Source: Dermatophagoides farinae
Taxonomy: Eukaryota > Arthropoda > Arachnida > Sarcoptiformes > Pyroglyphidae
DNA: 64,000 bases
Direction: 5' to 3'
Assembly: GCF_024713945.1 (NCBI RefSeq)
Contig: NC_134683.1
Span: 870,501-934,500 of the forward strand
In this document: in pieces, positions 1 through 64,000 of the stretch
Layout: each line of letters starts with the position of its first letter
How positions within the stretch are numbered: the first letter of the stretch is position 1
Notes under the pieces: generated by a model
The model's database searches: none
The model's input: only the letters and a program-made list of their open reading frames with translations
Told to the model about the DNA's origin: nothing
Made by a program: the position numbers and the translations under genes

Positions 1-1280
1 TTTTTTTTGAAACAAAAAAAACCATATTCATCATTCAAACAGCTAATGATGAGCTATACGCATTTTCTTTGTTTTGTGTTTAGATTCATTTGAACAAAAC
101 AAAGCTAAAGTGCAGAAAAAAAATGTCAATTCCTTGTTATTTCCCACGCTGCTTGTTTCCACATTGGTTTGATTTTTTTTTTCATTTATTTATCTTTTTT
201 CCCCTTAACCACAATTAGGTTGTTTCTGTTTTTTTTTTTGTTTGTTTGTCTCAAAAGGGGATTTATATCGATGGTTAGGATATTTGTTTCTCCTTCTTTT
301 CCATCATCATCATCATCAACATCATGTAAATTATCTTCTGTCAATTTTTTTTTCATTCAAAACCATTATTATCATTTTAATACAACTGTATGTATTTGAA
401 AATCTCGTGATGATGATGATGATGGTGGTATGAACATGGTTAATAATGTGTGTGTGTGTTTGTGTTTGTTTGGTTTTCTGAATTTGATTATTTCATTCAA
501 AATGAATTAATCAAATGATGATGATGATGATGAAAAATCTGATTGATTATTATCTAATCATTTGCAATCAATCGATCGATTAAATCAATTAATTTAACAG
601 AAAAAAAATAATAAATAAATTTTCATCATCATTTTTTTTTCTCTTGAATGTTGAAATAATAATTTAGTCTATAATATATAGAGAGTTTATTATCACATAG
701 ACTTTATTGGAGAAAAAAACCAAAACCAAAATTTTTTTTTCATTCTCCATTCGATCAATCGTCATTGATAATTTTTCATATAGATTTTATATTCAGGGTA
801 TTACCATAATTATGAATGATGAATGATTAGGATTAGGATTTTATATTTGGCCTATTTGAGAGCTAAAAAAGATAAGGCAAATCATCATCCCTTTCGTTCT
901 TTGGAATTAAATCTGAATGGAGAATGTTTGCAACAACAACAACAACAACATCAACGGCGAAAAAATGGAAAATTTCCTTGATCAAAATCCATTCAATTCT
1001 TTTTTTTTCTTGTTGATTATTTTGACATTGCGACATTATGACAAAGTGTTAGATTTTTTTTTCTTTCTCTCTCTCTCTGTTTATTGACAACAAATATGAT
1101 TTGGTTTTCCTGTTTATATACACACAAACAATGATGTGTCCTCGCCACTGGCATTTTCTGTTGTCATTGAATGATAATTTTTTTTTTGCTGTTTTTTAAT
1201 TTAAATTTTTCAATTACTAATTTTTTTTTGTTTACTTTTCATTTGTTTGATTTTTTGTTGTGAAAAAAAAATTTCTATAG
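1..1280. other. Probable PGAM5 intron or upstream sequence, no exon recognised
   Basis: This stretch is A+T-rich with poly-T runs, short ATC/GAT repeats and a GT tract near 450-470. It ends in an acceptor (tttctatag at 1272-1280) that opens the PGAM5 exon. I found no segment resembling the upstream PGAM5 coding sequence, so the earlier exons probably lie left of the window. The short open frames here are low-complexity only. Confidence 0.5.
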
Positions 1281-1565
1281 CAGTTTTTCCAGGATGGTGC
1301 CCGTATTGAAAGTGCATTTCGAAAATATTTTCATCGTGCTGATCCATCACAGAAACAAGATAGCTACGATATACTTGTCTGTCATGGAAATGTGATTCGT
1401 TATTTTGTTTGTCGTGCATTACAATTTCCACCGGAAGGATGGCTAAGATTTTCATTATATAATTGTAGTATGACATGGGTTGCCATCAAACCAAGTGGAC
1501 GTGTTATTGTCTATACGGTTGGTGATACTGGCCATTTATCTCGTGCTCAAATGACGACCAATTAG
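1281..1565 (+). CDS. PGAM5: PGAM5 mitochondrial Ser/Thr phosphatase, last exon only
   Basis: Terminal coding exon of the phosphoglycerate-mutase-fold protein phosphatase PGAM5. It is 94 codons plus a TAG stop, entered at phase 0 after the acceptor AG at 1279-1280. The translation aligns by memory with the human C-terminus: [17 protein letters not shown], then the second catalytic-histidine box [20 protein letters not shown], then [12 protein letters not shown] and a closing [15 protein letters not shown]. In the family, the histidine of the CHGNVIRY box helps form the phosphohistidine active site. PGAM5 acts at mitochondrial membranes in mitophagy and cell-death signalling (family knowledge). 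The N-terminal anchor and the first RHG box are not in the window. Identification is firm; the upstream gene structure is unknown. Confidence 0.93.
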
Positions 1566-3829
1566 TAGTAATAATAATCAGTGAAAATACTAAAAAAAAG
1601 TGCCGATAATAAGTAAAAAAAAAAAATATTAGAAGAATTTTATCATTTGATAAACATATATAATACGTGTATGGATTTATTCATTTTGTAATTTTTAAAT
1701 CAATCATCGAATTTTCAATATTGCCATCCTCATCATCATCATCATCATCGATCTTTGATAGTCTGGATCATGTTGCCATATGAAAAAAAAACGATTTCAT
1801 CATAAAAAACAAGAAAAAAAATTCAATCATCGTCATCATCATCATCATATTTATTCGTATCGATTTAAAAAAAAACAAATCTCAAAACACTTTCAATACA
1901 GATATATACACACACACACACACATCTACATTATATATTTTTTATATGAATCTACTACCACTCTACTACTGTTACTTTTCTCAACAAATTGATACGAACA
2001 TTCAAATTCATATAAACAATTTACATACACTCATACACACATACCGGAAACAAATTTTCACATCAAATGTTTATTGTTGGCTTTTTTTCCGTTATAGAAT
2101 TCTTCTTTTCTTCAATAATTGATTTCAATTCAATCAGAATGGAATCAATTGAAAAATTCTCTTCCAATTTTTTTTTCATATATTGTAATCATTTCAATCA
2201 ATTTTTTCTCTTCTTTTCATTTGAAAATTATCTTTTGATTTCAATTTTCATTGTTATAATCACTTATATAATCTCAACATTGTCATAATCATTATGTGTA
2301 AATTATAAATAATAATATAGTCATTATTATTTTGATCATCGATTTATTGATGATCAAATTATTTTTTTTTTGTTTGTTTGTTTGTTCATTAGGATCATTA
2401 TTATTTTTTTCAGATTTTCAATTTTTTTTTTTGTTTCTCAAATCTGATTTTCTTCATTCATTCATTTATTCATTCTTTTTTTTTGCCATTTAAAATTAAA
2501 CTTATCATCAACAACTTTGTGTTGTTGTTATTGTTGTTGAATTTTGAAATTTATTTGTTTTGTATGAACAAGAAAAAAAAGAAAAAAAAATTTCGCGCGC
2601 GCTTTTCTCGTTTTTTGATTGTTTCGAAATTTAAACCCGTGCAAAAAAATTATATTCGAATTATTTAAAAAAAAAACGTGCACGTTTTTCTATTTCAACA
2701 CAATCAAAACCAATCATGTTGAAATGGTCGAATATTAATGAACACACATACACACACAATGAGTGTTGGATGATGATGAGTGTGTGTGTGTGTGTGTGGT
2801 GTGTGTGGTTGAAATCTGGAGCTACTTTTATATTTGCTACTACTTTTTTTGTTTTAGCTGTTCGAGCAACAATATTGTGTGTGTATGAATGCTGATGCTG
2901 ATGCTGATACTGCTGCTGGTGATGATGATTATGATCACGATTTTCGAAGAACAAAAAAAAAAATTTTTTTTTCTGATATTGGAATCTTTCATTGTAAAAA
3001 CAAAAAGTTTTTTTCTTTGTGTGTGTGTGTGTGTGAAAAGAAAATCCAAGTTTTCGAATTTCTCATTATATAATTTATCATTGTTTATTTGTTTGTATTG
3101 AAACATTGTCATCATAATCATTTTTGTTATTGCTTTTTTTCGAATTAATCTTGACCAACGCGCCAAACGTTTTTTTCCGTTTTGTTTCGTTTCGTTTCGT
3201 TTCGTTTCGTATCTGGATTCAATTGAATTGATCAATTCATTCATTTGTAATGTATGTATTTTGGATTTATTTTTGATTATAATCAATAGATGAGTCACTA
3301 GATATTGTTGTGATAAAAATTCGAAATTAAAATATCTGAAATTTGTGAAAATTTTTGTTTTTCAATTCTTTATTGAACAAACAAAAACAATTGTCATGAC
3401 AATTGAAACATTGATTTTTGAACGATTAATCAGACAATATAATTTTGTCAAACATAAAACTGACTCTATTATGATGATGATTGTCGATGATGAAATTCGA
3501 ATCAAATTGCCATAACCATCATTGTTGTCATTCGAATCTTGTTTTGGGTTGAAAAAAATTAACTTTTTATCCTTTTGTTTGTTTTTGTTTTTTTTTTTTT
3601 CATTAAAATAGTTACCAAAACAACAACAACAACGAAATAAAAAAAAACGAGATCAAATCGAATCAAATCATTCGACATTTTATTGTCGTATATTGAGTTG
3701 AATGAGATTTCAATTACAATCAAATTAAATGCATCATTGGAATCATCATAAAAATCAATTTCATCATCAAAACAACCATCATTGTCATCATATTTATCAT
3801 AATAATAATCAGCATAAATAATAATCATA
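1566..3829. other. Intergenic spacer, low complexity
   Basis: This spacer lies between the PGAM5 stop and the CNOT3 start. It contains ATC repeats (about 1725-1750 and 1828-1848), CA and GT tracts (about 1908-1922, 2778-2798 and 3019-3034), a short TGATGC run near 2890-2915 and a TTTCG pentamer run at about 3185-3210. Open frames here are rich in Phe, Lys or His and show no family resemblance. The CNOT3 promoter should be in its last few hundred bases, but I see no clear TATA box. Confidence 0.6.
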
Positions 3830-6800
3830 ATGGCGGATAGAAGAAAATTATTAGGTATGTTTTTGTAGAACGATTCTTTCGATATACTCATATATGTTTG
3901 ATTTAAATTTTTTTCATTGTTTCGCTGACACACAAACAGCTGAAATTGATAGATGTTTGAAAAAAGTAAATGAAGGTGTCGAAACATTCGAAGAGATTTG
4001 GCTTAAAGTTCATAATGCCACCAATGCTAATCAAAAAGAAAAATATGAAGCTGATCTCAAAAAAGAGATTAAAAAATTACAGGTATTTAATTGATAATTA
4101 TAATTTTATCGTTAATTTAACATTTGAATCATTTTTTTATCCAAAATTCATAGAGACAACGTGATCAAATAAAAACATGGTTAGCATCCAGTGAAGTGAA
4201 AGATAAAAGAGATCTAAGTAATTATCGGCGATTAATTGAAATGCAAATGGAACGTTTTAAAGTGGTTGAACGTGAAACCAAAACAAAAGCTTATTCAAAA
4301 GAAGGACTAGGTGCAGCACAGAAATTAGATCCGGCACAAAAAGAGAAAGATGAAATCACTAATTGGCTATCGAATTCGATTGAAAAATTATCCGAACAAG
4401 TTGAACTATTTGAAAGTGAATTAGAAAATCTACAAACAACGCAGAAGAAAAGTAAAAAAGATCGTGAAAAACAGGAACGACATGATTGCGTTAAGAATCG
4501 TGTGGAAAAACATCGTTATCATATCAAACAATTGGAAACATTAATGCGAATGTTAGATAATGAAACCGTAGAAGTGGAACAGATCAAAAAAATCAAAGAT
4601 GATATTGAATATTATATTGAATCATCACAAGATACGGAATTTCAAGATAATGAATATATCTATGATGATCTTGATCTTGAAGATATGCAAGCATTCCGTG
4701 CAAATAATGTAGTAGATTTAACCAATGTACTAGCTGGTGCTGCTGGTAAAAATTCAACAGGATCTTCATCAACCAAATCAAATAATGATAATTCAACAAC
4801 GTCATCAACAGCGAATAATAATAATAGTACGACAACGGCTAATATGGAAAATGTTGATAGTAATTCATCATCTGAGAATAATAACAATAACCAAAATGCC
4901 TATTCAAATTCATCGTCAGCGAATGAATCGCCGGCACCAAGTCCTGGTCTTCAACAACAACAACAACAACAACATAGTAATAATAGTCATCATTCCACCA
5001 ATACGACATCAACGGCAACAACGACATCTTCATCTACATTGTCGAAATCGGCAATGAATATTCAGAATAACAACAACAATAATAATCCATTGTCAGCAAA
5101 CAATATTAATAATAATAATTCAACAGAATTTTCATTCATTACGAATAGTGTATCATCCAATCATCATAACAATAGTACACTAACGTCTACATCGTCAATT
5201 ACATCTGTGACAAATCAATCGTCTTCAGGTAATAATAATAATAAGATCACAACAACCGTATGGGCTAATTCATCTGTGAAAAATATTCTGAGCAACAATA
5301 CTTCCACAACGCAATCAGGTTTGTTTTTTTTTTTTTTTTTGATTTTTCATTTTTTGATTTCAATTATTTTGTTTATCGATAAAATAGTTACAACAACACC
5401 TTATGCTGCCGCAGTTGCCTCATCAGTTACCGGTTCTGGAACATCATTATCATCGTCATCATCGTTGTCGTCAACAGCAACAAAAATCTCATCAACATCT
5501 TCGGTCACAACGGCGACGAATGATTCGAATTTACAACAATCGAATGATTCATCATCAATTAATAATAATAATCATCCATCAACATCAACAGTGGTAACAT
5601 TATATAGTGCAGCAGCTGCCGCTGCATCAACGATAACATCGGCACCAACCGCTGTTGTAAATAATACGAATCCTAATCAAACAAATCCATGGAATACATC
5701 CAATCTTGCGGCAATCGTATCAAATAATGCAAATTCGACTCAACAACAACAACAACCTCCTCCGATTCAATTGACGCCTCAACAACAACAATATTTGCTA
5801 CAAAATAATCACTTACTAAATGGTTATAAAGGAATAACGAATGTTGAAAATCTTAAGGGTTTAGCAGCAGCAGCTGTAGCTCAAGGAATGTTACCACCAT
5901 CGGTAACGAATACTGCACCGAGTAACATAGATAGTGATCTTATTGGTGGCGATACACCTCAAGCAAATGCTTTATTATCTCCAGCATTAATGGCTAATGC
6001 CGCTGGACAAAGTGCCGTTCTGAATAATCAATTATCAGCTGTTCATTTAAATGATCTAGCAGCGAATCAACCAAATTCGAATCAACAGCAACAATCATTT
6101 CAACATCTTGATCATCTTAATCATGCAAATTTATTGAAAAATAATGTATGTATTTAATCATCATTTTCTATAATTTTATCCCCATTTTTTATTTAATCAT
6201 GATAAATCATCATTTCTATAGCTAATGATGCATCAGCGACAAATGCAGACAGCAAATGTGCCAGTTTCATCTGTTTCACCACCAACTAATATGGCAACAA
6301 CTGTTAACCAACAAAACAAACCACAACAACAGCAGCAGCAGCCACAACCACCACCATCACAACAGCCGCCGAATCAAATGAACATATCACAGCAACAAGT
6401 CGATGTGACCAAAAATGCAAATATTCAAAATCAATTGAATAATCTTGTTAATCAACAACAACAACAACTACAGCAACAAACACAGCCGAATCAGCCACCA
6501 CAATCACAGAATTTTTATTCATCGACAATGTTGTCAAGTCAACCAAACAAGCCAACCATTACAAAGCAAACATTATTTAATATGCATTTACTTGATGCAG
6601 CGTTTCGTCAACCTATTATTCCGATCGATTCGTATCGATTAAGGTTTGTTTGATTAATTATCCATTTGTAATAATGATATTTAATTGATTATTTTTTAAT
6701 TGAAAATAGACCATTGCATATAAAACTACCACAAAATAATACATATTCACAGATGTCTAGTATGTCTAGTTTTCCTAATCAACCGTTGCCTCAATTCCAC

Positions 6801-7216
6801 AATATTGATTTCTATGATCGTCTAACACCGGAAACATTATTTTTCATCTTTTATTATATGGAGGTAATTTTTTTTTTTTTTTGATTTAATCATGTGAAAA
6901 AAAATCATTTTTGTTTCATTTATATAAAAAAAGGGAACAAAAGCACAATATATGGCAGCTAAAACATTGAAGAATAAATCCTGGCGTTTTCATACAAAAC
7001 ATATGATGTGGTTTCAAAGACTCGAAGAACCAAAATTAATAACCGATGATTATGAACAGGTATGTTGTGGGTCTCGAAGATTTTTTTTTCTAATTAATAT
7101 TTTGTTTTATCAACCAGGGAACCTATATTTATTTTGATTTCGAAAAATGGATTCAACGTAAAAAAGACAACTTTACATTTGAATACAGATATCTCGAAGA
7201 TAAAGAATTGAATTGA
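3830..7216 (+). CDS. CNOT3: CCR4-NOT transcription complex subunit 3
   Basis: Eight coding exons: 3830-3854, 3940-4082, 4154-5318, 5388-6145, 6222-6643, 6710-6863, 6934-7059 and 7118-7216, giving about 963 residues. The start follows the family N-terminus (MADRRKLL, then [15 protein letters not shown]). Residues 1-240 match the conserved coiled-coil Not3 N-domain ([20 protein letters not shown], and [10 protein letters not shown] at its end). The middle (about 250-800) is an Asn/Ser/Thr/Gln-rich linker. The last 130 residues form the NOT box ([38 protein letters not shown]). CNOT3 binds CNOT2 and CNOT1 through this box and helps couple mRNA deadenylation to decay. All junctions are GT..AG and keep frame. 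The third intron (5319-5387) is 69 bases with no stop in frame, so its retention would only insert 23 mostly hydrophobic residues. The linker is longer than in vertebrates. Confidence 0.95.
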
Positions 7217-10200
7217 AGCGGAAAAATTCTAAAATTTCATATTCTTTGTTCTATTTTCATGTTTATATCTCTTATGTTCAAGATAAGAAGAAAATTCATT
7301 TCACATCACTACCAACATTATCACCACTATCACATTCAATTTTGGATTTCTATTTCAATGTCAAAAATAAAATAAAATTGAAATGATTCTTTGTGTGTAT
7401 CTCTATTTCATTCTATATATATATGATGATTAAAAATCACTAAGAGAATATTCTTTATTAATTTTTGTTGAATCAAACAAACAAACAAAAAATATAAATT
7501 ACTTGTAATGTGTCTGTCATGTAATTTTTTTTTAATATATATAAATTTGCTTGAGCCAATCACAATTGGTGTGATGTCGATTTAATAATGATGATCATGA
7601 TGATGATGATGATTCTTTGTTACTTATTATTATTATTATTATTATTATATGAAATTATCATTATTTTAAATATATGCAAATCATTAACAATTTAAATTGA
7701 AAAGTAAATTTCAATTCTGGCAATTCCTAAATGATGAATCGAATTTTTATTTTTAATTAATTAAATTTCAATGTGTGTGTGTGTGCGCGGTTTGTTTGTT
7801 GGTTGTTTATCAATTTATTAACGTTCAATGTCTTGTTGATGCTAGATCTATTGGATTGATGACCTTTGTTTCCATTCATGTAGTTTGTAATTGAATTTTT
7901 CTTTTTCTCGTTTTTTTTTGTTTTGTTTTGTTTTGTTTTGTTTTGCTTCAATGTAAAACACCATCATTTTTTTGTTTTTTTTTCGTTATGTTTGTATATT
8001 TGTTGTGTTTGATATTGACGATGATAATGATGTTGTTGTTCATGATGATCATGATGGTCTTGGTCATCGACATCTTTACGTTGTTGCTGTTATTGCCTTG
8101 GAGCATATCTTTTTTTTTCTACTGCGTGTTTTTAATTTTTCCTTTACTGTTTTGCCTTTATATAAACAATTCAGAATTTGATAAAATAACAAAAAATTCT
8201 CTTTAAAATTGCACAAATTCAATGTCGTCATCATTTGAAATGGAAATAATGATGAAAAAAAATTGGATGTTAAAAAAAAATCTAAAACAATTAAATGAGG
8301 AAATAAAATGGAGCTGAACAAATCCATGAAATGATGTGTATGATAAATTTAAACATAAAATTGTCATTTGTCAAATGAGAAAAAAAAATCCACAAAGTCA
8401 TCATGATAATGATAATATAATAAAGGAGAGAAGGGTTGCACGTGTCAGACGAAAAAAAAAACAATGCACGTGTATATAACAAGATACAAGTCATATCCTG
8501 TTTCAAATTTATGATTAAATCAAATCTGATTTTTTTCCCTCTTAATTTCATACATTTATTTATAAACACTTTTGTTATTTGAATTTTGTCCAGATTCGAA
8601 CGTTGTATCTGAGCATATATATTTTTTTTCTGCCAATTCATGTTGCTGACCAAAGTTGAAATTGAAATTGAAATAATTACATTTTTCGAAGGTCAACATT
8701 ATTATCATCATCATCATCATAATCATGATCATTATTTATTAACAATTACCTTAGTAGCAGAACAACGGCATCGGCAAACAAAATGAAAATCACTTTCTTT
8801 TTATTTTTTATTTTTGCTTTATTAATTGCTATTTTTTTCCACTTTTCCTCGTGATATATTTATAGTATTACAATTACAATCACAAAATTTGTAATAATTA
8901 TGATGATGATAATGGTGTTAGATTGATTGAAGGTTTTTTTTTCTCCAAAATCCAAAAGTCCATAAATCGAAAACAAGGTTTCAAAAAAAAAAAAAATGTT
9001 TCCAGAACTTTTGATTTTTTTTTCTTCCACCATTTGCATGAAAAAATAATTTGACGATAAATGGAATGAAAAAAAAACAAATTTAATCGATTCAATAAAA
9101 TTAATTTCCTCATCATTTAATGCCATTATTTCACAAATTGATCGATAATAATAATAATAAAATGTGTTTGGAACAAATTTCTTTGCCATTTACATATCTA
9201 TTTATCATCCAATTTTCCGGATAGGCTCCAATCATCTTTCATTGTAAATGGACGGGAAATGTTTCAAAATTGGTTTTCTTATCAATTCAAAATTTGATTT
9301 TGATTGAATTTGATTCATGAATTGATGAAATCATGAAAATTACCAATTTTGATTATTATGCCTCACAATTTAGCGATTTCCTTTCTTATTCTTCTTCTTC
9401 TTAAACTTTCTTTTTATAAATAATAAGATGAATAATGAAAAAAAAAGAGATTTTTCCTCTTTGTATACAAAGGCCACATGTTTTTTATGTACATAGTATT
9501 GTGGATGAGAATATTATTATTATTATTGTTATGATTGATTCATCATCATAATCATCATCATCATTTTTTTTTTTTGTTAATTTATTCAGAAAAAATTAAC
9601 TTGAATCTTTGTGAATGAATGGAATGAATGAAACACCACAACACAACATGCAATGTGACAATGCCAAGGTATCCGTATATATGAATGATTATCATTGAAA
9701 ATTTTCAAAGTTCAAATCAAGATTTACTGAAAAGGAAATGAGATGAAGAGAAAAAAAAGGAAAATCATCATCATCATCATCACAATGACAATTACTTGTA
9801 TTCAATGTGGTGGTTCTCACCATCATCATCATCATCATGATCATTGTTAGCCATTTAAAGTCCAATGTTCATCATCATGATCATTGCCAGTGCCACTACA
9901 TTAGTGTAGTGTACCATACTTTTTTTTCATTCATTTCTTCATTTTATTGCTACATATGTACAAATAGGTTCCAAGAAGAAGAAAAAAATCGATGTTGAAT
10001 CCATCATGGAACACGTTTTTAATGGATGTGGATGATATTAAAGTGATAAAAATAAAGATGTTTAGAAAACAAAAACCCCACCTCTTTTTTTTCATTTCAT
10101 ACATATTGAAACATACGGTAATAAGAAAACCGTTTATCTCTAACTAATGTGTCTGTCTGTTGTCAATGTACAACAAATATTGCATATTGTTCACAAAGGT

Positions 10201-10238
10201 AAAGTAATTTCTTTTTTTTCTGAAACATTCATTCAGGG
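7217..10238. other. Intergenic spacer, low complexity
   Basis: About 3 kb between CNOT3 and the glycine-rich gene. It carries a run of TTA triplets (about 7626-7648), a GT tract near 7772-7787, a TTTTG pentamer run at about 7918-7944 and many ATC/GAT tracts. No open frame resembles a known protein. The 3' end of CNOT3 has an AATAAA-type signal near 7366-7371, in the context aaaaataaaataaaattg. Confidence 0.5.
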
Positions 10239-10247
10239 TATAAAAAG
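10239..10247 (+). promoter_or_regulatory. TATA box of the glycine-rich peptide gene
   Basis: The sequence TATAAAAAG lies 119 bases upstream of the ATG. A start site about 30 bases downstream (near 10269-10275) would give a leader of roughly 85-90 bases. It is one of the few isolated perfect TATA boxes in the left half, which fits a highly expressed short gene. Confidence 0.6.
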
Positions 10248-10357
10248 CCCAGTGGCCGAACATTCAAAAATCATCATCAAACACACAAACAAACAAACAA
10301 ACAAACAAGCAAACCAACAAACAACTGTTGTTGAAATATTACGAATCATAAAAAAAA

Positions 10358-10666
10358 ATGAAATTCACCGTAAGTTTATTGAAATATGAAAAATTTACAT
10401 TTACCGGTTTTTTTTCATATATATAGATTATTTTCGCTCTTATAATCGCCGCCATGATGGCTGTTGTTTCCGCTCGTGGTTATGGTGGCCACGGTGGTGG
10501 TATCCGAAAACATGGTGGTGGCGGTGGTGGTGGTTATCGTAAACACGGTGGTGGTGGTGGTGGTCACCGTAGCTATGGTGGTGGTCATGGTAAACGAGGT
10601 GGTGGTGGTGGTGGTTATCGTGGCGGTCATGGTGGTGGACGAGGCAAAGGCAAACATTGGGGTTAA
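10358..10666 (+). CDS. Small secreted glycine-rich peptide
   Basis: Two exons, 10358-10369 and 10427-10666, separated by a 57-base intron (gtaagt..atatag), give 83 residues. The spliced N-terminus is a good signal peptide: MKFT, a hydrophobic IIFALIIAAMMAVVSA core, and a likely cut before RGYGG. The mature part is almost only Gly with Tyr, His, Arg and Lys, in repeats such as GGGGGGYRKHGG and GGHGKRGG, so it is strongly basic. Such peptides occur in arthropods as cuticle or silk-like proteins and as glycine-rich antimicrobial peptides; sequence alone does not decide between these. An AATAAA lies at 10828-10833. Without splicing the signal peptide would be lost, which supports the intron. Confidence 0.8.
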
Positions 10667-12038
10667 AACCAAAGCAATATCAATCAAACATCAAACATCA
10701 AATAATCATCATCAGTATGGCGAAGAATGATGGTCTAGTCATTTGTTGAATAATGGCTACAAAAGTGCTAAAAAAAATGTTTTCAAAAACATTCGTAGAA
10801 CGAATATATATCTTGATTTTTTTTGAAAATAAAAGTGATTTTGTGTGCTCATAAAATTTTTGTTTTTGAAAATATCCATTCATTGATATAGCCATTGAAA
10901 TAAATGCAATACAGTGAAGCCTGCGTTCAATCCCAAAAAACAACCTGTTGCTGCTTCATTACAAATTAATTAATTTATTTATTTATTCATTATCATCATT
11001 ATTATTAATGTGAAAAAAAAGAATTTATAAAAATAATCTTAACCAGGGTCTAAATCATGCAAGTGTGGGTGGGTGTGTTTGTGTGTGTAACATGACATTG
11101 ATTGTTAACATGAATAACCGAGAGTGAGAAAAAAAGGGATTTCCATTTGTCGTGTGTGTGTGTGTGTATATGGATCACAATAATTTTAAAAAAGAAAAAA
11201 AAAACGAATGACAAATAGAAACAAAAAGATTTGAATCAAAATCGATATTGAATAATCAAAAAGAAAAAAAAATTATTCAATTTTTCTCCATACAAATCAA
11301 TTGGTTAGTTTAAATAAAAATTGTGAAAATTCGCCCTACAAAACATGTGTGTGTGTGTGTGTGTATCAGTAATAAGTAGTTTATGCATGTCTTGTGATTG
11401 TGTTTGTGTGTGTGTGTGCAAATAGTCGAATCATCATATCATCATAAATTCATTAATTTAATTAATGTCGACATGAACAACACTAAAATAATATAATAAC
11501 GAAACGTGGATTGAAACACCGACAAAAAAAAACAGAGACACACAAATATATGACCAAACGGTTTTGAATGAATGAAAAGAAAAGAATTCAAATACAATTA
11601 CAAACAGAATTGAACAATAATAATAATGGTGAAAATACTAAACGAATTGTGGGGTGAAAAAAAAAGAATGACAGATAGAAAAATGTCAAAAAAAAAATTG
11701 ATTTCTGTGTGTGTGTGGGTGTTGTGTTTTGTTATTTGAAAATGCATGACATATTTTTTTTCATAATAATGAATTGAATTTGAAAATTTGTATCCCATGA
11801 TGGATGGTGAAAAACATACAAAAATGTGTGTGTGTGATGATCAATAATAAAATTTGATAAGAAAAAAAAATTGAAATGTAACTCAAAGTGTGAGACAAAG
11901 AGAGATAGAGAAGAGATCGTTTCCAGATTAATTGATTGCTCAAATGAGTTTTGTTGGTGTGTGTGTGTATGTGGTATATGGTTCATTGAATATTTAGGGT
12001 TGTTTGTTGTTGCTGTTGTTGTTATGAATGATTTTTAT
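10667..12038. other. Convergent intergenic region
   Basis: This region lies between the glycine-rich gene (+) and the CNOT6 stop (-), so it should hold both 3' ends. It has an AATAAA at 10828-10833 on the plus strand and several GT tracts (about 11152-11168, 11345-11364, 11408-11420 and 11705-11718). No coding sequence was recognised. Confidence 0.5.
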
Positions 12039-15000
12039 CTATCGTCTAATATGGCCATTTGAATTATTACCACTATTATTATTGTTATTGTTGTTATTAT
12101 TACCGGATTTATTATCCAAATTTTTTTCCTGTTGTTGTTGTTGTTGTTTTTGTTTCTCTAATTCAGCTAATGATTTTTTTGTTAACAATTCCAATTCAGC
12201 TACAATAGGAAAATGATCAGATGGTATATAATGATGTGGACATCCAGGTATACGATGTTTACTAAACCAGCTAGTATCTAATGGACCAAGAACACCTAAA
12301 ACAGAGAATAATCGTCGTGAACAGAATATGTAATCGATGACACCACGAAAATCAAATCTGTATTGAAATAAAATGAATGAGATTATGTTATATAGAAAAA
12401 AAAAAGAAAAACAACTTACGTATAATTTGTGAATGGTAATACACCATCGGCATATGCTTTGACAATATCGAATGAGTGGGTGTATTCTTTTTCATTTTGA
12501 TCAACTATTGGACAAACTTTACGTAGACATAGTTTGTAAGCTAATTTTTTAAAATCTGGATGTTCCACAGAAATTCTACCACGTGAAAGATATTCGACAA
12601 CACCTGAATCAGGCAATGAATTTAAATCTCCACATAGAATCAATGGTATTGAATTCGGATCAATTTGTTGTTGTGGTTTCTCATTATTGTTACTTATATT
12701 GAACATGGTAGCCGATTGATCGATAAATTTTTGCAATTCACGCATCATTAACATTGTTTGAATTAATTTAACATCACAATATTCTGGATCCCAATGGATA
12801 TGTGCTGTACAAACTACCAATGGTTGACTTTCGAATGGTTGCATATTTTCAAATTCTGATGGTTTTTCTGCCATATCTAAAATAAATTTTAATCGATTAA
12901 TCAATCAAAATTGAATGTAAAAAAAAACAAACCAATTTCCACTTTTTTAGTTTTCAACAAGGCCACTAAACCAATATTATCTTTTGGCATAACACGATTA
13001 AGCATCTCTTCGGAACCTTCGCCATCTGCTGTTTGTGCAGCTAAAAACGTAAATTCCATTAAATGTTCATTGACCAATTCAAATCTAACAGACAGAAACA
13101 AAAAAAAACATTGATGAGTATTGATTGATCGAATCAAATATTGATGGAAAAAAAACATACTTTTTTGTTTTGAAAAAGATGGCACAACCATCAACACGTT
13201 TACGTTCCTGTTCATTCATTGTTTTGGCACGACTTTTCGGTGAAAATATTCCATAATAATGTGCCGTTTTTAATTCAGGTAGAAAAAATGATTCAAATTG
13301 TCCAGATTCAACTTCTTGCAAGCAAATAATATCGGCATCATATTGTTTAATCTCTTTCATGATGACATTTTTACGAAAATCCCATGATAATGCCCATGAA
13401 GGACAATATGAATATAATTGCCTGGAGGCTAATTTATCGCAAAGAACATTATAACACATTACAGTGAAAACATTCGATACATGATGTATTGGCGTTGGTT
13501 CGGCCATTGTTAACCATGGACGAGTTGGTGGTTGCATATCTGGTACTATAAATTTGGAAAGAAAATAAATTTAGAAATTGAAAAATTCAAAGAAAAAGTC
13601 CAAACATCATCATTATATCAATTTAGGTATTGAAAAAAACAACAATAATCTCATATTGTGATCTGATTTTTTTTTAAAACTTCCAAGCGACCACTATTTT
13701 CCAACACTCACATGCACTCAAACCAAATTTTACCAATTCACATGAACAACTTAATAATGATGATGATGATGATAACGATAACGATTGAACTAGATACGTT
13801 GGAAAAGAAAAAAATGACCAAATTTTCTCTTAGAAATCAGTGAAAATTCATAGCAACAACAACAACAACAACGAAAAATTCACATCCGAAAACAAAACAA
13901 AAAAAAACTACTAGTCACACACAAAACCCAGATATAGAAAGATAAGAATTTCGTTTTTTTTCTCTTGCTGCTTACATTTGTAAATCTGATTACCAGTTTG
14001 ATTTTGATCAATATTTTTACTGTTAAATGTCCAATTTGATAAATATTTCATCATTGTTGATTGATTATTGTGATGATGACGATGATAATAATCATCAAAA
14101 TCGAATAACAATGATGATGATGAATTCGTTGTTTGTGTCAACAATTGATTTGGATCATTTGCTGAAAAATGATGATTTGTAATGACAGAAGAAGCAGAAG
14201 TGGTTGTAGTAGCAGCCACAACTCCAGTTGTTTTTCGACGACGTTTTCTTGGTTTCAACATTCTTGGTACAGATAAACGTTTAGGTTGTTGATCTGCCAT
14301 CATCATCATCATCATCATTGTATTATGAGGATCATCATGAGAATTCAATAACAATGAAGACGAAGATGATGATGATGATGATGAAATAGTGGATGCAGAA
14401 TCGGAACATTGAGATTGAAGTAAAAGATGTTGTTGATTACCATCATCATTATTATTGCCATTTTTCTTCACATTATCATCAATATGATGATGATTAGAAT
14501 TTTCAATAAAACAATTAACAATATCTGATTCTTGATGATAAAATGAAGATGAACAACATGATGATGTTGTGGTTGTTGTTAGATCTGCTGATGATGAACA
14601 CGATGATGATTCAAGATGATGATCTGAACAAGATGTATTAGATTCTTCAAGAATTGAATCAACTAATGCTAATTGTTCTGGATCAAAATTCTTCATCGAT
14701 GATGATGACGACGATGATGATGGTGATGTAGACATTATTAATGGTGATAATTGTTGTTGTTGTTGTTGCTGATGCTCTTGATTGATCATTGTATTCAATG
14801 TTGTTGTTGCTTCAGATGTTTGAAAACAATTGGTATTAGATATCACAGTTTGATAATGAGATTCTTCAAGTGGAATTAAATTCTGTTGTTGGTGGTGATG
14901 ATTCATATTAATTCGATGTAAATTATTTCTTGCTATCATATGGCTATTATTATTCAACTGTTGCTGCTGCTGAATATGATGACCATTCGTTGATGATGGA

Positions 15001-18000
15001 AATCTTATCAAATCATCACCTTTGACAAAATTCACTCTTGACATTGTTTGCTGCTGCTGCTGTTGCTGATGTTGTTGAAGATTATAGAGATCCAATATTG
15101 ATACCATTTTAAGATCAGTTTCATCATGATGAAATGTGCTTCCATTTTCATCATGATAAGATGGTTCGTGTTGTTGTTGATGATCATCATTAGCTATTGA
15201 ACATGATTGATTTTGATTAATTAAATTACCATTACTATTACAATTGCCATTATTATTAATTAATGAAATATTATTATCTTCAATCATAACATTATTTAAA
15301 CGTTGTGATAACGATTGTGGTTGCAAATGATGATGATAATGATAATGATGATGATGATGATGAAAAAAATAAGACGATGATGATTTTGTTGTTGTTGCCG
15401 TTGCTGATGATCCACCATTCATAGATGATGATAATTGAATTGAATTATCACCATTATTATTTGATAATATTAATTCTTGTTGTTGCTGTTGAGTGATATA
15501 ATTTCCATTATTTCCCATAATATTCCCATGATGATTTTGATGTTGACGATAGGCTAGATTACGATAAGCAAAATTATTTCGAATCGTCTGCAGCTGTTGC
15601 TGTTGTTGTTGTTGTTGTTCAGCTTCAGCAGCATGCGTAGCAGCTAAATGATGAAAATAATATTGTGCTGGCAATGGAAGTAACGGTGTTGTTGGTGGTG
15701 GTGGTGGATGTAAAATCCTATATGAACGTCTTCGTAAACTACCACCACCATTTCCATTACGTGATTGTAATCCACCAACACCATTGGAATATCTTAATGA
15801 TTTAAATGAACCATTTGTAATCGAAATTGGTAAATAATCATCACAAACAATTAATGGTGCACCTTCAGCATGTAATGCTAATTTTGCCAATGATATACCT
15901 AATTTGGAAAGTTCAGCTTGAAATGAAGATACTTGTGTTGATCCAGATGATGATGGAACAATCGATGGAGGTGATGATGCTGTTGAGGATGATGATGATG
16001 ATGAACCATCAGCTGTAAATCGGCCATTACTTATAACACTATCATCCGATGATAATGATCCAGATGATGATGGTGATGATGATAATAATGAATTAAAACA
16101 TAGTGAATGTGTTAATCGTTGAGTCGTAGTGGCAGAATTTGATATCGATTCAGAAACGTTTGTTGTTGTGGTGATTGTTTTTGTTGTTGAAGTAGGAGGT
16201 GGTTTAGGCAATGGTCTTGGTGTTGATGATGATGGTAGCCAATGATTTTGTAGCAATGGATTATCATTAGAATATTTATTAAATGAAAGTAATGGATCCA
16301 ATGATGATGAGCCGGTGGATCCGGAACAGGATGATGGTGAACCATCATTACTATTAACAACACCATTATCCAGAATCAACGATGATGTTGATACATGATT
16401 TTCAACATTGTTATCATTGCTATTGGAATGGCCGAGCATCGGTGTAGGCGGTGTATATGTGGCCGCCGCCATCGACAATTTGAATATTGGAATAACAACG
16501 AAAATAATAATCACAATCGATTGTTGATATCATAATAAATTTTTTTTTACGAAAAAAAAACATAAACATAACAACAACAACAACAACAATGGAAAAAAAC
16601 GCTCCAAAAACAAATCAACCAACGAAACAACAACAACAATAATAAAATGATGACCGTTGTCGTCGTCGTCGTCATCGGACACGGACACACACACAAAAAA
16701 AACTAATGTACTACTTCACCAATGTAAACCAGAACCAAGATTATTTTAATTCACATCAGTAAGTAAAAAAAAACAAGTCTCTTTTTTTTTTGCTTCATCA
16801 ATTTGAAAAATTCATCGTGTCCCACATATAAATTTTTTTTTTCTTTGATCATGGTTAGACCAGAAAAAAAGACGAGAGAGAGAGAGAGAAAGAAAAAATC
16901 TTCAACAAAAAAAAAATACTCTTTTCACACACACACACAGATAACATAATTCATGATGTGAATTTTTTTTTTTTTTACTGGAAAAAAAGTCTAGGTCAAG
17001 GTGTTTTTTTTTCTGTTTTGGTTATGAATTCCTACACCTATTCACGATCGGGTTTTCTCTTTATTTTTTGAAACCTAGAAAAAAAAGTGATGTGATTCAT
17101 GAGTAGTGGATATTGAATTGAATTTTCTGCATGTTCCTATTTTTTTTTTTTTTTGACTATTCTCTCCCCTTTTTTTTAATCATTTTCATTTACCCAATAT
17201 TTGCCTGGTTCTGTCTCTTCTGGTCGATTTTTCAATGATGAATAAGATGGTAAGAGAAAAAAAATAGAAACCAAGAAACGAGGGTAAAGCTCATGATGAT
17301 GATGATGATTATAAAGATAAAAGACAAGAAAATCTTTGATATCGAGGTCGGTCGGTCATCCATCATGTATAAAACTGGTTTCTTTGGGCAAGAATTCTCT
17401 CTCTTTATTTCTTAACGGTAACTATATTTTTTTTAATTGGTTTTTTCTCTATTACGCCTAATAATAATAATAAAATAAAAATGACGCCAATAAAATAGAT
17501 CTACCTGTTGCATATGAACGTATGAAATATGAGTATTTTTTTCATCATCATCATCATCATCAACATATAAGTAAGTTTAATCATGCATAAGAATGAATTT
17601 AGGGTAAAAACAACAACAACAGTAACATGCAGTAACAGAAGCAAAAAAAAACAAAAACAAAACAAAAATTCAATTTAATTTAATTTCTTTTCCTCCAACA
17701 CAAAAATTTCCATCTGTAGAAAAAAAAATCTTTTCCACTGAATTTTGTTTTGCTCGCTTGTTTTACTCGATTGTTTCCACAGATCGGATATTATGGAAGA
17801 ACAAATCATTTAAACATCATCATCATCATCATCAATGGTTCCAAATTAACAACAAAAACAATGTGTCCACGTTTTATTATCATCATCATCATCATCGACA
17901 ACAGCAACAGGTCAAAAGGAAATCAAAAAATAAAAAAAAAAGATAAAATAAGAAACTAGTTCATCATCATCATCATCATCATCATTAAGATAAAAATCAT

Positions 18001-18282
18001 CAAATAAAGTAAATAACAACAGAAAAAAAACAGTAGATAATTTTAGAAATGACCAGTGGACAAAAAAAAAGAATACAATACATCAATATAATGATGCGAC
18101 AAATATTCAAAAGAGAATAAAAAAAAAATTGCATTGGTCATTTACTAATACTGGAAAAAAATGGATATATAGAAAAAATATTCAATCATCATCAATCTCG
18201 GATGAATAATGTGTTATACCCCGAGTACGAATGACAATTTCCATCTATTTTCATCGGATTCATTTTATCGATGTCATGAACA

Positions 18283-18321
<39 letters not shown>

Positions 18322-18562
18322 TAGATTCATTCGATAGAGACATCTCGGTATGGTGTCGTAGTTGTATTGATCGAAACGTCCAACAAATGATGGTCATTCA
18401 TTATGTATATGTATATATGAATCGGTTGGTCGTACCAGGTGCATTATACACACAAATATATGACCGGTTATTATTATAAACCAAAAAAAAAAAAAAAATC
18501 ATCACCATTCATAATGATCAAAAGAAAAAAAAATTAATTTATGATATTTTCATCGCATCCAC

Positions 18563-18602
<40 letters not shown>

Positions 18603-20688
18603 AAACACACCAAAGTTGTAAAATTTTAATGATAGAACAACAATCGATGATTTTTTGCTCTTTGCACATTTTTTTTTCTTTAATTTCTTTCCTTCCCTTT
18701 TTTCTCCAATAACCAATGGATGATGATAAAAATAAAAATGTTGGCAACGTACACACACACACACCACAACCACAACCACCACCATATAGTTTCCTGATGA
18801 ACTTGACATTGAAAACAACATCAAAAAAAAAGAAAGAAAGAAAATACCAACATGTATCATATTTTTGCATCTGATTTGTATATCACTTACTCACTTGTTT
18901 GTTTGTTTATTTTCTCACATTTCAATTTCCCCTTGTTTGTTCCAAAACACAAGCACACACGCCAAAAAAAACTGATACCATAAAAATAGCCAAATGACTA
19001 TCATCATCATCATTGAATTGTGTGCTATATTGATTTCATACAAGTGTATCTGTGTGTATAAATATAGAAAATGATGATCATCATCAATCAAAAAAGGGAA
19101 ACACTGAACATGAATGAATGAAAAAAATGGGGGTGTGTCGCAATGATAATAGGCGTGTGTACGGTTTTTTTCTGCTGATGATAATAATAATCAGGTCAAA
19201 ACACTCAAAAATAAATGAAGACGAAAAAAAAATTAACCAACGACGACGTACTACTTTTTTTTCCTTTGTCTTTTGCTTTGAATTGATGGTGGTTGAACAG
19301 AAATAAAAAAAAGAGAATGGAAAAAAATAAGTAGATTTTTTTTTTCGTTTACCATTGATTTTTGTAAGATACGGACATATAACAATAACAACAACAACGA
19401 AAAAACAACAAAACGACAACCACATCCTTTAACAGACACACACACACACACAAACAATCAACAGGTTGCCATCATAATATTTTGGTTAAATGTTGGCCAT
19501 TCTTTTTTCTACCTCTCTCTCTCGCTATCTCATATACTCATTCTGATGATTATAATGAATGGGGTCGTCATCGTCATTCATAATTATTATGGTGGGGGAT
19601 AGAGAAAGAGAGAAAAAAATCATCATCATCATAATCGATAAATCAATTGCTTGAAAGAAATATTCAATTTGAATCCAATCCAATCAATCAATCAATCGAT
19701 AATGATTGATAAATCGATTTTAAAATTTTGAATCAATATATATCATATATTATTATCATTATTATATTGGTCAGCTATATAATATGGACAGTTTTTTTGC
19801 TGCAATTGAAGCGGAAAATAGATTATTATTAAATTGAACGACTGAATGAACAAAACTAACAAAAAAAACAACAGGTTTAAAATGGATTGTCAATCAATCA
19901 ATTTTTTCCATTCAAAAAAAAATCGATTATCAATATTGATCTTGAACTTGGAAAAAAAAGAAATTCGTTTTCAAATGTCTATGTCTAAACACACACACAC
20001 ACAAATTGAATAAAGAAAATCATCCAAAACGAACACCTACCTTGTAAATTATCAAGTAGATATGTAAGCAATTTTTGTACACCATTTTGTTCATTATAAA
20101 TGACCAATAATTCTTGTGTTAATGGATTTCCTTTTAATGCTATAAAAAAAAAAAAAAAATTGAATTTTACAATTTTAAATTGAAACAATTATCAATTGTA
20201 GTAAATATATATACCTAGCTGCTGTAATTGAAATAAACGTCCCAATTCATATGGTAATTGGCGAAGATTATTATGATTAAGATAAAGCTCATGTAACATT
20301 ATTAATTCACCAATTTCAGCTGGCAATGATCGAAGTTTATTATTGGATAAATCCAATAATAATAGATGTTGAAGTTTAGCAATTTCTGGTGATAATTTTG
20401 TTAAATTATTATCATTCAAATAAAGACAGGTCAAATGTGTGAATGACCATAATTGTGGACTAAGATTACGTACAAGACCTTAAATGAAATGAAAACAAAA
20501 AAAAAATTAAATCCAAGTTTAATGATTTTTATATCAACAAAATAATACATACCGGTAATTTCTAATTCACTCCAATATGATTCTTTGCCCTGTGCAATAT
20601 CTTCAGCGGTCAATATGATTGGTGCACGACGATTATTCGATGTTTGTTCATATTTATTTTCACGATCACGATGTCCAGGACGTGTCAT
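12039..20688 (-). CDS. CNOT6: CCR4-NOT deadenylase catalytic subunit 6 (CCR4)
   Basis: Seven minus-strand exons: 20553-20688, 20215-20478, 20041-20139, 13161-13545, 12933-13084, 12420-12876 and 12039-12357, giving about 603 residues. Exons 1-3 give the CCR4 N-terminus and leucine-rich repeats (LTCLYLNDNNLTKLSPEI, LLDLSNNKLRSLPAEIGEL, ALKGNPLTQELL). These bind the CAF1/CNOT7 subunit in the family. Exons 4-7 give the Mg-dependent exonuclease/endonuclease/phosphatase domain: VMCYNVLCDKL, LQEVE (metal Glu), HIHWDPEY, CGDLNSLPDSGVVEYL (catalytic Asp and Asn) and PSDHF (catalytic His). Active-site residues are all present, so an active poly(A) 3'-exonuclease is expected. The C-terminus ends in a Gln tract, an Asn run and a short NGHIRR tail. 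Every junction keeps phase. The 6.5 kb third intron holds a long same-strand open frame listed separately. Confidence 0.94.
13976..16472 (-). CDS. Long low-complexity open frame; probable alternative first exon of CNOT6
   Basis: A single open frame of 832 codons starts at an ATG (16472, MAAATYTPPTPML). Upstream codons in the frame have no ATG. It runs to AAAT|GTAAGC at 13976/13975, a strong donor of phase 1. The next downstream acceptor known to be used is that of CNOT6 exon 4 at 13545, which accepts phase 1. Joining them gives ...NQIYK-L-PDMQPPTRPWL in frame. If unspliced, the frame stops at 13911 and no AATAAA follows nearby. The protein is Ser, Asn, His and Gln rich, with one ordered-looking patch near residues 184-230 (ELSKLGISLAKLALHAEG, APLIVCDDYLPISITNGSF) and a basic stretch near 730-745 (KPRKRRRK) that could be a nuclear signal. 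I know no family for it. An unrelated nested gene is the alternative. Confidence 0.55.
16480..20035. other. Remainder of the long CNOT6 intron
   Basis: This intron sequence carries dense simple repeats: CA at about 18283-18320, TC at 18567-18598, several ATC runs (17541-17560, 17818-17833, 17958-17985) and poly-A/T runs. If the alternative first exon is real, its promoter should be just right of 16472, but no TATA box stands out there. No other open frame looks protein-like. Confidence 0.5.
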
Positions 20689-21689
20689 CTTTTTTTGTGT
20701 TTATTGTTATTTTAATCAAATCTGATCAATGATGATCTGAAAACAAAGAAAAATTTAATACGCATCAAAATGAGTAAAAATGATAATCATCAAATATTAC
20801 ATACATTGATGATGATGATGATGATGGTGGTGATATATAGATGGTGGAAACAAAACAATTGAAATATATGAATGATTGAAGCTTTTTGTCAAGACCTAGC
20901 AGTAGATGGATGAAATTCAAGATTCATTCTTTCCTTGTTTTTTTTTGGTATTCGTAGTTTATGATTGTCGAATTCTTTTTTTTTGTTGTTTTGATTTCAC
21001 ACAACGTATGAATTTTTGTCGTTTCGAATTTATTTATTATTTATTTTTGATTATGTCATACCACATTTGACGTAATAGTAGTTAATGTCAATGTTCGTTT
21101 TATTATCATTTGATTTTTTTTTGTTCGTTCTTCTTGTTTCGTGAATTTTGAAATTTGATTGTTCGATCGAAAACGTGGTTGATGATGATCGATTTCGTTT
21201 TTTTTAAATATGATCAATTGAAATGATGATTCGATCTTGTCTTGGATTTAATGTATTTGAGTGGTGTTGAAGTATTGTTGTTGGTTCTTTTTTTCGGTTT
21301 CGTTCTTTTGGTTATTTTTGGTTGTTGATGCGCGATATTATCATCTCAATTTTTTCTCATACACACACACACACAAGAGACACACGATGATGTTGAGAAA
21401 AAAAAAGAAAATTTTACAACAATGAACTTGATGAACGACATCTATCGATAGTCGATAGTTGTCAATGATTCGATATGTCTGCGTGCACATTTTTGAATTG
21501 TCGTCCATCACCAAAACAAATTCGGATTTTCGAATGTTGTATTTTGAAATTGAAGTTTTTTTTATGAAATTCATTCATTTCCAATTCGATCATTGGTAAG
21601 TTTTTTTTGTCTCAAGAGAATTTTATAATTATTGAGAAATTTTCTTCGATTTTTTACCCAATTAGATCTAGTCGAAGCAACCAGATCCA
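20689..21689. other. Divergent intergenic region between CNOT6 and the mariner-derived gene
   Basis: One kilobase separates the CNOT6 start (-) from the mariner-like start (+), so it probably holds both promoters. It is A+T-rich with a GAT run at about 20808-20828 and a CA tract at 21360-21375. I saw neither a shared element nor mariner terminal inverted repeats here. Confidence 0.5.
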
Positions 21690-22979
21690 ATGAATACTTC
21701 AACAATCGATAATTTGAATGATGATATTTTAGCCAATGATTATCATACGATTGTTGAACATAAAAAAGGAAAAATGGAATCAAATGCTGCCAATAACGAT
21801 AATAATGATAATGTGAATAATGAAACATCAACAGTCACCGATAAAAATGGAATGGCAAATAAAATTCATTTTCGCCATATAATGTTATACTATTTTCGAA
21901 AAGGTAAACGTGTTGGCGAGACAAAAAATAAAATCTGTTCAGTTTATGGTGATGATGCTATCGCACAGCGAACTGTTGGTAGATGGTTCAATCGTTTTAA
22001 GGAAGGTAAATTCAATCTTGAAGATGAAGAACGTAGTGGCCGTCCAGGATCAGCTGATGATGAAAAAATTAAAACTTTATTATATGAAAATCCACGATTT
22101 TCCACGAGAGAATTGGGTTTATTTTTAGGATTATCAAGAAGTACTGTTCATGAACATTTGGTGAAATGTGGCTTTACTAATCGTAATGATTATTGGGTGC
22201 CAAAAAATCCTAATAAAACGTGTTTAAATGAAAGATTGGAAATTTGTCAAGAATTATTGAAACGTCATAAAACTGAACCATTTTTACATCGAGTAATTGT
22301 TGGCGGTGAAAAATGGATCTTATTTAATGAACAAGTAAAATCGAAAAAGAAAAAATCACTTAAACGTCAACGACAAAATTCTGATTCTCAAAATGATGAA
22401 CAACAACAACAACAAAAAATACAACGTTGCAAAGATCAAAAAGCATTATTATCCGTTTGGTGGGATATTAAAGGTTTAATTTATTGGGAATTAATGGAAT
22501 ATCAACAACAATTAACGCCAGAACATTATTGTTCACAATTGGATATTGTACGTTATCATGTACAAAATAAACGGCCAGAATTATTATCATCATTGAATAA
22601 TAATAATAATTATAATTATATACATCATCATCATCATCAACAACAACAACAACAACCAATATCGAATGTCATTTATCATCATGATAATGTTCGTGCACAT
22701 AAATCTGAAATGACAAGAGAAAAATTATTAAAACATTTCGAATGGGAAATATTAACACATCCACCATTTTCACCGGATATATCGCCATCAGATTTTCATT
22801 TATTTCGTTCATTAAAATCATCATTTAGTGGTAAACATTTCCATAAACTAGAACATATAAGTGAACATTTGCAAAAATTTTTCAATGAACAACCGGAAAA
22901 ATTCTGGCATGATGGTCTGACACAATTGCCCGAACGTTGGGATAAAGTGATTAAACGTAATGGTGCCTATCTTAAGTGA
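21690..22979 (+). CDS. Domesticated mariner-type transposase-derived protein
   Basis: Intact single-exon frame of 429 codons. An acidic Asn-rich leader (about 1-58) precedes the mariner helix-turn-helix region (FRHIMLYYFRKGK, RTVGRWFNRFKEGK, LEDEERSGRPGS, STVHEHLVKCGF). The DDD/D core follows: RVIVGGEKWILF, YHHDNVRAH and PPFSPDISPSDFHLF. Aligned to SETMAR from memory, the first catalytic Asp (xDEKW) is Gly206 here, codon GGT, one base from GAT. The second and third acids are present (Asp332 and Asp368) but 35 residues lie between them rather than the usual 34. Lys-rich, Gln-rich and Asn/His/Gln-rich runs are inserted in the core, as in neighbouring host genes. No flanking inverted repeats were seen by eye. 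An open frame, lost catalytic residue and host-style insertions suggest a host gene with a DNA-binding role rather than an active transposon. Confidence 0.85.
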   Translation: MNTSTIDNLNDDILANDYHTIVEHKKGKMESNAANNDNNDNVNNETSTVTDKNGMANKIHFRHIMLYYFRKGKRVGETKNKICSVYGDDAIAQRTVGRWFNRFKEGKFNLEDEERSGRPGSADDEKIKTLLYENPRFSTRELGLFLGLSRSTVHEHLVKCGFTNRNDYWVPKNPNKTCLNERLEICQELLKRHKTEPFLHRVIVGGEKWILFNEQVKSKKKKSLKRQRQNSDSQNDEQQQQQKIQRCKDQKALLSVWWDIKGLIYWELMEYQQQLTPEHYCSQLDIVRYHVQNKRPELLSSLNNNNNYNYIHHHHHQQQQQQPISNVIYHHDNVRAHKSEMTREKLLKHFEWEILTHPPFSPDISPSDFHLFRSLKSSFSGKHFHKLEHISEHLQKFFNEQPEKFWHDGLTQLPERWDKVIKRNGAYLK

Positions 22980-25900
22980 ATGACAAAAAAAATGTAAACT
23001 TCAAAGAAATTTTCCTGTAAACTTTATACATATAAATTCTTTTCAGTTTATTTTTTCAATTTTTCATTAAAATTTTACAAATTAACAATCAAAATCGATT
23101 GGATGTTGTGTAATTTTTTTGTTCTGTTCTCGGAGGCAATATCATTGGAAAAAAAAATTTCGGTACAAATCAATTGTAAATAATTGACATTCACCATTGA
23201 TATTTGATGATTGAAATCAAAAAAAAAAAAATTTTGACATTATCATCATCATCAACAACACAGCTTTAGCAGCCATGTAGACAAATGTTTACCGTTGTTG
23301 TTGTTGTTGTTGTTGTTTACGTGTATGCCCGATTAATTTTCAAAAAATATTCAGTCAGCCATCCTCCACAAACATTAACACATAATTCATACAATTTTTT
23401 TTCACGTGATCATGAAACGTGGTAATATAAACTGAAAAATGAAATAAAATAATCATCATATGATGTGATTATTTATGTGGAAAAATAAATTTCGTAAATA
23501 TCAATGAAAAAAAAAAAAAACAATGATGATGATGATGATTATGGGCCATTTCCATAAATAAATAAATTAGCAAATTTCATCACCAATAATCCTAAATGAA
23601 AATGACAATGAGAATGAAAATGAGTTTTATTTTTATAATTAATATTTTTCGTCGTTGTTGTTGTTGTCGTTTTTTTTTTGGTTTCATATTTTTGTTTTCG
23701 AAAAGTGAAAACAAAAATAAAAACAAAAACGACGAAAAAAAAATTTCCTTCAATCAAGGATTGAAAAAAAAAATTCGATCGTTTTTTTTTGATCAATCGA
23801 TTGATCAATCATCGAATCAAAAATAAGGAAAAAAAAGGTAAATGATGATGAGAGGGAAAAAGGATATGTAAGTAAAAAAAATTTTAGTTAGTCAGATGAA
23901 ATGTTGAAAAAAAAAATTTTTCCCTGAATAAAAATCTGAAAAAAAACATACGTACCGAACCAAACCCTCCGGCCAGACACACACACATCATAATGGTCAT
24001 TGATCGTGGTCAACATACAAATATAGCGGTAAATAATAGAAAAAATTACAAAAACACGAATGATGAGGAAAATTGTTTGTTTTTGGTTCGTTTTTTTTCT
24101 ATTTGCTTCAAAATTCAATGTCATAATAATCATCACCTTTTTTTGTAATATATCAATCGATCGATGATTCGTAAACGGATTATTTATCTATTTTTTGATT
24201 TGATTTGATAACCTTGCCATGAATAAAAACACACAAACAAAAATTCAAATTCGAATGTATCGAATATCATCACAATCGATAGATCGATCGAACAATCGAT
24301 GATGATGATGTTGATGTTGACATAATGAAATGTGTGTGTGTGTGTGGCAGCATCATCATTAATTTTTTTTTTTATTCGACAAAAAAAAATTTAAATTTCT
24401 TGATATTGCCAATTTCTATACTTGTCATTCGGCTTCACTGTTTGTTCATCATCTGTGATATTGACCATAATCATCATTGAAAATAAAACGCGAAAACAAG
24501 AAAAAAAGTTGTTGCCATCTTCGTATTCATATATGTGCGTGTGTGTGTGTGTGTGCAATATTTGATCATTGTTAAATATTAAAATGTTATCTAATTTGAA
24601 TATTCAAATTACATCAATATCTTAAATGGGGCTACTAATACTATTTTTTATGTTTGTTTTCTTCATCTTCATCATCATCATCGTTGGCCACTAAAATCAA
24701 TGAATCTGAAATGAAACAACAACAACAACAACAAACATATTCTCTGATCAAATAATCATCGGTTCACAACAACAACATTGTCAATGTTTTTTTTTTTCCT
24801 CAATATGTCATTGGCCGTTGTTATCGTTAAATTTCGGAAAAAAACCATAAAAAAAATCAATCGGGAAAAATAATCGAGCAACCAACAACGAAAAATGGGA
24901 AAAAAACAGAACATTTTTTTTCTGAAAATCAATCTAATTAAAAAAAAAAAAAAATATAACAACAAAGGGGTCACACAATGATGTTGTGTTGTTATATGAT
25001 GCGAAACGAAACTGATAAACAATTCAATAAAAAAAAAAATAATGAATAATTGGTAAACAAAAAAAGTAATCATTTTGTTTTACTATGTTCATTTCATTTT
25101 TATTTTATTATATTTTTTTTACGACAGAAATATTCATTACATATATATTCGATCGATTATTATTGATACCGTGAGAATTATTATCGGATCAATCAATCAA
25201 TCAAACAAAACAATCTGTGTCAGGCTTATTATCGTCGTTCAAATGTACATGGAATGACTGTGGCAAACAACAATGCTTATCGGAAACTTGGTAATCGAAC
25301 CAGATGAAAAGAAAAATTGTTATCGAAAAAAATAAACAAAAAAAAAATTATGCAATATTGTCACCGAAGGATTATACGAGATCCATTTGTGTGCATTTTT
25401 TAATTATGATGAAATTTTTTCTTTTTTTTCCATTCAATGGCCATATATAAATACATCGAATTGACACACGATGATGATGATGATGATGGTATAATCTAAT
25501 GACCATTTTTTTTCAAATGAGTAAATTGACAAATTTTTAATTATCGTTGGTATTTTCTCTACAACATTCAATTCATTTCAATTCAATTCAATCATCATGA
25601 CATTCATTCATCGCATGAATGAACAGTTTTTTTTCTGTTGTTGTTGTTGTTGATAGTATAAATAAAATATAAAAAATTAAAAACTTTTCACACATTTTTT
25701 GTTGTTGTTGTTGTTGTTGCTTTGGAACATTCGAAACATTCGTTCTATTCCATTATCAGTGATACCAATATTTTCTTCTTCTTCTTCTTCTTCTTAAGTT
25801 TTTTGTTTCCTTTTATTCATGGCAAAGAGACTGTTTAGTTTAGCTTCCCCTTTATAAGTTTTGTCATTGTTGTTGTTGTTGTTGTTGTTGTTTTCTCATT

Positions 25901-26031
25901 TCTTTCTTTTTTTTTTTTTTTTTTTTTGTTCATTGAATAAATGTTTGTTATTTTCTTGTTCTTTTTTTTTCTTGCTTGATTCGAATCAATTCACATCCAT
26001 AGAGTGTGTATGTGTTGTTGTTGTTGTTGAT
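22980..26031. other. Intergenic spacer, low complexity
   Basis: Three kilobases without a recognisable gene. It has runs of GTT/TTG (about 23294-23317, 25635-25652, 25698-25720, 25867-25890), a GT tract near 24538-24553, ATC/GAT tracts and long poly-A/T. The open frames are Phe/Lys-rich shadows of these runs. Confidence 0.55.
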
Positions 26032-26043
26032 TATATAAAAAGG
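26032..26043 (+). promoter_or_regulatory. Possible TATA box for the elongase gene
   Basis: TATATAAAAAGG occurs 452 bases upstream of the elongase ATG in otherwise repetitive sequence. If used, the 5' leader would be about 420 bases or contain an intron. Confidence 0.35.
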
Positions 26044-26494
26044 TATAGTGCATCAAACGAATCAATCTACTTGTTGATATTTTTTTTTCTTTTTTTTGTA
26101 GTTTTTAAAAATTTTTTTTTCCTTTTTCATCATCATCATGACATTATCATCATTATAATAGGTTTAGTTTGTTGTTGTTGTTGTTGTTTGGTGCAATAAC
26201 AAAAGGCCCAAAAGGATAAATATTGGGTGAACGAATACACACAAACATACACACACACATCAAAAAAAAAATCAAATAAATTCAAATCGATTATTTCGAT
26301 TGTCCATCATTCGAATTTGGTTATGTGATGTGTCACTGTATTTGTGTATGTGTGTGTTGATCAACCAAAAAAATTTTATTTTGGTGCATCCGATAAATTC
26401 AATCTGAATCTGACATCTTTGTTCATTCATCATTTGATTTGTTTTTATTGAATTCAACATCTGGACATTTGAATTAGCCCATTCCAAAAAAAAA

Positions 26495-27905
26495 ATGACC
26501 AATCAACGACTTTATCATTATACATATTATCTATGGGGCTATTGGCTTGAACATCAAGATCCACGTACTGAACATTTTCGTTTAGTATCAATATCACCAT
26601 ATGTAATTGCATTAATAATGTATATTTATTATGTATTGGTAACAAAAATTGGTCCAAATCTGATGAAAAATCGTCAACCATTTCAATTGCGTAATATAAT
26701 GTTTTTCTATAATATTATTATGGTCATCGTGAATGCATATTATTTTTATGAGGCCATTTCATATTGTGATTATTTACGTGTATTTCTTAATTTTGATTAT
26801 CCCGATGATTCGGACCGGTCACCAGCAACATTACGGGTATGTGTTTGATTGTTGATTTGATATGTTTTGTTGTTGTTGTTATTGTTGTTGATGATCTAAA
26901 TGAAGAAAATGAAAAATGTGGTAAAATGTTTTCACCAATTGAAAACAAGCTGGGAAAAGTTTTTTTTTTCGTGAAAACATTTCATTTCATGTCATGGTCA
27001 TCATGATCAACATATGGACAATTCAGCTGTGTTGTCTACTGATGTAAACAACAACAGAAATAGTGAAATCAAATATTATTATTATCGACGGAAAAATGGC
27101 CGTTTGAAGTTTAATTTAATTCGTAGCAAATTTATTTTTTTTTCAAAAATCAATGTTGAAAAGAAAAATGTCGTAATAATGATGATGAAGAATTCATATC
27201 ATCGATGTCATGGAAAATTCATCATCGATATGCGAGTGATAAAAATCAAGTTTTTTTTTCTGTTATTAAATTTTTCTTTTGTTTTGTTTTTTTCTTTCTT
27301 TCTTTTTTTTTCTTTAAAACATTTGTTGACCATCATCAAAGGCCATCAATTTAGGATGGTGGTATTGGATGTCAAAATTTGCCGATTGGTTCGATACATT
27401 TTTCTATGTATTAAGGAAAAAACATGAACATATTAATTTTCTACACCTTTATCATCATATATCGGTACCGGTTTTTGGTTATCTTTTATTGAAAATCAAT
27501 CCAATGGTACCGGCAGCACATTTGTTCATCATAATGAATACATTTGTCCATTGTTGTATGTATTCATATTATGCATTAGCTGCATTGGGGCCAAAAATTC
27601 AACGATATCTTTGGTGGAAACGTTATATTACTGTTATGCAATTAGCACAATTTATTATTGGTATGATTTATGGATTTTTTGTCATCCAATTTCAACATGG
27701 CTATCCAATCATATGGATGATTATTGGCCTGACGCAGCCACCATTTTTTTTCTACATGTTTTATGGTTTCTATCGACGAGCATATCAACCAAAATCAAAT
27801 ACTATTACCACAAATGGTGGTAAAATGATGATGATTAATAATAATGGTGTCGATAATCGAAAACAACAACAACAACAACAACAAAATCCATTTAAAATTG
27901 ATTAA
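26495..27905 (+). CDS. Very-long-chain fatty acid elongase (ELOVL/ELO family)
   Basis: Two exons, 26495-26836 and 27342-27905, joined at phase 0, give 301 residues. The acceptor at 27340-27341 was chosen because it keeps frame (SPATLR-AINLGWWYWMSKF) with the family, while a closer AG at 27353-27354 would break it. Hallmarks are DTFFYVLRKKHEHINFLHLYHH with the HxxHH box at about residues 149-153, MNTFVHCCMYSYYAL, and QLAQFIIGMIYGF. Several hydrophobic segments fit the seven-helix ER membrane enzyme that condenses malonyl-CoA with acyl-CoA. The C-terminus ends in a Gln run and KID rather than a clear KKxx retrieval signal. Chain-length preference (ELOVL1/4/7-like or other) cannot be told from the sequence. 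The 505-base intron contains an unrelated open frame from a poly-T-rich stretch. Confidence 0.92.
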
Positions 27906-28128
27906 TTGACAGGTAAAGAATAAATTAAACACACACACACACACAGACACAGACACAAGCTCATTTTATTATCGAAACTGAATTCTGTTCAATTCGGTTT
28001 TTTTTAATTATTATTTAAACAAAAAAAAATTCATATCATCATCATCATTATAATAATTGTATTTGAATTATTGTTTTTTAAAAGAATCGATACATTTTTG
28101 AAACACATAATTTAAGATTAATATTGAT

Positions 28129-29888
28129 TTAGACAAATATAAAATCTGGTTTCATCATAATGATATCTGTATTACCATTTTCAACATTTGTATTTGTAAT
28201 ATTCATCATCGATGTTATTGTCAAATGTTGTTTACAATGACAATGACCATCAATAATTACCGATGATGATTGTTGTTCATCATCGATACGTGTCCAACGG
28301 CCATTACATCCACTAAAATTAAATAATGACCAACGTGTTGCACGTCCTTTAATACCATGGCCATTACAACGATAACCAAGATGGCTACGCATAGCAGCAT
28401 CTTGGCAATGGACACAAACTTTTTTACCTTCTTGAAGTTTTGCATAAACATCTGTTGTTAATGTTTCACAGCTTTTATGACTTTTGTTCACCTCAAATAG
28501 GACACAATATCTAGTTGTTGTTATTGTTTTTTTTTCGTTGGTAGTAATCAATCAATTAATCAATCAGTGATTTAATTTGATTTGATGAATGAATGTAGAT
28601 CAAAATGGTAATAAAAACAAACAAAAAAAAAACAATAATCATATCATTATTATTATCGTAATAATAATCAATTGGAAAATAGAAAAAAAAACACAATTAA
28701 ATTTCAATAACAAATAAAAAAAAACGAATAAACAAACTTACTCATTTATATTCTCTTTCAATGGATCTTTTGGATAATTTAAACGTAAATTACGGCGAAT
28801 ATCTTTATCTGCATCGATATTACGAGTGACTGAAAAACTTGATTGTAAAATAATGGCCATTTCTTATCGGATTTTTTATTATTTTTTTGTTTTGTTTTGT
28901 TTTGGTCCATTGTTTATTGAAAATTGTCAATGATGATGATGATGATGATGAACGATATATCGATTGTGATTGTTCAGAAAAAAAAGAGAATTAAATTCAA
29001 AAAAAAAATTAATTTGAAAGATTCTTGTCTAATCTTATTACACACACACACGCACACACTTACCACGTAACATTTTTTCATCATCTTTTACTTTACAATG
29101 TTGACCATGACATGCACGACGTTGATTCAAATCTGGACATTCACGTCCACCATTTTGTGGTGGTGATAGAATACGACGAGTACGATTCATTGTACCAACA
29201 CCGCATGCAATATTACATTCAGACCATTGTTCCCAATCGCTTACGATACAATCTTGGACTAGAGATTAGTTTTTTTTTTGGTGATTAGATCAATATTTCA
29301 AGATCAAATTAGTATTTAATACTTACCACCACAGGTATCTTTATAATCTGGGCAACAATCACCCAATGTAATACAGGCACTATCACAATAACATTCTTTT
29401 GCATCATTTCCATTATTATCTTGTATAGCTTGTCCCAATAGATTACCAATCAATGATATTGATTGTGTTCGAACCAATAATGGTGATGGCTGCTGTTGAT
29501 GATTTAATTGAGCAATCGGTATTGAACATGATGAATCACGACCTGAACAGCAAAGATTACGTTCACGACATGAGCCAATATAACGTGGTTTTGGCATATT
29601 TGGATCTGAAATACCACGTGTTGATGTGGTGGATGGGGATAATATCGATTGTTGATGCTGCTGATGATGATGATGATGAATTATTGGATAATTAGCCGGA
29701 TATATTTGTGAATTTTGTTGCTGCTGCTGATGTTGTTGTTGTGGTTGTTGCAATGGATAAGGATAAAATTGTTGTTGTTGTTCTTGTTGTTGCAACGGTG
29801 GTGGTTGTGCATTGATCAAAATATTCCAACAACATGATCCAATAATCATCAATAGTAATATTATTCTTGATTTTTTATTATCAATCAT
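28129..29888 (-). CDS. Somatomedin-B and thrombospondin type-1 domain secreted protein (SBSPON-like)
   Basis: Four minus-strand exons (29327-29888, 29064-29258, 28742-28862, 28129-28510; phases 1, 1 and 2) give about 419 residues. Residues 1-28 look like a signal peptide (IILLLMIIGSCCWNILINA). A Gln/Pro/His-rich spacer follows. The somatomedin-B domain is CRERNLCCSGRDSSC, then ECYCDSACITLGDCCPDYKDTC, with about 40 extra residues between its halves. The TSP1 repeat follows (DWEQWSECNIACGVGT, RECPDLNQRRACHGQHC). Exons 3 and 4 match the vertebrate SBSPON tail: AIILQSSFSVTR, YCVLFEVNKSHKSC, VCVHCQDAAMRSHLGYRC, a GRWTR box, CHC and a final DFIFV. The acceptor of exon 3 (28863-28864) has a weak pyrimidine tract but is supported by this homology. 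It is probably an extracellular-matrix protein; its function is poorly known even in vertebrates. Confidence 0.85.
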
Positions 29889-30103
29889 GATGATTCTTTT
29901 TTTTGGATATCCAATGATGATGATTCAATCCTGATGATGTCGTCTTTGAAATGAAATGAAAATGAAAAAACGGAGATTCCGCTACAATATCAGAAATGAA
30001 ACAAAAAAAAAATTTAGAAAAATTTTTTGTGTGATATATCCACCATATACAGCTATTAAGTGATAAAAAAAAAGTTGAAGAAACTTTCACTTACTATGAT
30101 GAT

Positions 30104-30140
<37 letters not shown>

Positions 30141-31124
30141 AAACAACCAGTGAAAATAAAAGTGGTGTGGATGGATAATCTCATCGAGTTTACTACGCCC
30201 AAAAAAAACTAATCTTTCATGATGATTGAGAATGATAAGAAAAGAACCAAAGCGAATGCTAATGTTAAAAACGAAAAAAGAAAGAACACTTATGATTTTA
30301 AAAAAATGAATATTTATTTTTATCTTCTTTTTTTTTGATGTTGATCATGATGATGATGGTGAAATGATGATGGGAATTTTTATTCCATTTCATTGAACCT
30401 CGAATGATTTGTTTCTGTGGGTGTGTGTGTGTGTGCGTCTTGAGAACATAATGCGCATACTCACATGGAATATTTTTTTTTTCTTGCATAATTCACATAA
30501 TTCGTTCGAAAAAAAGGACAACGACATTTTGGCGATGATTTTTGTTTTGAAACGAAAAAAGATTTTTGATGTCAAATAAACAAATGGATGAACAAATATA
30601 GAATTATAAATGTGAAAAAATTTTCGTTTTTATTTTGACTAAATTCTTGAATGTTGTTGGTATTTTTTTTTCTGTTTCATTCGTAATATATTCTTAAGGC
30701 AGAAAATAAACAAATTCATTGAACTTGAACTTCATTATTATCATAATAATGATAATGTTAAAGGTTCAAAACGGCAAAAGGTCATTCATTTATCATCATC
30801 ATCTTATTTATCGTCGCAAACAAAAGGTCAAAAAATGTCATTGATTTGTGTTTTGTTTACTTCAATGATGATAATTTTTTTTTTTGAAAATAAACAATAC
30901 TCTAGCAACACACAAGATGGCGCCATGGGTATTAAAAAAAATTTTGTTTTGGTAATTTTTTTTATTTTTATTTTCATTCATTCAATACTAATAATAAATC
31001 GAATGTGTGTGTTGTGCATAAGTTGTGATAAGAAAAAAAAAGATTAAAATGATCAAACAAACAAAAATCAAAAAGATTGAAAAAAAACAATTAAATTATA
31101 TATTAAATCAAATCAATATCAATA
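29889..31124. other. Intergenic spacer
   Basis: This region lies between the SBSPON-like start and the end of the first P450, both on the minus strand. It contains a GAT run (about 30102-30136), a GT tract (30420-30434) and poly-A/T. An isolated GC-rich spot (agatggcgcc near 30915) stands out in composition but belongs to no frame I can support. Confidence 0.5.
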
Positions 31125-33405
31125 TTAGATTGGTAATGATTTTTCACTTTGATTATCACTATGATTATCTGATCGTTGACTTTGACTACCATCACCATCA
31201 TGGCTACTACCAACACCAAGATCTGTCAAAGAATTTGGCCCACTATTTGTTCCGCTATTAATTTCTATTGGTGTTGACGATGATGATGATGATGATTTCA
31301 TTAATAATTCCATCGTTATTCTACCGTTTGTTGTTGTTCGTAAATTATTTAAATGATGATTATTATGTTCAAAAACTTCAGCTTTACGTCGTTCATAAAC
31401 ACGTAATCGTAATGGTGATTTTGGTCGATAAACCATTTCCATCATGGCAAATATTTTATCTCGTTCATCTATGGATTCAAAACGAAAATATCTTAAAAGA
31501 TAAGCAAGTACTACTTTCAATTCAGACATTGCAAAACGTTGTCCAATACAATTTCTTGGACCAGCTGAAAATGGTACAAATGCAAATGGATGGCGACCTG
31601 CAGCGTTTTCCTGTAGAAAACGATCAGGATCAAATTTCTCTGGATCCGTAAATACATCCGGATCACGATGTAACATATAAATATAGACAAAAATAATTGT
31701 TCCTTTTGGAACATGATAGCCATTCAATTTAAGATCTTCATGTGAACGGCGGCCAATAAATGGTACAGAAGGAAATAATCGTAAACCTTCTTTGATACAA
31801 CATTCAAGATATTTAAGTGATTTAATCTTATCCAATGTTAATAGGATATTATCATCAAAATTATCATTATGATTATTAATCATTGATGATGTTGTCGATG
31901 ATGAACGGTAATCATTAGTATGATCAACTAATGAATTCAATTGTTGTTGTTGATGTTCATTATCATCAATTATATCATCGAATACGGAATCAATTTCAGC
32001 TGCAGCACGTGCTTGAATTTCTGGATGATGTCCAAGCATGAATAATATCCATGATAATGCCATGGCCGTTGTATCATGACCTTCAAACATGAACGTATCA
32101 ACTTCTTCACGAATATCTTCTTCAGTCATTGTTTCACCATTAGAATTTATATGATGATCTAATAATAGATCAAGAAATGCTTTACGATGATCTTTTTCTT
32201 CTTGTTCAATTTCAGCTTGGCCATTTGCATTTGGCTTATATCGTATTGTTTTATTACAATTCAATAATTGTGCTTTACGATTACGTATAACTTTTCTTGT
32301 GAATTCATGTAGTTTCACTAAATTTGTTGCAAATTTCTGACCAGATTCTGAACGATAATAAATTTGATCTAACCAATATTGTGGTTGCATTAAACGTTCA
32401 ATGAAACATTCACCAACTCTAATTAAAATGATGATATAATTGGATGTGTTAGATTTAAATTTTGGTGAGAAAAAAAACCAGAAAAACTTACTCATTAACA
32501 GATTTACAGTATTTATTATTTGTCGATTTCTGTGCACCAATCGATACGCCCATAATTGTTTCTGTAATGAATACATATAGATTTTTCATTGGAAAACACC
32601 AAATATAGTAAAAAAATACCATTACTTACCACAAATAATATCCAACGTACATGCAGTGATAATTGGTACAATATCCACAATCGTACAATTCGAACATTTT
32701 TGTCGTGCAACATAACGTAAACGTTCGATTAGAATTTTTGATTGTTCATTGAATACCGGTATGAAATCATGTAGAATTTTAAAATGAAATGCCGGCACCA
32801 ACATTTTACGACGGGTACGCCATTTTTGACCATCCGATGTAAGCAATCCTGTTCCTAGCCATGGATGAAGAAAACGATATTGTGTTGATTTTTCTAATAG
32901 AAAATTATTCGATAAAATTTTCTCCACAGTATCCGGATGCCAAACAAATACTAATGGTTCCCATGAAATCCATATACGAAATAATTTCGTTTTCTGATAA
33001 ACATTTGTATAGCCAGTTACTGATGACATAAGATCTTTGGATGAAAAAAAAAATAAAAATGAAATTTAAAAAATTTTTGTTTTTCAATTTACAAAAAAAA
33101 ACAAACTTACTAATAATGACTAATTTATAATCCATTGAATTTATCAATGAATTCCATAATAAATCATATGGAATATTTCCCATTATTATACTGGTACATT
33201 TTGGACCAGGTAATTGATTCACCAGATGTAAACGATTCCAATTGGAATGTATCGATGGCCAATAATAGATGAATATAATGGTTGATAATAATAATGGTAA
33301 TGACAGCAAAATCAATGTTGTCCATGATGATATAATTAATGAAAATATTGATACTATCGATATAATCGATGACCATAGTAAATTTCCAATGGTTTCGATA
33401 ATCAT
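31125..33405 (-). CDS. Cytochrome P450, CYP4-type, divergent first member
   Basis: Four minus-strand exons (33111-33405, 32630-33034, 32492-32561, 31125-32418; phases 1, 1 and 2) give about 687 residues, long for a P450 (usually about 500). An N-terminal membrane anchor (about residues 15-50) is followed by the helix-C box KWRTRRKMLVP, the CYP4 I-helix hallmark EEVDTFMFEGHDTT (near 363), ExxR as EGLRLFPSVP, the PERF-type box PEKFDPDRF and the heme loop [14 protein letters not shown] (Cys near 547). The extra length lies in an Asn/Gln/Ser-rich insert before the K helix and a Ser/Asn/Gly-rich tail after the heme domain. The family oxidises fatty acids or foreign compounds with a P450 reductase at the ER. 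The exon plan differs from the other P450s here, so it is an older paralogue. Confidence 0.9.
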
Positions 33406-34255
33406 ATTTTGAAAATTTTTGAATCACATACACAAACACAAAAACAAATAGGTCGTCGACAATATGATATTAATTCATTTTTTCATTTTCATTTTTCATT
33501 TTTTTTTGTGAAAAATATGAATTTTTTTTTTTTACTTCATTCCTTTCATTCGACTCGAATGTTTGTCATTGTACAATTGAAACATTGAAATGAATAGCAA
33601 GAAAAAAAAATGATTGAATATCATGAGATAATGGCCAGCAGAAACTACTCTGTAAAGGTGGTTTTTTTTTATCATGCTCCAGTGAATATTTGATTGCTTT
33701 TTTCTTCATAAACAGCAGCAGCAGCACCACTGGAAACGGAAACATTATCGGAAATGAGCTTTGACGTTTTATTTAGTGAATTGATCTCTGAAATAATGAG
33801 ACCAAAAAAAAAAAAAAAAACAAGAAAGAATGAAAATAAAACAAAACAAAAAAATTCAAGGCCATATTCATTCAGAAAAAAAATTTCATTTCATTTTTAC
33901 CAATTTTTTTTGTTCAACAAATCTGTTGCTTTTTTTTGATTTTTTTTTTTTTGGATTACCACATTACAACATATATTGAAAAGAAGCCGTGTGTGTGTGT
34001 GTGTGTATTTCTTTGTTGATTGTTGAACAATTTATCTTCATGGACCGGAAAGAAATCTTTGAAATATATCCATTATTATCAATTATTATTGGTTGTGTGT
34101 TTGTTTTTCAAGATTTTTTTTTCGAATGAATGAATGTATTACATTGTGTATACAGGTATGACTTGTGGGACCATACATTGAGTAGGTAAATAAATTTTTT
34201 TTTTTCAATCAAAAAAGGAAATAATAGTTTGTTTATATTGTGTATATAAATTAAA
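33406..34255. other. Spacer between P450 genes
   Basis: Low-complexity A+T-rich sequence with a GT tract at about 33990-34007. No gene or clear promoter motif was seen. Confidence 0.5.
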
Positions 34256-36198
34256 TCATTTAAATTGTTTCAAATTATTATCTCTTCGAATGAATCGAAT
34301 ATTAACCGATGATTTTGGTCGTAAAATTAATGCTGCATTTATGGCAACATCGGCCACATTTTCACCGGATTCAACACGATATTTGGATAATAATGTGGCC
34401 AACATAATTTTCTCTTCTTGCAATGCAAATTTTTGTCCAATACAATTACGTGGACCAGCTGAAAATGGTACATAAGAAAATGGATTAACACGGCCACAAT
34501 AATGTTCAGAACCTTCAACAAAACGATCCGGTATATAACGTTCTGGTTGTTGAAAATATTTTGGATCTCTTTGTATGAAATATAAAAGCAATATAACCGG
34601 AATACCTTTCGGTATGATACAACCAGGTTCAATTTCAGTATCTTCATGTGTATGCCGTGAAATGAATGGTACGGATGGATATAATCTTAATGATTCTTTG
34701 ATACAAGCTTCCAAAAATTTCATTTGTCGTAATTGATTGGATGTCCAATTCGAATTGTTTTCATCATCATCGTCGAAAGATTGTTGTCGAATTTCATCAA
34801 TTTCTTTGTGTACACGATTCTGAATATCGGGATAATTTCCCAATAAATGTAATGTCCAAATCAATGACATTGCCGTCGTATCATGACCTTCAAACATGAA
34901 TGTATCCACTTCTTCACGAATATCCGATTCAGTAAATTTATCTGGATCATTTAAATGTTGTTCAATCAATAGATCCATGAATGCTAAACGACGATTTCGA
35001 TGATGGCCATCATCACCATTAATAACAACACCATTATTTTCATTGGCTTCAATTCTACGATCAATCATTGCTTTTTTTCTTTCCTGTATAACTTTCATTG
35101 TTAATTGATGTACCATGGCAATATCTTTACGATTTTTACGACCTTCAGCAAAAAAATTGAAGAATATAAAATCAATTTGAAGCCATGGAAATATGATACG
35201 TTTCATTAGGGCTGTTGAAACTCTAGTTTTTTTTGAATGAATGAATGAATAAACGACAATGATCAATAAGTTTTTGTACCCGAAACACAAAAAAAACAAA
35301 ATGTGAATAAAACATGACAATACCTGGTTACTGCATCGACATATTCACGATTTTTATTCAATTGTGATTGAATTTTTACACCCATTGCTGTTTCCGATAT
35401 AACATCCAACGTTGCATTAGTCATCAATGGTACAATGTTTAGAAATTTTTCATCACCATCAGTATGTTGTTGTTTTTGTTCAATAACATTCGAAAGAATT
35501 TGTGCCTGTTCATTCATGACGGTTATAAATTGTTCCAAAATATTAAAATGAAATGTTGGTGTCAATAGTTTTCGTCGATGACGCCATTTATTACCACCAC
35601 TAACTAAAAGACCTTCATTTAACCATGGTTTCATCATACGATAATGATGATCTTTATCCAAAAATGTATGATTACTGGATAGAATTTTCTATAATGTAGA
35701 AAAATTCAAAACAATGTATTGAAATCCAACAAAAAAAAAAAACATTGAAATTATATCACTATTTTGACTTACTTCGGCAGAATCGGCACGATGAACAACA
35801 ATCAATGGTTTCAATGATAACCATAAACGAAAAGTATTGTCGAATATTTTCACACCAGCACCAAGAAATTCCAGATAAACTATATAAAATGCAAAAAAAC
35901 GGGGTAACAACAACAACAACAACAACAAAAATTATTACATATGCTACTTACTGTCAAACAATGTATCGATTTTAAATTGATTCCAACCAAGTAGACTAAA
36001 ATTGCCAAGAAAAAATAACCATGGTATTGTCGGTATGCCAGGTATGTTGTTAATTTTTTCTACATTATCGATCCATTTTTTTATAAATCGAAATAAAATG
36101 ATTGAAAACCATGTGAATAATGATAAAATTATGCCATAACGTATTAAAAATGGTATGATGTTGTTATTATTATTATTATTACTAATGTATTCAAACAT
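34256..36198 (-). CDS. Cytochrome P450, CYP4-type, array copy B
   Basis: Four exons (35952-36198, 35773-35879, 35324-35688, 34256-35222; phases 1, 0 and 2) give about 561 residues. An Asn-rich start and a membrane anchor (IIPFLIRYGIILSLFTW) lead into the P450 fold. Helix C is KWRHRRKLLTP, the I helix is EEVDTFMFEGHDTT (near 351), ExxR is ESLRLYPSVP, the PERF-type box is PERYIPDRF and the heme loop is [14 protein letters not shown]. All signature residues are present, so it looks functional. The four-exon plan is the one shared by every later copy to the right. Decayed pieces of an exon 1 like this one occur at 50773-50861 and 53261-53350. Confidence 0.92.
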
Positions 36199-36946
36199 AT
36201 TATTATTATTATTATTATGTTTGCATATGTGTTATGTTATGTTCAATAATCGATAGATGTGAAATGAATTTTTCGATTTTTTCTTTCTTTTAATATATAT
36301 GAAGATTCATTTTCTTTTTTATAATAAATGCACGCGTGTGTGTGTGTGTGATATGTTTTTTTTTCATCTTCTTTTGATCGATAAATGATGATAATAATAT
36401 ATTTCTGCTGTGTTTTTTTTTCTTTCTTGGCAAACGAACATCATTTCTTTCTTTCTTTCTTTCTTGGTTTTTCTGAAAAGCGATTACACATCTACCATTT
36501 TCATTTTCATTTTCATTTGATAAGATATTCGAAAAAAAAACAACAACATCTGATTTGGAATTATTTATTTTTTTTTTTTGTTCACATAATAATGATAACC
36601 ATAGTGAATGGTTTCTTTTTTTTTGGCATCAATTAATCATTCATTCAAAATGGAAAAAAATCATCATCATTGATCACAAGATCGAAAATCATTTATCGTT
36701 ATCATCATTGAATGTCCCCATAATGGTGTTGAATGAAAATAAACAAAGTGAAAAAAAAAATTTCAACTAAAGAAACAAAAAAATGAGAATAAATCACTGA
36801 TTTCGGGTACAAATGATCAACAATGTACAAAAGATACCATTCAAAATGTGTGAGAATTTTTGATTGTTTTATTTTAATTTTGTAATCAATTTTTGTTTTT
36901 ATATTTTCAGTCATATATGAAAAAACCAAAAAACATTATTTTGCTC
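36199..36946. other. Spacer between P450 copies B and C
   Basis: This spacer contains the presumed promoter of copy B. A stretch near 36388-36440 (gataataatatatttctgctg, then cgaacatcat) recurs in decayed form near 50925-50970 and 54285-54300, so it was copied with exon 1 of a B-like gene. The rest is poly-T and TTTC repeats. Confidence 0.5.
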
Positions 36947-38829
36947 TCATGTATGGTAATGACTATGACGATATATGAAATGAATATTAACCGATGATTT
37001 TGGTCTTAATATTAATGCTGCATTAAGTGCAATGTTGCCAATCAAATCACCAGATATGATTTTATAATTAGATAATAATGTGGCCAACACGATTTTCTCC
37101 TCTTGCAATGCAAATTTCTGTCCAATACAATTACGTGGTCCGGCTGAAAATGGTACAAAAGCAAATGGATTCATACGGCCACAATAATGTTCAGAATCTT
37201 CGATAAAACGGTCCGGTATGTAGCGTTCTGGTTGTTGGAAATATTTTTGATCTCTTTGAATTTTATATAGTACTAGGGCAACAGACGTTCCTTTTGGTAT
37301 AATAAGACCGGGTTCAATTTCCATATCTTTATGGGTGTAACGTGTAATCATTGGAACTGATGGATATAATCGTAATGATTCTTTTATACAGGCTTCCAGA
37401 AATTTCATCTGTCGTAATTGATCCATTGACCAATTGATTGTAGAAAATTCTTGATCATCAAAAGATTGTTGCCGTATTTCGTCAATTTCTTTATGTACAC
37501 GATCCTGAATATCCGGATGATTGCCGATCAAATGTAATGTCCATATCAATGACATTGCCGTTGTATCATGGCCTTCAAACATGAATGTATCCACTTCTTC
37601 ACGAATATTCGATTCGGTAAATTGTTTTGGATCTTTCAAATGTTGCTCGATCAATAGATCCATGAATGCTAAACGACGACGACGATGATGACCATGTTGA
37701 TGATCTAAATCATTTGAATCGTTAATTTCATTTTCTTCTCTTTTTTTCTTCTGGCTAAGAATTTCATTTTTACGTTCTTTAATCACATTCATTGTGAATT
37801 GATGAACCAGATTAATATCTTGACGATGTTGACGTCCTTCAGTGAATAGATTGAAATAGATAAAATTGTATCGTAGCCAAGGTAGTATCATTCGTTTCAA
37901 AACAGTAGCTGAAACTCTATATTGGATACGATAGGCATGAGTGAATGTGTCAAATAATAATAATAATAATGTGCAAAAAAAAATCAAACCTTGTAACTGT
38001 ATCGACATAATCACGATTCCTGTCAAGTTGTGAACCAATTTTCACACCCATTGCCGTTTCCGATATAACATCCAACGTGGCATTGGTCATCAATGGTACA
38101 ATATTCAGATAATTGTTCACCGATTTCATTTGATTATCTTTAATTATATTGGAAAGAATATTAGCCTGTTCATTCATAATCGGTAGAAATTGTTCCAATA
38201 TATTAAAATGAAATGTTGGTGTCAATAATTTTCGTCTTGAACGCCATTTATCCGATCCACTGGTCAACAGTCCTTCTTGTAGCCATGGTTTGAGCATTTC
38301 ATAATATTGATCTTTATCTAAAAATGTATTATTACTGGATAATACTTTCTACAACAACAACAACAACAAAATCAATCAATCAATCAATCAATTTGCAAAC
38401 AAACAAACAAACAAAAACTGACCTCAGCACAATCAGCCCGATGAATAATAATGGTTGGTACGAATGAAAACCATATTTTTGTTGTTGTATGATTGAAAAG
38501 TTCGGTGAAACTAAGAACGATTCGAAAATATGCTAAATGAAGTTAAAGTTAAAAAAAGAAGATTAATATGAAACAAAACAAAAAACCAAAAATTTACCAT
38601 CTACCAATGTTTCTTTTGTTGAATTTTTAATAAGAATCAAATACAAATGTCCAAGAGTTATTTGCCACAATGGAAATGTTACACCATCAAATTTATCGAT
38701 AAATGATTTCAATTTGAACCATTCGAATATGAATCGTATTAAACGAATGAATAAAATGATGATCATTATGGAAATGATTCCATAACGAAGAAAATTTGTC
38801 ACCATTGAATGATTGAAATAATTTGACAT
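36947..38829 (-). CDS. Cytochrome P450, CYP4-type, array copy C
   Basis: Four exons (38598-38829, 38423-38532, 37990-38348, 36947-37916) give about 556 residues in the shared phase pattern 1, 0 and 2. The anchor is LRYGIISIMIIILFIRLIRF. Signatures are intact: [44 protein letters not shown] and [14 protein letters not shown]. Exon 2 ends at GAG|GTCAGT, a weaker donor than the GTAAGT used by its neighbours. The linker after the I-helix approach carries a Lys/Glu and His/Arg-rich insert (HHRRRRLAFMD). It is diverged from copies D-J throughout and probably separated from them before their amplification. Confidence 0.91.
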
Positions 38830-39410
38830 AATTTTTTATTTTCTATTTTCTATTTACACACAAAACGATGTTGTTGTTGTGTGTGCATTTGTTTATTTGG
38901 TTGTGAATTTGAAAATGATCTAATTCGATTGCGTTGAAGTTTTTTGTTTGTTTGTTTTGGCTTTATAGCCAAAAAAAAATGGCCAACGAAGATATGGTTG
39001 TAATTTGTTTTCATTTATTTTCGATAACTATAACTATATGAAAAAAGTCTATGACCGAGAAAAAGTTGTTTTAATATTTGGCGTTCTATTTATTTAAATT
39101 TTGATGATGATACAATTAATGTTGATTGTGTCAATAATAAATGGAAATGATGATGATTATCGTTTTTTAATGGGCTTTTTTTTGTTTCATTTTACAGTGA
39201 CAACCAATAGAAGTCTTGTGATTTATCATTTGATTTATATATGAAAAATGTGTGAGATGGTGGATGATATATAAAAAAAGGATTCATCTCTTTCTGTTTG
39301 GTTTTGATTTTGATTTTGATTTGATTTGAATTGAATGTTTGTTTATTTATTTATGTAGACATAATGTTGATAATTTCAAAGTTTGATTAAAAATTGATAA
39401 ATAAAAAAAA
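38830..39410. other. Spacer between P450 copies C and D
   Basis: A+T-rich sequence without a recognisable gene. It should hold the copy C promoter and the 3' end of copy D. Confidence 0.5.
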
Positions 39411-41251
39411 TTATATACGTTCTATAAAACGAACATTGACCGATAATTTTGGCCTTAAAATTAATGCCACTTTTTTATGAACATTACCAAGATAATCACC
39501 GGATTCAACACGATATCGAGACAATAAAGTGGCCAACATGATTTTCTCTTCTTGTAGAGCAAATTTCTGTCCAATACAATTACGTGGACCGGCTGAAAAT
39601 GGTACAAAAGCAAATGGATTCATACGGCCACAATAATGTTCAGAATCTTCGATAAAACGATCCGGTATATAGCGTTCTGGTTGTGGAAAATATTTTGTAT
39701 CTCTTTGTATCATATAAAGTACGAGCATAATTGACGTTCCTTTTGGTATGATACGACCGGGTTCTATTTCCGTATCTTGATGTGTATAACGTGATATTAT
39801 CGGTACCGATGGAAATAATCGCAGTGATTCTTTGATACAGGCTTCTAGAAATTTCATCTGTCTTAATTGATTTTGAGACCAATTTTGTGTTTCATTATCA
39901 TCAAATTGTTGCCGTATTTCGTCAATTTCTTTATGTATACGATCCTGAATGTCCGGATGATTGCCGATCAAATGTAATGTCCATATCAATGACATTGCCG
40001 TCGTATCATGACCTTCAAACATGAATGTATCCACTTCTTCACGAATATCCGATTCGGTAAAGTGTTTCGGATCTTTCAAGTGTTGCTCAATCAATAGATC
40101 CATGAATGCTAAACGACGACCATTTTCATTTGCATTAAGATTCTTTTGGTTGACAATTTCGTTTTTACGTTCTTTTATAACATTCATTGTAAATTGACGA
40201 ACTAGATTAATATCATGACGATGTTCACGTCCATCGGCGAAAAAGTTTAAATAAAAGAAATTATTTTGAAGCCATGGCAATAACATTCGTTTCACAGCAG
40301 TAGATGAAACTCTGAAAATTAGATGAAATCAATTATGATGGGAAAAAAGTCCAATCATGATCACTAACCTTGTAACTGCATCCACATAATCACGATTCTT
40401 ATCGAGTTGTGAACCAATTTTCACACCCATTGCAGTTTCCGAGATAACATCCAACGTTGCATTCGTAATTAGTGGCACAATATCTAGATAACCATTACCA
40501 CCTGCTTTCAGCTGACGATCATTGATTATACGGGAAAGAATTTGAGCCTGTTCATTCATGATGGGTAAGAATTGTTTCAAAATATTAAAATGAAATGTTG
40601 GTGTCAATAATTTTCGTCGTGAACGCCATTTATCCGATGCACTGGTCAACAGTCCTTCATTCAGCCATGGTTTAAGCATTTCGTAAAAATTATCTTTATC
40701 TAAAAATGTATTATTGCTGGATAATATTTTCTAAATACGGAAACAATAAATTTCGATTACTATTTCCACACAAAAATCCACAATCTATACTTACTTCAGC
40801 AACATCGGCATGACTAATAATTATAGCTGGAATGAATGAAAACCAAATACGAGATGTTTCACCAAAAATTTTGGACATTCCCGTCAATAATTGAAAAGCG
40901 TCTACATTTATACATTGATAAATTGGTTACAAATAAATAAATAAAAAAACATTCAACTAGAAAAAAAAACTTACTATCAACAATTGTTTCTGCTGTCCAA
41001 CTATGACCCAATAAAATATTAATATTTCCAATTGGAATTCTCCAAAATGGAACATTTATACCAGAAAATTTATTAATCATCAATTTGGATCTTGACCATT
41101 GATGAATTTTTCTCAACAAACGTATGATAAGTAATGAAACAATAATGGATATGATTCCATAACGTATGAATAGGAGAGTAATTTGACGAAAAAATAATGA
41201 AACATTTGGTTCATCTGTTGTTGGTAACGTTGTCAATGTTGTCGTAGCCAT
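39411..41251 (-). CDS. Cytochrome P450, CYP4-type, array copy D
   Basis: Four exons (40975-41251, 40795-40901, 40369-40730, 39411-40311) give about 548 residues. The start is the ATG at 41251 (MATTTLTTLPTT); the frame extends upstream only through a GTG. After a Thr-rich leader comes the anchor FIRYGIISIIVSLLIIRLL. Signatures: [44 protein letters not shown] and [14 protein letters not shown]. It shares with copies F, G, H and J the 107-base exon 2 and 362-base exon 3, the latter almost the same in sequence. A conserved TATA-like element lies 64 bases upstream. It appears functional and belongs to the recently amplified subgroup. Confidence 0.92.
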
Positions 41252-41314
41252 TTTCTTCACTGGTTTTTTTAATCAATTTAATGAAATTGAATTATAATTT
41301 TGATGAAAATTATT

Positions 41315-41326
41315 CCCATTTATATA
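41315..41326 (-). promoter_or_regulatory. TATA-like element of P450 copy D
   Basis: The minus strand reads TATATAAATGGG, 64 bases before the ATG. The same 12-mer sits in the same place in copies F, G, H and J. Its position implies a leader of only about 30-40 bases. Confidence 0.6.
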
Positions 41327-42149
41327 AAAAAACCAATCGCAATTGATCAATCAATCGAACAAAATCTTTTCATTTTCTTGGGAAATCGTTTTTTGGTTTC
41401 ATAAATTTCAATTCAACAGTAAAAAAGTGTGTATTTTTCGTGTGCTGTGAAGGTATTTTTCGTAGATATGAAAAATGTACGAACAAAGATAAATCAAAAA
41501 GAAAAAAAATTTTTGTTACAATCCATTATGATGATTGATAGCGTGTAATATGTACTTACTTTCAAATTTGATCGACGTTGACATCGAGAATTTTATTTTC
41601 ATTTCGGTTTATTATCAATGTACATTAGATGCAAACGATTGTTTGTCAATTGACAAAGCCAAGCATTTTGTTTTGCAAATTAATTATAATATAATTAATA
41701 CATTAATTATAAGATTAAAAGATTGGTGTTTTGTGTTCATTTTGCTGATAAATTTGTTTTGAATTTTGTGTTTTTTTTATTTATGCAGCCATTATCTTCA
41801 TTGATATATAACGGATTGATCATTGTCACAAATTTAATACATCAACATCATCCTGATGATAATGTTTATAGACATTTTGTACATTTTGGCATACATTTTT
41901 TTTCGGACAAAAAAAAATCAGCTGATTGACCGCGTAAAGTGTAAATGTGGAAATGTAATTCACGATTTATCGTTTACTAATGGGATTTTGTTATTGTTGT
42001 TTTTTACACAGAGAAAACCAGTAATCATGTGTGTGGCATCACATTTGATTTTATTTTAATCATCATTTAAATTTGAATAAACATAAGCAAAAGTTGGTGG
42101 AATAAAAGGATTTATCTCTTTTTTTATTTTCGTTTGATTTGATTAAAAA
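41327..42149. other. Spacer with a flank shared with 53.4 kb
   Basis: Most of this spacer is unique. The stretch at 41551-41689 (around ttcaaatttgatcgacgttg and gacaaagccaagcattttg) is repeated in the same orientation at 53376-53512, so it is part of the duplicated P450 surroundings. Confidence 0.6.
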
Positions 42150-42474
42150 TTATATACGTTGTATGAAACGAATATTGACTGATGATTTTGGTTTTAAAAT
42201 TAATGCCGCTTTTATATTAACATTACCAAGATAATCACCGGATTCAACACGATATCGAGACAATAAAGTGGCCAACATGATTTTCTCTTCTTGTAGAGCA
42301 AATTTTTGTCCAATACAATTACGTGGTCCGGCTGAAAATGGCACATAAGCAAATGGATTCATACGGCCACAATAATGTTCAGAACCTTCGATAAAACGAT
42401 CCGGTATGTTGCGTTCTGGTTGTTGGAAATATTTTGGATCTCTTTGTATCATATAAAGTACGAGGGCGACAGAC
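42150..42474 (-). pseudogene. P450 fragment E: last 107 codons of exon 4
   Basis: This open piece matches the end of the array P450s from the strand before MIQRDPKYF through [14 protein letters not shown] to the terminal RFIQRI and stop. Upstream of codon SVALVLYM it stops abruptly at 42474/42475, where unrelated sequence beginning TAGGG takes over. Nothing of exons 1-3 is attached, so it cannot make a P450. The frame is still open, which suggests a recent truncation. The box PERNIPDRF has Asn where the other copies have Tyr. Confidence 0.88.
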
Positions 42475-42575
42475 TAGGGTTTGCAAATTCCCGAAAAAAT
42501 TGGAACCGGTTCCGAAACCAAAAAAAACGGGAAAAAACCGGGAAATCCCGGGTCCGTTCCCGTTTTTTTTTTATT
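42475..42575. mobile_element. Possible terminal part of a hAT-like DNA transposon
   Basis: The P450 fragment is cut by a segment starting TAGGGTTTGCAAATTCCCG, followed by a perfect 12-base palindrome GGAACCGGTTCC and by repeated CCGGGAAA/TCCCGG blocks, unlike any neighbouring DNA. Short TAG/CAG-starting ends with inner palindromes are common in hAT elements, and the 8 bases before it (cgacagac) would be the target copy. No matching right end followed by cgacagac and gttcctt was found in the next 1.3 kb, so the element or its flank is incomplete. The family assignment is tentative. Confidence 0.4.
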
Positions 42576-43790
42576 CACATGAAAACTTATTATTTTTCCA
42601 TTTTTATTCATGATTTTGGAAATAAAATAAGAGAAAATGATCCTCTTTTTGGTTTCATAATGACTCTTTTCATTCCATTTTTGGTTCCTTCAATGATGAT
42701 GATGATGATGATGATTGTTTTCACACTTATTCAACAACAACAACAACAACATCATCTTATAAATTGATTCACACCAAAAAAAAAGAACTAAATATCTATT
42801 TGGTGGTGATGGTTTGTTTTTTTTCTGTTTTTAAAGAAAAAAAATATTCTTGTCTCATTTCTGGAACTTATTCTGATCAAATCAAGCATCATCAATGATG
42901 ATAATCACCATGGAAATAATAGCATTGGGTTGCCGTGAAAAAAAGATCTCTTTCAAAAATGACATGTTGGAGAAATGCTTTTTCGGTTTTCGCTACTATA
43001 CTCAATACTTATGAGAGTATAAATTTTGTTGTTTTTTTTTGTGCTACAAAACAATTGTTACCATTCCAAATTAATTTAGCCAAAAGTAAACAACAAAAAA
43101 ATGGCTAAATTATCAATGATAATATAGATGAAAAATTATTAAATAATTTGGTTCGAATACGAAAACATGATGATAACTTTATCGATATTATTGGTTTTAA
43201 ACTTAATAATCATAAACAATTTGATGAACAGCTCTTATCTGCAACAAATCTTGATTCACATTGATCAAATTAAGCTTTTAAAAAAAAGCCGAACACATTG
43301 TTGCCATAATCATTCAATTTATCATCATCAGTTTATTCAAACGTTTAAACGAATAAATTATTATCCAATAAAACAGGAAAGTAATGTCATTTGAGAAATG
43401 TGAATAATTAATAATGATAATTTGTTTTAGTACATCATCCAAATGAAAAAAAAGATATTTTGTTTGCACTCACGTTTGCACTAACAAATGAATAAAAGAT
43501 AATGTTAAAATAAGAATGCGCACCATCAACAATTCAAAATCATCATAATTATCCACTGATTAAAAAAATTTTCTAATATTTTTGATTTTGATTACGCTCA
43601 TTTTATTTCTGACTTTAGGGTAATATAAATGTATTTGACATTGAAATTTTTTTTTTTTTATAAATTCCAATGAATCTGATATATAAACATGATAATACTG
43701 ATTGTGATATCATTATTGAACGTTTTATTTGGTTTGTCATTATTAGGAAAATGAAGAAAAAGTGTGAGCTTCAAATTATTCGAATAAACG
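42576..43790. other. Spacer upstream of the ABC transporter, nothing firm
   Basis: This spacer contains a GAT run (42692-42713), a CAA run and poly-T. Around 43112-43263 a stop-free stretch of about 46 codons (around LVRIRKHDDNFIDIIGF) has more normal composition than its surroundings. It lacks a start, resembles nothing I know and could be a decayed exon. Confidence 0.4.
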
Positions 43791-46700
43791 ATGTCGAACA
43801 TACAACGTTGTGATCAGCCAATCTCTCTTTGTTGGAAAAATTTACGCTATGAAGTCGACGAATGGTGTATGATCGACGGTTGGAAACCTAGACGTCAACG
43901 AAAAGTGATTCTTAACCGTCTTAATGGTTCAGTGCGGTTGAATAGTCTGAATGCATTGCTCGGACCATCTGGTGCCGGCAAAACTTCGCTGATCAATTGT
44001 CTCACCGGCAATGTTCCAGCCAAGAACATTTCGTCCGACACAGAAATTTATATCAACAGTGAGGTAATCACAAAGTCATCGAATTCATTGGTCAGTTTTG
44101 TGCCACAATTCGTCCATGAGATTATTTTGGGACGTTTCACAGTGCTCGAGACTTTGTATTATGCATTCTGCTTCAAGAATCTTGCTCACAGTCATGGCCG
44201 AGCATATCAACACATCCAGTCAACGATCCAAGAATTGATGTTGAATCCGAAAGTGTTGCAAACACGTTTCGAAAATTGCTCTGGCGGCGAACAACGTCGA
44301 GTGGCCATCGCTCAAGAGCTGATGTCAATCGAATCGAAACCACCGTTTTTGTTTGTCGATGAGCCGACCACCGGTTTGGACAGTGAGTCAGCATTAGTGG
44401 TAATGAAATGTCTACACAGATTGTCCAGGCAGAATGGCATCACAGTCATTGTGTCAATTCATGCTCCTAGTTCGGACATATTGAATATGTTCGATCAATT
44501 GTACATCATAGCCAAGGGAGGTGTTTGTGTTTATTCTGATCAACCGGATCGATTACGACCACATTTGAATCGAATCACAGGAATCGCATTGAATGAGGAC
44601 GATTCGCCAATTCAAGAATATCTTCGCATCGCTAGCAACGGCATTGATGATGAACAAGTGAAGAAGTTGACTCAAGAAAGTGTTCAACAAGACCATCGAC
44701 GACTGACATCTCATATCAACAAATTAAACGAAAACGAATGCCCATTCCAATCGATTCCAAACGGTATTCCTCATTATTCCAAAAAATTTCGCTTTTTTGA
44801 TCTTTGGACACAATTCAAACGTCTACTGTGTTTAACATTCATTGCCGATGTAAGAATCCTGATTGGTGTTTTCGTCATAACCGCTTTCAATATAATTTTA
44901 TTTACATCATTCACCAATAATGATATGTTGATGCCTGGCGGATGTTTGCCGTTCGATATAGAACATTACAATCAAACTTGTCAGGATAAATTGAAAGATG
45001 ATCGATTAATTGGGACATTTATCATGTTTTTAACGTTTATAATGATTCTTATATTAGCACTCAGTATAGGAATGAATTCTTTGATTGCTGTCAATTCTAT
45101 GAAAGTTCTTCGCCATGAATATCGCAATGGTAAGACCATGTGGCATCAAACAATCAATGAAGAAAAATATTCTCTAATTTCAATTATTTACTTCCAGGTT
45201 GGTACAGTTATGCTTCATTGATTTATCCAGTTCATGTGAATGACATGATCACTTCGTTTTTCATCGTTTTAATATGCGCCATAACTTTGTTTATAACTAG
45301 CGGTATCATCTATGTTGATCAATATCAAATTAATTGGCATCGTTTGGCAATTTTAATTTTATTTATTTACCTCATATTTTTGTACGGTCAATCATTTGGT
45401 TACTTGGTTCTGGCAATTTGTATTGATCAACTTGAATTACTTCTACTATTATGTCAAGTGATACTTATCATATCTACTATAACTAATGGATTAGTGGTGT
45501 CGATTGATATAATGGACAAACCATTTTATTTGGCTATTTCTCATATAATTGGTACTCGATATTTAATGGAAGGAATCATTTATGTATTCTTTGGTATTGA
45601 TCGTTGTGATCCTCAAACAGAATATTCAAAGATCTTGAAACAATTTTTTATCGACCCAGACAATGTCTATTGGAATCTAATGTATCCTATTTATGTTTCA
45701 ATAGTGATTCGAATCATATCTGTCGTTGTGATGCGTTGGACCTTTAGAAATGTGAACGATTTAAAAATCATATCGGAAAAGAAAATGGAAACCTTGGCTA
45801 GAATCCTAAGTCCATCATGTGAAATTGATTTTCATGAAAAGCCTACTTCTGCCCAGATGATCGACAGTAATAATAATTTTAAAGTTGATTTGCCAAACGA
45901 AAATGAATTTCAAAAATTTTGTAATGGCCGTTTTATTATCGGATGGCGTCACTTGACATTGTTCGCTACCGATACCATTTATGAGGTGAGTCCGACACCT
46001 GAATCACTGGATGAATTTGGAGATAAGTTAATACTGCGGAATCTCAGTGGACAATTTCAGTTTGGAACATTGAATGCAATCATGGGCAGCTCCGGTTCGG
46101 GCAAAACGTCGCTATTGAAAGTTTTCAATGGGAAAATGAAAACGAAACTGACCGGTTCGACACAATTCTATCTCAGTCGTTTCGTACCAATTCGTACTTG
46201 CTATATCAACCAAGAAGTGTCAAATCACCTGATACCTGGTTTGACGAGCAAACAAAGTTTGGTTTATGCTTCTAAATTGAAGAATTGTCACAAAACAAAA
46301 ACAATTGATCATGAACAAGTGGCAGCCAAACTTCTTGGTGAATTAGACATGGTCAACACGGCCAACAACATGGTACAGAATTGCTCGGGTGGAGAAAGGA
46401 AGCGACTTGCTCTGGCGATGGAACTGACATCAGTTCGAATGCCCAATCTGATCTGTATTGATGAACCAGTCAGTGGGCTGGATTCCAATTCTGCACGGTT
46501 GGTCCTTCAATGTCTTCGACGATTCATTGCTCGACATCCGGACATCACTATGGTGGTCAGCATTCACCAACCTAGTACCGAACAGTTGGACATGTTTGAC
46601 CTGTGCTATGTGCTTGCATTCGATGGTCTGGGTATCTACTCGGGACCTCCAGCTCGAATCAAAAGCTTTCTCAGTGAGGCATCTTCCATCGATGATGATA

Positions 46701-47894
46701 AACGATTTCCAATCGAATCTCTAATTCGATATTCTTGTACTGGTCACTTGAATCCCATCGTACAGCGATTAGCTGTAGAAACCGATAATCAAATCCATAA
46801 AATCACACCGTCGTTGTTACAGGATACTGTTAATATAAAGGATGGTGTATCATTTCCTCAAATTCGGTTCTCATTGCGATCGGTAGCCATTTTATTCCGT
46901 CGTTTAGCTCACTGTTCATTTGGATATCAATGGCCATTATGGCTAGCCTACACATTCATGTACATTTTTCTGGCTAGTGTATTTAGAAGCTTTTACGATT
47001 TAACAATTACCGAAGTTGATGGTTGTATATCCATTGAGGATGATTTCCTAAACTACTGTACAAATGTTACCGATCAAATATGGAAAGAACAATTACGTCT
47101 TGCCAATAATGTAAATTATGTCATCTTTTCAAGTATCGCATTCGTTTTCATAATTGACATACAAATGATCAACTTGTTCACGTTAGAATTGAAATTTTTT
47201 TCAACTCAACATTTAAATGGTTTGTTTTTTTTTTTTTGTTTTTTCTTATACTAATTTTCTTCAATTTGAAGGTTGGTACACTTGTGGTGCATATTATCTC
47301 TCGAAATTGTTGTTCGATGCTATCACTATTCTACCGATGGTCATATTGTTTGTTTGTATAACCAATATCTATTCACCGGTTTCGCCTAACAATTACTTCA
47401 TCTGGCAAGTGTTTAATTTATATTTATCATCATTTTCAATTATGGCCATAATGAACATAAGCATAGTGTTACTACGTAAATCAATCATCGCCTTATTTAT
47501 TGTGGTAGGATTTTCACAAGGTTTTTTTCTATTATTATCCAGTATTTACAATGTAATTGAAGAAAAGAATTTTATTGTACGTTTTCTATCAAATTTTTCA
47601 TTTTATCGTTATCAATTTCCATCAACATTATTGCTTATATATGGTGGTGATCGTTGTCGTCCATATGAAATACAATCATTGTTATATATGTTGAACGTGC
47701 CAACAAATGATGAATATTTCTATGAATGTATGGTGAAACTAGTTTTATTGGCCATATTTTATCACACAATTGCATTGATTGTCTTCTGTATTAAATACAA
47801 TCCATTAATCAATCGACATGAACGTGCCGAACGAATTGAACGTTTTCGTAATGAACGTTTAATTAAATCTTACAAATTCAATAGTTATTTTTGA
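43791..47894 (+). CDS. Full-size ABCG-type ABC transporter (two half-transporters fused)
   Basis: Three exons (43791-45129, 45198-47219, 47272-47894) give about 1327 residues in the order NBD1-TMD1-NBD2-TMD2. NBD1: Walker A GPSGAGKTS (from residue 58), signature NCSGGEQRR, Walker B FLFVDEPTTGLD and H-loop VSIHAPSS. NBD2: Walker A GSSGSGKTS (near 742), signature NCSGGERKR, Walker B LICIDEPVSGLD and VSIHQPST. Both sites look able to bind and hydrolyse ATP. Nucleotide-binding domain first and the NG-WY motif in each TMD mark the ABCG/White class, which in animals is normally a half-transporter of 600-700 residues. Both introns split the same Gly codon of that NGWY motif (G|GT-TGG-TAC, phase 1). 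The gene lies on the opposite strand inside the P450 array. Lipid or xenobiotic export is likely; the substrate is unknown. Confidence 0.9.
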
Positions 47895-48040
47895 AAACAA
47901 ATCAACCAATTTCCAAGTCCTTGTTTAAAAAATATCATGATGATAAATGTTCAAAAATATGTTTATTGAAAATACAAAACAATTGCAAATGACAAAATCA
48001 GCTCTAAATACATTAATGACATTATATTTATTATATTTTT

Positions 48041-48093
48041 TTTTTACTATCAACAATTGTTTCTGTTGTCCAACTTTCAATTAATAACATGTC
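48041..48093 (-). pseudogene. P450 scrap: end of exon 1 and donor
   Basis: The stretch ttactatcaacaattgtttc and the following bases to taacatgtcaatg match the last codons of exon 1 and the donor of P450 copies G and H (coding MLFIESWTTETIVD). At 48094 it is fused directly to the 3'-flank sequence of copy F (gaagggatcaatttttt). The rest of that gene is absent. Confidence 0.7.
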
Positions 48094-48139
48094 AATGAAG
48101 GGATCAATTTTTTGTATTTTGGTTTGATTAGATTAAAAA

Positions 48140-50000
48140 TTATATACGTTGTATGAAACGAATATTGACTGATGATTTTGGTTTTAAAACTAATGCCGCT
48201 TTCATATTAACATTACCAAGATAATCACCGGATTCAACACGATATCGAGACAATAAAGTGGCCAACGTGATTTTCTCTTCTTGTAGTGCAAATTTTTGTC
48301 CAATACAATTACGTGGCCCGGCTGAAAATGGTAGATAAGCAAATGGATTCATACGGCCACAATAATGTTCAGAACCTTCGATAAAACGATCCGGTATGTA
48401 GCGTTCTGGTTGTGGGAAATATTTTGGATCTCTTTGTATCATATAAATTACGAGTATAATTGACGTTCCTCTTGGTATGATACGACCGGGCTCTATTTCC
48501 GTGTCTTGTTGTGTGTAACGTGCTATTGCCGGCCCCGATGGATAAATTCGTAAAGATTCTTTGATACAGGCATCCAGAAATTTCATTTGTCTTAATTGAT
48601 TTTGAGACCAATTCTGCGTTGTTTGATCATAATCATCAGATTGTTGCCGTATTTCGTCGATTTCTTTATGTATACGATCCTGAATGTCAGGATGATTGCC
48701 GAGCAAATGTAATGTCCATATCAATGACACTGCCGTCGTGTCATGACCTGCAACCATGAATGTATCCACTTCTTCACGAATATCCAATTCGGTGAATTGT
48801 TTCGGATCTTTCAAATGTTGCTCGATCAATAGATCCATGAATGCTAAACGACGACCATTTTCATTCACATTCAAATTAAGATTCTTTTGGCTAAGAATTT
48901 TGTTTTTACGTTCTTTAATAACATTCATTGTGAATTCGCGAATTAGTTTAATATCACAACGATGTTCACGTCCTTCGGCCAAAAAATTAAAATAAATGAA
49001 ATTATTTTGAAGCCATGGCAATAACATTCGTTTCATAATTGTAGCCATAGTTCTGAAATTTGGATGAATTTAATTATGACAGCAAAAAAGTTCAACCATG
49101 ATCACTAACCTTGCAACTGCATCCACATAATCACGATTTTTATCGAGTTGTGAACCAATTTTCACACCCATTGCGGTTTCCGAGATAACATCCAACGTTG
49201 CATTCGTTATTAGTGGCACAATATCTAGATAACCATTACCACCAGCTTTCAGTTGACGATCATTGATTATACGAGAAAGAATTTGTGCCTGTTCATTCAT
49301 GATGGGTAAGAATTGTTCCAAAATATTAAAATGAAATGTTGGTGTCAATAATTTTCGTCGTGAACGCCATTTATCCGATGAACTGGTCAACAGTCCTTCA
49401 TTCAGCCATGGTTTAAGCATTTCGTAAAAACAATTTTTATCTATAAAGGTATCAGTGCTGGATAAAATTTTCTAAATGCGAAAAAAAAATTTTCGATTAC
49501 TATTTCCACACAAAAACACAAAAATTCGCAATATACTTACTTCAGCATCATCGGCATGACTAATAATTATAGCTGGAATGAATGAAAACCATACATGTGA
49601 TATTCCGCTAAAAATTTTGGACATTCCCGTAATCAATTTAAAATAATCTAGATGATTTTTTAATAAATGAAAAGTGAATTTGTCATAAATTAAAAAAATT
49701 TTTTTTTTTACTCTCTAAAAATGTTTCTGTTGCCAAACTTCCAATGAATAATATATCAATATTTCCAATTGGAATTTTCCAAAATGGAACATTTATGCCA
49801 GGAAATTTACAAATCATCGATCTTGATCGTAACCATCGCTGAATTATCCTTATTGAACGTAGCAAAAGTAATAAAACAATAATGGATATGATTCCATAAC
49901 GTATGAATAGAAGAATTATCTGATGAGCGAATGTTTCAATATTCGTTCCATTTGTCACCGTTGTTGTTGTTGTTGTTGTTGTCATCGTGGCCATCATCAT
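48140..50000 (-). CDS. Cytochrome P450, CYP4-type, array copy F
   Basis: Four exons (49712-50000, 49541-49647, 49110-49471, 48140-49052) give about 556 residues. A Met/Ala/Thr-rich leader precedes the anchor LFIRYGIISIIVLLLLL. Signatures: KWRSRRKLLTP, EEVDTFMVAGHDTTAVS (VA in place of FE before GHDTT), [23 protein letters not shown] and [14 protein letters not shown]. The K-helix region (YPSGPAIARYTQQD) is the most changed of all copies, in a part that shapes the substrate pocket in P450s (family knowledge). Exon 1 ends in A|GTAAAAAA, a poorer donor than GTAAGT. Exon 4 starts at a shifted homologous acceptor reading T-MATIMKRM. It appears functional. Confidence 0.92.
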
Positions 50001-50047
50001 TGGTTTTAACCAAACAAAAAAAATGAAATCGATTCAAATTAGATTCA

Positions 50048-50059
50048 CCCATTTATATA
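50048..50059 (-). promoter_or_regulatory. TATA-like element of P450 copy F
   Basis: TATATAAATGGG on the minus strand, 48 bases upstream of the ATG; the same element occurs in four sister genes. Confidence 0.6.
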
Positions 50060-50150
50060 TTTTACAATATATTAAATATTAACCAATCAAAAAAAAACTT
50101 TTATCATCACTTCATCACACTGGTAAACATTATATTCAAAAATTTTTCTG

Positions 50151-50430
50151 TGTTGATTCCCATGAATAATGTATTAGTAATAATGATTTTATTTTATTCG
50201 GAAAAAACTCTAGAACCAAGAAAATACCAGAGAGGTACTGAAGACAATGTATTAGCAAAGCGACAATTCCATGGAATTTTTTTGTTGTTGATTTTTTTTA
50301 CACAGAAAAAAATTTAAAATAGCAACCATCATGTGATTTTATCATCATCATCATCATATGATTTAAAATTGGAAATGTATTCACCATTTTAAATTGAATT
50401 AAGATAAACAATAGTTGGTGAAATGAAGGG
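50151..50430. repeat. Duplicated P450 flank, copy 1 (partner 53511-53784)
   Basis: About 280 bases running from tgttgattcccatgaataatg through cggaaaaa-ctctagaacca and the ttgttgttgattttttttac stretch to agttggtgaaat are repeated in the same orientation at 53511-53784 with scattered differences. A more decayed third form is at about 56400-56570. The unit is 5'-flank plus 3'-flank of array P450s. Confidence 0.8.
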
Positions 50431-50450
50431 ATTATATTCTTTTTATAGTT

Positions 50451-50537
50451 ACTGCCCTTTGCATATTAACATTATCAAGATAATGACCGGTATTCAACAC
50501 TATATCAAGACAATAAAGTGGCAAGCATTATTTTGTT
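50451..50537 (-). pseudogene. P450 scrap: decayed end of exon 4
   Basis: The bases gcatattaacattatcaaga, a tattcaacac core and caataaagtggcaagcatta match the C-terminal coding part of array P450s (the region of [19 protein letters not shown]) with small insertions and changes. It then runs into sequence shared with 53.1 kb. It has no heme loop and no open frame. Confidence 0.7.
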
Positions 50538-50772
50538 CGACTTGTTTTATTCATTATATGAACACATATATTTGCGAAATAAAAAATTTCAGAATGCTTA
50601 AGTGCATTATTATTTATTTTTTTTCTCTTTAATTTTATTATTATCATCTTGATGTTTTAAATTTCATTTTCAAGGTTTTCGATAAATTCGAGTTTTTTCT
50701 ATGATTTTTTTTCTGATGTTGGCTATCAAAATTTTTTCAATTGGTTTGGCAATTAATCATTTGGTTTTTTTT

Positions 50773-50861
50773 CATAAATCGATATAAAATGATTGAACAA
50801 CACGTGATTAATGATAAAATCATGCCATAACCTATTAAAAATGGTATGAATGATGTTATTA
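50773..50861 (-). pseudogene. P450 scrap: decayed exon 1 of a copy-B-like gene
   Basis: The stretch aaatcgatataaaatgattg through catgccataacctattaaaa to atgttatta matches exon 1 of copy B (membrane anchor FLIRYGIILSLF, near 36085-36165) much better than exon 1 of copies D-J. Downstream bases to about 50970 match the copy B upstream region. Only the anchor exon is left. Confidence 0.65.
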
Positions 50862-51082
50862 TCTAACGGGTGGGGGGTCAGATGTGTGTGCGTGTATTTT
50901 TCCTTTTTTCTATCAACAAATGATGATAATATTTCTACTGTTTTTTTTTCTCAGCAAACGAACATCATAGATCCGGACTTACTAAATTAAACGTTACAAC
51001 AAAGAATAAGCAGGAGTTGGTGGAATAAAAGAATTTATTATACCTTTTTTTAATTTTAATTTTGGTTTGATTAGATTAAAAA

Positions 51083-52927
51083 TTATGTACGTTGTATGAA
51101 ACGAATATTGACTGATGATTTTGGTTTTAAAACTATTGCCGCTTTCATATTAACATTACCAAGATAATCACCGGATTCTACACGATATTGAGACAATAAA
51201 GTGGCCAATATGATTTTTTCCTCTTGTAATGCAAATTTCTGTCCAATACAATTACGTGGCCCGGCTGAAAATGGTAGATAAGCAAATGGATTCATACGGC
51301 CACAATAATGTTCAGAACCTTCGATAAAACGATCCGGTATGTAGCGTTCTGGTTGTTGGAAATATTTTGGATCTCTTTGTATCATATAAAGTACGAGGGC
51401 GACAGACGTTCCTTTTGGTATGATACGACCGTGTTCTATTTTCGTGTCTTGATGTGTGTAACGTGATATTACCGGTACCGATGGAAATAATCGCAGTGAT
51501 TCTTTGATACATGCCTCCAGAAATTTTATCTGTCTTAATTGATTTTGAGACCAATTTTGTGTTGTTTGATCATCATCATCATCAGATTGTTGCCGTATTT
51601 CGTCGATTTCTTTATGTACACGATACTGAATGTCAGGATGATTGCCGAGCAAATGTAATGTCCATATCAATGACACTGCCGTCGTGTCATGACCTGCAAC
51701 CATGAATGTATCCACTTCTTCACGAATATCCGATTCGGTAAAATGTTTCGGATCTTTCAAGTGTTGCTCGATCAATAGATCCATGAATGCTAAACGACGA
51801 CCATTTTCATTCGCATTCAAATCAAGATTCTTTTGGTTGACAATTTCGTTTTTACGTTCTTTAATAACATTCAATGTAAATTCACGAACTAGATTAATAT
51901 CACGACGATGTTTACGTCCTTCGGCCAAAAAATTAAAATAAATGAAATTATTTTGAAGCCATGGCAATAACATTCGTTTCAAAGTTGTAGCTGAAACTCT
52001 GAAAATTTTGACGTATTTAATTATGACATGAATAAAAATTCACCCATGATCACTAACCTTGTAACTGCATCCACATAATCACGATTCTTATCGAGTTGTG
52101 AACCAATTTTCACACCCATTGCGGTTTCCGAGATAACATCCAATGTTGCATTCGTTATTAGTGGCACAATATCTACATAACCATTTTCACCTGCTTTCAG
52201 CTGACGATCATTGATTATACGAGAAAGAATTTGTGCCTGTTCATTCATGATAGGTAAGAATTGTTTCAAAATATTAAAATGAAACGTTGGTGTCAATAAT
52301 TTTCGTCGTGAACGCCATTTATCCGATGAACTGGTCAATAGTCCTTCATTCAGCCATGGTTTATGCATTTCATAAAAATTATCTTTATCTAAAAATGTAT
52401 CATTGCTGGATAATATTTTCTAAACGAGAAAAAAAATTTGATTACTATTTCCACACAAAAACACAAAACTTACTTCAGCATCATTGGCATGACTAATAAT
52501 CACAGTTGGAAAAATTGAAAGCCAAACATGAAATGTTTCACCAAAAACTTTGGACATTCCCGTGATTAATTGAAAATAATCTAGATGATTTTTAATAAAT
52601 GAAAAGTGAATTTGTCATTAATTTATAAAGCAAAATTTTTTTTTTTTTTTTACCATCAACAATTGTTTCTGTTGTCCAACTTTCAATGAATAACATGTCA
52701 ATGTTTCCAATTGGAATTTTCCAAAATGGAACATTGATTCCATGAAATTTACTAATCATCGATTTTGATCGTAACCATCGTTGAATTATTCTTATTGAAC
52801 GTAGCAAAAGTAATGAAACAATAATGGATATGATTCCATAACGTATGAATAGAAGAATTATTTGATGAACGAATGTTTCAATATTCGTTCCATTTGTCAC
52901 TGTTGTTGTTGTCGTGGCCATCGTCAT
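51083..52927 (-). CDS. Cytochrome P450, CYP4-type, array copy G
   Basis: Four exons (52654-52927, 52474-52580, 52058-52419, 51083-51998) give about 552 residues. Leader MTMATTTTTVTNGTN, anchor LFIRYGIISIIVSLLLL. Signatures: [47 protein letters not shown] and [14 protein letters not shown]. The VAGHDTT variant is shared with copy F only, while exon 3 is nearly the same as in D, F, H and J. An Asp run (QQSDDDDDQTTQ) between the I and J helices varies in length among copies and is coded by a GAT microsatellite. The gene looks functional. Confidence 0.93.
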
Positions 52928-52974
52928 TGGTTTTAACCCAAGAAAAAAAAATGAAATCGAATCAAATCATATAG

Positions 52975-52986
52975 CCCATTTATATA
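52975..52986 (-). promoter_or_regulatory. TATA-like element of P450 copy G
   Basis: TATATAAATGGG on the minus strand, 48 bases upstream of the ATG; conserved among the five recent copies. Confidence 0.6.
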
Positions 52987-53260
52987 TTATATAATAAATA
53001 TTAGTTAGTCAAAACGTTTTCCCTACCACGATTATGATGATAAAATGTACCAATACCAATTACCAATTTTTATTCAATGTGTGAATGATGATTTTGTTCG
53101 ATTTGTTTTATTTATTATGAACGCATATATTTGTGAAATATAAAATTTCAGCGAACTTAACCGCATTAATTTTTTTTTTAAATTTAATTTTCAAGATTCT
53201 TGAGAAATTCGTGTTTTTTTCTGTGATGTTGGTTATCACATAATCGATAATTTTTTTGAA

Positions 53261-53350
53261 ATATAAATCGATATAAAATGATTAAAAACCATTTGAATAA
53301 TCACAAAATTATGCCATAACGTATCAAAAACGGTATGATGTTGTTATTAC
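53261..53350 (-). pseudogene. P450 scrap: second decayed exon 1 of a copy-B-like gene
   Basis: The bases tataaatcgatataaaatga through attatgccataacgtatcaa to cggtatgatgttgttatta are closer to copy B exon 1 (36085-36165) than the scrap at 50773 is. The preceding sequence (53085-53240) is shared with 50535-50740, so both scraps come from one duplicated block. No further P450 exon follows. Confidence 0.7.
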
Positions 53351-53375
53351 TATAATTGAATATTACAAACAAATT

Positions 53376-53512
53376 ATGTACGTATTTCAAATTTGATCGA
53401 CGTTGACATCGAGAATTTTATTTTCATTTTCATTTTCGTTCATTATCAATATACATTAGATGCAAATGATTGTTTGTCAATTGACAAAGCCAAGCATTTT
53501 GTTTTGCAAATG
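53376..53512. repeat. Repeat of the 41551-41689 flank
   Basis: This stretch runs from the attatgtacgtatttcaaat end through gatcgacgttgacatcgaga to ccaagcattttgttttgcaa. It repeats the spacer right of copy D in the same orientation, about 11.8 kb away, with a short TTTTCA expansion. Confidence 0.75.
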
Positions 53513-53784
53513 TATTGATTCGCATGAATAATGTATTAGTAATAATGATTTTATTCGGAAAAACCTCTAGAACCAGGAAAATACAATAAAGGTACTGAAG
53601 ATAATGTATTAGCAAAACGACAATTCTATGGAATTTTTTTTGTTGTTGATTTTTTTTACACAGAAAAAAAATTAAAAATAGTAATCATCATGTGATTTTA
53701 TCATCACCATCATCAAATGATTTAAAATTGGAAATGTATTCACCATTTTAAATTGAATAAAAATAAACAGTAGTTGGTGAAATT
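53511..53784. repeat. Duplicated P450 flank, copy 2 (partner 50151-50430)
   Basis: Same-orientation repeat of 50151-50430, ending at the inverted-repeat junction with the chemoreceptor scrap. Confidence 0.8.
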
Positions 53785-53814
53785 GTGTTAATTTCCACCA
53801 ACTACTGTTTATTT
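53761..53814. repeat. Inverted repeat at a rearrangement junction
   Basis: The arm aaataaacagtagttggtga (53761-53784) and its reverse complement (53790-53814, with one extra base) flank a 5-base loop, gtgtt. The left arm is the normal end of the P450 3'-flank repeat. The right arm is its mirror copy and abuts the truncated chemoreceptor scrap. Confidence 0.8.
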
Positions 53815-54178
53815 TTCTTTTGATCAGAAAATGTTTATAGAAATTTTTAACCAAAAAGACAATAATAATCAAATCGATCAATCCAATAACACGACAAATA
53901 CGACATTGTTGATGTTGATTATATGACAATTTCGTTGATGCGGTCACCAAATTGAATTTGTATTCCATGCCGCATCGATTATAATCATATTTTTGTTTAC
54001 AAATTCTTTGTTCAGCGTACATTTTGAAATATTTTTTCAGATAATTCATTCGACCACATTTCATGAATGGAAAAATAATTTCTGCCAATTCTTTAAATAC
54101 ATCTATAATCGATAAAATAATGTTACGATAAATGAATACCATGTTGATGATTAAATCAATGATTATCAAAATCCCCAT
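53815..54178 (-). pseudogene. N-terminal scrap of a gustatory-receptor-like gene
   Basis: On the minus strand from an ATG at 54178, about 120 codons are open. They match the start of the receptor at 60004: GRMNYLKKYFKMYAEQRICK against DGLNYMKRYFDMYNDPQRQCK, then HQQCRICRVIGLIDLIIIVF against HEKCSICQVVSFIELILLIC. The similarity ends near residue 120, where the inverted repeat begins, and the rest of the seven-helix protein is missing. This shows that the receptor family once had a member inside the P450 array, in the opposite orientation to the complete gene. Confidence 0.8.
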
Positions 54179-54409
54179 TATTGTAGAAATATTGTTCTAA
54201 TCGCTTTAATAATAAATGCAATATGATTATGATTAAAGTTTTGTTTTTAACATTTAATAATATTTTTCCATTTTTTTTCTCTCAGTAAACGAACATCATA
54301 GATCCGGACTTACTAAACTAAACGTTACAACAAAGAATAAATAAAAATTGGTGGAATAAAAATATTTATCTTTTTTTTAATTTTAATTTTGGTTTGATTA
54401 GTTTAAAAA

Positions 54410-56258
54410 TTATGTACGTCGTATGAAACGAATATTGACTGATGATTTTGGTTTTAAAATTATTATCGCTTTTTTATGAACATTACCAAGATAATCACCG
54501 GATTCAACACGATATCGAGACAATAAAGTGGCAAGCATTATTTTTTCCTCTTGTAGAGCAAATTTTTGTCCAATACAATTACGTGGCCCGGCTGAAAATG
54601 GTAGATAAGCAAATGGATTCATACGGCCACAATAATGTTCAGAACCTTCGATAAAACGATCCGGTATGTAGCGTTCTGGTTGTTGGAAATATTTTGGATC
54701 CCTTTGAATCATATAAAGTACGATAGCGACAGACGTTCCTTTTGGTATGATACGACCAGGTTCTATTTCCGCATCTTGATGTGTGTAACGTGATATGACC
54801 GGTACCGATGGATAAATTCTCAATGATTCTTTGATACAGGCTTCCAGAAATTTCATCCGTCTCAATTGATTTTGAGACCAATTTTGTGTTGTTTGATCAT
54901 TATCATCATCAGATTGTTGCCGTATTTCGTCAATTTCTTTATGTACACGATACTGAATGTCCGGATGATTGCCGAGCAAATGTAATGTCCATATCAATGA
55001 CATTGCCGTGGCATCATGACCTGCAAGCATAAATGTATCCACTTCTTCACGAATATCCGATTCGGTAAAGTGTTTCGGATCTTTCAAGTGTTGCTCGATC
55101 AATAGATCCATGAATGCTAAACGATGACCATTTTCATTCGCATTCAAATCAAGATTCTTTTGGTTGACAATTTCGTTTTTACGTTCTTTAATAACATTCA
55201 TTGTGAATTCACGAACTAGATTAATATCATGACGATGATCACGTCCTTGGGAGAAAAAATTAAAATAAATGAAATTATTTTGAAGCCAGGGCGATAACAT
55301 TCTTTTCATAACTGTAGATGAAACTCTGAAAATTGGATGAATTTAACTATGATAGCAAAAAAAGTTCAACCATGATCACTAACCTTGTAACTGCATCCAC
55401 ATAATCACGATTCTTTTCGAGTTGTGAACCAATTTTCACTCCCATTGCAGTTTCCGAGATAACATCCAATGTTGCATTCGTTATTAATGGTACAATATCT
55501 AGATAACCATTACCACCTGCTTTCAGTTGACGATCATTGATTATATGGGAAAGAATTTGTGCCTGTTCATTCATAATGGGTAAGAATTGTTTCAAAATAT
55601 TAAAATGAAATGTTGGTGTCAATAATTTTCGTCGTGAACGCCATTTATCCGATGAACTGGTCAATAGTCCTTCATTCAGCCATGGTTTAAGCATTTCATA
55701 ATATTGATCTTTATCTAAAAATGTATCAGTGCTGGATAATATTTTCTAAATGCGAAAACAAAAATTTTCGATTACTATTTCCACACAAAAATACACAATC
55801 TATACTTACTTCAGCAACATCGGCATGACTAATAATCATAGTTGGAAACAATGAAAGCCAAATATGAGATGTTTCACCAAAAAGTTTGGACATTCCCGTC
55901 ATCACTTTAAAATAATCTAGATGATTTTTAATAAATGAAAAGTGAATTTGTCATAAATTAAACAAAAAAAAATTTTTTTGTTACTATCAACAATTGTTTC
56001 TGTTGTCCAACTTTCAATGAATAACATGTCAATGTTTCCAATTGGAATTTTCCAAAATGGAACATTTATGCCCGAAAATTTACAAATCATCGATCTTGAT
56101 CTTAACCATCGCTGCATTATTCTCATTGAACGTAGCAAAAGAAATGAAAAAATAATGGATATGATTCCATAACGTATAAATAGAAGAATTATTTGATGAA
56201 CGAATGTTTCAACATTCGTTCCATTTGTCGCCGTTGTTGTCGTCGTGGCCATCATCAT
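54410..56258 (-). CDS. Cytochrome P450, CYP4-type, array copy H, altered I helix
   Basis: Four exons (55985-56258, 55810-55916, 55384-55745, 54410-55325) give about 552 residues. Leader [15 protein letters not shown] and anchor LFIRYGIISIIFSFLLL. Helix C (KWRSRRKLLTP), ExxR (ESLRIYPSVP), PERYIPDRF and the heme loop are normal. The I-helix motif is LAGHDATAMS: the Thr after the Asp (the alcohol of the acid-alcohol pair that delivers protons to bound oxygen in most P450s) is Ala, codon GCC. The frame is otherwise intact, so the protein may be made but poorly coupled, or use a substrate that supplies the proton. Exon 3 is the shared near-uniform version. Confidence 0.92.
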
Positions 56259-56309
56259 TGGTTTTAACCAAACAAAAAAAAATGAAATCGAATCAAATCA
56301 TATCAATCA

Positions 56310-56321
56310 CCCATTTATATA
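56310..56321 (-). promoter_or_regulatory. TATA-like element of P450 copy H
   Basis: TATATAAATGGG on the minus strand, 52 bases upstream of the ATG. Confidence 0.6.
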
Positions 56322-56608
56322 TTGGATATTAATCAATAAAAAAAGATGTTTTCATCATCACTTCAATTCCCTTGTTATTATTATATTCAAATGTTTGTGT
56401 GTTGATGTCCAAGCATAATGCATTAGTAAAACGATAATTCCATAAAATGTTGTTGTTTTTAAGACAGAAAAAAAATTAAAAATAGTAATTATCATGTGTT
56501 TTATCATTATTTGATTCTGATTTCAAATATAACTTAAATAAAGATAAACAGAAGTTGGTGAAATAAAGGGATTAATCTTTTTTTATTTTCGCTTGATTTG
56601 ATTAAAAA

Positions 56609-56917
56609 TTATATACGTTCTATAAAACAAACATTGACCGATAATTTTGGCCTTAAAATTTATGCCACTTTTTTATGAACATTACCATCATAATTACCGG
56701 ATTCAACATGATATATCGAGACAATAAAGTGGCAAGCATTATTTTTTTCCTCTTGTAATGCGAATTTCTGGCCAATACAATTACGTGGACCGGCTGAAAA
56801 TGGTACAAAAGCAAATGGATTCATACGGCCACAATAATGTTCAGAACCTTCGATAAAACGATCCGGTATGTAGCGTTCTGGTTGTTGAAAATATTTTGGA
56901 TCTCTTTGAATCATATT
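56609..56917 (-). pseudogene. P450 fragment I: decayed end of exon 4
   Basis: This fragment matches the last 100 codons of array P450s from MIQRDPKYF through [14 protein letters not shown] to RFIERI. It differs from live copies by a reading-frame disturbance after QEEK, a stop in place of Leu in the V-A-L-I-L-R-P-K region, and altered residues near RYRVESG. Its terminal codons (RPKLSVNV, FIERI) are closest to copy D. Together with its 3' flank it repeats the adjacent end of copy J, from about 56530-56920 against 56930-57330, as a partial tandem duplication. Confidence 0.85.
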
Positions 56918-57033
56918 GATTTGATTTAAAATTGAAAATGTAATCATCATTTTAAGTTGAATAAAGATAAGCAGTAGTTGCTGAAATGAAGGGATTAATC
57001 TTTTTTTTTATTTTCGCTTGATTAGATTAAAAA

Positions 57034-58901
57034 TTATATACGTTGTATGAAACGAATATTGACTGATGATTTTGGCCTTAAAATTAATGCCGCTTTTACA
57101 TCGACATTACCACAATTATCGCCGGATTCAACACGATATCGAGACAATAAAGTGGCCAACATGATTTTCTCTTCTTGTAGTGCAAATTTTTGTCCAATGC
57201 AATTACGTGGCCCAGCTGAAAATGGTACATAAGCAAATGGATTCATACGGCCACAATAATGTTCAGAATCTTCGATAAAACGACCCGGTATGTAGCGTTC
57301 TGGTTGTTGGAAATATTTTGGATCCCTTTGTATCATATAAAGTACGAGAGCGACGGACGTTCCTTTTGGTATGATACGACCGGGTTCTATTTCCGTATCT
57401 TGATGTGTATAACGTGATATTACTGGTACCGATGGATAAATTCGTAACGATTCTTTGATACAGGCCTCCAGAAATTTCATCTGTCTTAATTGATTTTGAG
57501 ACCAATTCTGTGTTGTTTGGTCATCATCATCATCAGATTGTTGCCGTATTTCGTCAATTTCTTTATGTACACGATTCTGAATGTCCGGATGATTGCCGAG
57601 CAAATGTAATGTCCATATCAATGACATTGCCGTCGTATCATGGCCTTCAAACATGAATGTATCCACTTCTTCACGAATATCCAATTCGGTAAATTGTTTT
57701 GGATCTTTCAAATGTTGCTCGATCAATAGATCCATGAATGCTAAACGACGACCATTTTCATTCGCATTCAAATCAAGATTCTTTTGGTTGACAATTTCGT
57801 TTTTACGTTCTTTAATAACATTCATTGTGAATTCACGAACTAGATTAATATCACGACGATGTTTACGTCCTTCGGCCAAAAAATTAAAATAAATGAAATT
57901 ATTTTGAAGCCATGGCAATAACATTCGTTTCAAAGTTGTAGCTGAAACTCTGAAAATTGGACGTATTTATGATGGGAAAAAAGCTCATCCATGATCACTA
58001 ACCTTGTAACTGCATCCACATAATCACGATTGTTATCGAGTTGTGAACCAATTTTCACACCCATTGCGGTTTCCGAGATAACATCCAACGTTGCATTCGT
58101 TATTAGTGGCACAATATCTAGATAACCATTACCACCAGCTTTCAGTTGACGATCGTTGATTATACGAGAAAGAATTTGTGCCTGTTCATTCATGATGGGT
58201 AAGAATTGTTCCAAAATATTAAAATGAAATGTTGGTGTCAATAATTTTCGTCGTGAACGCCATTTATTCGATGCACTGGTCAACAGTCCTTCATTCAACC
58301 ATGGTTTAAGCATTTCATAAAAATTATCTTTATCTAAAAATGTATTAGTGCTGGATAATATTTTCTGAATGCGAAAAAAAATTTACGGTTACTATTTCCA
58401 CACAAAAATCCACAATCTATACTTACTTCAGCAACATCAGCATGACTAATAACCATAGTTGGAAACAATGAAAACCAAATATGAGATGTTTCACCAAAAA
58501 TTTTGGACATTCCGGTCATCAATTTAAAATAATCTAGATGATTTTTTTTAATAAATAAAAAGTGAATTTGTCATTAATTTATAAAACAAAAAATTTTTTT
58601 TTTTTTTACTATCAACAATTTTTTCTGTTGCCCAACTTTCAATGAATAACATGTCAATATTTCCAATCAGAATTTTCCAAAATGGAACATTGATTCCATG
58701 AAATTTACTAATCATCGATTTTGATCGTAACCATCGTTGAATTATTCTTATTGAACGTAGCAAAAGTAATGAAACAATAATGGATATGATTCCATAACGT
58801 ATAAATAGAAGTATTATTTGATGAACGAATGTTTCAACATTCGTTCCATTTGTCGCCGTTGTTGTTGTTGTTGTTGTCGTCGTCGTCGTGACCATCGTCA
58901 T
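57034..58901 (-). CDS. Cytochrome P450, CYP4-type, array copy J
   Basis: Four exons (58610-58901, 58427-58533, 58003-58364, 57034-57949) give about 558 residues. The ATG at 58901 (MTMVTTTT) is used; the frame upstream reaches only a TTG. The Thr run of the leader is longer than in sister copies. Signatures: the helix-C box with Asn for Asp (NKWRSRRKLLTP), EEVDTFMFEGHDTTAMS, ESLRIYPSVP, PERYIPGRF (Gly where others have Asp) and [14 protein letters not shown]. It looks functional. It is the rightmost member of the array in the window. Confidence 0.92.
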
Positions 58902-58956
58902 TTGTTTTAACAAAAAAAAAAAATGAAATGAAATGAAATCGAATCAAATCATATCA

Positions 58957-58968
58957 CCCATTTATATA
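58957..58968 (-). promoter_or_regulatory. TATA-like element of P450 copy J
   Basis: TATATAAATGGG on the minus strand, 56 bases upstream of the ATG. Confidence 0.6.
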
Positions 58969-59519
58969 TATTGAATATTAATCAATCCGAAAAAAAAAGT
59001 TTTTATCATTATCACTTCAATTACCTTGTGATCATTATGCATGTGTTTTTTGTTTTGATGCGCATGCACAAGGTAATGTTATATTTGATATAATTTTTCA
59101 TGTCATATTTTTTTTTGTCTGTGTTTTTGTGTCTGTTGAATCGATATTAAAATTTTTTCTGTTGAAAATCACGATGACGATGATGATAAAATGAACCAAT
59201 TTTTTTTTAAAAATATTTTTAATGCGATTGACATTGACATGAAAACTTTGTTGTTCGATTTGTGTTTTATTTATTATCAATCAACACACACATATATTTG
59301 TGATTTGTGATATGAAATTTTTTTTTTTTTGATCATTTTGCTGACCGAGCTCAACCGAATTCATTGTGGTGATTATATTTATCAATTTGTTTCGCTGCTT
59401 TGATTCTTTTTTATTATTATTATTATTATTAATCAATGTCGATTATTTTATGTATTAAATACCAATGACAAATTAAATAGAAGAGATCTTGGACCATAAA
59501 ATATGTCAATATTTATCGA
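58969..59519. other. Spacer between the P450 array and the receptor gene
   Basis: Its part near 59245-59370 (tttgttgttcgatttgtg, then cacatatatttgtga) is a decayed relative of sequence at 50535-50600 and 53090-53160, so it is a further trace of array duplication. No gene was seen. Confidence 0.5.
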
Positions 59520-59962
59520 CATTTAATCATCATAGACATTAAATAACACAATTATCCACCGTGAAAGAAATTCATTTTTCAAATATGAATAAATTGATTA
59601 TTACGACCAGGTCAGCTTTTTTTTCGTTCAATAATTCTAATCGAAAAAAAAACTAGAACTGTTTGTGTGTGTGTGTGTGTGAGGTTAAATTCATATCCCG
59701 GGAAAAGGATAAATTTTTTCATCAGTCCCTGATGATTATTTTACATTTTACATTTGATATATCGTTAGCAACAAAAATTCCAATGATTCTTGATGAATTC
59801 CTTGTGTACATAAATTTTTTTTTTGTTGTTTTGCGTCAATAATTCTGTGAAGAAAACTGGCTATTTTTTTCGCCTTTTAGTGGATTTTTTTTTCGTTTCC
59901 AAGTATTTAAGATTAATTAAGTAAAATTTTTTTTTTTTTTTTTTTTTTTGATTCATCTAACG
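59520..59962. repeat. Upstream region of the receptor gene, duplicated at 61853-62013 plus 63600-63929
   Basis: This block includes gtgaaagaaattcat, gattattacgaccaggtcag, a GT tract (59664-59682), aaaattccaatgattcttga, gcgtcaataattctgtgaag, aactggctatttttttcgcc and gattcatctaacg. All of these recur in the same order right of the receptor gene, where they are split by a LINE in the GT tract. It probably holds the receptor promoter. Confidence 0.85.
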
Positions 59963-60003
59963 AATACTTGTGTTTACAAGAAATTTTCTTTCCAGTCATA
60001 ACA

Positions 60004-61492
60004 ATGAATAAAATGATTGAAATTTTTCGGAAAAATTTCCTATCCATTCGAATAATTTCCATTGGTATAGTAAAAATGATTAGTCCATTACTACGATTAG
60101 ATGGATTGAATTATATGAAAAGATATTTCGATATGTACAATGATCCACAAAGACAATGTAAACAATTCGATTGTGACCAGATTAGCAAACAATTTCGTTT
60201 ATCATGGATTGGTCAACATCATCATGAGAAATGTTCCATTTGTCAAGTTGTTAGTTTCATCGAATTAATTTTATTAATATGCATTATCCATCCTATTGTT
60301 CAAATGTTTCAAGACGATAGCAATAATTTTAATAATTATCTTACTGCTAATCTATTTGCAATCACACCAGTAGGTCGTCGTATTCTTGTTCTGTTTATCA
60401 TCATGTTCGTCATACAGATCCAATATTATCTTCATCGGCTTTATTACCGGAATCAAACTGTTTCCATTCTCAATGCTGTATTATTTCAACAAGATAGACA
60501 ACAATTTCATCCACCATATCGTTATCGTACTAGAATGGCAGGTAAAGTAGTCAAAGATATTGCCATGATGGTGATCAAAATGGTCAATCTTTTTATGATT
60601 ATAACTAGTGAGTTATTCAAAATGTTTTGTAATCTTAATAAATTTGATTTGTTTCATCATTTCAGTTTTGATTATCATATCAATGGAACTATTATTAGTA
60701 AAATTTATCCTTGAAAATTTGAACTATTTTTTCGCTATATTCAACCGAAATATTTTGGTTTCTCTAAATCACGCTATGTGGCTAATGTTAATGACATTCT
60801 TTTGGAAATTATATGAATTTTTCCATGTTATTTATGCCCAATGTTGTGCACTATTTGCTCTTTGTTTATTGCCATATCTGATGATCTTTCTGATAAATGT
60901 TTGGCAAACAAAACAATTATTAGTCAATCTAAGCCGTGTATCGATTTTTCAAAGATTGAAACGTTTTCAACATTTCAATACATATAATCTGAAATTAATA
61001 CAATGGGGAAATGTTTATTGTGAAACGGTCACTGTATTTATATTCGTTAATGTTTCAATCAATTGTTACATCATCTTATTCATAATGTCTGGACGTTCAG
61101 ATTTGGTCTATTCTTTGGTTTTATCCACTTTTGCTTGTCAACAAATAGTGTGCATATTTGGTGTTCATTTATTGTTTGCCATTTGTAATCAAAATTTTCA
61201 TGAATCATCTACACGATTCTTGAATCTATTGGCTCGTGAATCCAGTGGACAATCCCGTATGAAGAATTTATCATTGTTATTGAAACTGTCTAATTATGGC
61301 CATGCATATCATACTGAGAATAAATATGGCTTTACATATGGAAAATTGCAGCTCATATCGATGCGAGAATTTGTTATGGTAAGATACAAAAACAGATGCA
61401 ATTTTTGTCTATTTCAATTGATTTTTATTTCTCTCCAACAGTTTCTATTACTGTATTGTCAATTTGTAATGTTCTTCTTTGAATACATTTAA
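60004..61492 (+). CDS. Seven-transmembrane gustatory-receptor-like chemoreceptor
   Basis: Three exons (60004-60607, 60666-61378, 61442-61492; phases 1 and 0) give about 455 residues. The ATG at 60004 follows an acceptor-like tttctttccag, so a 5'-leader intron is possible. There are about seven hydrophobic segments, for example IELILLICIIHPIV, ILVLFIIMFVIQIQYY and the last one, spliced as MREFVM-FLLLYCQFVMFFFEYI. The short final exon coding the last helix, entered at phase 0 and containing YxQF-like residues (YCQF), resembles the TYhhhhhQF motif of insect gustatory and odorant receptors. The rest is too divergent for a firm name. A conserved Cys pair (KCSIC) lies before the first helix. The last intron (61379-61441, 63 bases) has no stop in frame. 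A truncated relative is at 53815-54178. Confidence 0.75.
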
Positions 61493-61852
61493 GTTAAAAT
61501 CAAAATTTTCCAATTCTCATTTTCTACTGAAAACCTGTAATTTGTTCACACAAAATGAAATATCCTGCGTCGTTTCCTATTTGATATCCAATCCAAGGTG
61601 TCAATCGAATTATCTAATTGATCCGAGAATTGTTCAAGGAATTTTATGAAATTTTAATCAAACTTAACTGTTTGAATTGTTGAAAGAAAGATTGTTTTAC
61701 TGTTTAATGTCACTATAAAAGCATATTTAATTAGTGCGATCAATGGTGTAATAGTTTACCAGTTATTCATTATTATTAAAAATCATTTATATCATTCTAA
61801 AAGCCTATTTATTGAATATTATATAACTATTGAATCAATACTTCCAAGACCT
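61493..61852. other. 3' flank of the receptor gene
   Basis: A+T-rich sequence with no gene recognised. It ends where the second copy of the receptor upstream block begins. Confidence 0.5.
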
Positions 61853-61999
61853 CTTGTCAAATCTTAATAATAACACATTTATCTGTGAAAGAAATTCATA
61901 TCTCTCAAGTATAAACCAATCGATTACGACCAATTCAGCTTTCTCTTCGTTAAATAATTCTAATCGAAAAAAACTGGAACTATTTTTGCTGTGTATGTG

Positions 62000-62013
<14 letters not shown>
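61853..62013. repeat. Second copy of the receptor upstream block, left part
   Basis: Matches 59520-59682 (gtgaaagaaattcat, gattacgaccaattcagct, taattctaatcg, then the GT tract). It stops at the GT tract where the LINE tail begins. The match resumes at 63600. Confidence 0.8.
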
Positions 62014-62047
<34 letters not shown>

Positions 62048-63599
62048 GGAGCATGACTCCTAGCTTTATTTAAAATTATCAAATAATGAAAAATGTAAAT
62101 ACAATAAAAAAAACGAGAATAAAAGTCATACAATGATAATAATCATGTAGATAAGAGATAAAATTAAGAATAGAGCTTTAAATGATGAATTTAAGGCGTT
62201 CATTCATATCCCTTAAGCGTCGGTGGACGAGATGGGAGAAATCAGATAGTTTGTTGTTATTTAACAATTTACCAATTGTGGAGGTCAAATGTTCGTTGCC
62301 GTTAATTTCAAAGATGTTCATAATGTCATCAAACATCGGACATGTGGTGATGTGGCTATAATTTTGTGGAGAATTGCACACAGGGCAATTTGCTGATAAA
62401 CCAATTTTTCGTTTATTAAACAGGTACGCCCTTGTTGGGCCGTGGCCTGTGCATAAGGATGTAATTTCTTGGTTAACTAGATTTATATTGAAATTTTTAT
62501 GATTTATTAGAGTTGTCGTTTCTTCTTTGTTACAATTATTTGATAAGTTAACCATAGATTCATTCAGATGTGATTTAATGATTTCGTTGATTTTTGATTT
62601 GGCATAGTACTTAAAGCTGATTTTAATTCGTGAAACGTCAACTTGATTTGTGTATGTGTATCGTTCAATATGTTTTACATAAATTGTTGAATATGATAAG
62701 TTCAAAAATTGAACAATTTTCATAATATTTTTGGATGAAATTGTCTGAATCTTGTAGAGACCAGATTTTATTGGTGTGTATACAATAATCTTTGATTGAT
62801 GTAAATAGTGGTGGTTGAGCAGCAATTTTAAAGATTTCCGAATGCTATTGTCTATTGCATCAACTAAGCCAGTATGAAACCAGTATTTTGTGTAAACGTC
62901 GAATGTGTGATTTCCTTGTACAATATTAATAGAAGAGTGACAAAGAATGAAATGATCATTGAATTGATAATTTATGTCAATAGTAATGTCGTGTTCGATG
63001 TTCCAATTGCCCATGATTATTATGTTATTGTTCAGTGCATCTACTGGTCCAACAGGAATTTTGCGTATTTTAAGTGCAGCTGAATTTCTTCTCAAAATTA
63101 GTATATCATTAATCAGAGGAGTACGTGTTAGTAGATGAAGACAATCGATCGGTGTAGATTTGAAAGCATTAATTGCATTTCTTAATAATGCATTATCAAG
63201 TGTGACCAAGCTTCTTTTTGATTGATAATTAATATTATTTGACCATATTTCTGAAGCATTTAAAAGGCTAGGCTTGACAAAACAATTATATAGAGTGATT
63301 CTTTTATCACTTGATAAACCAAATTTGTGCGATACATATGTTTTGAGGATTTGTAAATATTTGTAAGCTTCCAAAATTTTTTTCTTAACATGTAAATTGA
63401 ATTTAAGGTCTCTCGTAAAAGTTACACCAAGGATTTTAGTTGATTCGACCGTTTTGATTATAAGATTGTTTGGTGTTGGTTTGTTCTTTTTCGATAAAAG
63501 AAGAGCATTGGTTTTTTCTTTATTCACAGGAATTTTATTTTGTATAGCCCAATCAAAAACGATATTTACTATCCCATTTATTTGATCACATAATTTTTT
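62014..63599 (-). mobile_element. 5'-truncated non-LTR retrotransposon (LINE) inserted in a GT tract
   Basis: Read on the minus strand, the element enters inside the reverse transcriptase reading frame and runs through its stop (62178) to an AATAAA (62070-62065), a small 3' hairpin (ggag/ctcc around 62048-62060) and a 31-base poly-A tail (62044-62014). GT repeats border both sides (61992-62013 and 63600-63619), so the target-site duplication cannot be measured. The paralogous site at 59664-59682 is a GT tract without the element. Length is about 1.6 kb, so most of ORF2 and any ORF1 are missing, as expected from incomplete reverse transcription. Confidence 0.88.
62178..63599 (-). CDS. LINE ORF2 C-terminal part (reverse transcriptase thumb and tail domain)
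   Basis: About 470 codons remain open without a stop. The first residues (NIVFDWAIQNKIPVNKEKTN) correspond to the block just after the catalytic YxDD box of non-LTR reverse transcriptases, which is itself missing. ILGVTFTRDLKFNLHVKKK is the usual following block. Near the end a Cys-rich motif CPVCNSPQNYSHITTC (C-x2-C-x7-H-x3-C) precedes a short tail, as in Jockey/R1-group elements. The preceding TGHGPTRAYLFNKRK fits the same group. It cannot be active, lacking the endonuclease and most of the polymerase. The clade assignment is tentative. The still open frame implies a fairly recent insertion. Confidence 0.85.
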   Translation of the reverse strand, partial: KKLCDQINGIVNIVFDWAIQNKIPVNKEKTNALLLSKKNKPTPNNLIIKTVESTKILGVTFTRDLKFNLHVKKKILEAYKYLQILKTYVSHKFGLSSDKRITLYNCFVKPSLLNASEIWSNNINYQSKRSLVTLDNALLRNAINAFKSTPIDCLHLLTRTPLINDILILRRNSAALKIRKIPVGPVDALNNNIIIMGNWNIEHDITIDINYQFNDHFILCHSSINIVQGNHTFDVYTKYWFHTGLVDAIDNSIRKSLKLLLNHHYLHQSKIIVYTPIKSGLYKIQTISSKNIMKIVQFLNLSYSTIYVKHIERYTYTNQVDVSRIKISFKYYAKSKINEIIKSHLNESMVNLSNNCNKEETTTLINHKNFNINLVNQEITSLCTGHGPTRAYLFNKRKIGLSANCPVCNSPQNYSHITTCPMFDDIMNIFEINGNEHLTSTIGKLLNNNKLSDFSHLVHRRLRDMNERLKFII

Positions 63600-63929
63600 G
63601 TGTGTGTGTGTGTGTGTGTCATGCGGTGTCAAATTCATAGTCCGGGAAAAGAATAAATTTTTTCATCGGTCCGGATGAATATTTCGAATGTACATTTTAC
63701 ACATGATTATTTTTTATGTTTTTAGCAACAAAAATTCCAATGATTCTTGATTAATTTCTTGTGTACATAAATTTTTTTTCTGTTTTGCGTCAATAATTCT
63801 GTGAAGAAAACTGGCTATTTTTTTCGCCTTTTAGTGGAATTTTTTTTTCGTTTCCAAGTATTTAAGATTAAGTAAATTTTTTTTTATTTTCATTTGTATT
63901 TTTTTTTTTTTTTTTTGATTCATCTAACG
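63600..63929. repeat. Second copy of the receptor upstream block, right part
   Basis: Continues the match to 59664-59962 (GT tract, gtccgggaaaagaataaatt, aaaattccaatgattcttga, gcgtcaataattctgtgaag, the poly-T run and gattcatctaacg). It is cut at 63929/63930 by a transposon end. Confidence 0.85.
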
Positions 63930-64000
63930 CAGTCATTCTCAACCACTGTGCCGCGGCACTTTTGTGTGCCGCGAAATTTTAGATTTAATAAAATGAAAAT
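63930..64000. mobile_element. Left end of a probable hAT-type DNA transposon
   Basis: The sequence CAGTCATTCTCAACCACTGT followed by GCCGCGGCAC and GTGTGCCGCGAAA starts abruptly inside the duplicated block. CAGTG/CAGTC-TTCTCAACC ends with a GTGCCGCGGCAC palindrome are typical of a widespread hAT (Charlie-like) terminal repeat. The preceding 8 bases atctaacg (63922-63929) would be the 8-bp target copy; the empty site is at 59955-59962. The remainder lies beyond the window. Confidence 0.65.

Follow-up and report, generated by a model that had tools for sequence, protein, structure and literature searches.

A full-size ABCG-type transporter gene in a mite genome, probably derived from an animal half-transporter gene by internal duplication and fusion

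Introduction

The arrangement of two ABCG halves in one protein is credited by surveys to fungi, plants and protists, not to animals. The fungal PDR transporters, represented by CDR1 and Pdr5 (profile TIGR00956), carry NBD-TMD-NBD-TMD on a single chain, whereas animal ABCG transporters such as human ABCG1 (profile TIGR00955) are half-size proteins that act as dimers. In the portions of the literature drawn on here, metazoan ABCGs are reported as half transporters only (PMC3724490), and a survey of 79 eukaryotes lists the full ABCG structure as lost in metazoa (PMC4649718). A further excerpt describes most metazoan ABCGs as half transporters and mentions in one sentence, in passing and perhaps by mistake, that an oyster and a shrimp have full transporters (PMC4247197). 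The original prediction for the locus studied here started from the premise that animal ABCGs are usually half-transporters.

Arachnids are described, in the part of the source cited, as having few ABCGs, with the spider mite as an outlier (PMC8290562). In Tetranychus urticae, ABCG genes have undergone a lineage-specific multiplication, partly in tandem, which resembles the one described below; in contrast to the present genes, its 23 ABCG genes are reported as half transporters in the extract used, a comparison made by description only (PMC3724490). In Psoroptes ovis, two genes annotated as 'ABC transporter G family member 20' are listed as having raised expression in resistant mites (PMC12364353). 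Among the matches listed in the open-licence literature, full-size ABCGs were not described for any mite, and single genes of this type may already stand in mite databases.

Results

The plus strand of the window, the whole 64-kb stretch of DNA that was analysed, contains at 43791..47894 a gene that departs from the printed description of animal ABCGs in having two NBDs and two TMDs in one frame, instead of one of each. Splicing and translation resulted in three exons from start to stop codon, with a joined length of 3,984 nt corresponding to 1,327 codons plus the stop and no internal stops. The original prediction of NBD-TMD-NBD-TMD in one frame of about 1327 residues was thus exact (1,327 aa after splicing). 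Exon 1 (43791..45129) encodes NBD1, an ABC_tran match at aa 41-194 (43911..44372), and the initial helices of TMD1. This domain comprises six hydrophobic segments identified by hydropathy (aa 342-629, 44814..45745), with an ABC2_membrane match above cut-off at aa 399-578, and is split by intron 1. Exon 2 (45198..47219) is a single open frame running through the remainder of TMD1, the linker joining the halves (aa 636-705, 45764..45973), NBD2 (ABC_tran match at aa 726-871, 46034..46471) and the initial helices of TMD2. For TMD2 (46930..47810, with the start placed by eye), hydropathy revealed about five clear hydrophobic segments and a weak first one; it is split by intron 2, and exon 3 (47272..47894) contains its remainder and the stop codon.

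Intron 1 (45130..45197, 68 nt) and intron 2 (47220..47271, 52 nt) both show GT..AG borders and phase 1. Each of them interrupts a Gly codon between its first and second bases, Gly 447 in the NGWYS motif starting at aa 446 and Gly 1121 in the NGWYT motif starting at aa 1120, as had been proposed when both introns were placed in the same NGWY codon of the respective TMD. A purpose-written spliced protein-to-DNA aligner returned the identical two introns. Since the aligner recovers the same introns and the other modelled loci share the arrangement (see below), the architecture of the gene goes beyond chance.

Profile searches gave ABC_tran scores of 64.9 and 58.8 bits for the N and C halves, respectively (cut-off 25), and ABC2_membrane (PF01061) scores of 34.5 bits for the N half and 22.7 for the C half, the latter under the cut-off of 26.9. 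Pfam and hydropathy indicate that the NBD precedes the TMD in each half, the reverse order typical of ABCG proteins. Between the two halves, identity is 26% across an alignment of 562 positions (BLASTP E 2e-47); both halves retain the Walker A, signature, Walker B and H-loop motifs, in agreement with the prediction of intact ATP sites in each. An Rfam scan of the 64-kb window gave no match above thresholds.

Comparison of the whole protein with subfamily models resulted in 329.9 bits for TIGR00955 (white/pigment-precursor), the top of the models listed, and 190.3 bits for the PDR model TIGR00956, with the respective curated cut-offs of 736 and 1959 not reached; the protein was left unassigned to the TIGR00955 subfamily, its score being under the curated cut-off. 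The separate halves scored 179.7 and 162.3 bits with TIGR00955, and neither half alone reached E 1e-30 with TIGR00956. In a search of solved structures, human ABCG1 was the top match of both halves, above CDR1.

A search of the genome (62,435,336 bases, 62.4 Mb, in 22 contigs) with each half gave at least 76 matches for the N query and at least 72 for the C query, from which the best candidates were scored. This search revealed 29 clear loci, the window gene included, each with an N-type half upstream of a C-type half in the same orientation, and one doubtful locus, a divergent pair at C3:813458-817124; solitary N-type or C-type halves were absent from the scored matches for both queries. The idea of the window gene as a lone gene was ruled out by these loci. 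The existence of such a family of paralogues is a point absent from the original prediction. Identity to the window N half, taken piece by piece, was 75-92% for N halves at seven C9 loci and 35-66% for those of the other loci, and reached up to 27-37% for C halves, TMD pieces by themselves scoring lower. Six full-size paralogues lie head to tail on C3 at 5,613,732-5,643,738 with a spacing of about 5 kb, and four family copies are located on C9 at 2.008-2.040 Mb. The assignment of the genome to a mite is based on a single NPC2-type protein, ranked first among seven matches, whose nearest solved structures are mite group-2 allergens; it is close to Der p 2 and Der f 2 without being identical with either.

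Gene models were built for 28 of the 30 loci, leaving out C6:2531427-2534965 and the divergent pair on C3. Stop-free models spanning both halves were obtained for 22 of the 28, with lengths of 1,234 to 1,350 residues, and coverage was partial for B12, B18, B19 and B20. Stops were present in the models of A3 (C9:2022749-2026830, two), A7 (C9:2029197-2033282, one) and B18 (C6:2854447-2857909, one), which are either decaying copies or model errors; these three were excluded from the trees and contributed to the counts of introns, linkers and motifs. At locus A1 (C9:2034309-2039532), part of TMD1 is doubled in tandem as near-identical copies, the first of them broken by stops. The A1 model bridges this broken duplicate with a 1,149-nt gap, which is perhaps no real intron, and A1 was included in the quick trees and dN/dS estimates and excluded from the main mixture-model tree and the mixture-model NBD tree.

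Values of dN/dS between the window gene and five paralogues were 0.22-0.29 overall, 0.06-0.17 for the NBDs and 0.27-0.46 for the TMDs. Between closer pairs, constraint on the linker and on TMD1 is weaker than between the window gene and the five paralogues: values for linker and TMD1, based on few changes, were 1.10 and 0.65 for A5-A6 and 0.65 and 0.68 for B5-B15, respectively. The strong conservation of the NBDs together with the faster change of the TMDs fits substrate diversification, and the sequences suggest that both engines would be kept as the substrate path changes.

These models also bear on whether two adjacent half-transporter genes have been misread as one in this prediction made from genomic DNA. 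We consider this very improbable: exon 2 is one open frame leading from TMD1 through the linker to TMD2, all 28 modelled loci align across the linker (64-70 aligned residues), and the linker is under constraint in comparison with the five paralogues (dN/dS 0.26-0.39).

The phase-1 intron in the NGWY codon was found in 25 of 27 covered N halves, B1 and B12 being the exceptions, and in all 27 covered C halves; that of the B8 C half was read directly from the DNA rather than from the aligner. The presence of the twin introns in nearly all covered halves dates them to the common ancestor of the family. Five half-size genes read from this genome lack an intron in this codon, their sites having been read partly by eye. 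The NGWY-equivalent region is uninterrupted in L069 and read through in L074; L072 has a phase-0 intron slightly upstream, before EHSNKWY, and in L071 and L073 the intron, also phase 0, lies about 20 codons downstream. In addition, the top solved relative of L074 (C9:957400-959600) was plant ABCG25, with 242.6 bits vs 193.2 for human ABCG2.

Among these five genes, therefore, the intron site is special to the fused family, which argues for one intron copied along with the half gene; an intron-bearing half-size gene would have been the donor. The introns could alternatively have been gained in parallel at a conserved sequence resembling a splice site, and would then be uninformative on duplication, which may still hold. 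The NGWY codon does supply a G|G context in each half, and the absence of the intron from all five half-size genes is what this alternative would expect; it is nevertheless unlikely, given that codon and phase coincide in nearly all covered N and C halves and that nearby intron sites differ among the half-size genes. The original interpretation of the twin introns as relics of the duplication stands as regards their ancestry within the family and lacks, among the five genes sampled, a half-size gene bearing the intron.

The main mixture-model tree contained 12 N and 12 C halves, the five same-genome half-size genes, human ABCG1 and ABCG2 and Arabidopsis ABCG25, with few outside rows. In this tree the N, C and N+C clades were each supported at 100/100. 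The N+C clade joined the half-size hL069 and hL072 at 90/83, this group joined hL071 and hL073 at 99/97, and human ABCG1 came next at 100/99. The N and C subtrees showed mostly the same branching order, apart from weakly supported differences in the positions of B10 and B13, a pattern predicted by copying of the fused gene as a unit. The N+C grouping was also recovered by quick trees with 23 N and 24 C rows (1.0 for the whole alignment, 0.994 for the NBD and 1.0 for the TMD columns). Furthermore, AU tests rejected the placement of the N half (p 0.0007) or the C half (p 0.0001) with hL069, the one half-size gene tested in these single-half placements. Of everything scored in the genome search, hL069 and hL071 alone were half-size genes. 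The half-size sample of the trees consists of five genes, and a half-size sister closer to one half may exist among about 18 further ABC2_membrane places that lie outside the family and the trees, some of which may not be ABCG. Another locus, L070 (C5:4700300-4702900), had an ABCH- or ABCA-type look by eye and was kept out of the trees.

One old internal duplication and fusion followed by expansion is well supported by these data. The phylogeny originally suggested as a check, with both halves placed among ABCG halves, shows them clustering together among the half-size ABCGs of the genome; the nested N+C clade and the AU tests bear out duplication and fusion of a half-transporter gene, as an old event common to the approximately 30 loci and not private to the window gene. 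Half transporters are also known to work as pairs of different proteins, as in the heterodimer of ABCG5 and ABCG8, and the fused gene could derive from two half-transporter genes of such a pair that had already diverged, rather than from duplication soon followed by fusion. This has a low but real probability, in keeping with the long N and C stems, the 26% identity of the halves and the sparse sampling of half-size genes (five). It is countered by the single N+C clade at 100/100 and by the intron site that the halves share and the five half-size genes lack, the order of fusion and duplication being left undated.

With respect to the fungal PDR transporters, the ATP sites differ. Walker A GK[ST] was present in 25/25 covered N halves and 28/28 C halves, the DEP motif in 25/25 and 27/27, the H-loop histidine in 27/27 and 27/27, and the SGG signature in 25/25 and 27/28, the exception being CSDG. 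The family is thus canonical at both sites, whereas the N-terminal site of CDR1 is degenerate, with the Walker A lysine and the Walker B acid lost in the alignment. A mixture-model NBD tree with 10 N and 10 C rows placed both CDR1 halves outside the animal ABCG1-type group, with CDR1_N on a very long branch. In the quick NBD tree CDR1_N adjoined N+C at 0.955, a grouping undone under the mixture model, and an AU test in which all full-size halves and CDR1 were held as one clade gave a marginal p of 0.0495.

A full-size PDR-type gene acquired from a fungus, or retained from a eukaryote ancestor, would account for the shared domain order and is the reading that the quick NBD tree and the marginal AU result would favor. 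We regard it as hardly tenable in view of the TIGR00955 and TIGR00956 scores (330 vs 190 bits), the rank of ABCG1 above CDR1 for both halves, the position of CDR1 in the mixture-model tree, the spliceosomal, animal-type nature of the twin introns and the canonical ATP sites of both halves. Fungal PDR origin is disfavoured, and the original view against transfer from a fungus holds on the profile scores and the mixture-model NBD tree, although the AU test of a single clade of full-size halves is marginal. By sequence and by tree, the closest relatives of the family are the animal ABCG half transporters, with which it shares the NBD-first order, the ATP motifs and an NGWY-like motif in the second helix; unlike in those half-size proteins, both halves here are predicted to form one chain.

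Discussion

Altogether, we consider it probable that the window gene is a full-size ABCG gene of animal origin, generated by tandem duplication of a half-transporter gene, fusion and multiplication, and encoding a one-chain exporter with two canonical ATP sites. The ancestor would have been a gene for an ABCG half transporter whose NGWY codon, in the second membrane helix, was split by a phase-1 intron. This gene would have duplicated in tandem and its copies would have fused into one frame, a step to which the observed grouping of N and C halves as sisters and their common intron site point. The fused gene then multiplied whole to give the approximately 30 observed loci, partly in tandem. Domain order, motifs and helices suggest an ABCG dimer written as a single chain. 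By analogy with the known ABCG mechanism, the protein is most likely a one-chain dimer in which the NBDs would close on two ATP at a pair of canonical composite sites, and both TMDs would switch from inward- to outward-facing, exporting a hydrophobic substrate.

In a broader sense, we lean towards the view that a mite lineage re-evolved full-size ABCGs by internal duplication of a half transporter, with equal canonical ATP sites and about 30 paralogues whose membrane domains change fast, which would represent a second independent PDR-type architecture and an expanded efflux system. A fusion born within animals would serve as a natural replicate for the emergence of full-size ABC transporters, the duplication being still legible in the twin introns, and would allow one to ask whether one of the ATP sites is lost after fusion, as it was in fungi, or not. 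Since each fused gene carries two ABCG NBDs, counts of mite detoxification genes based on NBDs or exons would be wrong.

The plus-strand transporter gene is flanked by eight minus-strand P450 frames (PF00067), four upstream (31125-40328) and four downstream (48140-57966). This location inside a P450 array suggests a detoxification setting and lends slight weight to the guess that the protein might export xenobiotics or lipids. Other open frames of the window were recognized by eye: two overlapping membrane-like frames at 59917-61492 on the plus strand, perhaps a gustatory-receptor-type gene, whose sole Pfam match was under the cut-off; one at 21672-22979 on the plus strand resembling a mariner-type transposase; and one at 62178-63662 on the minus strand resembling the terminal part of a LINE-type reverse transcriptase.
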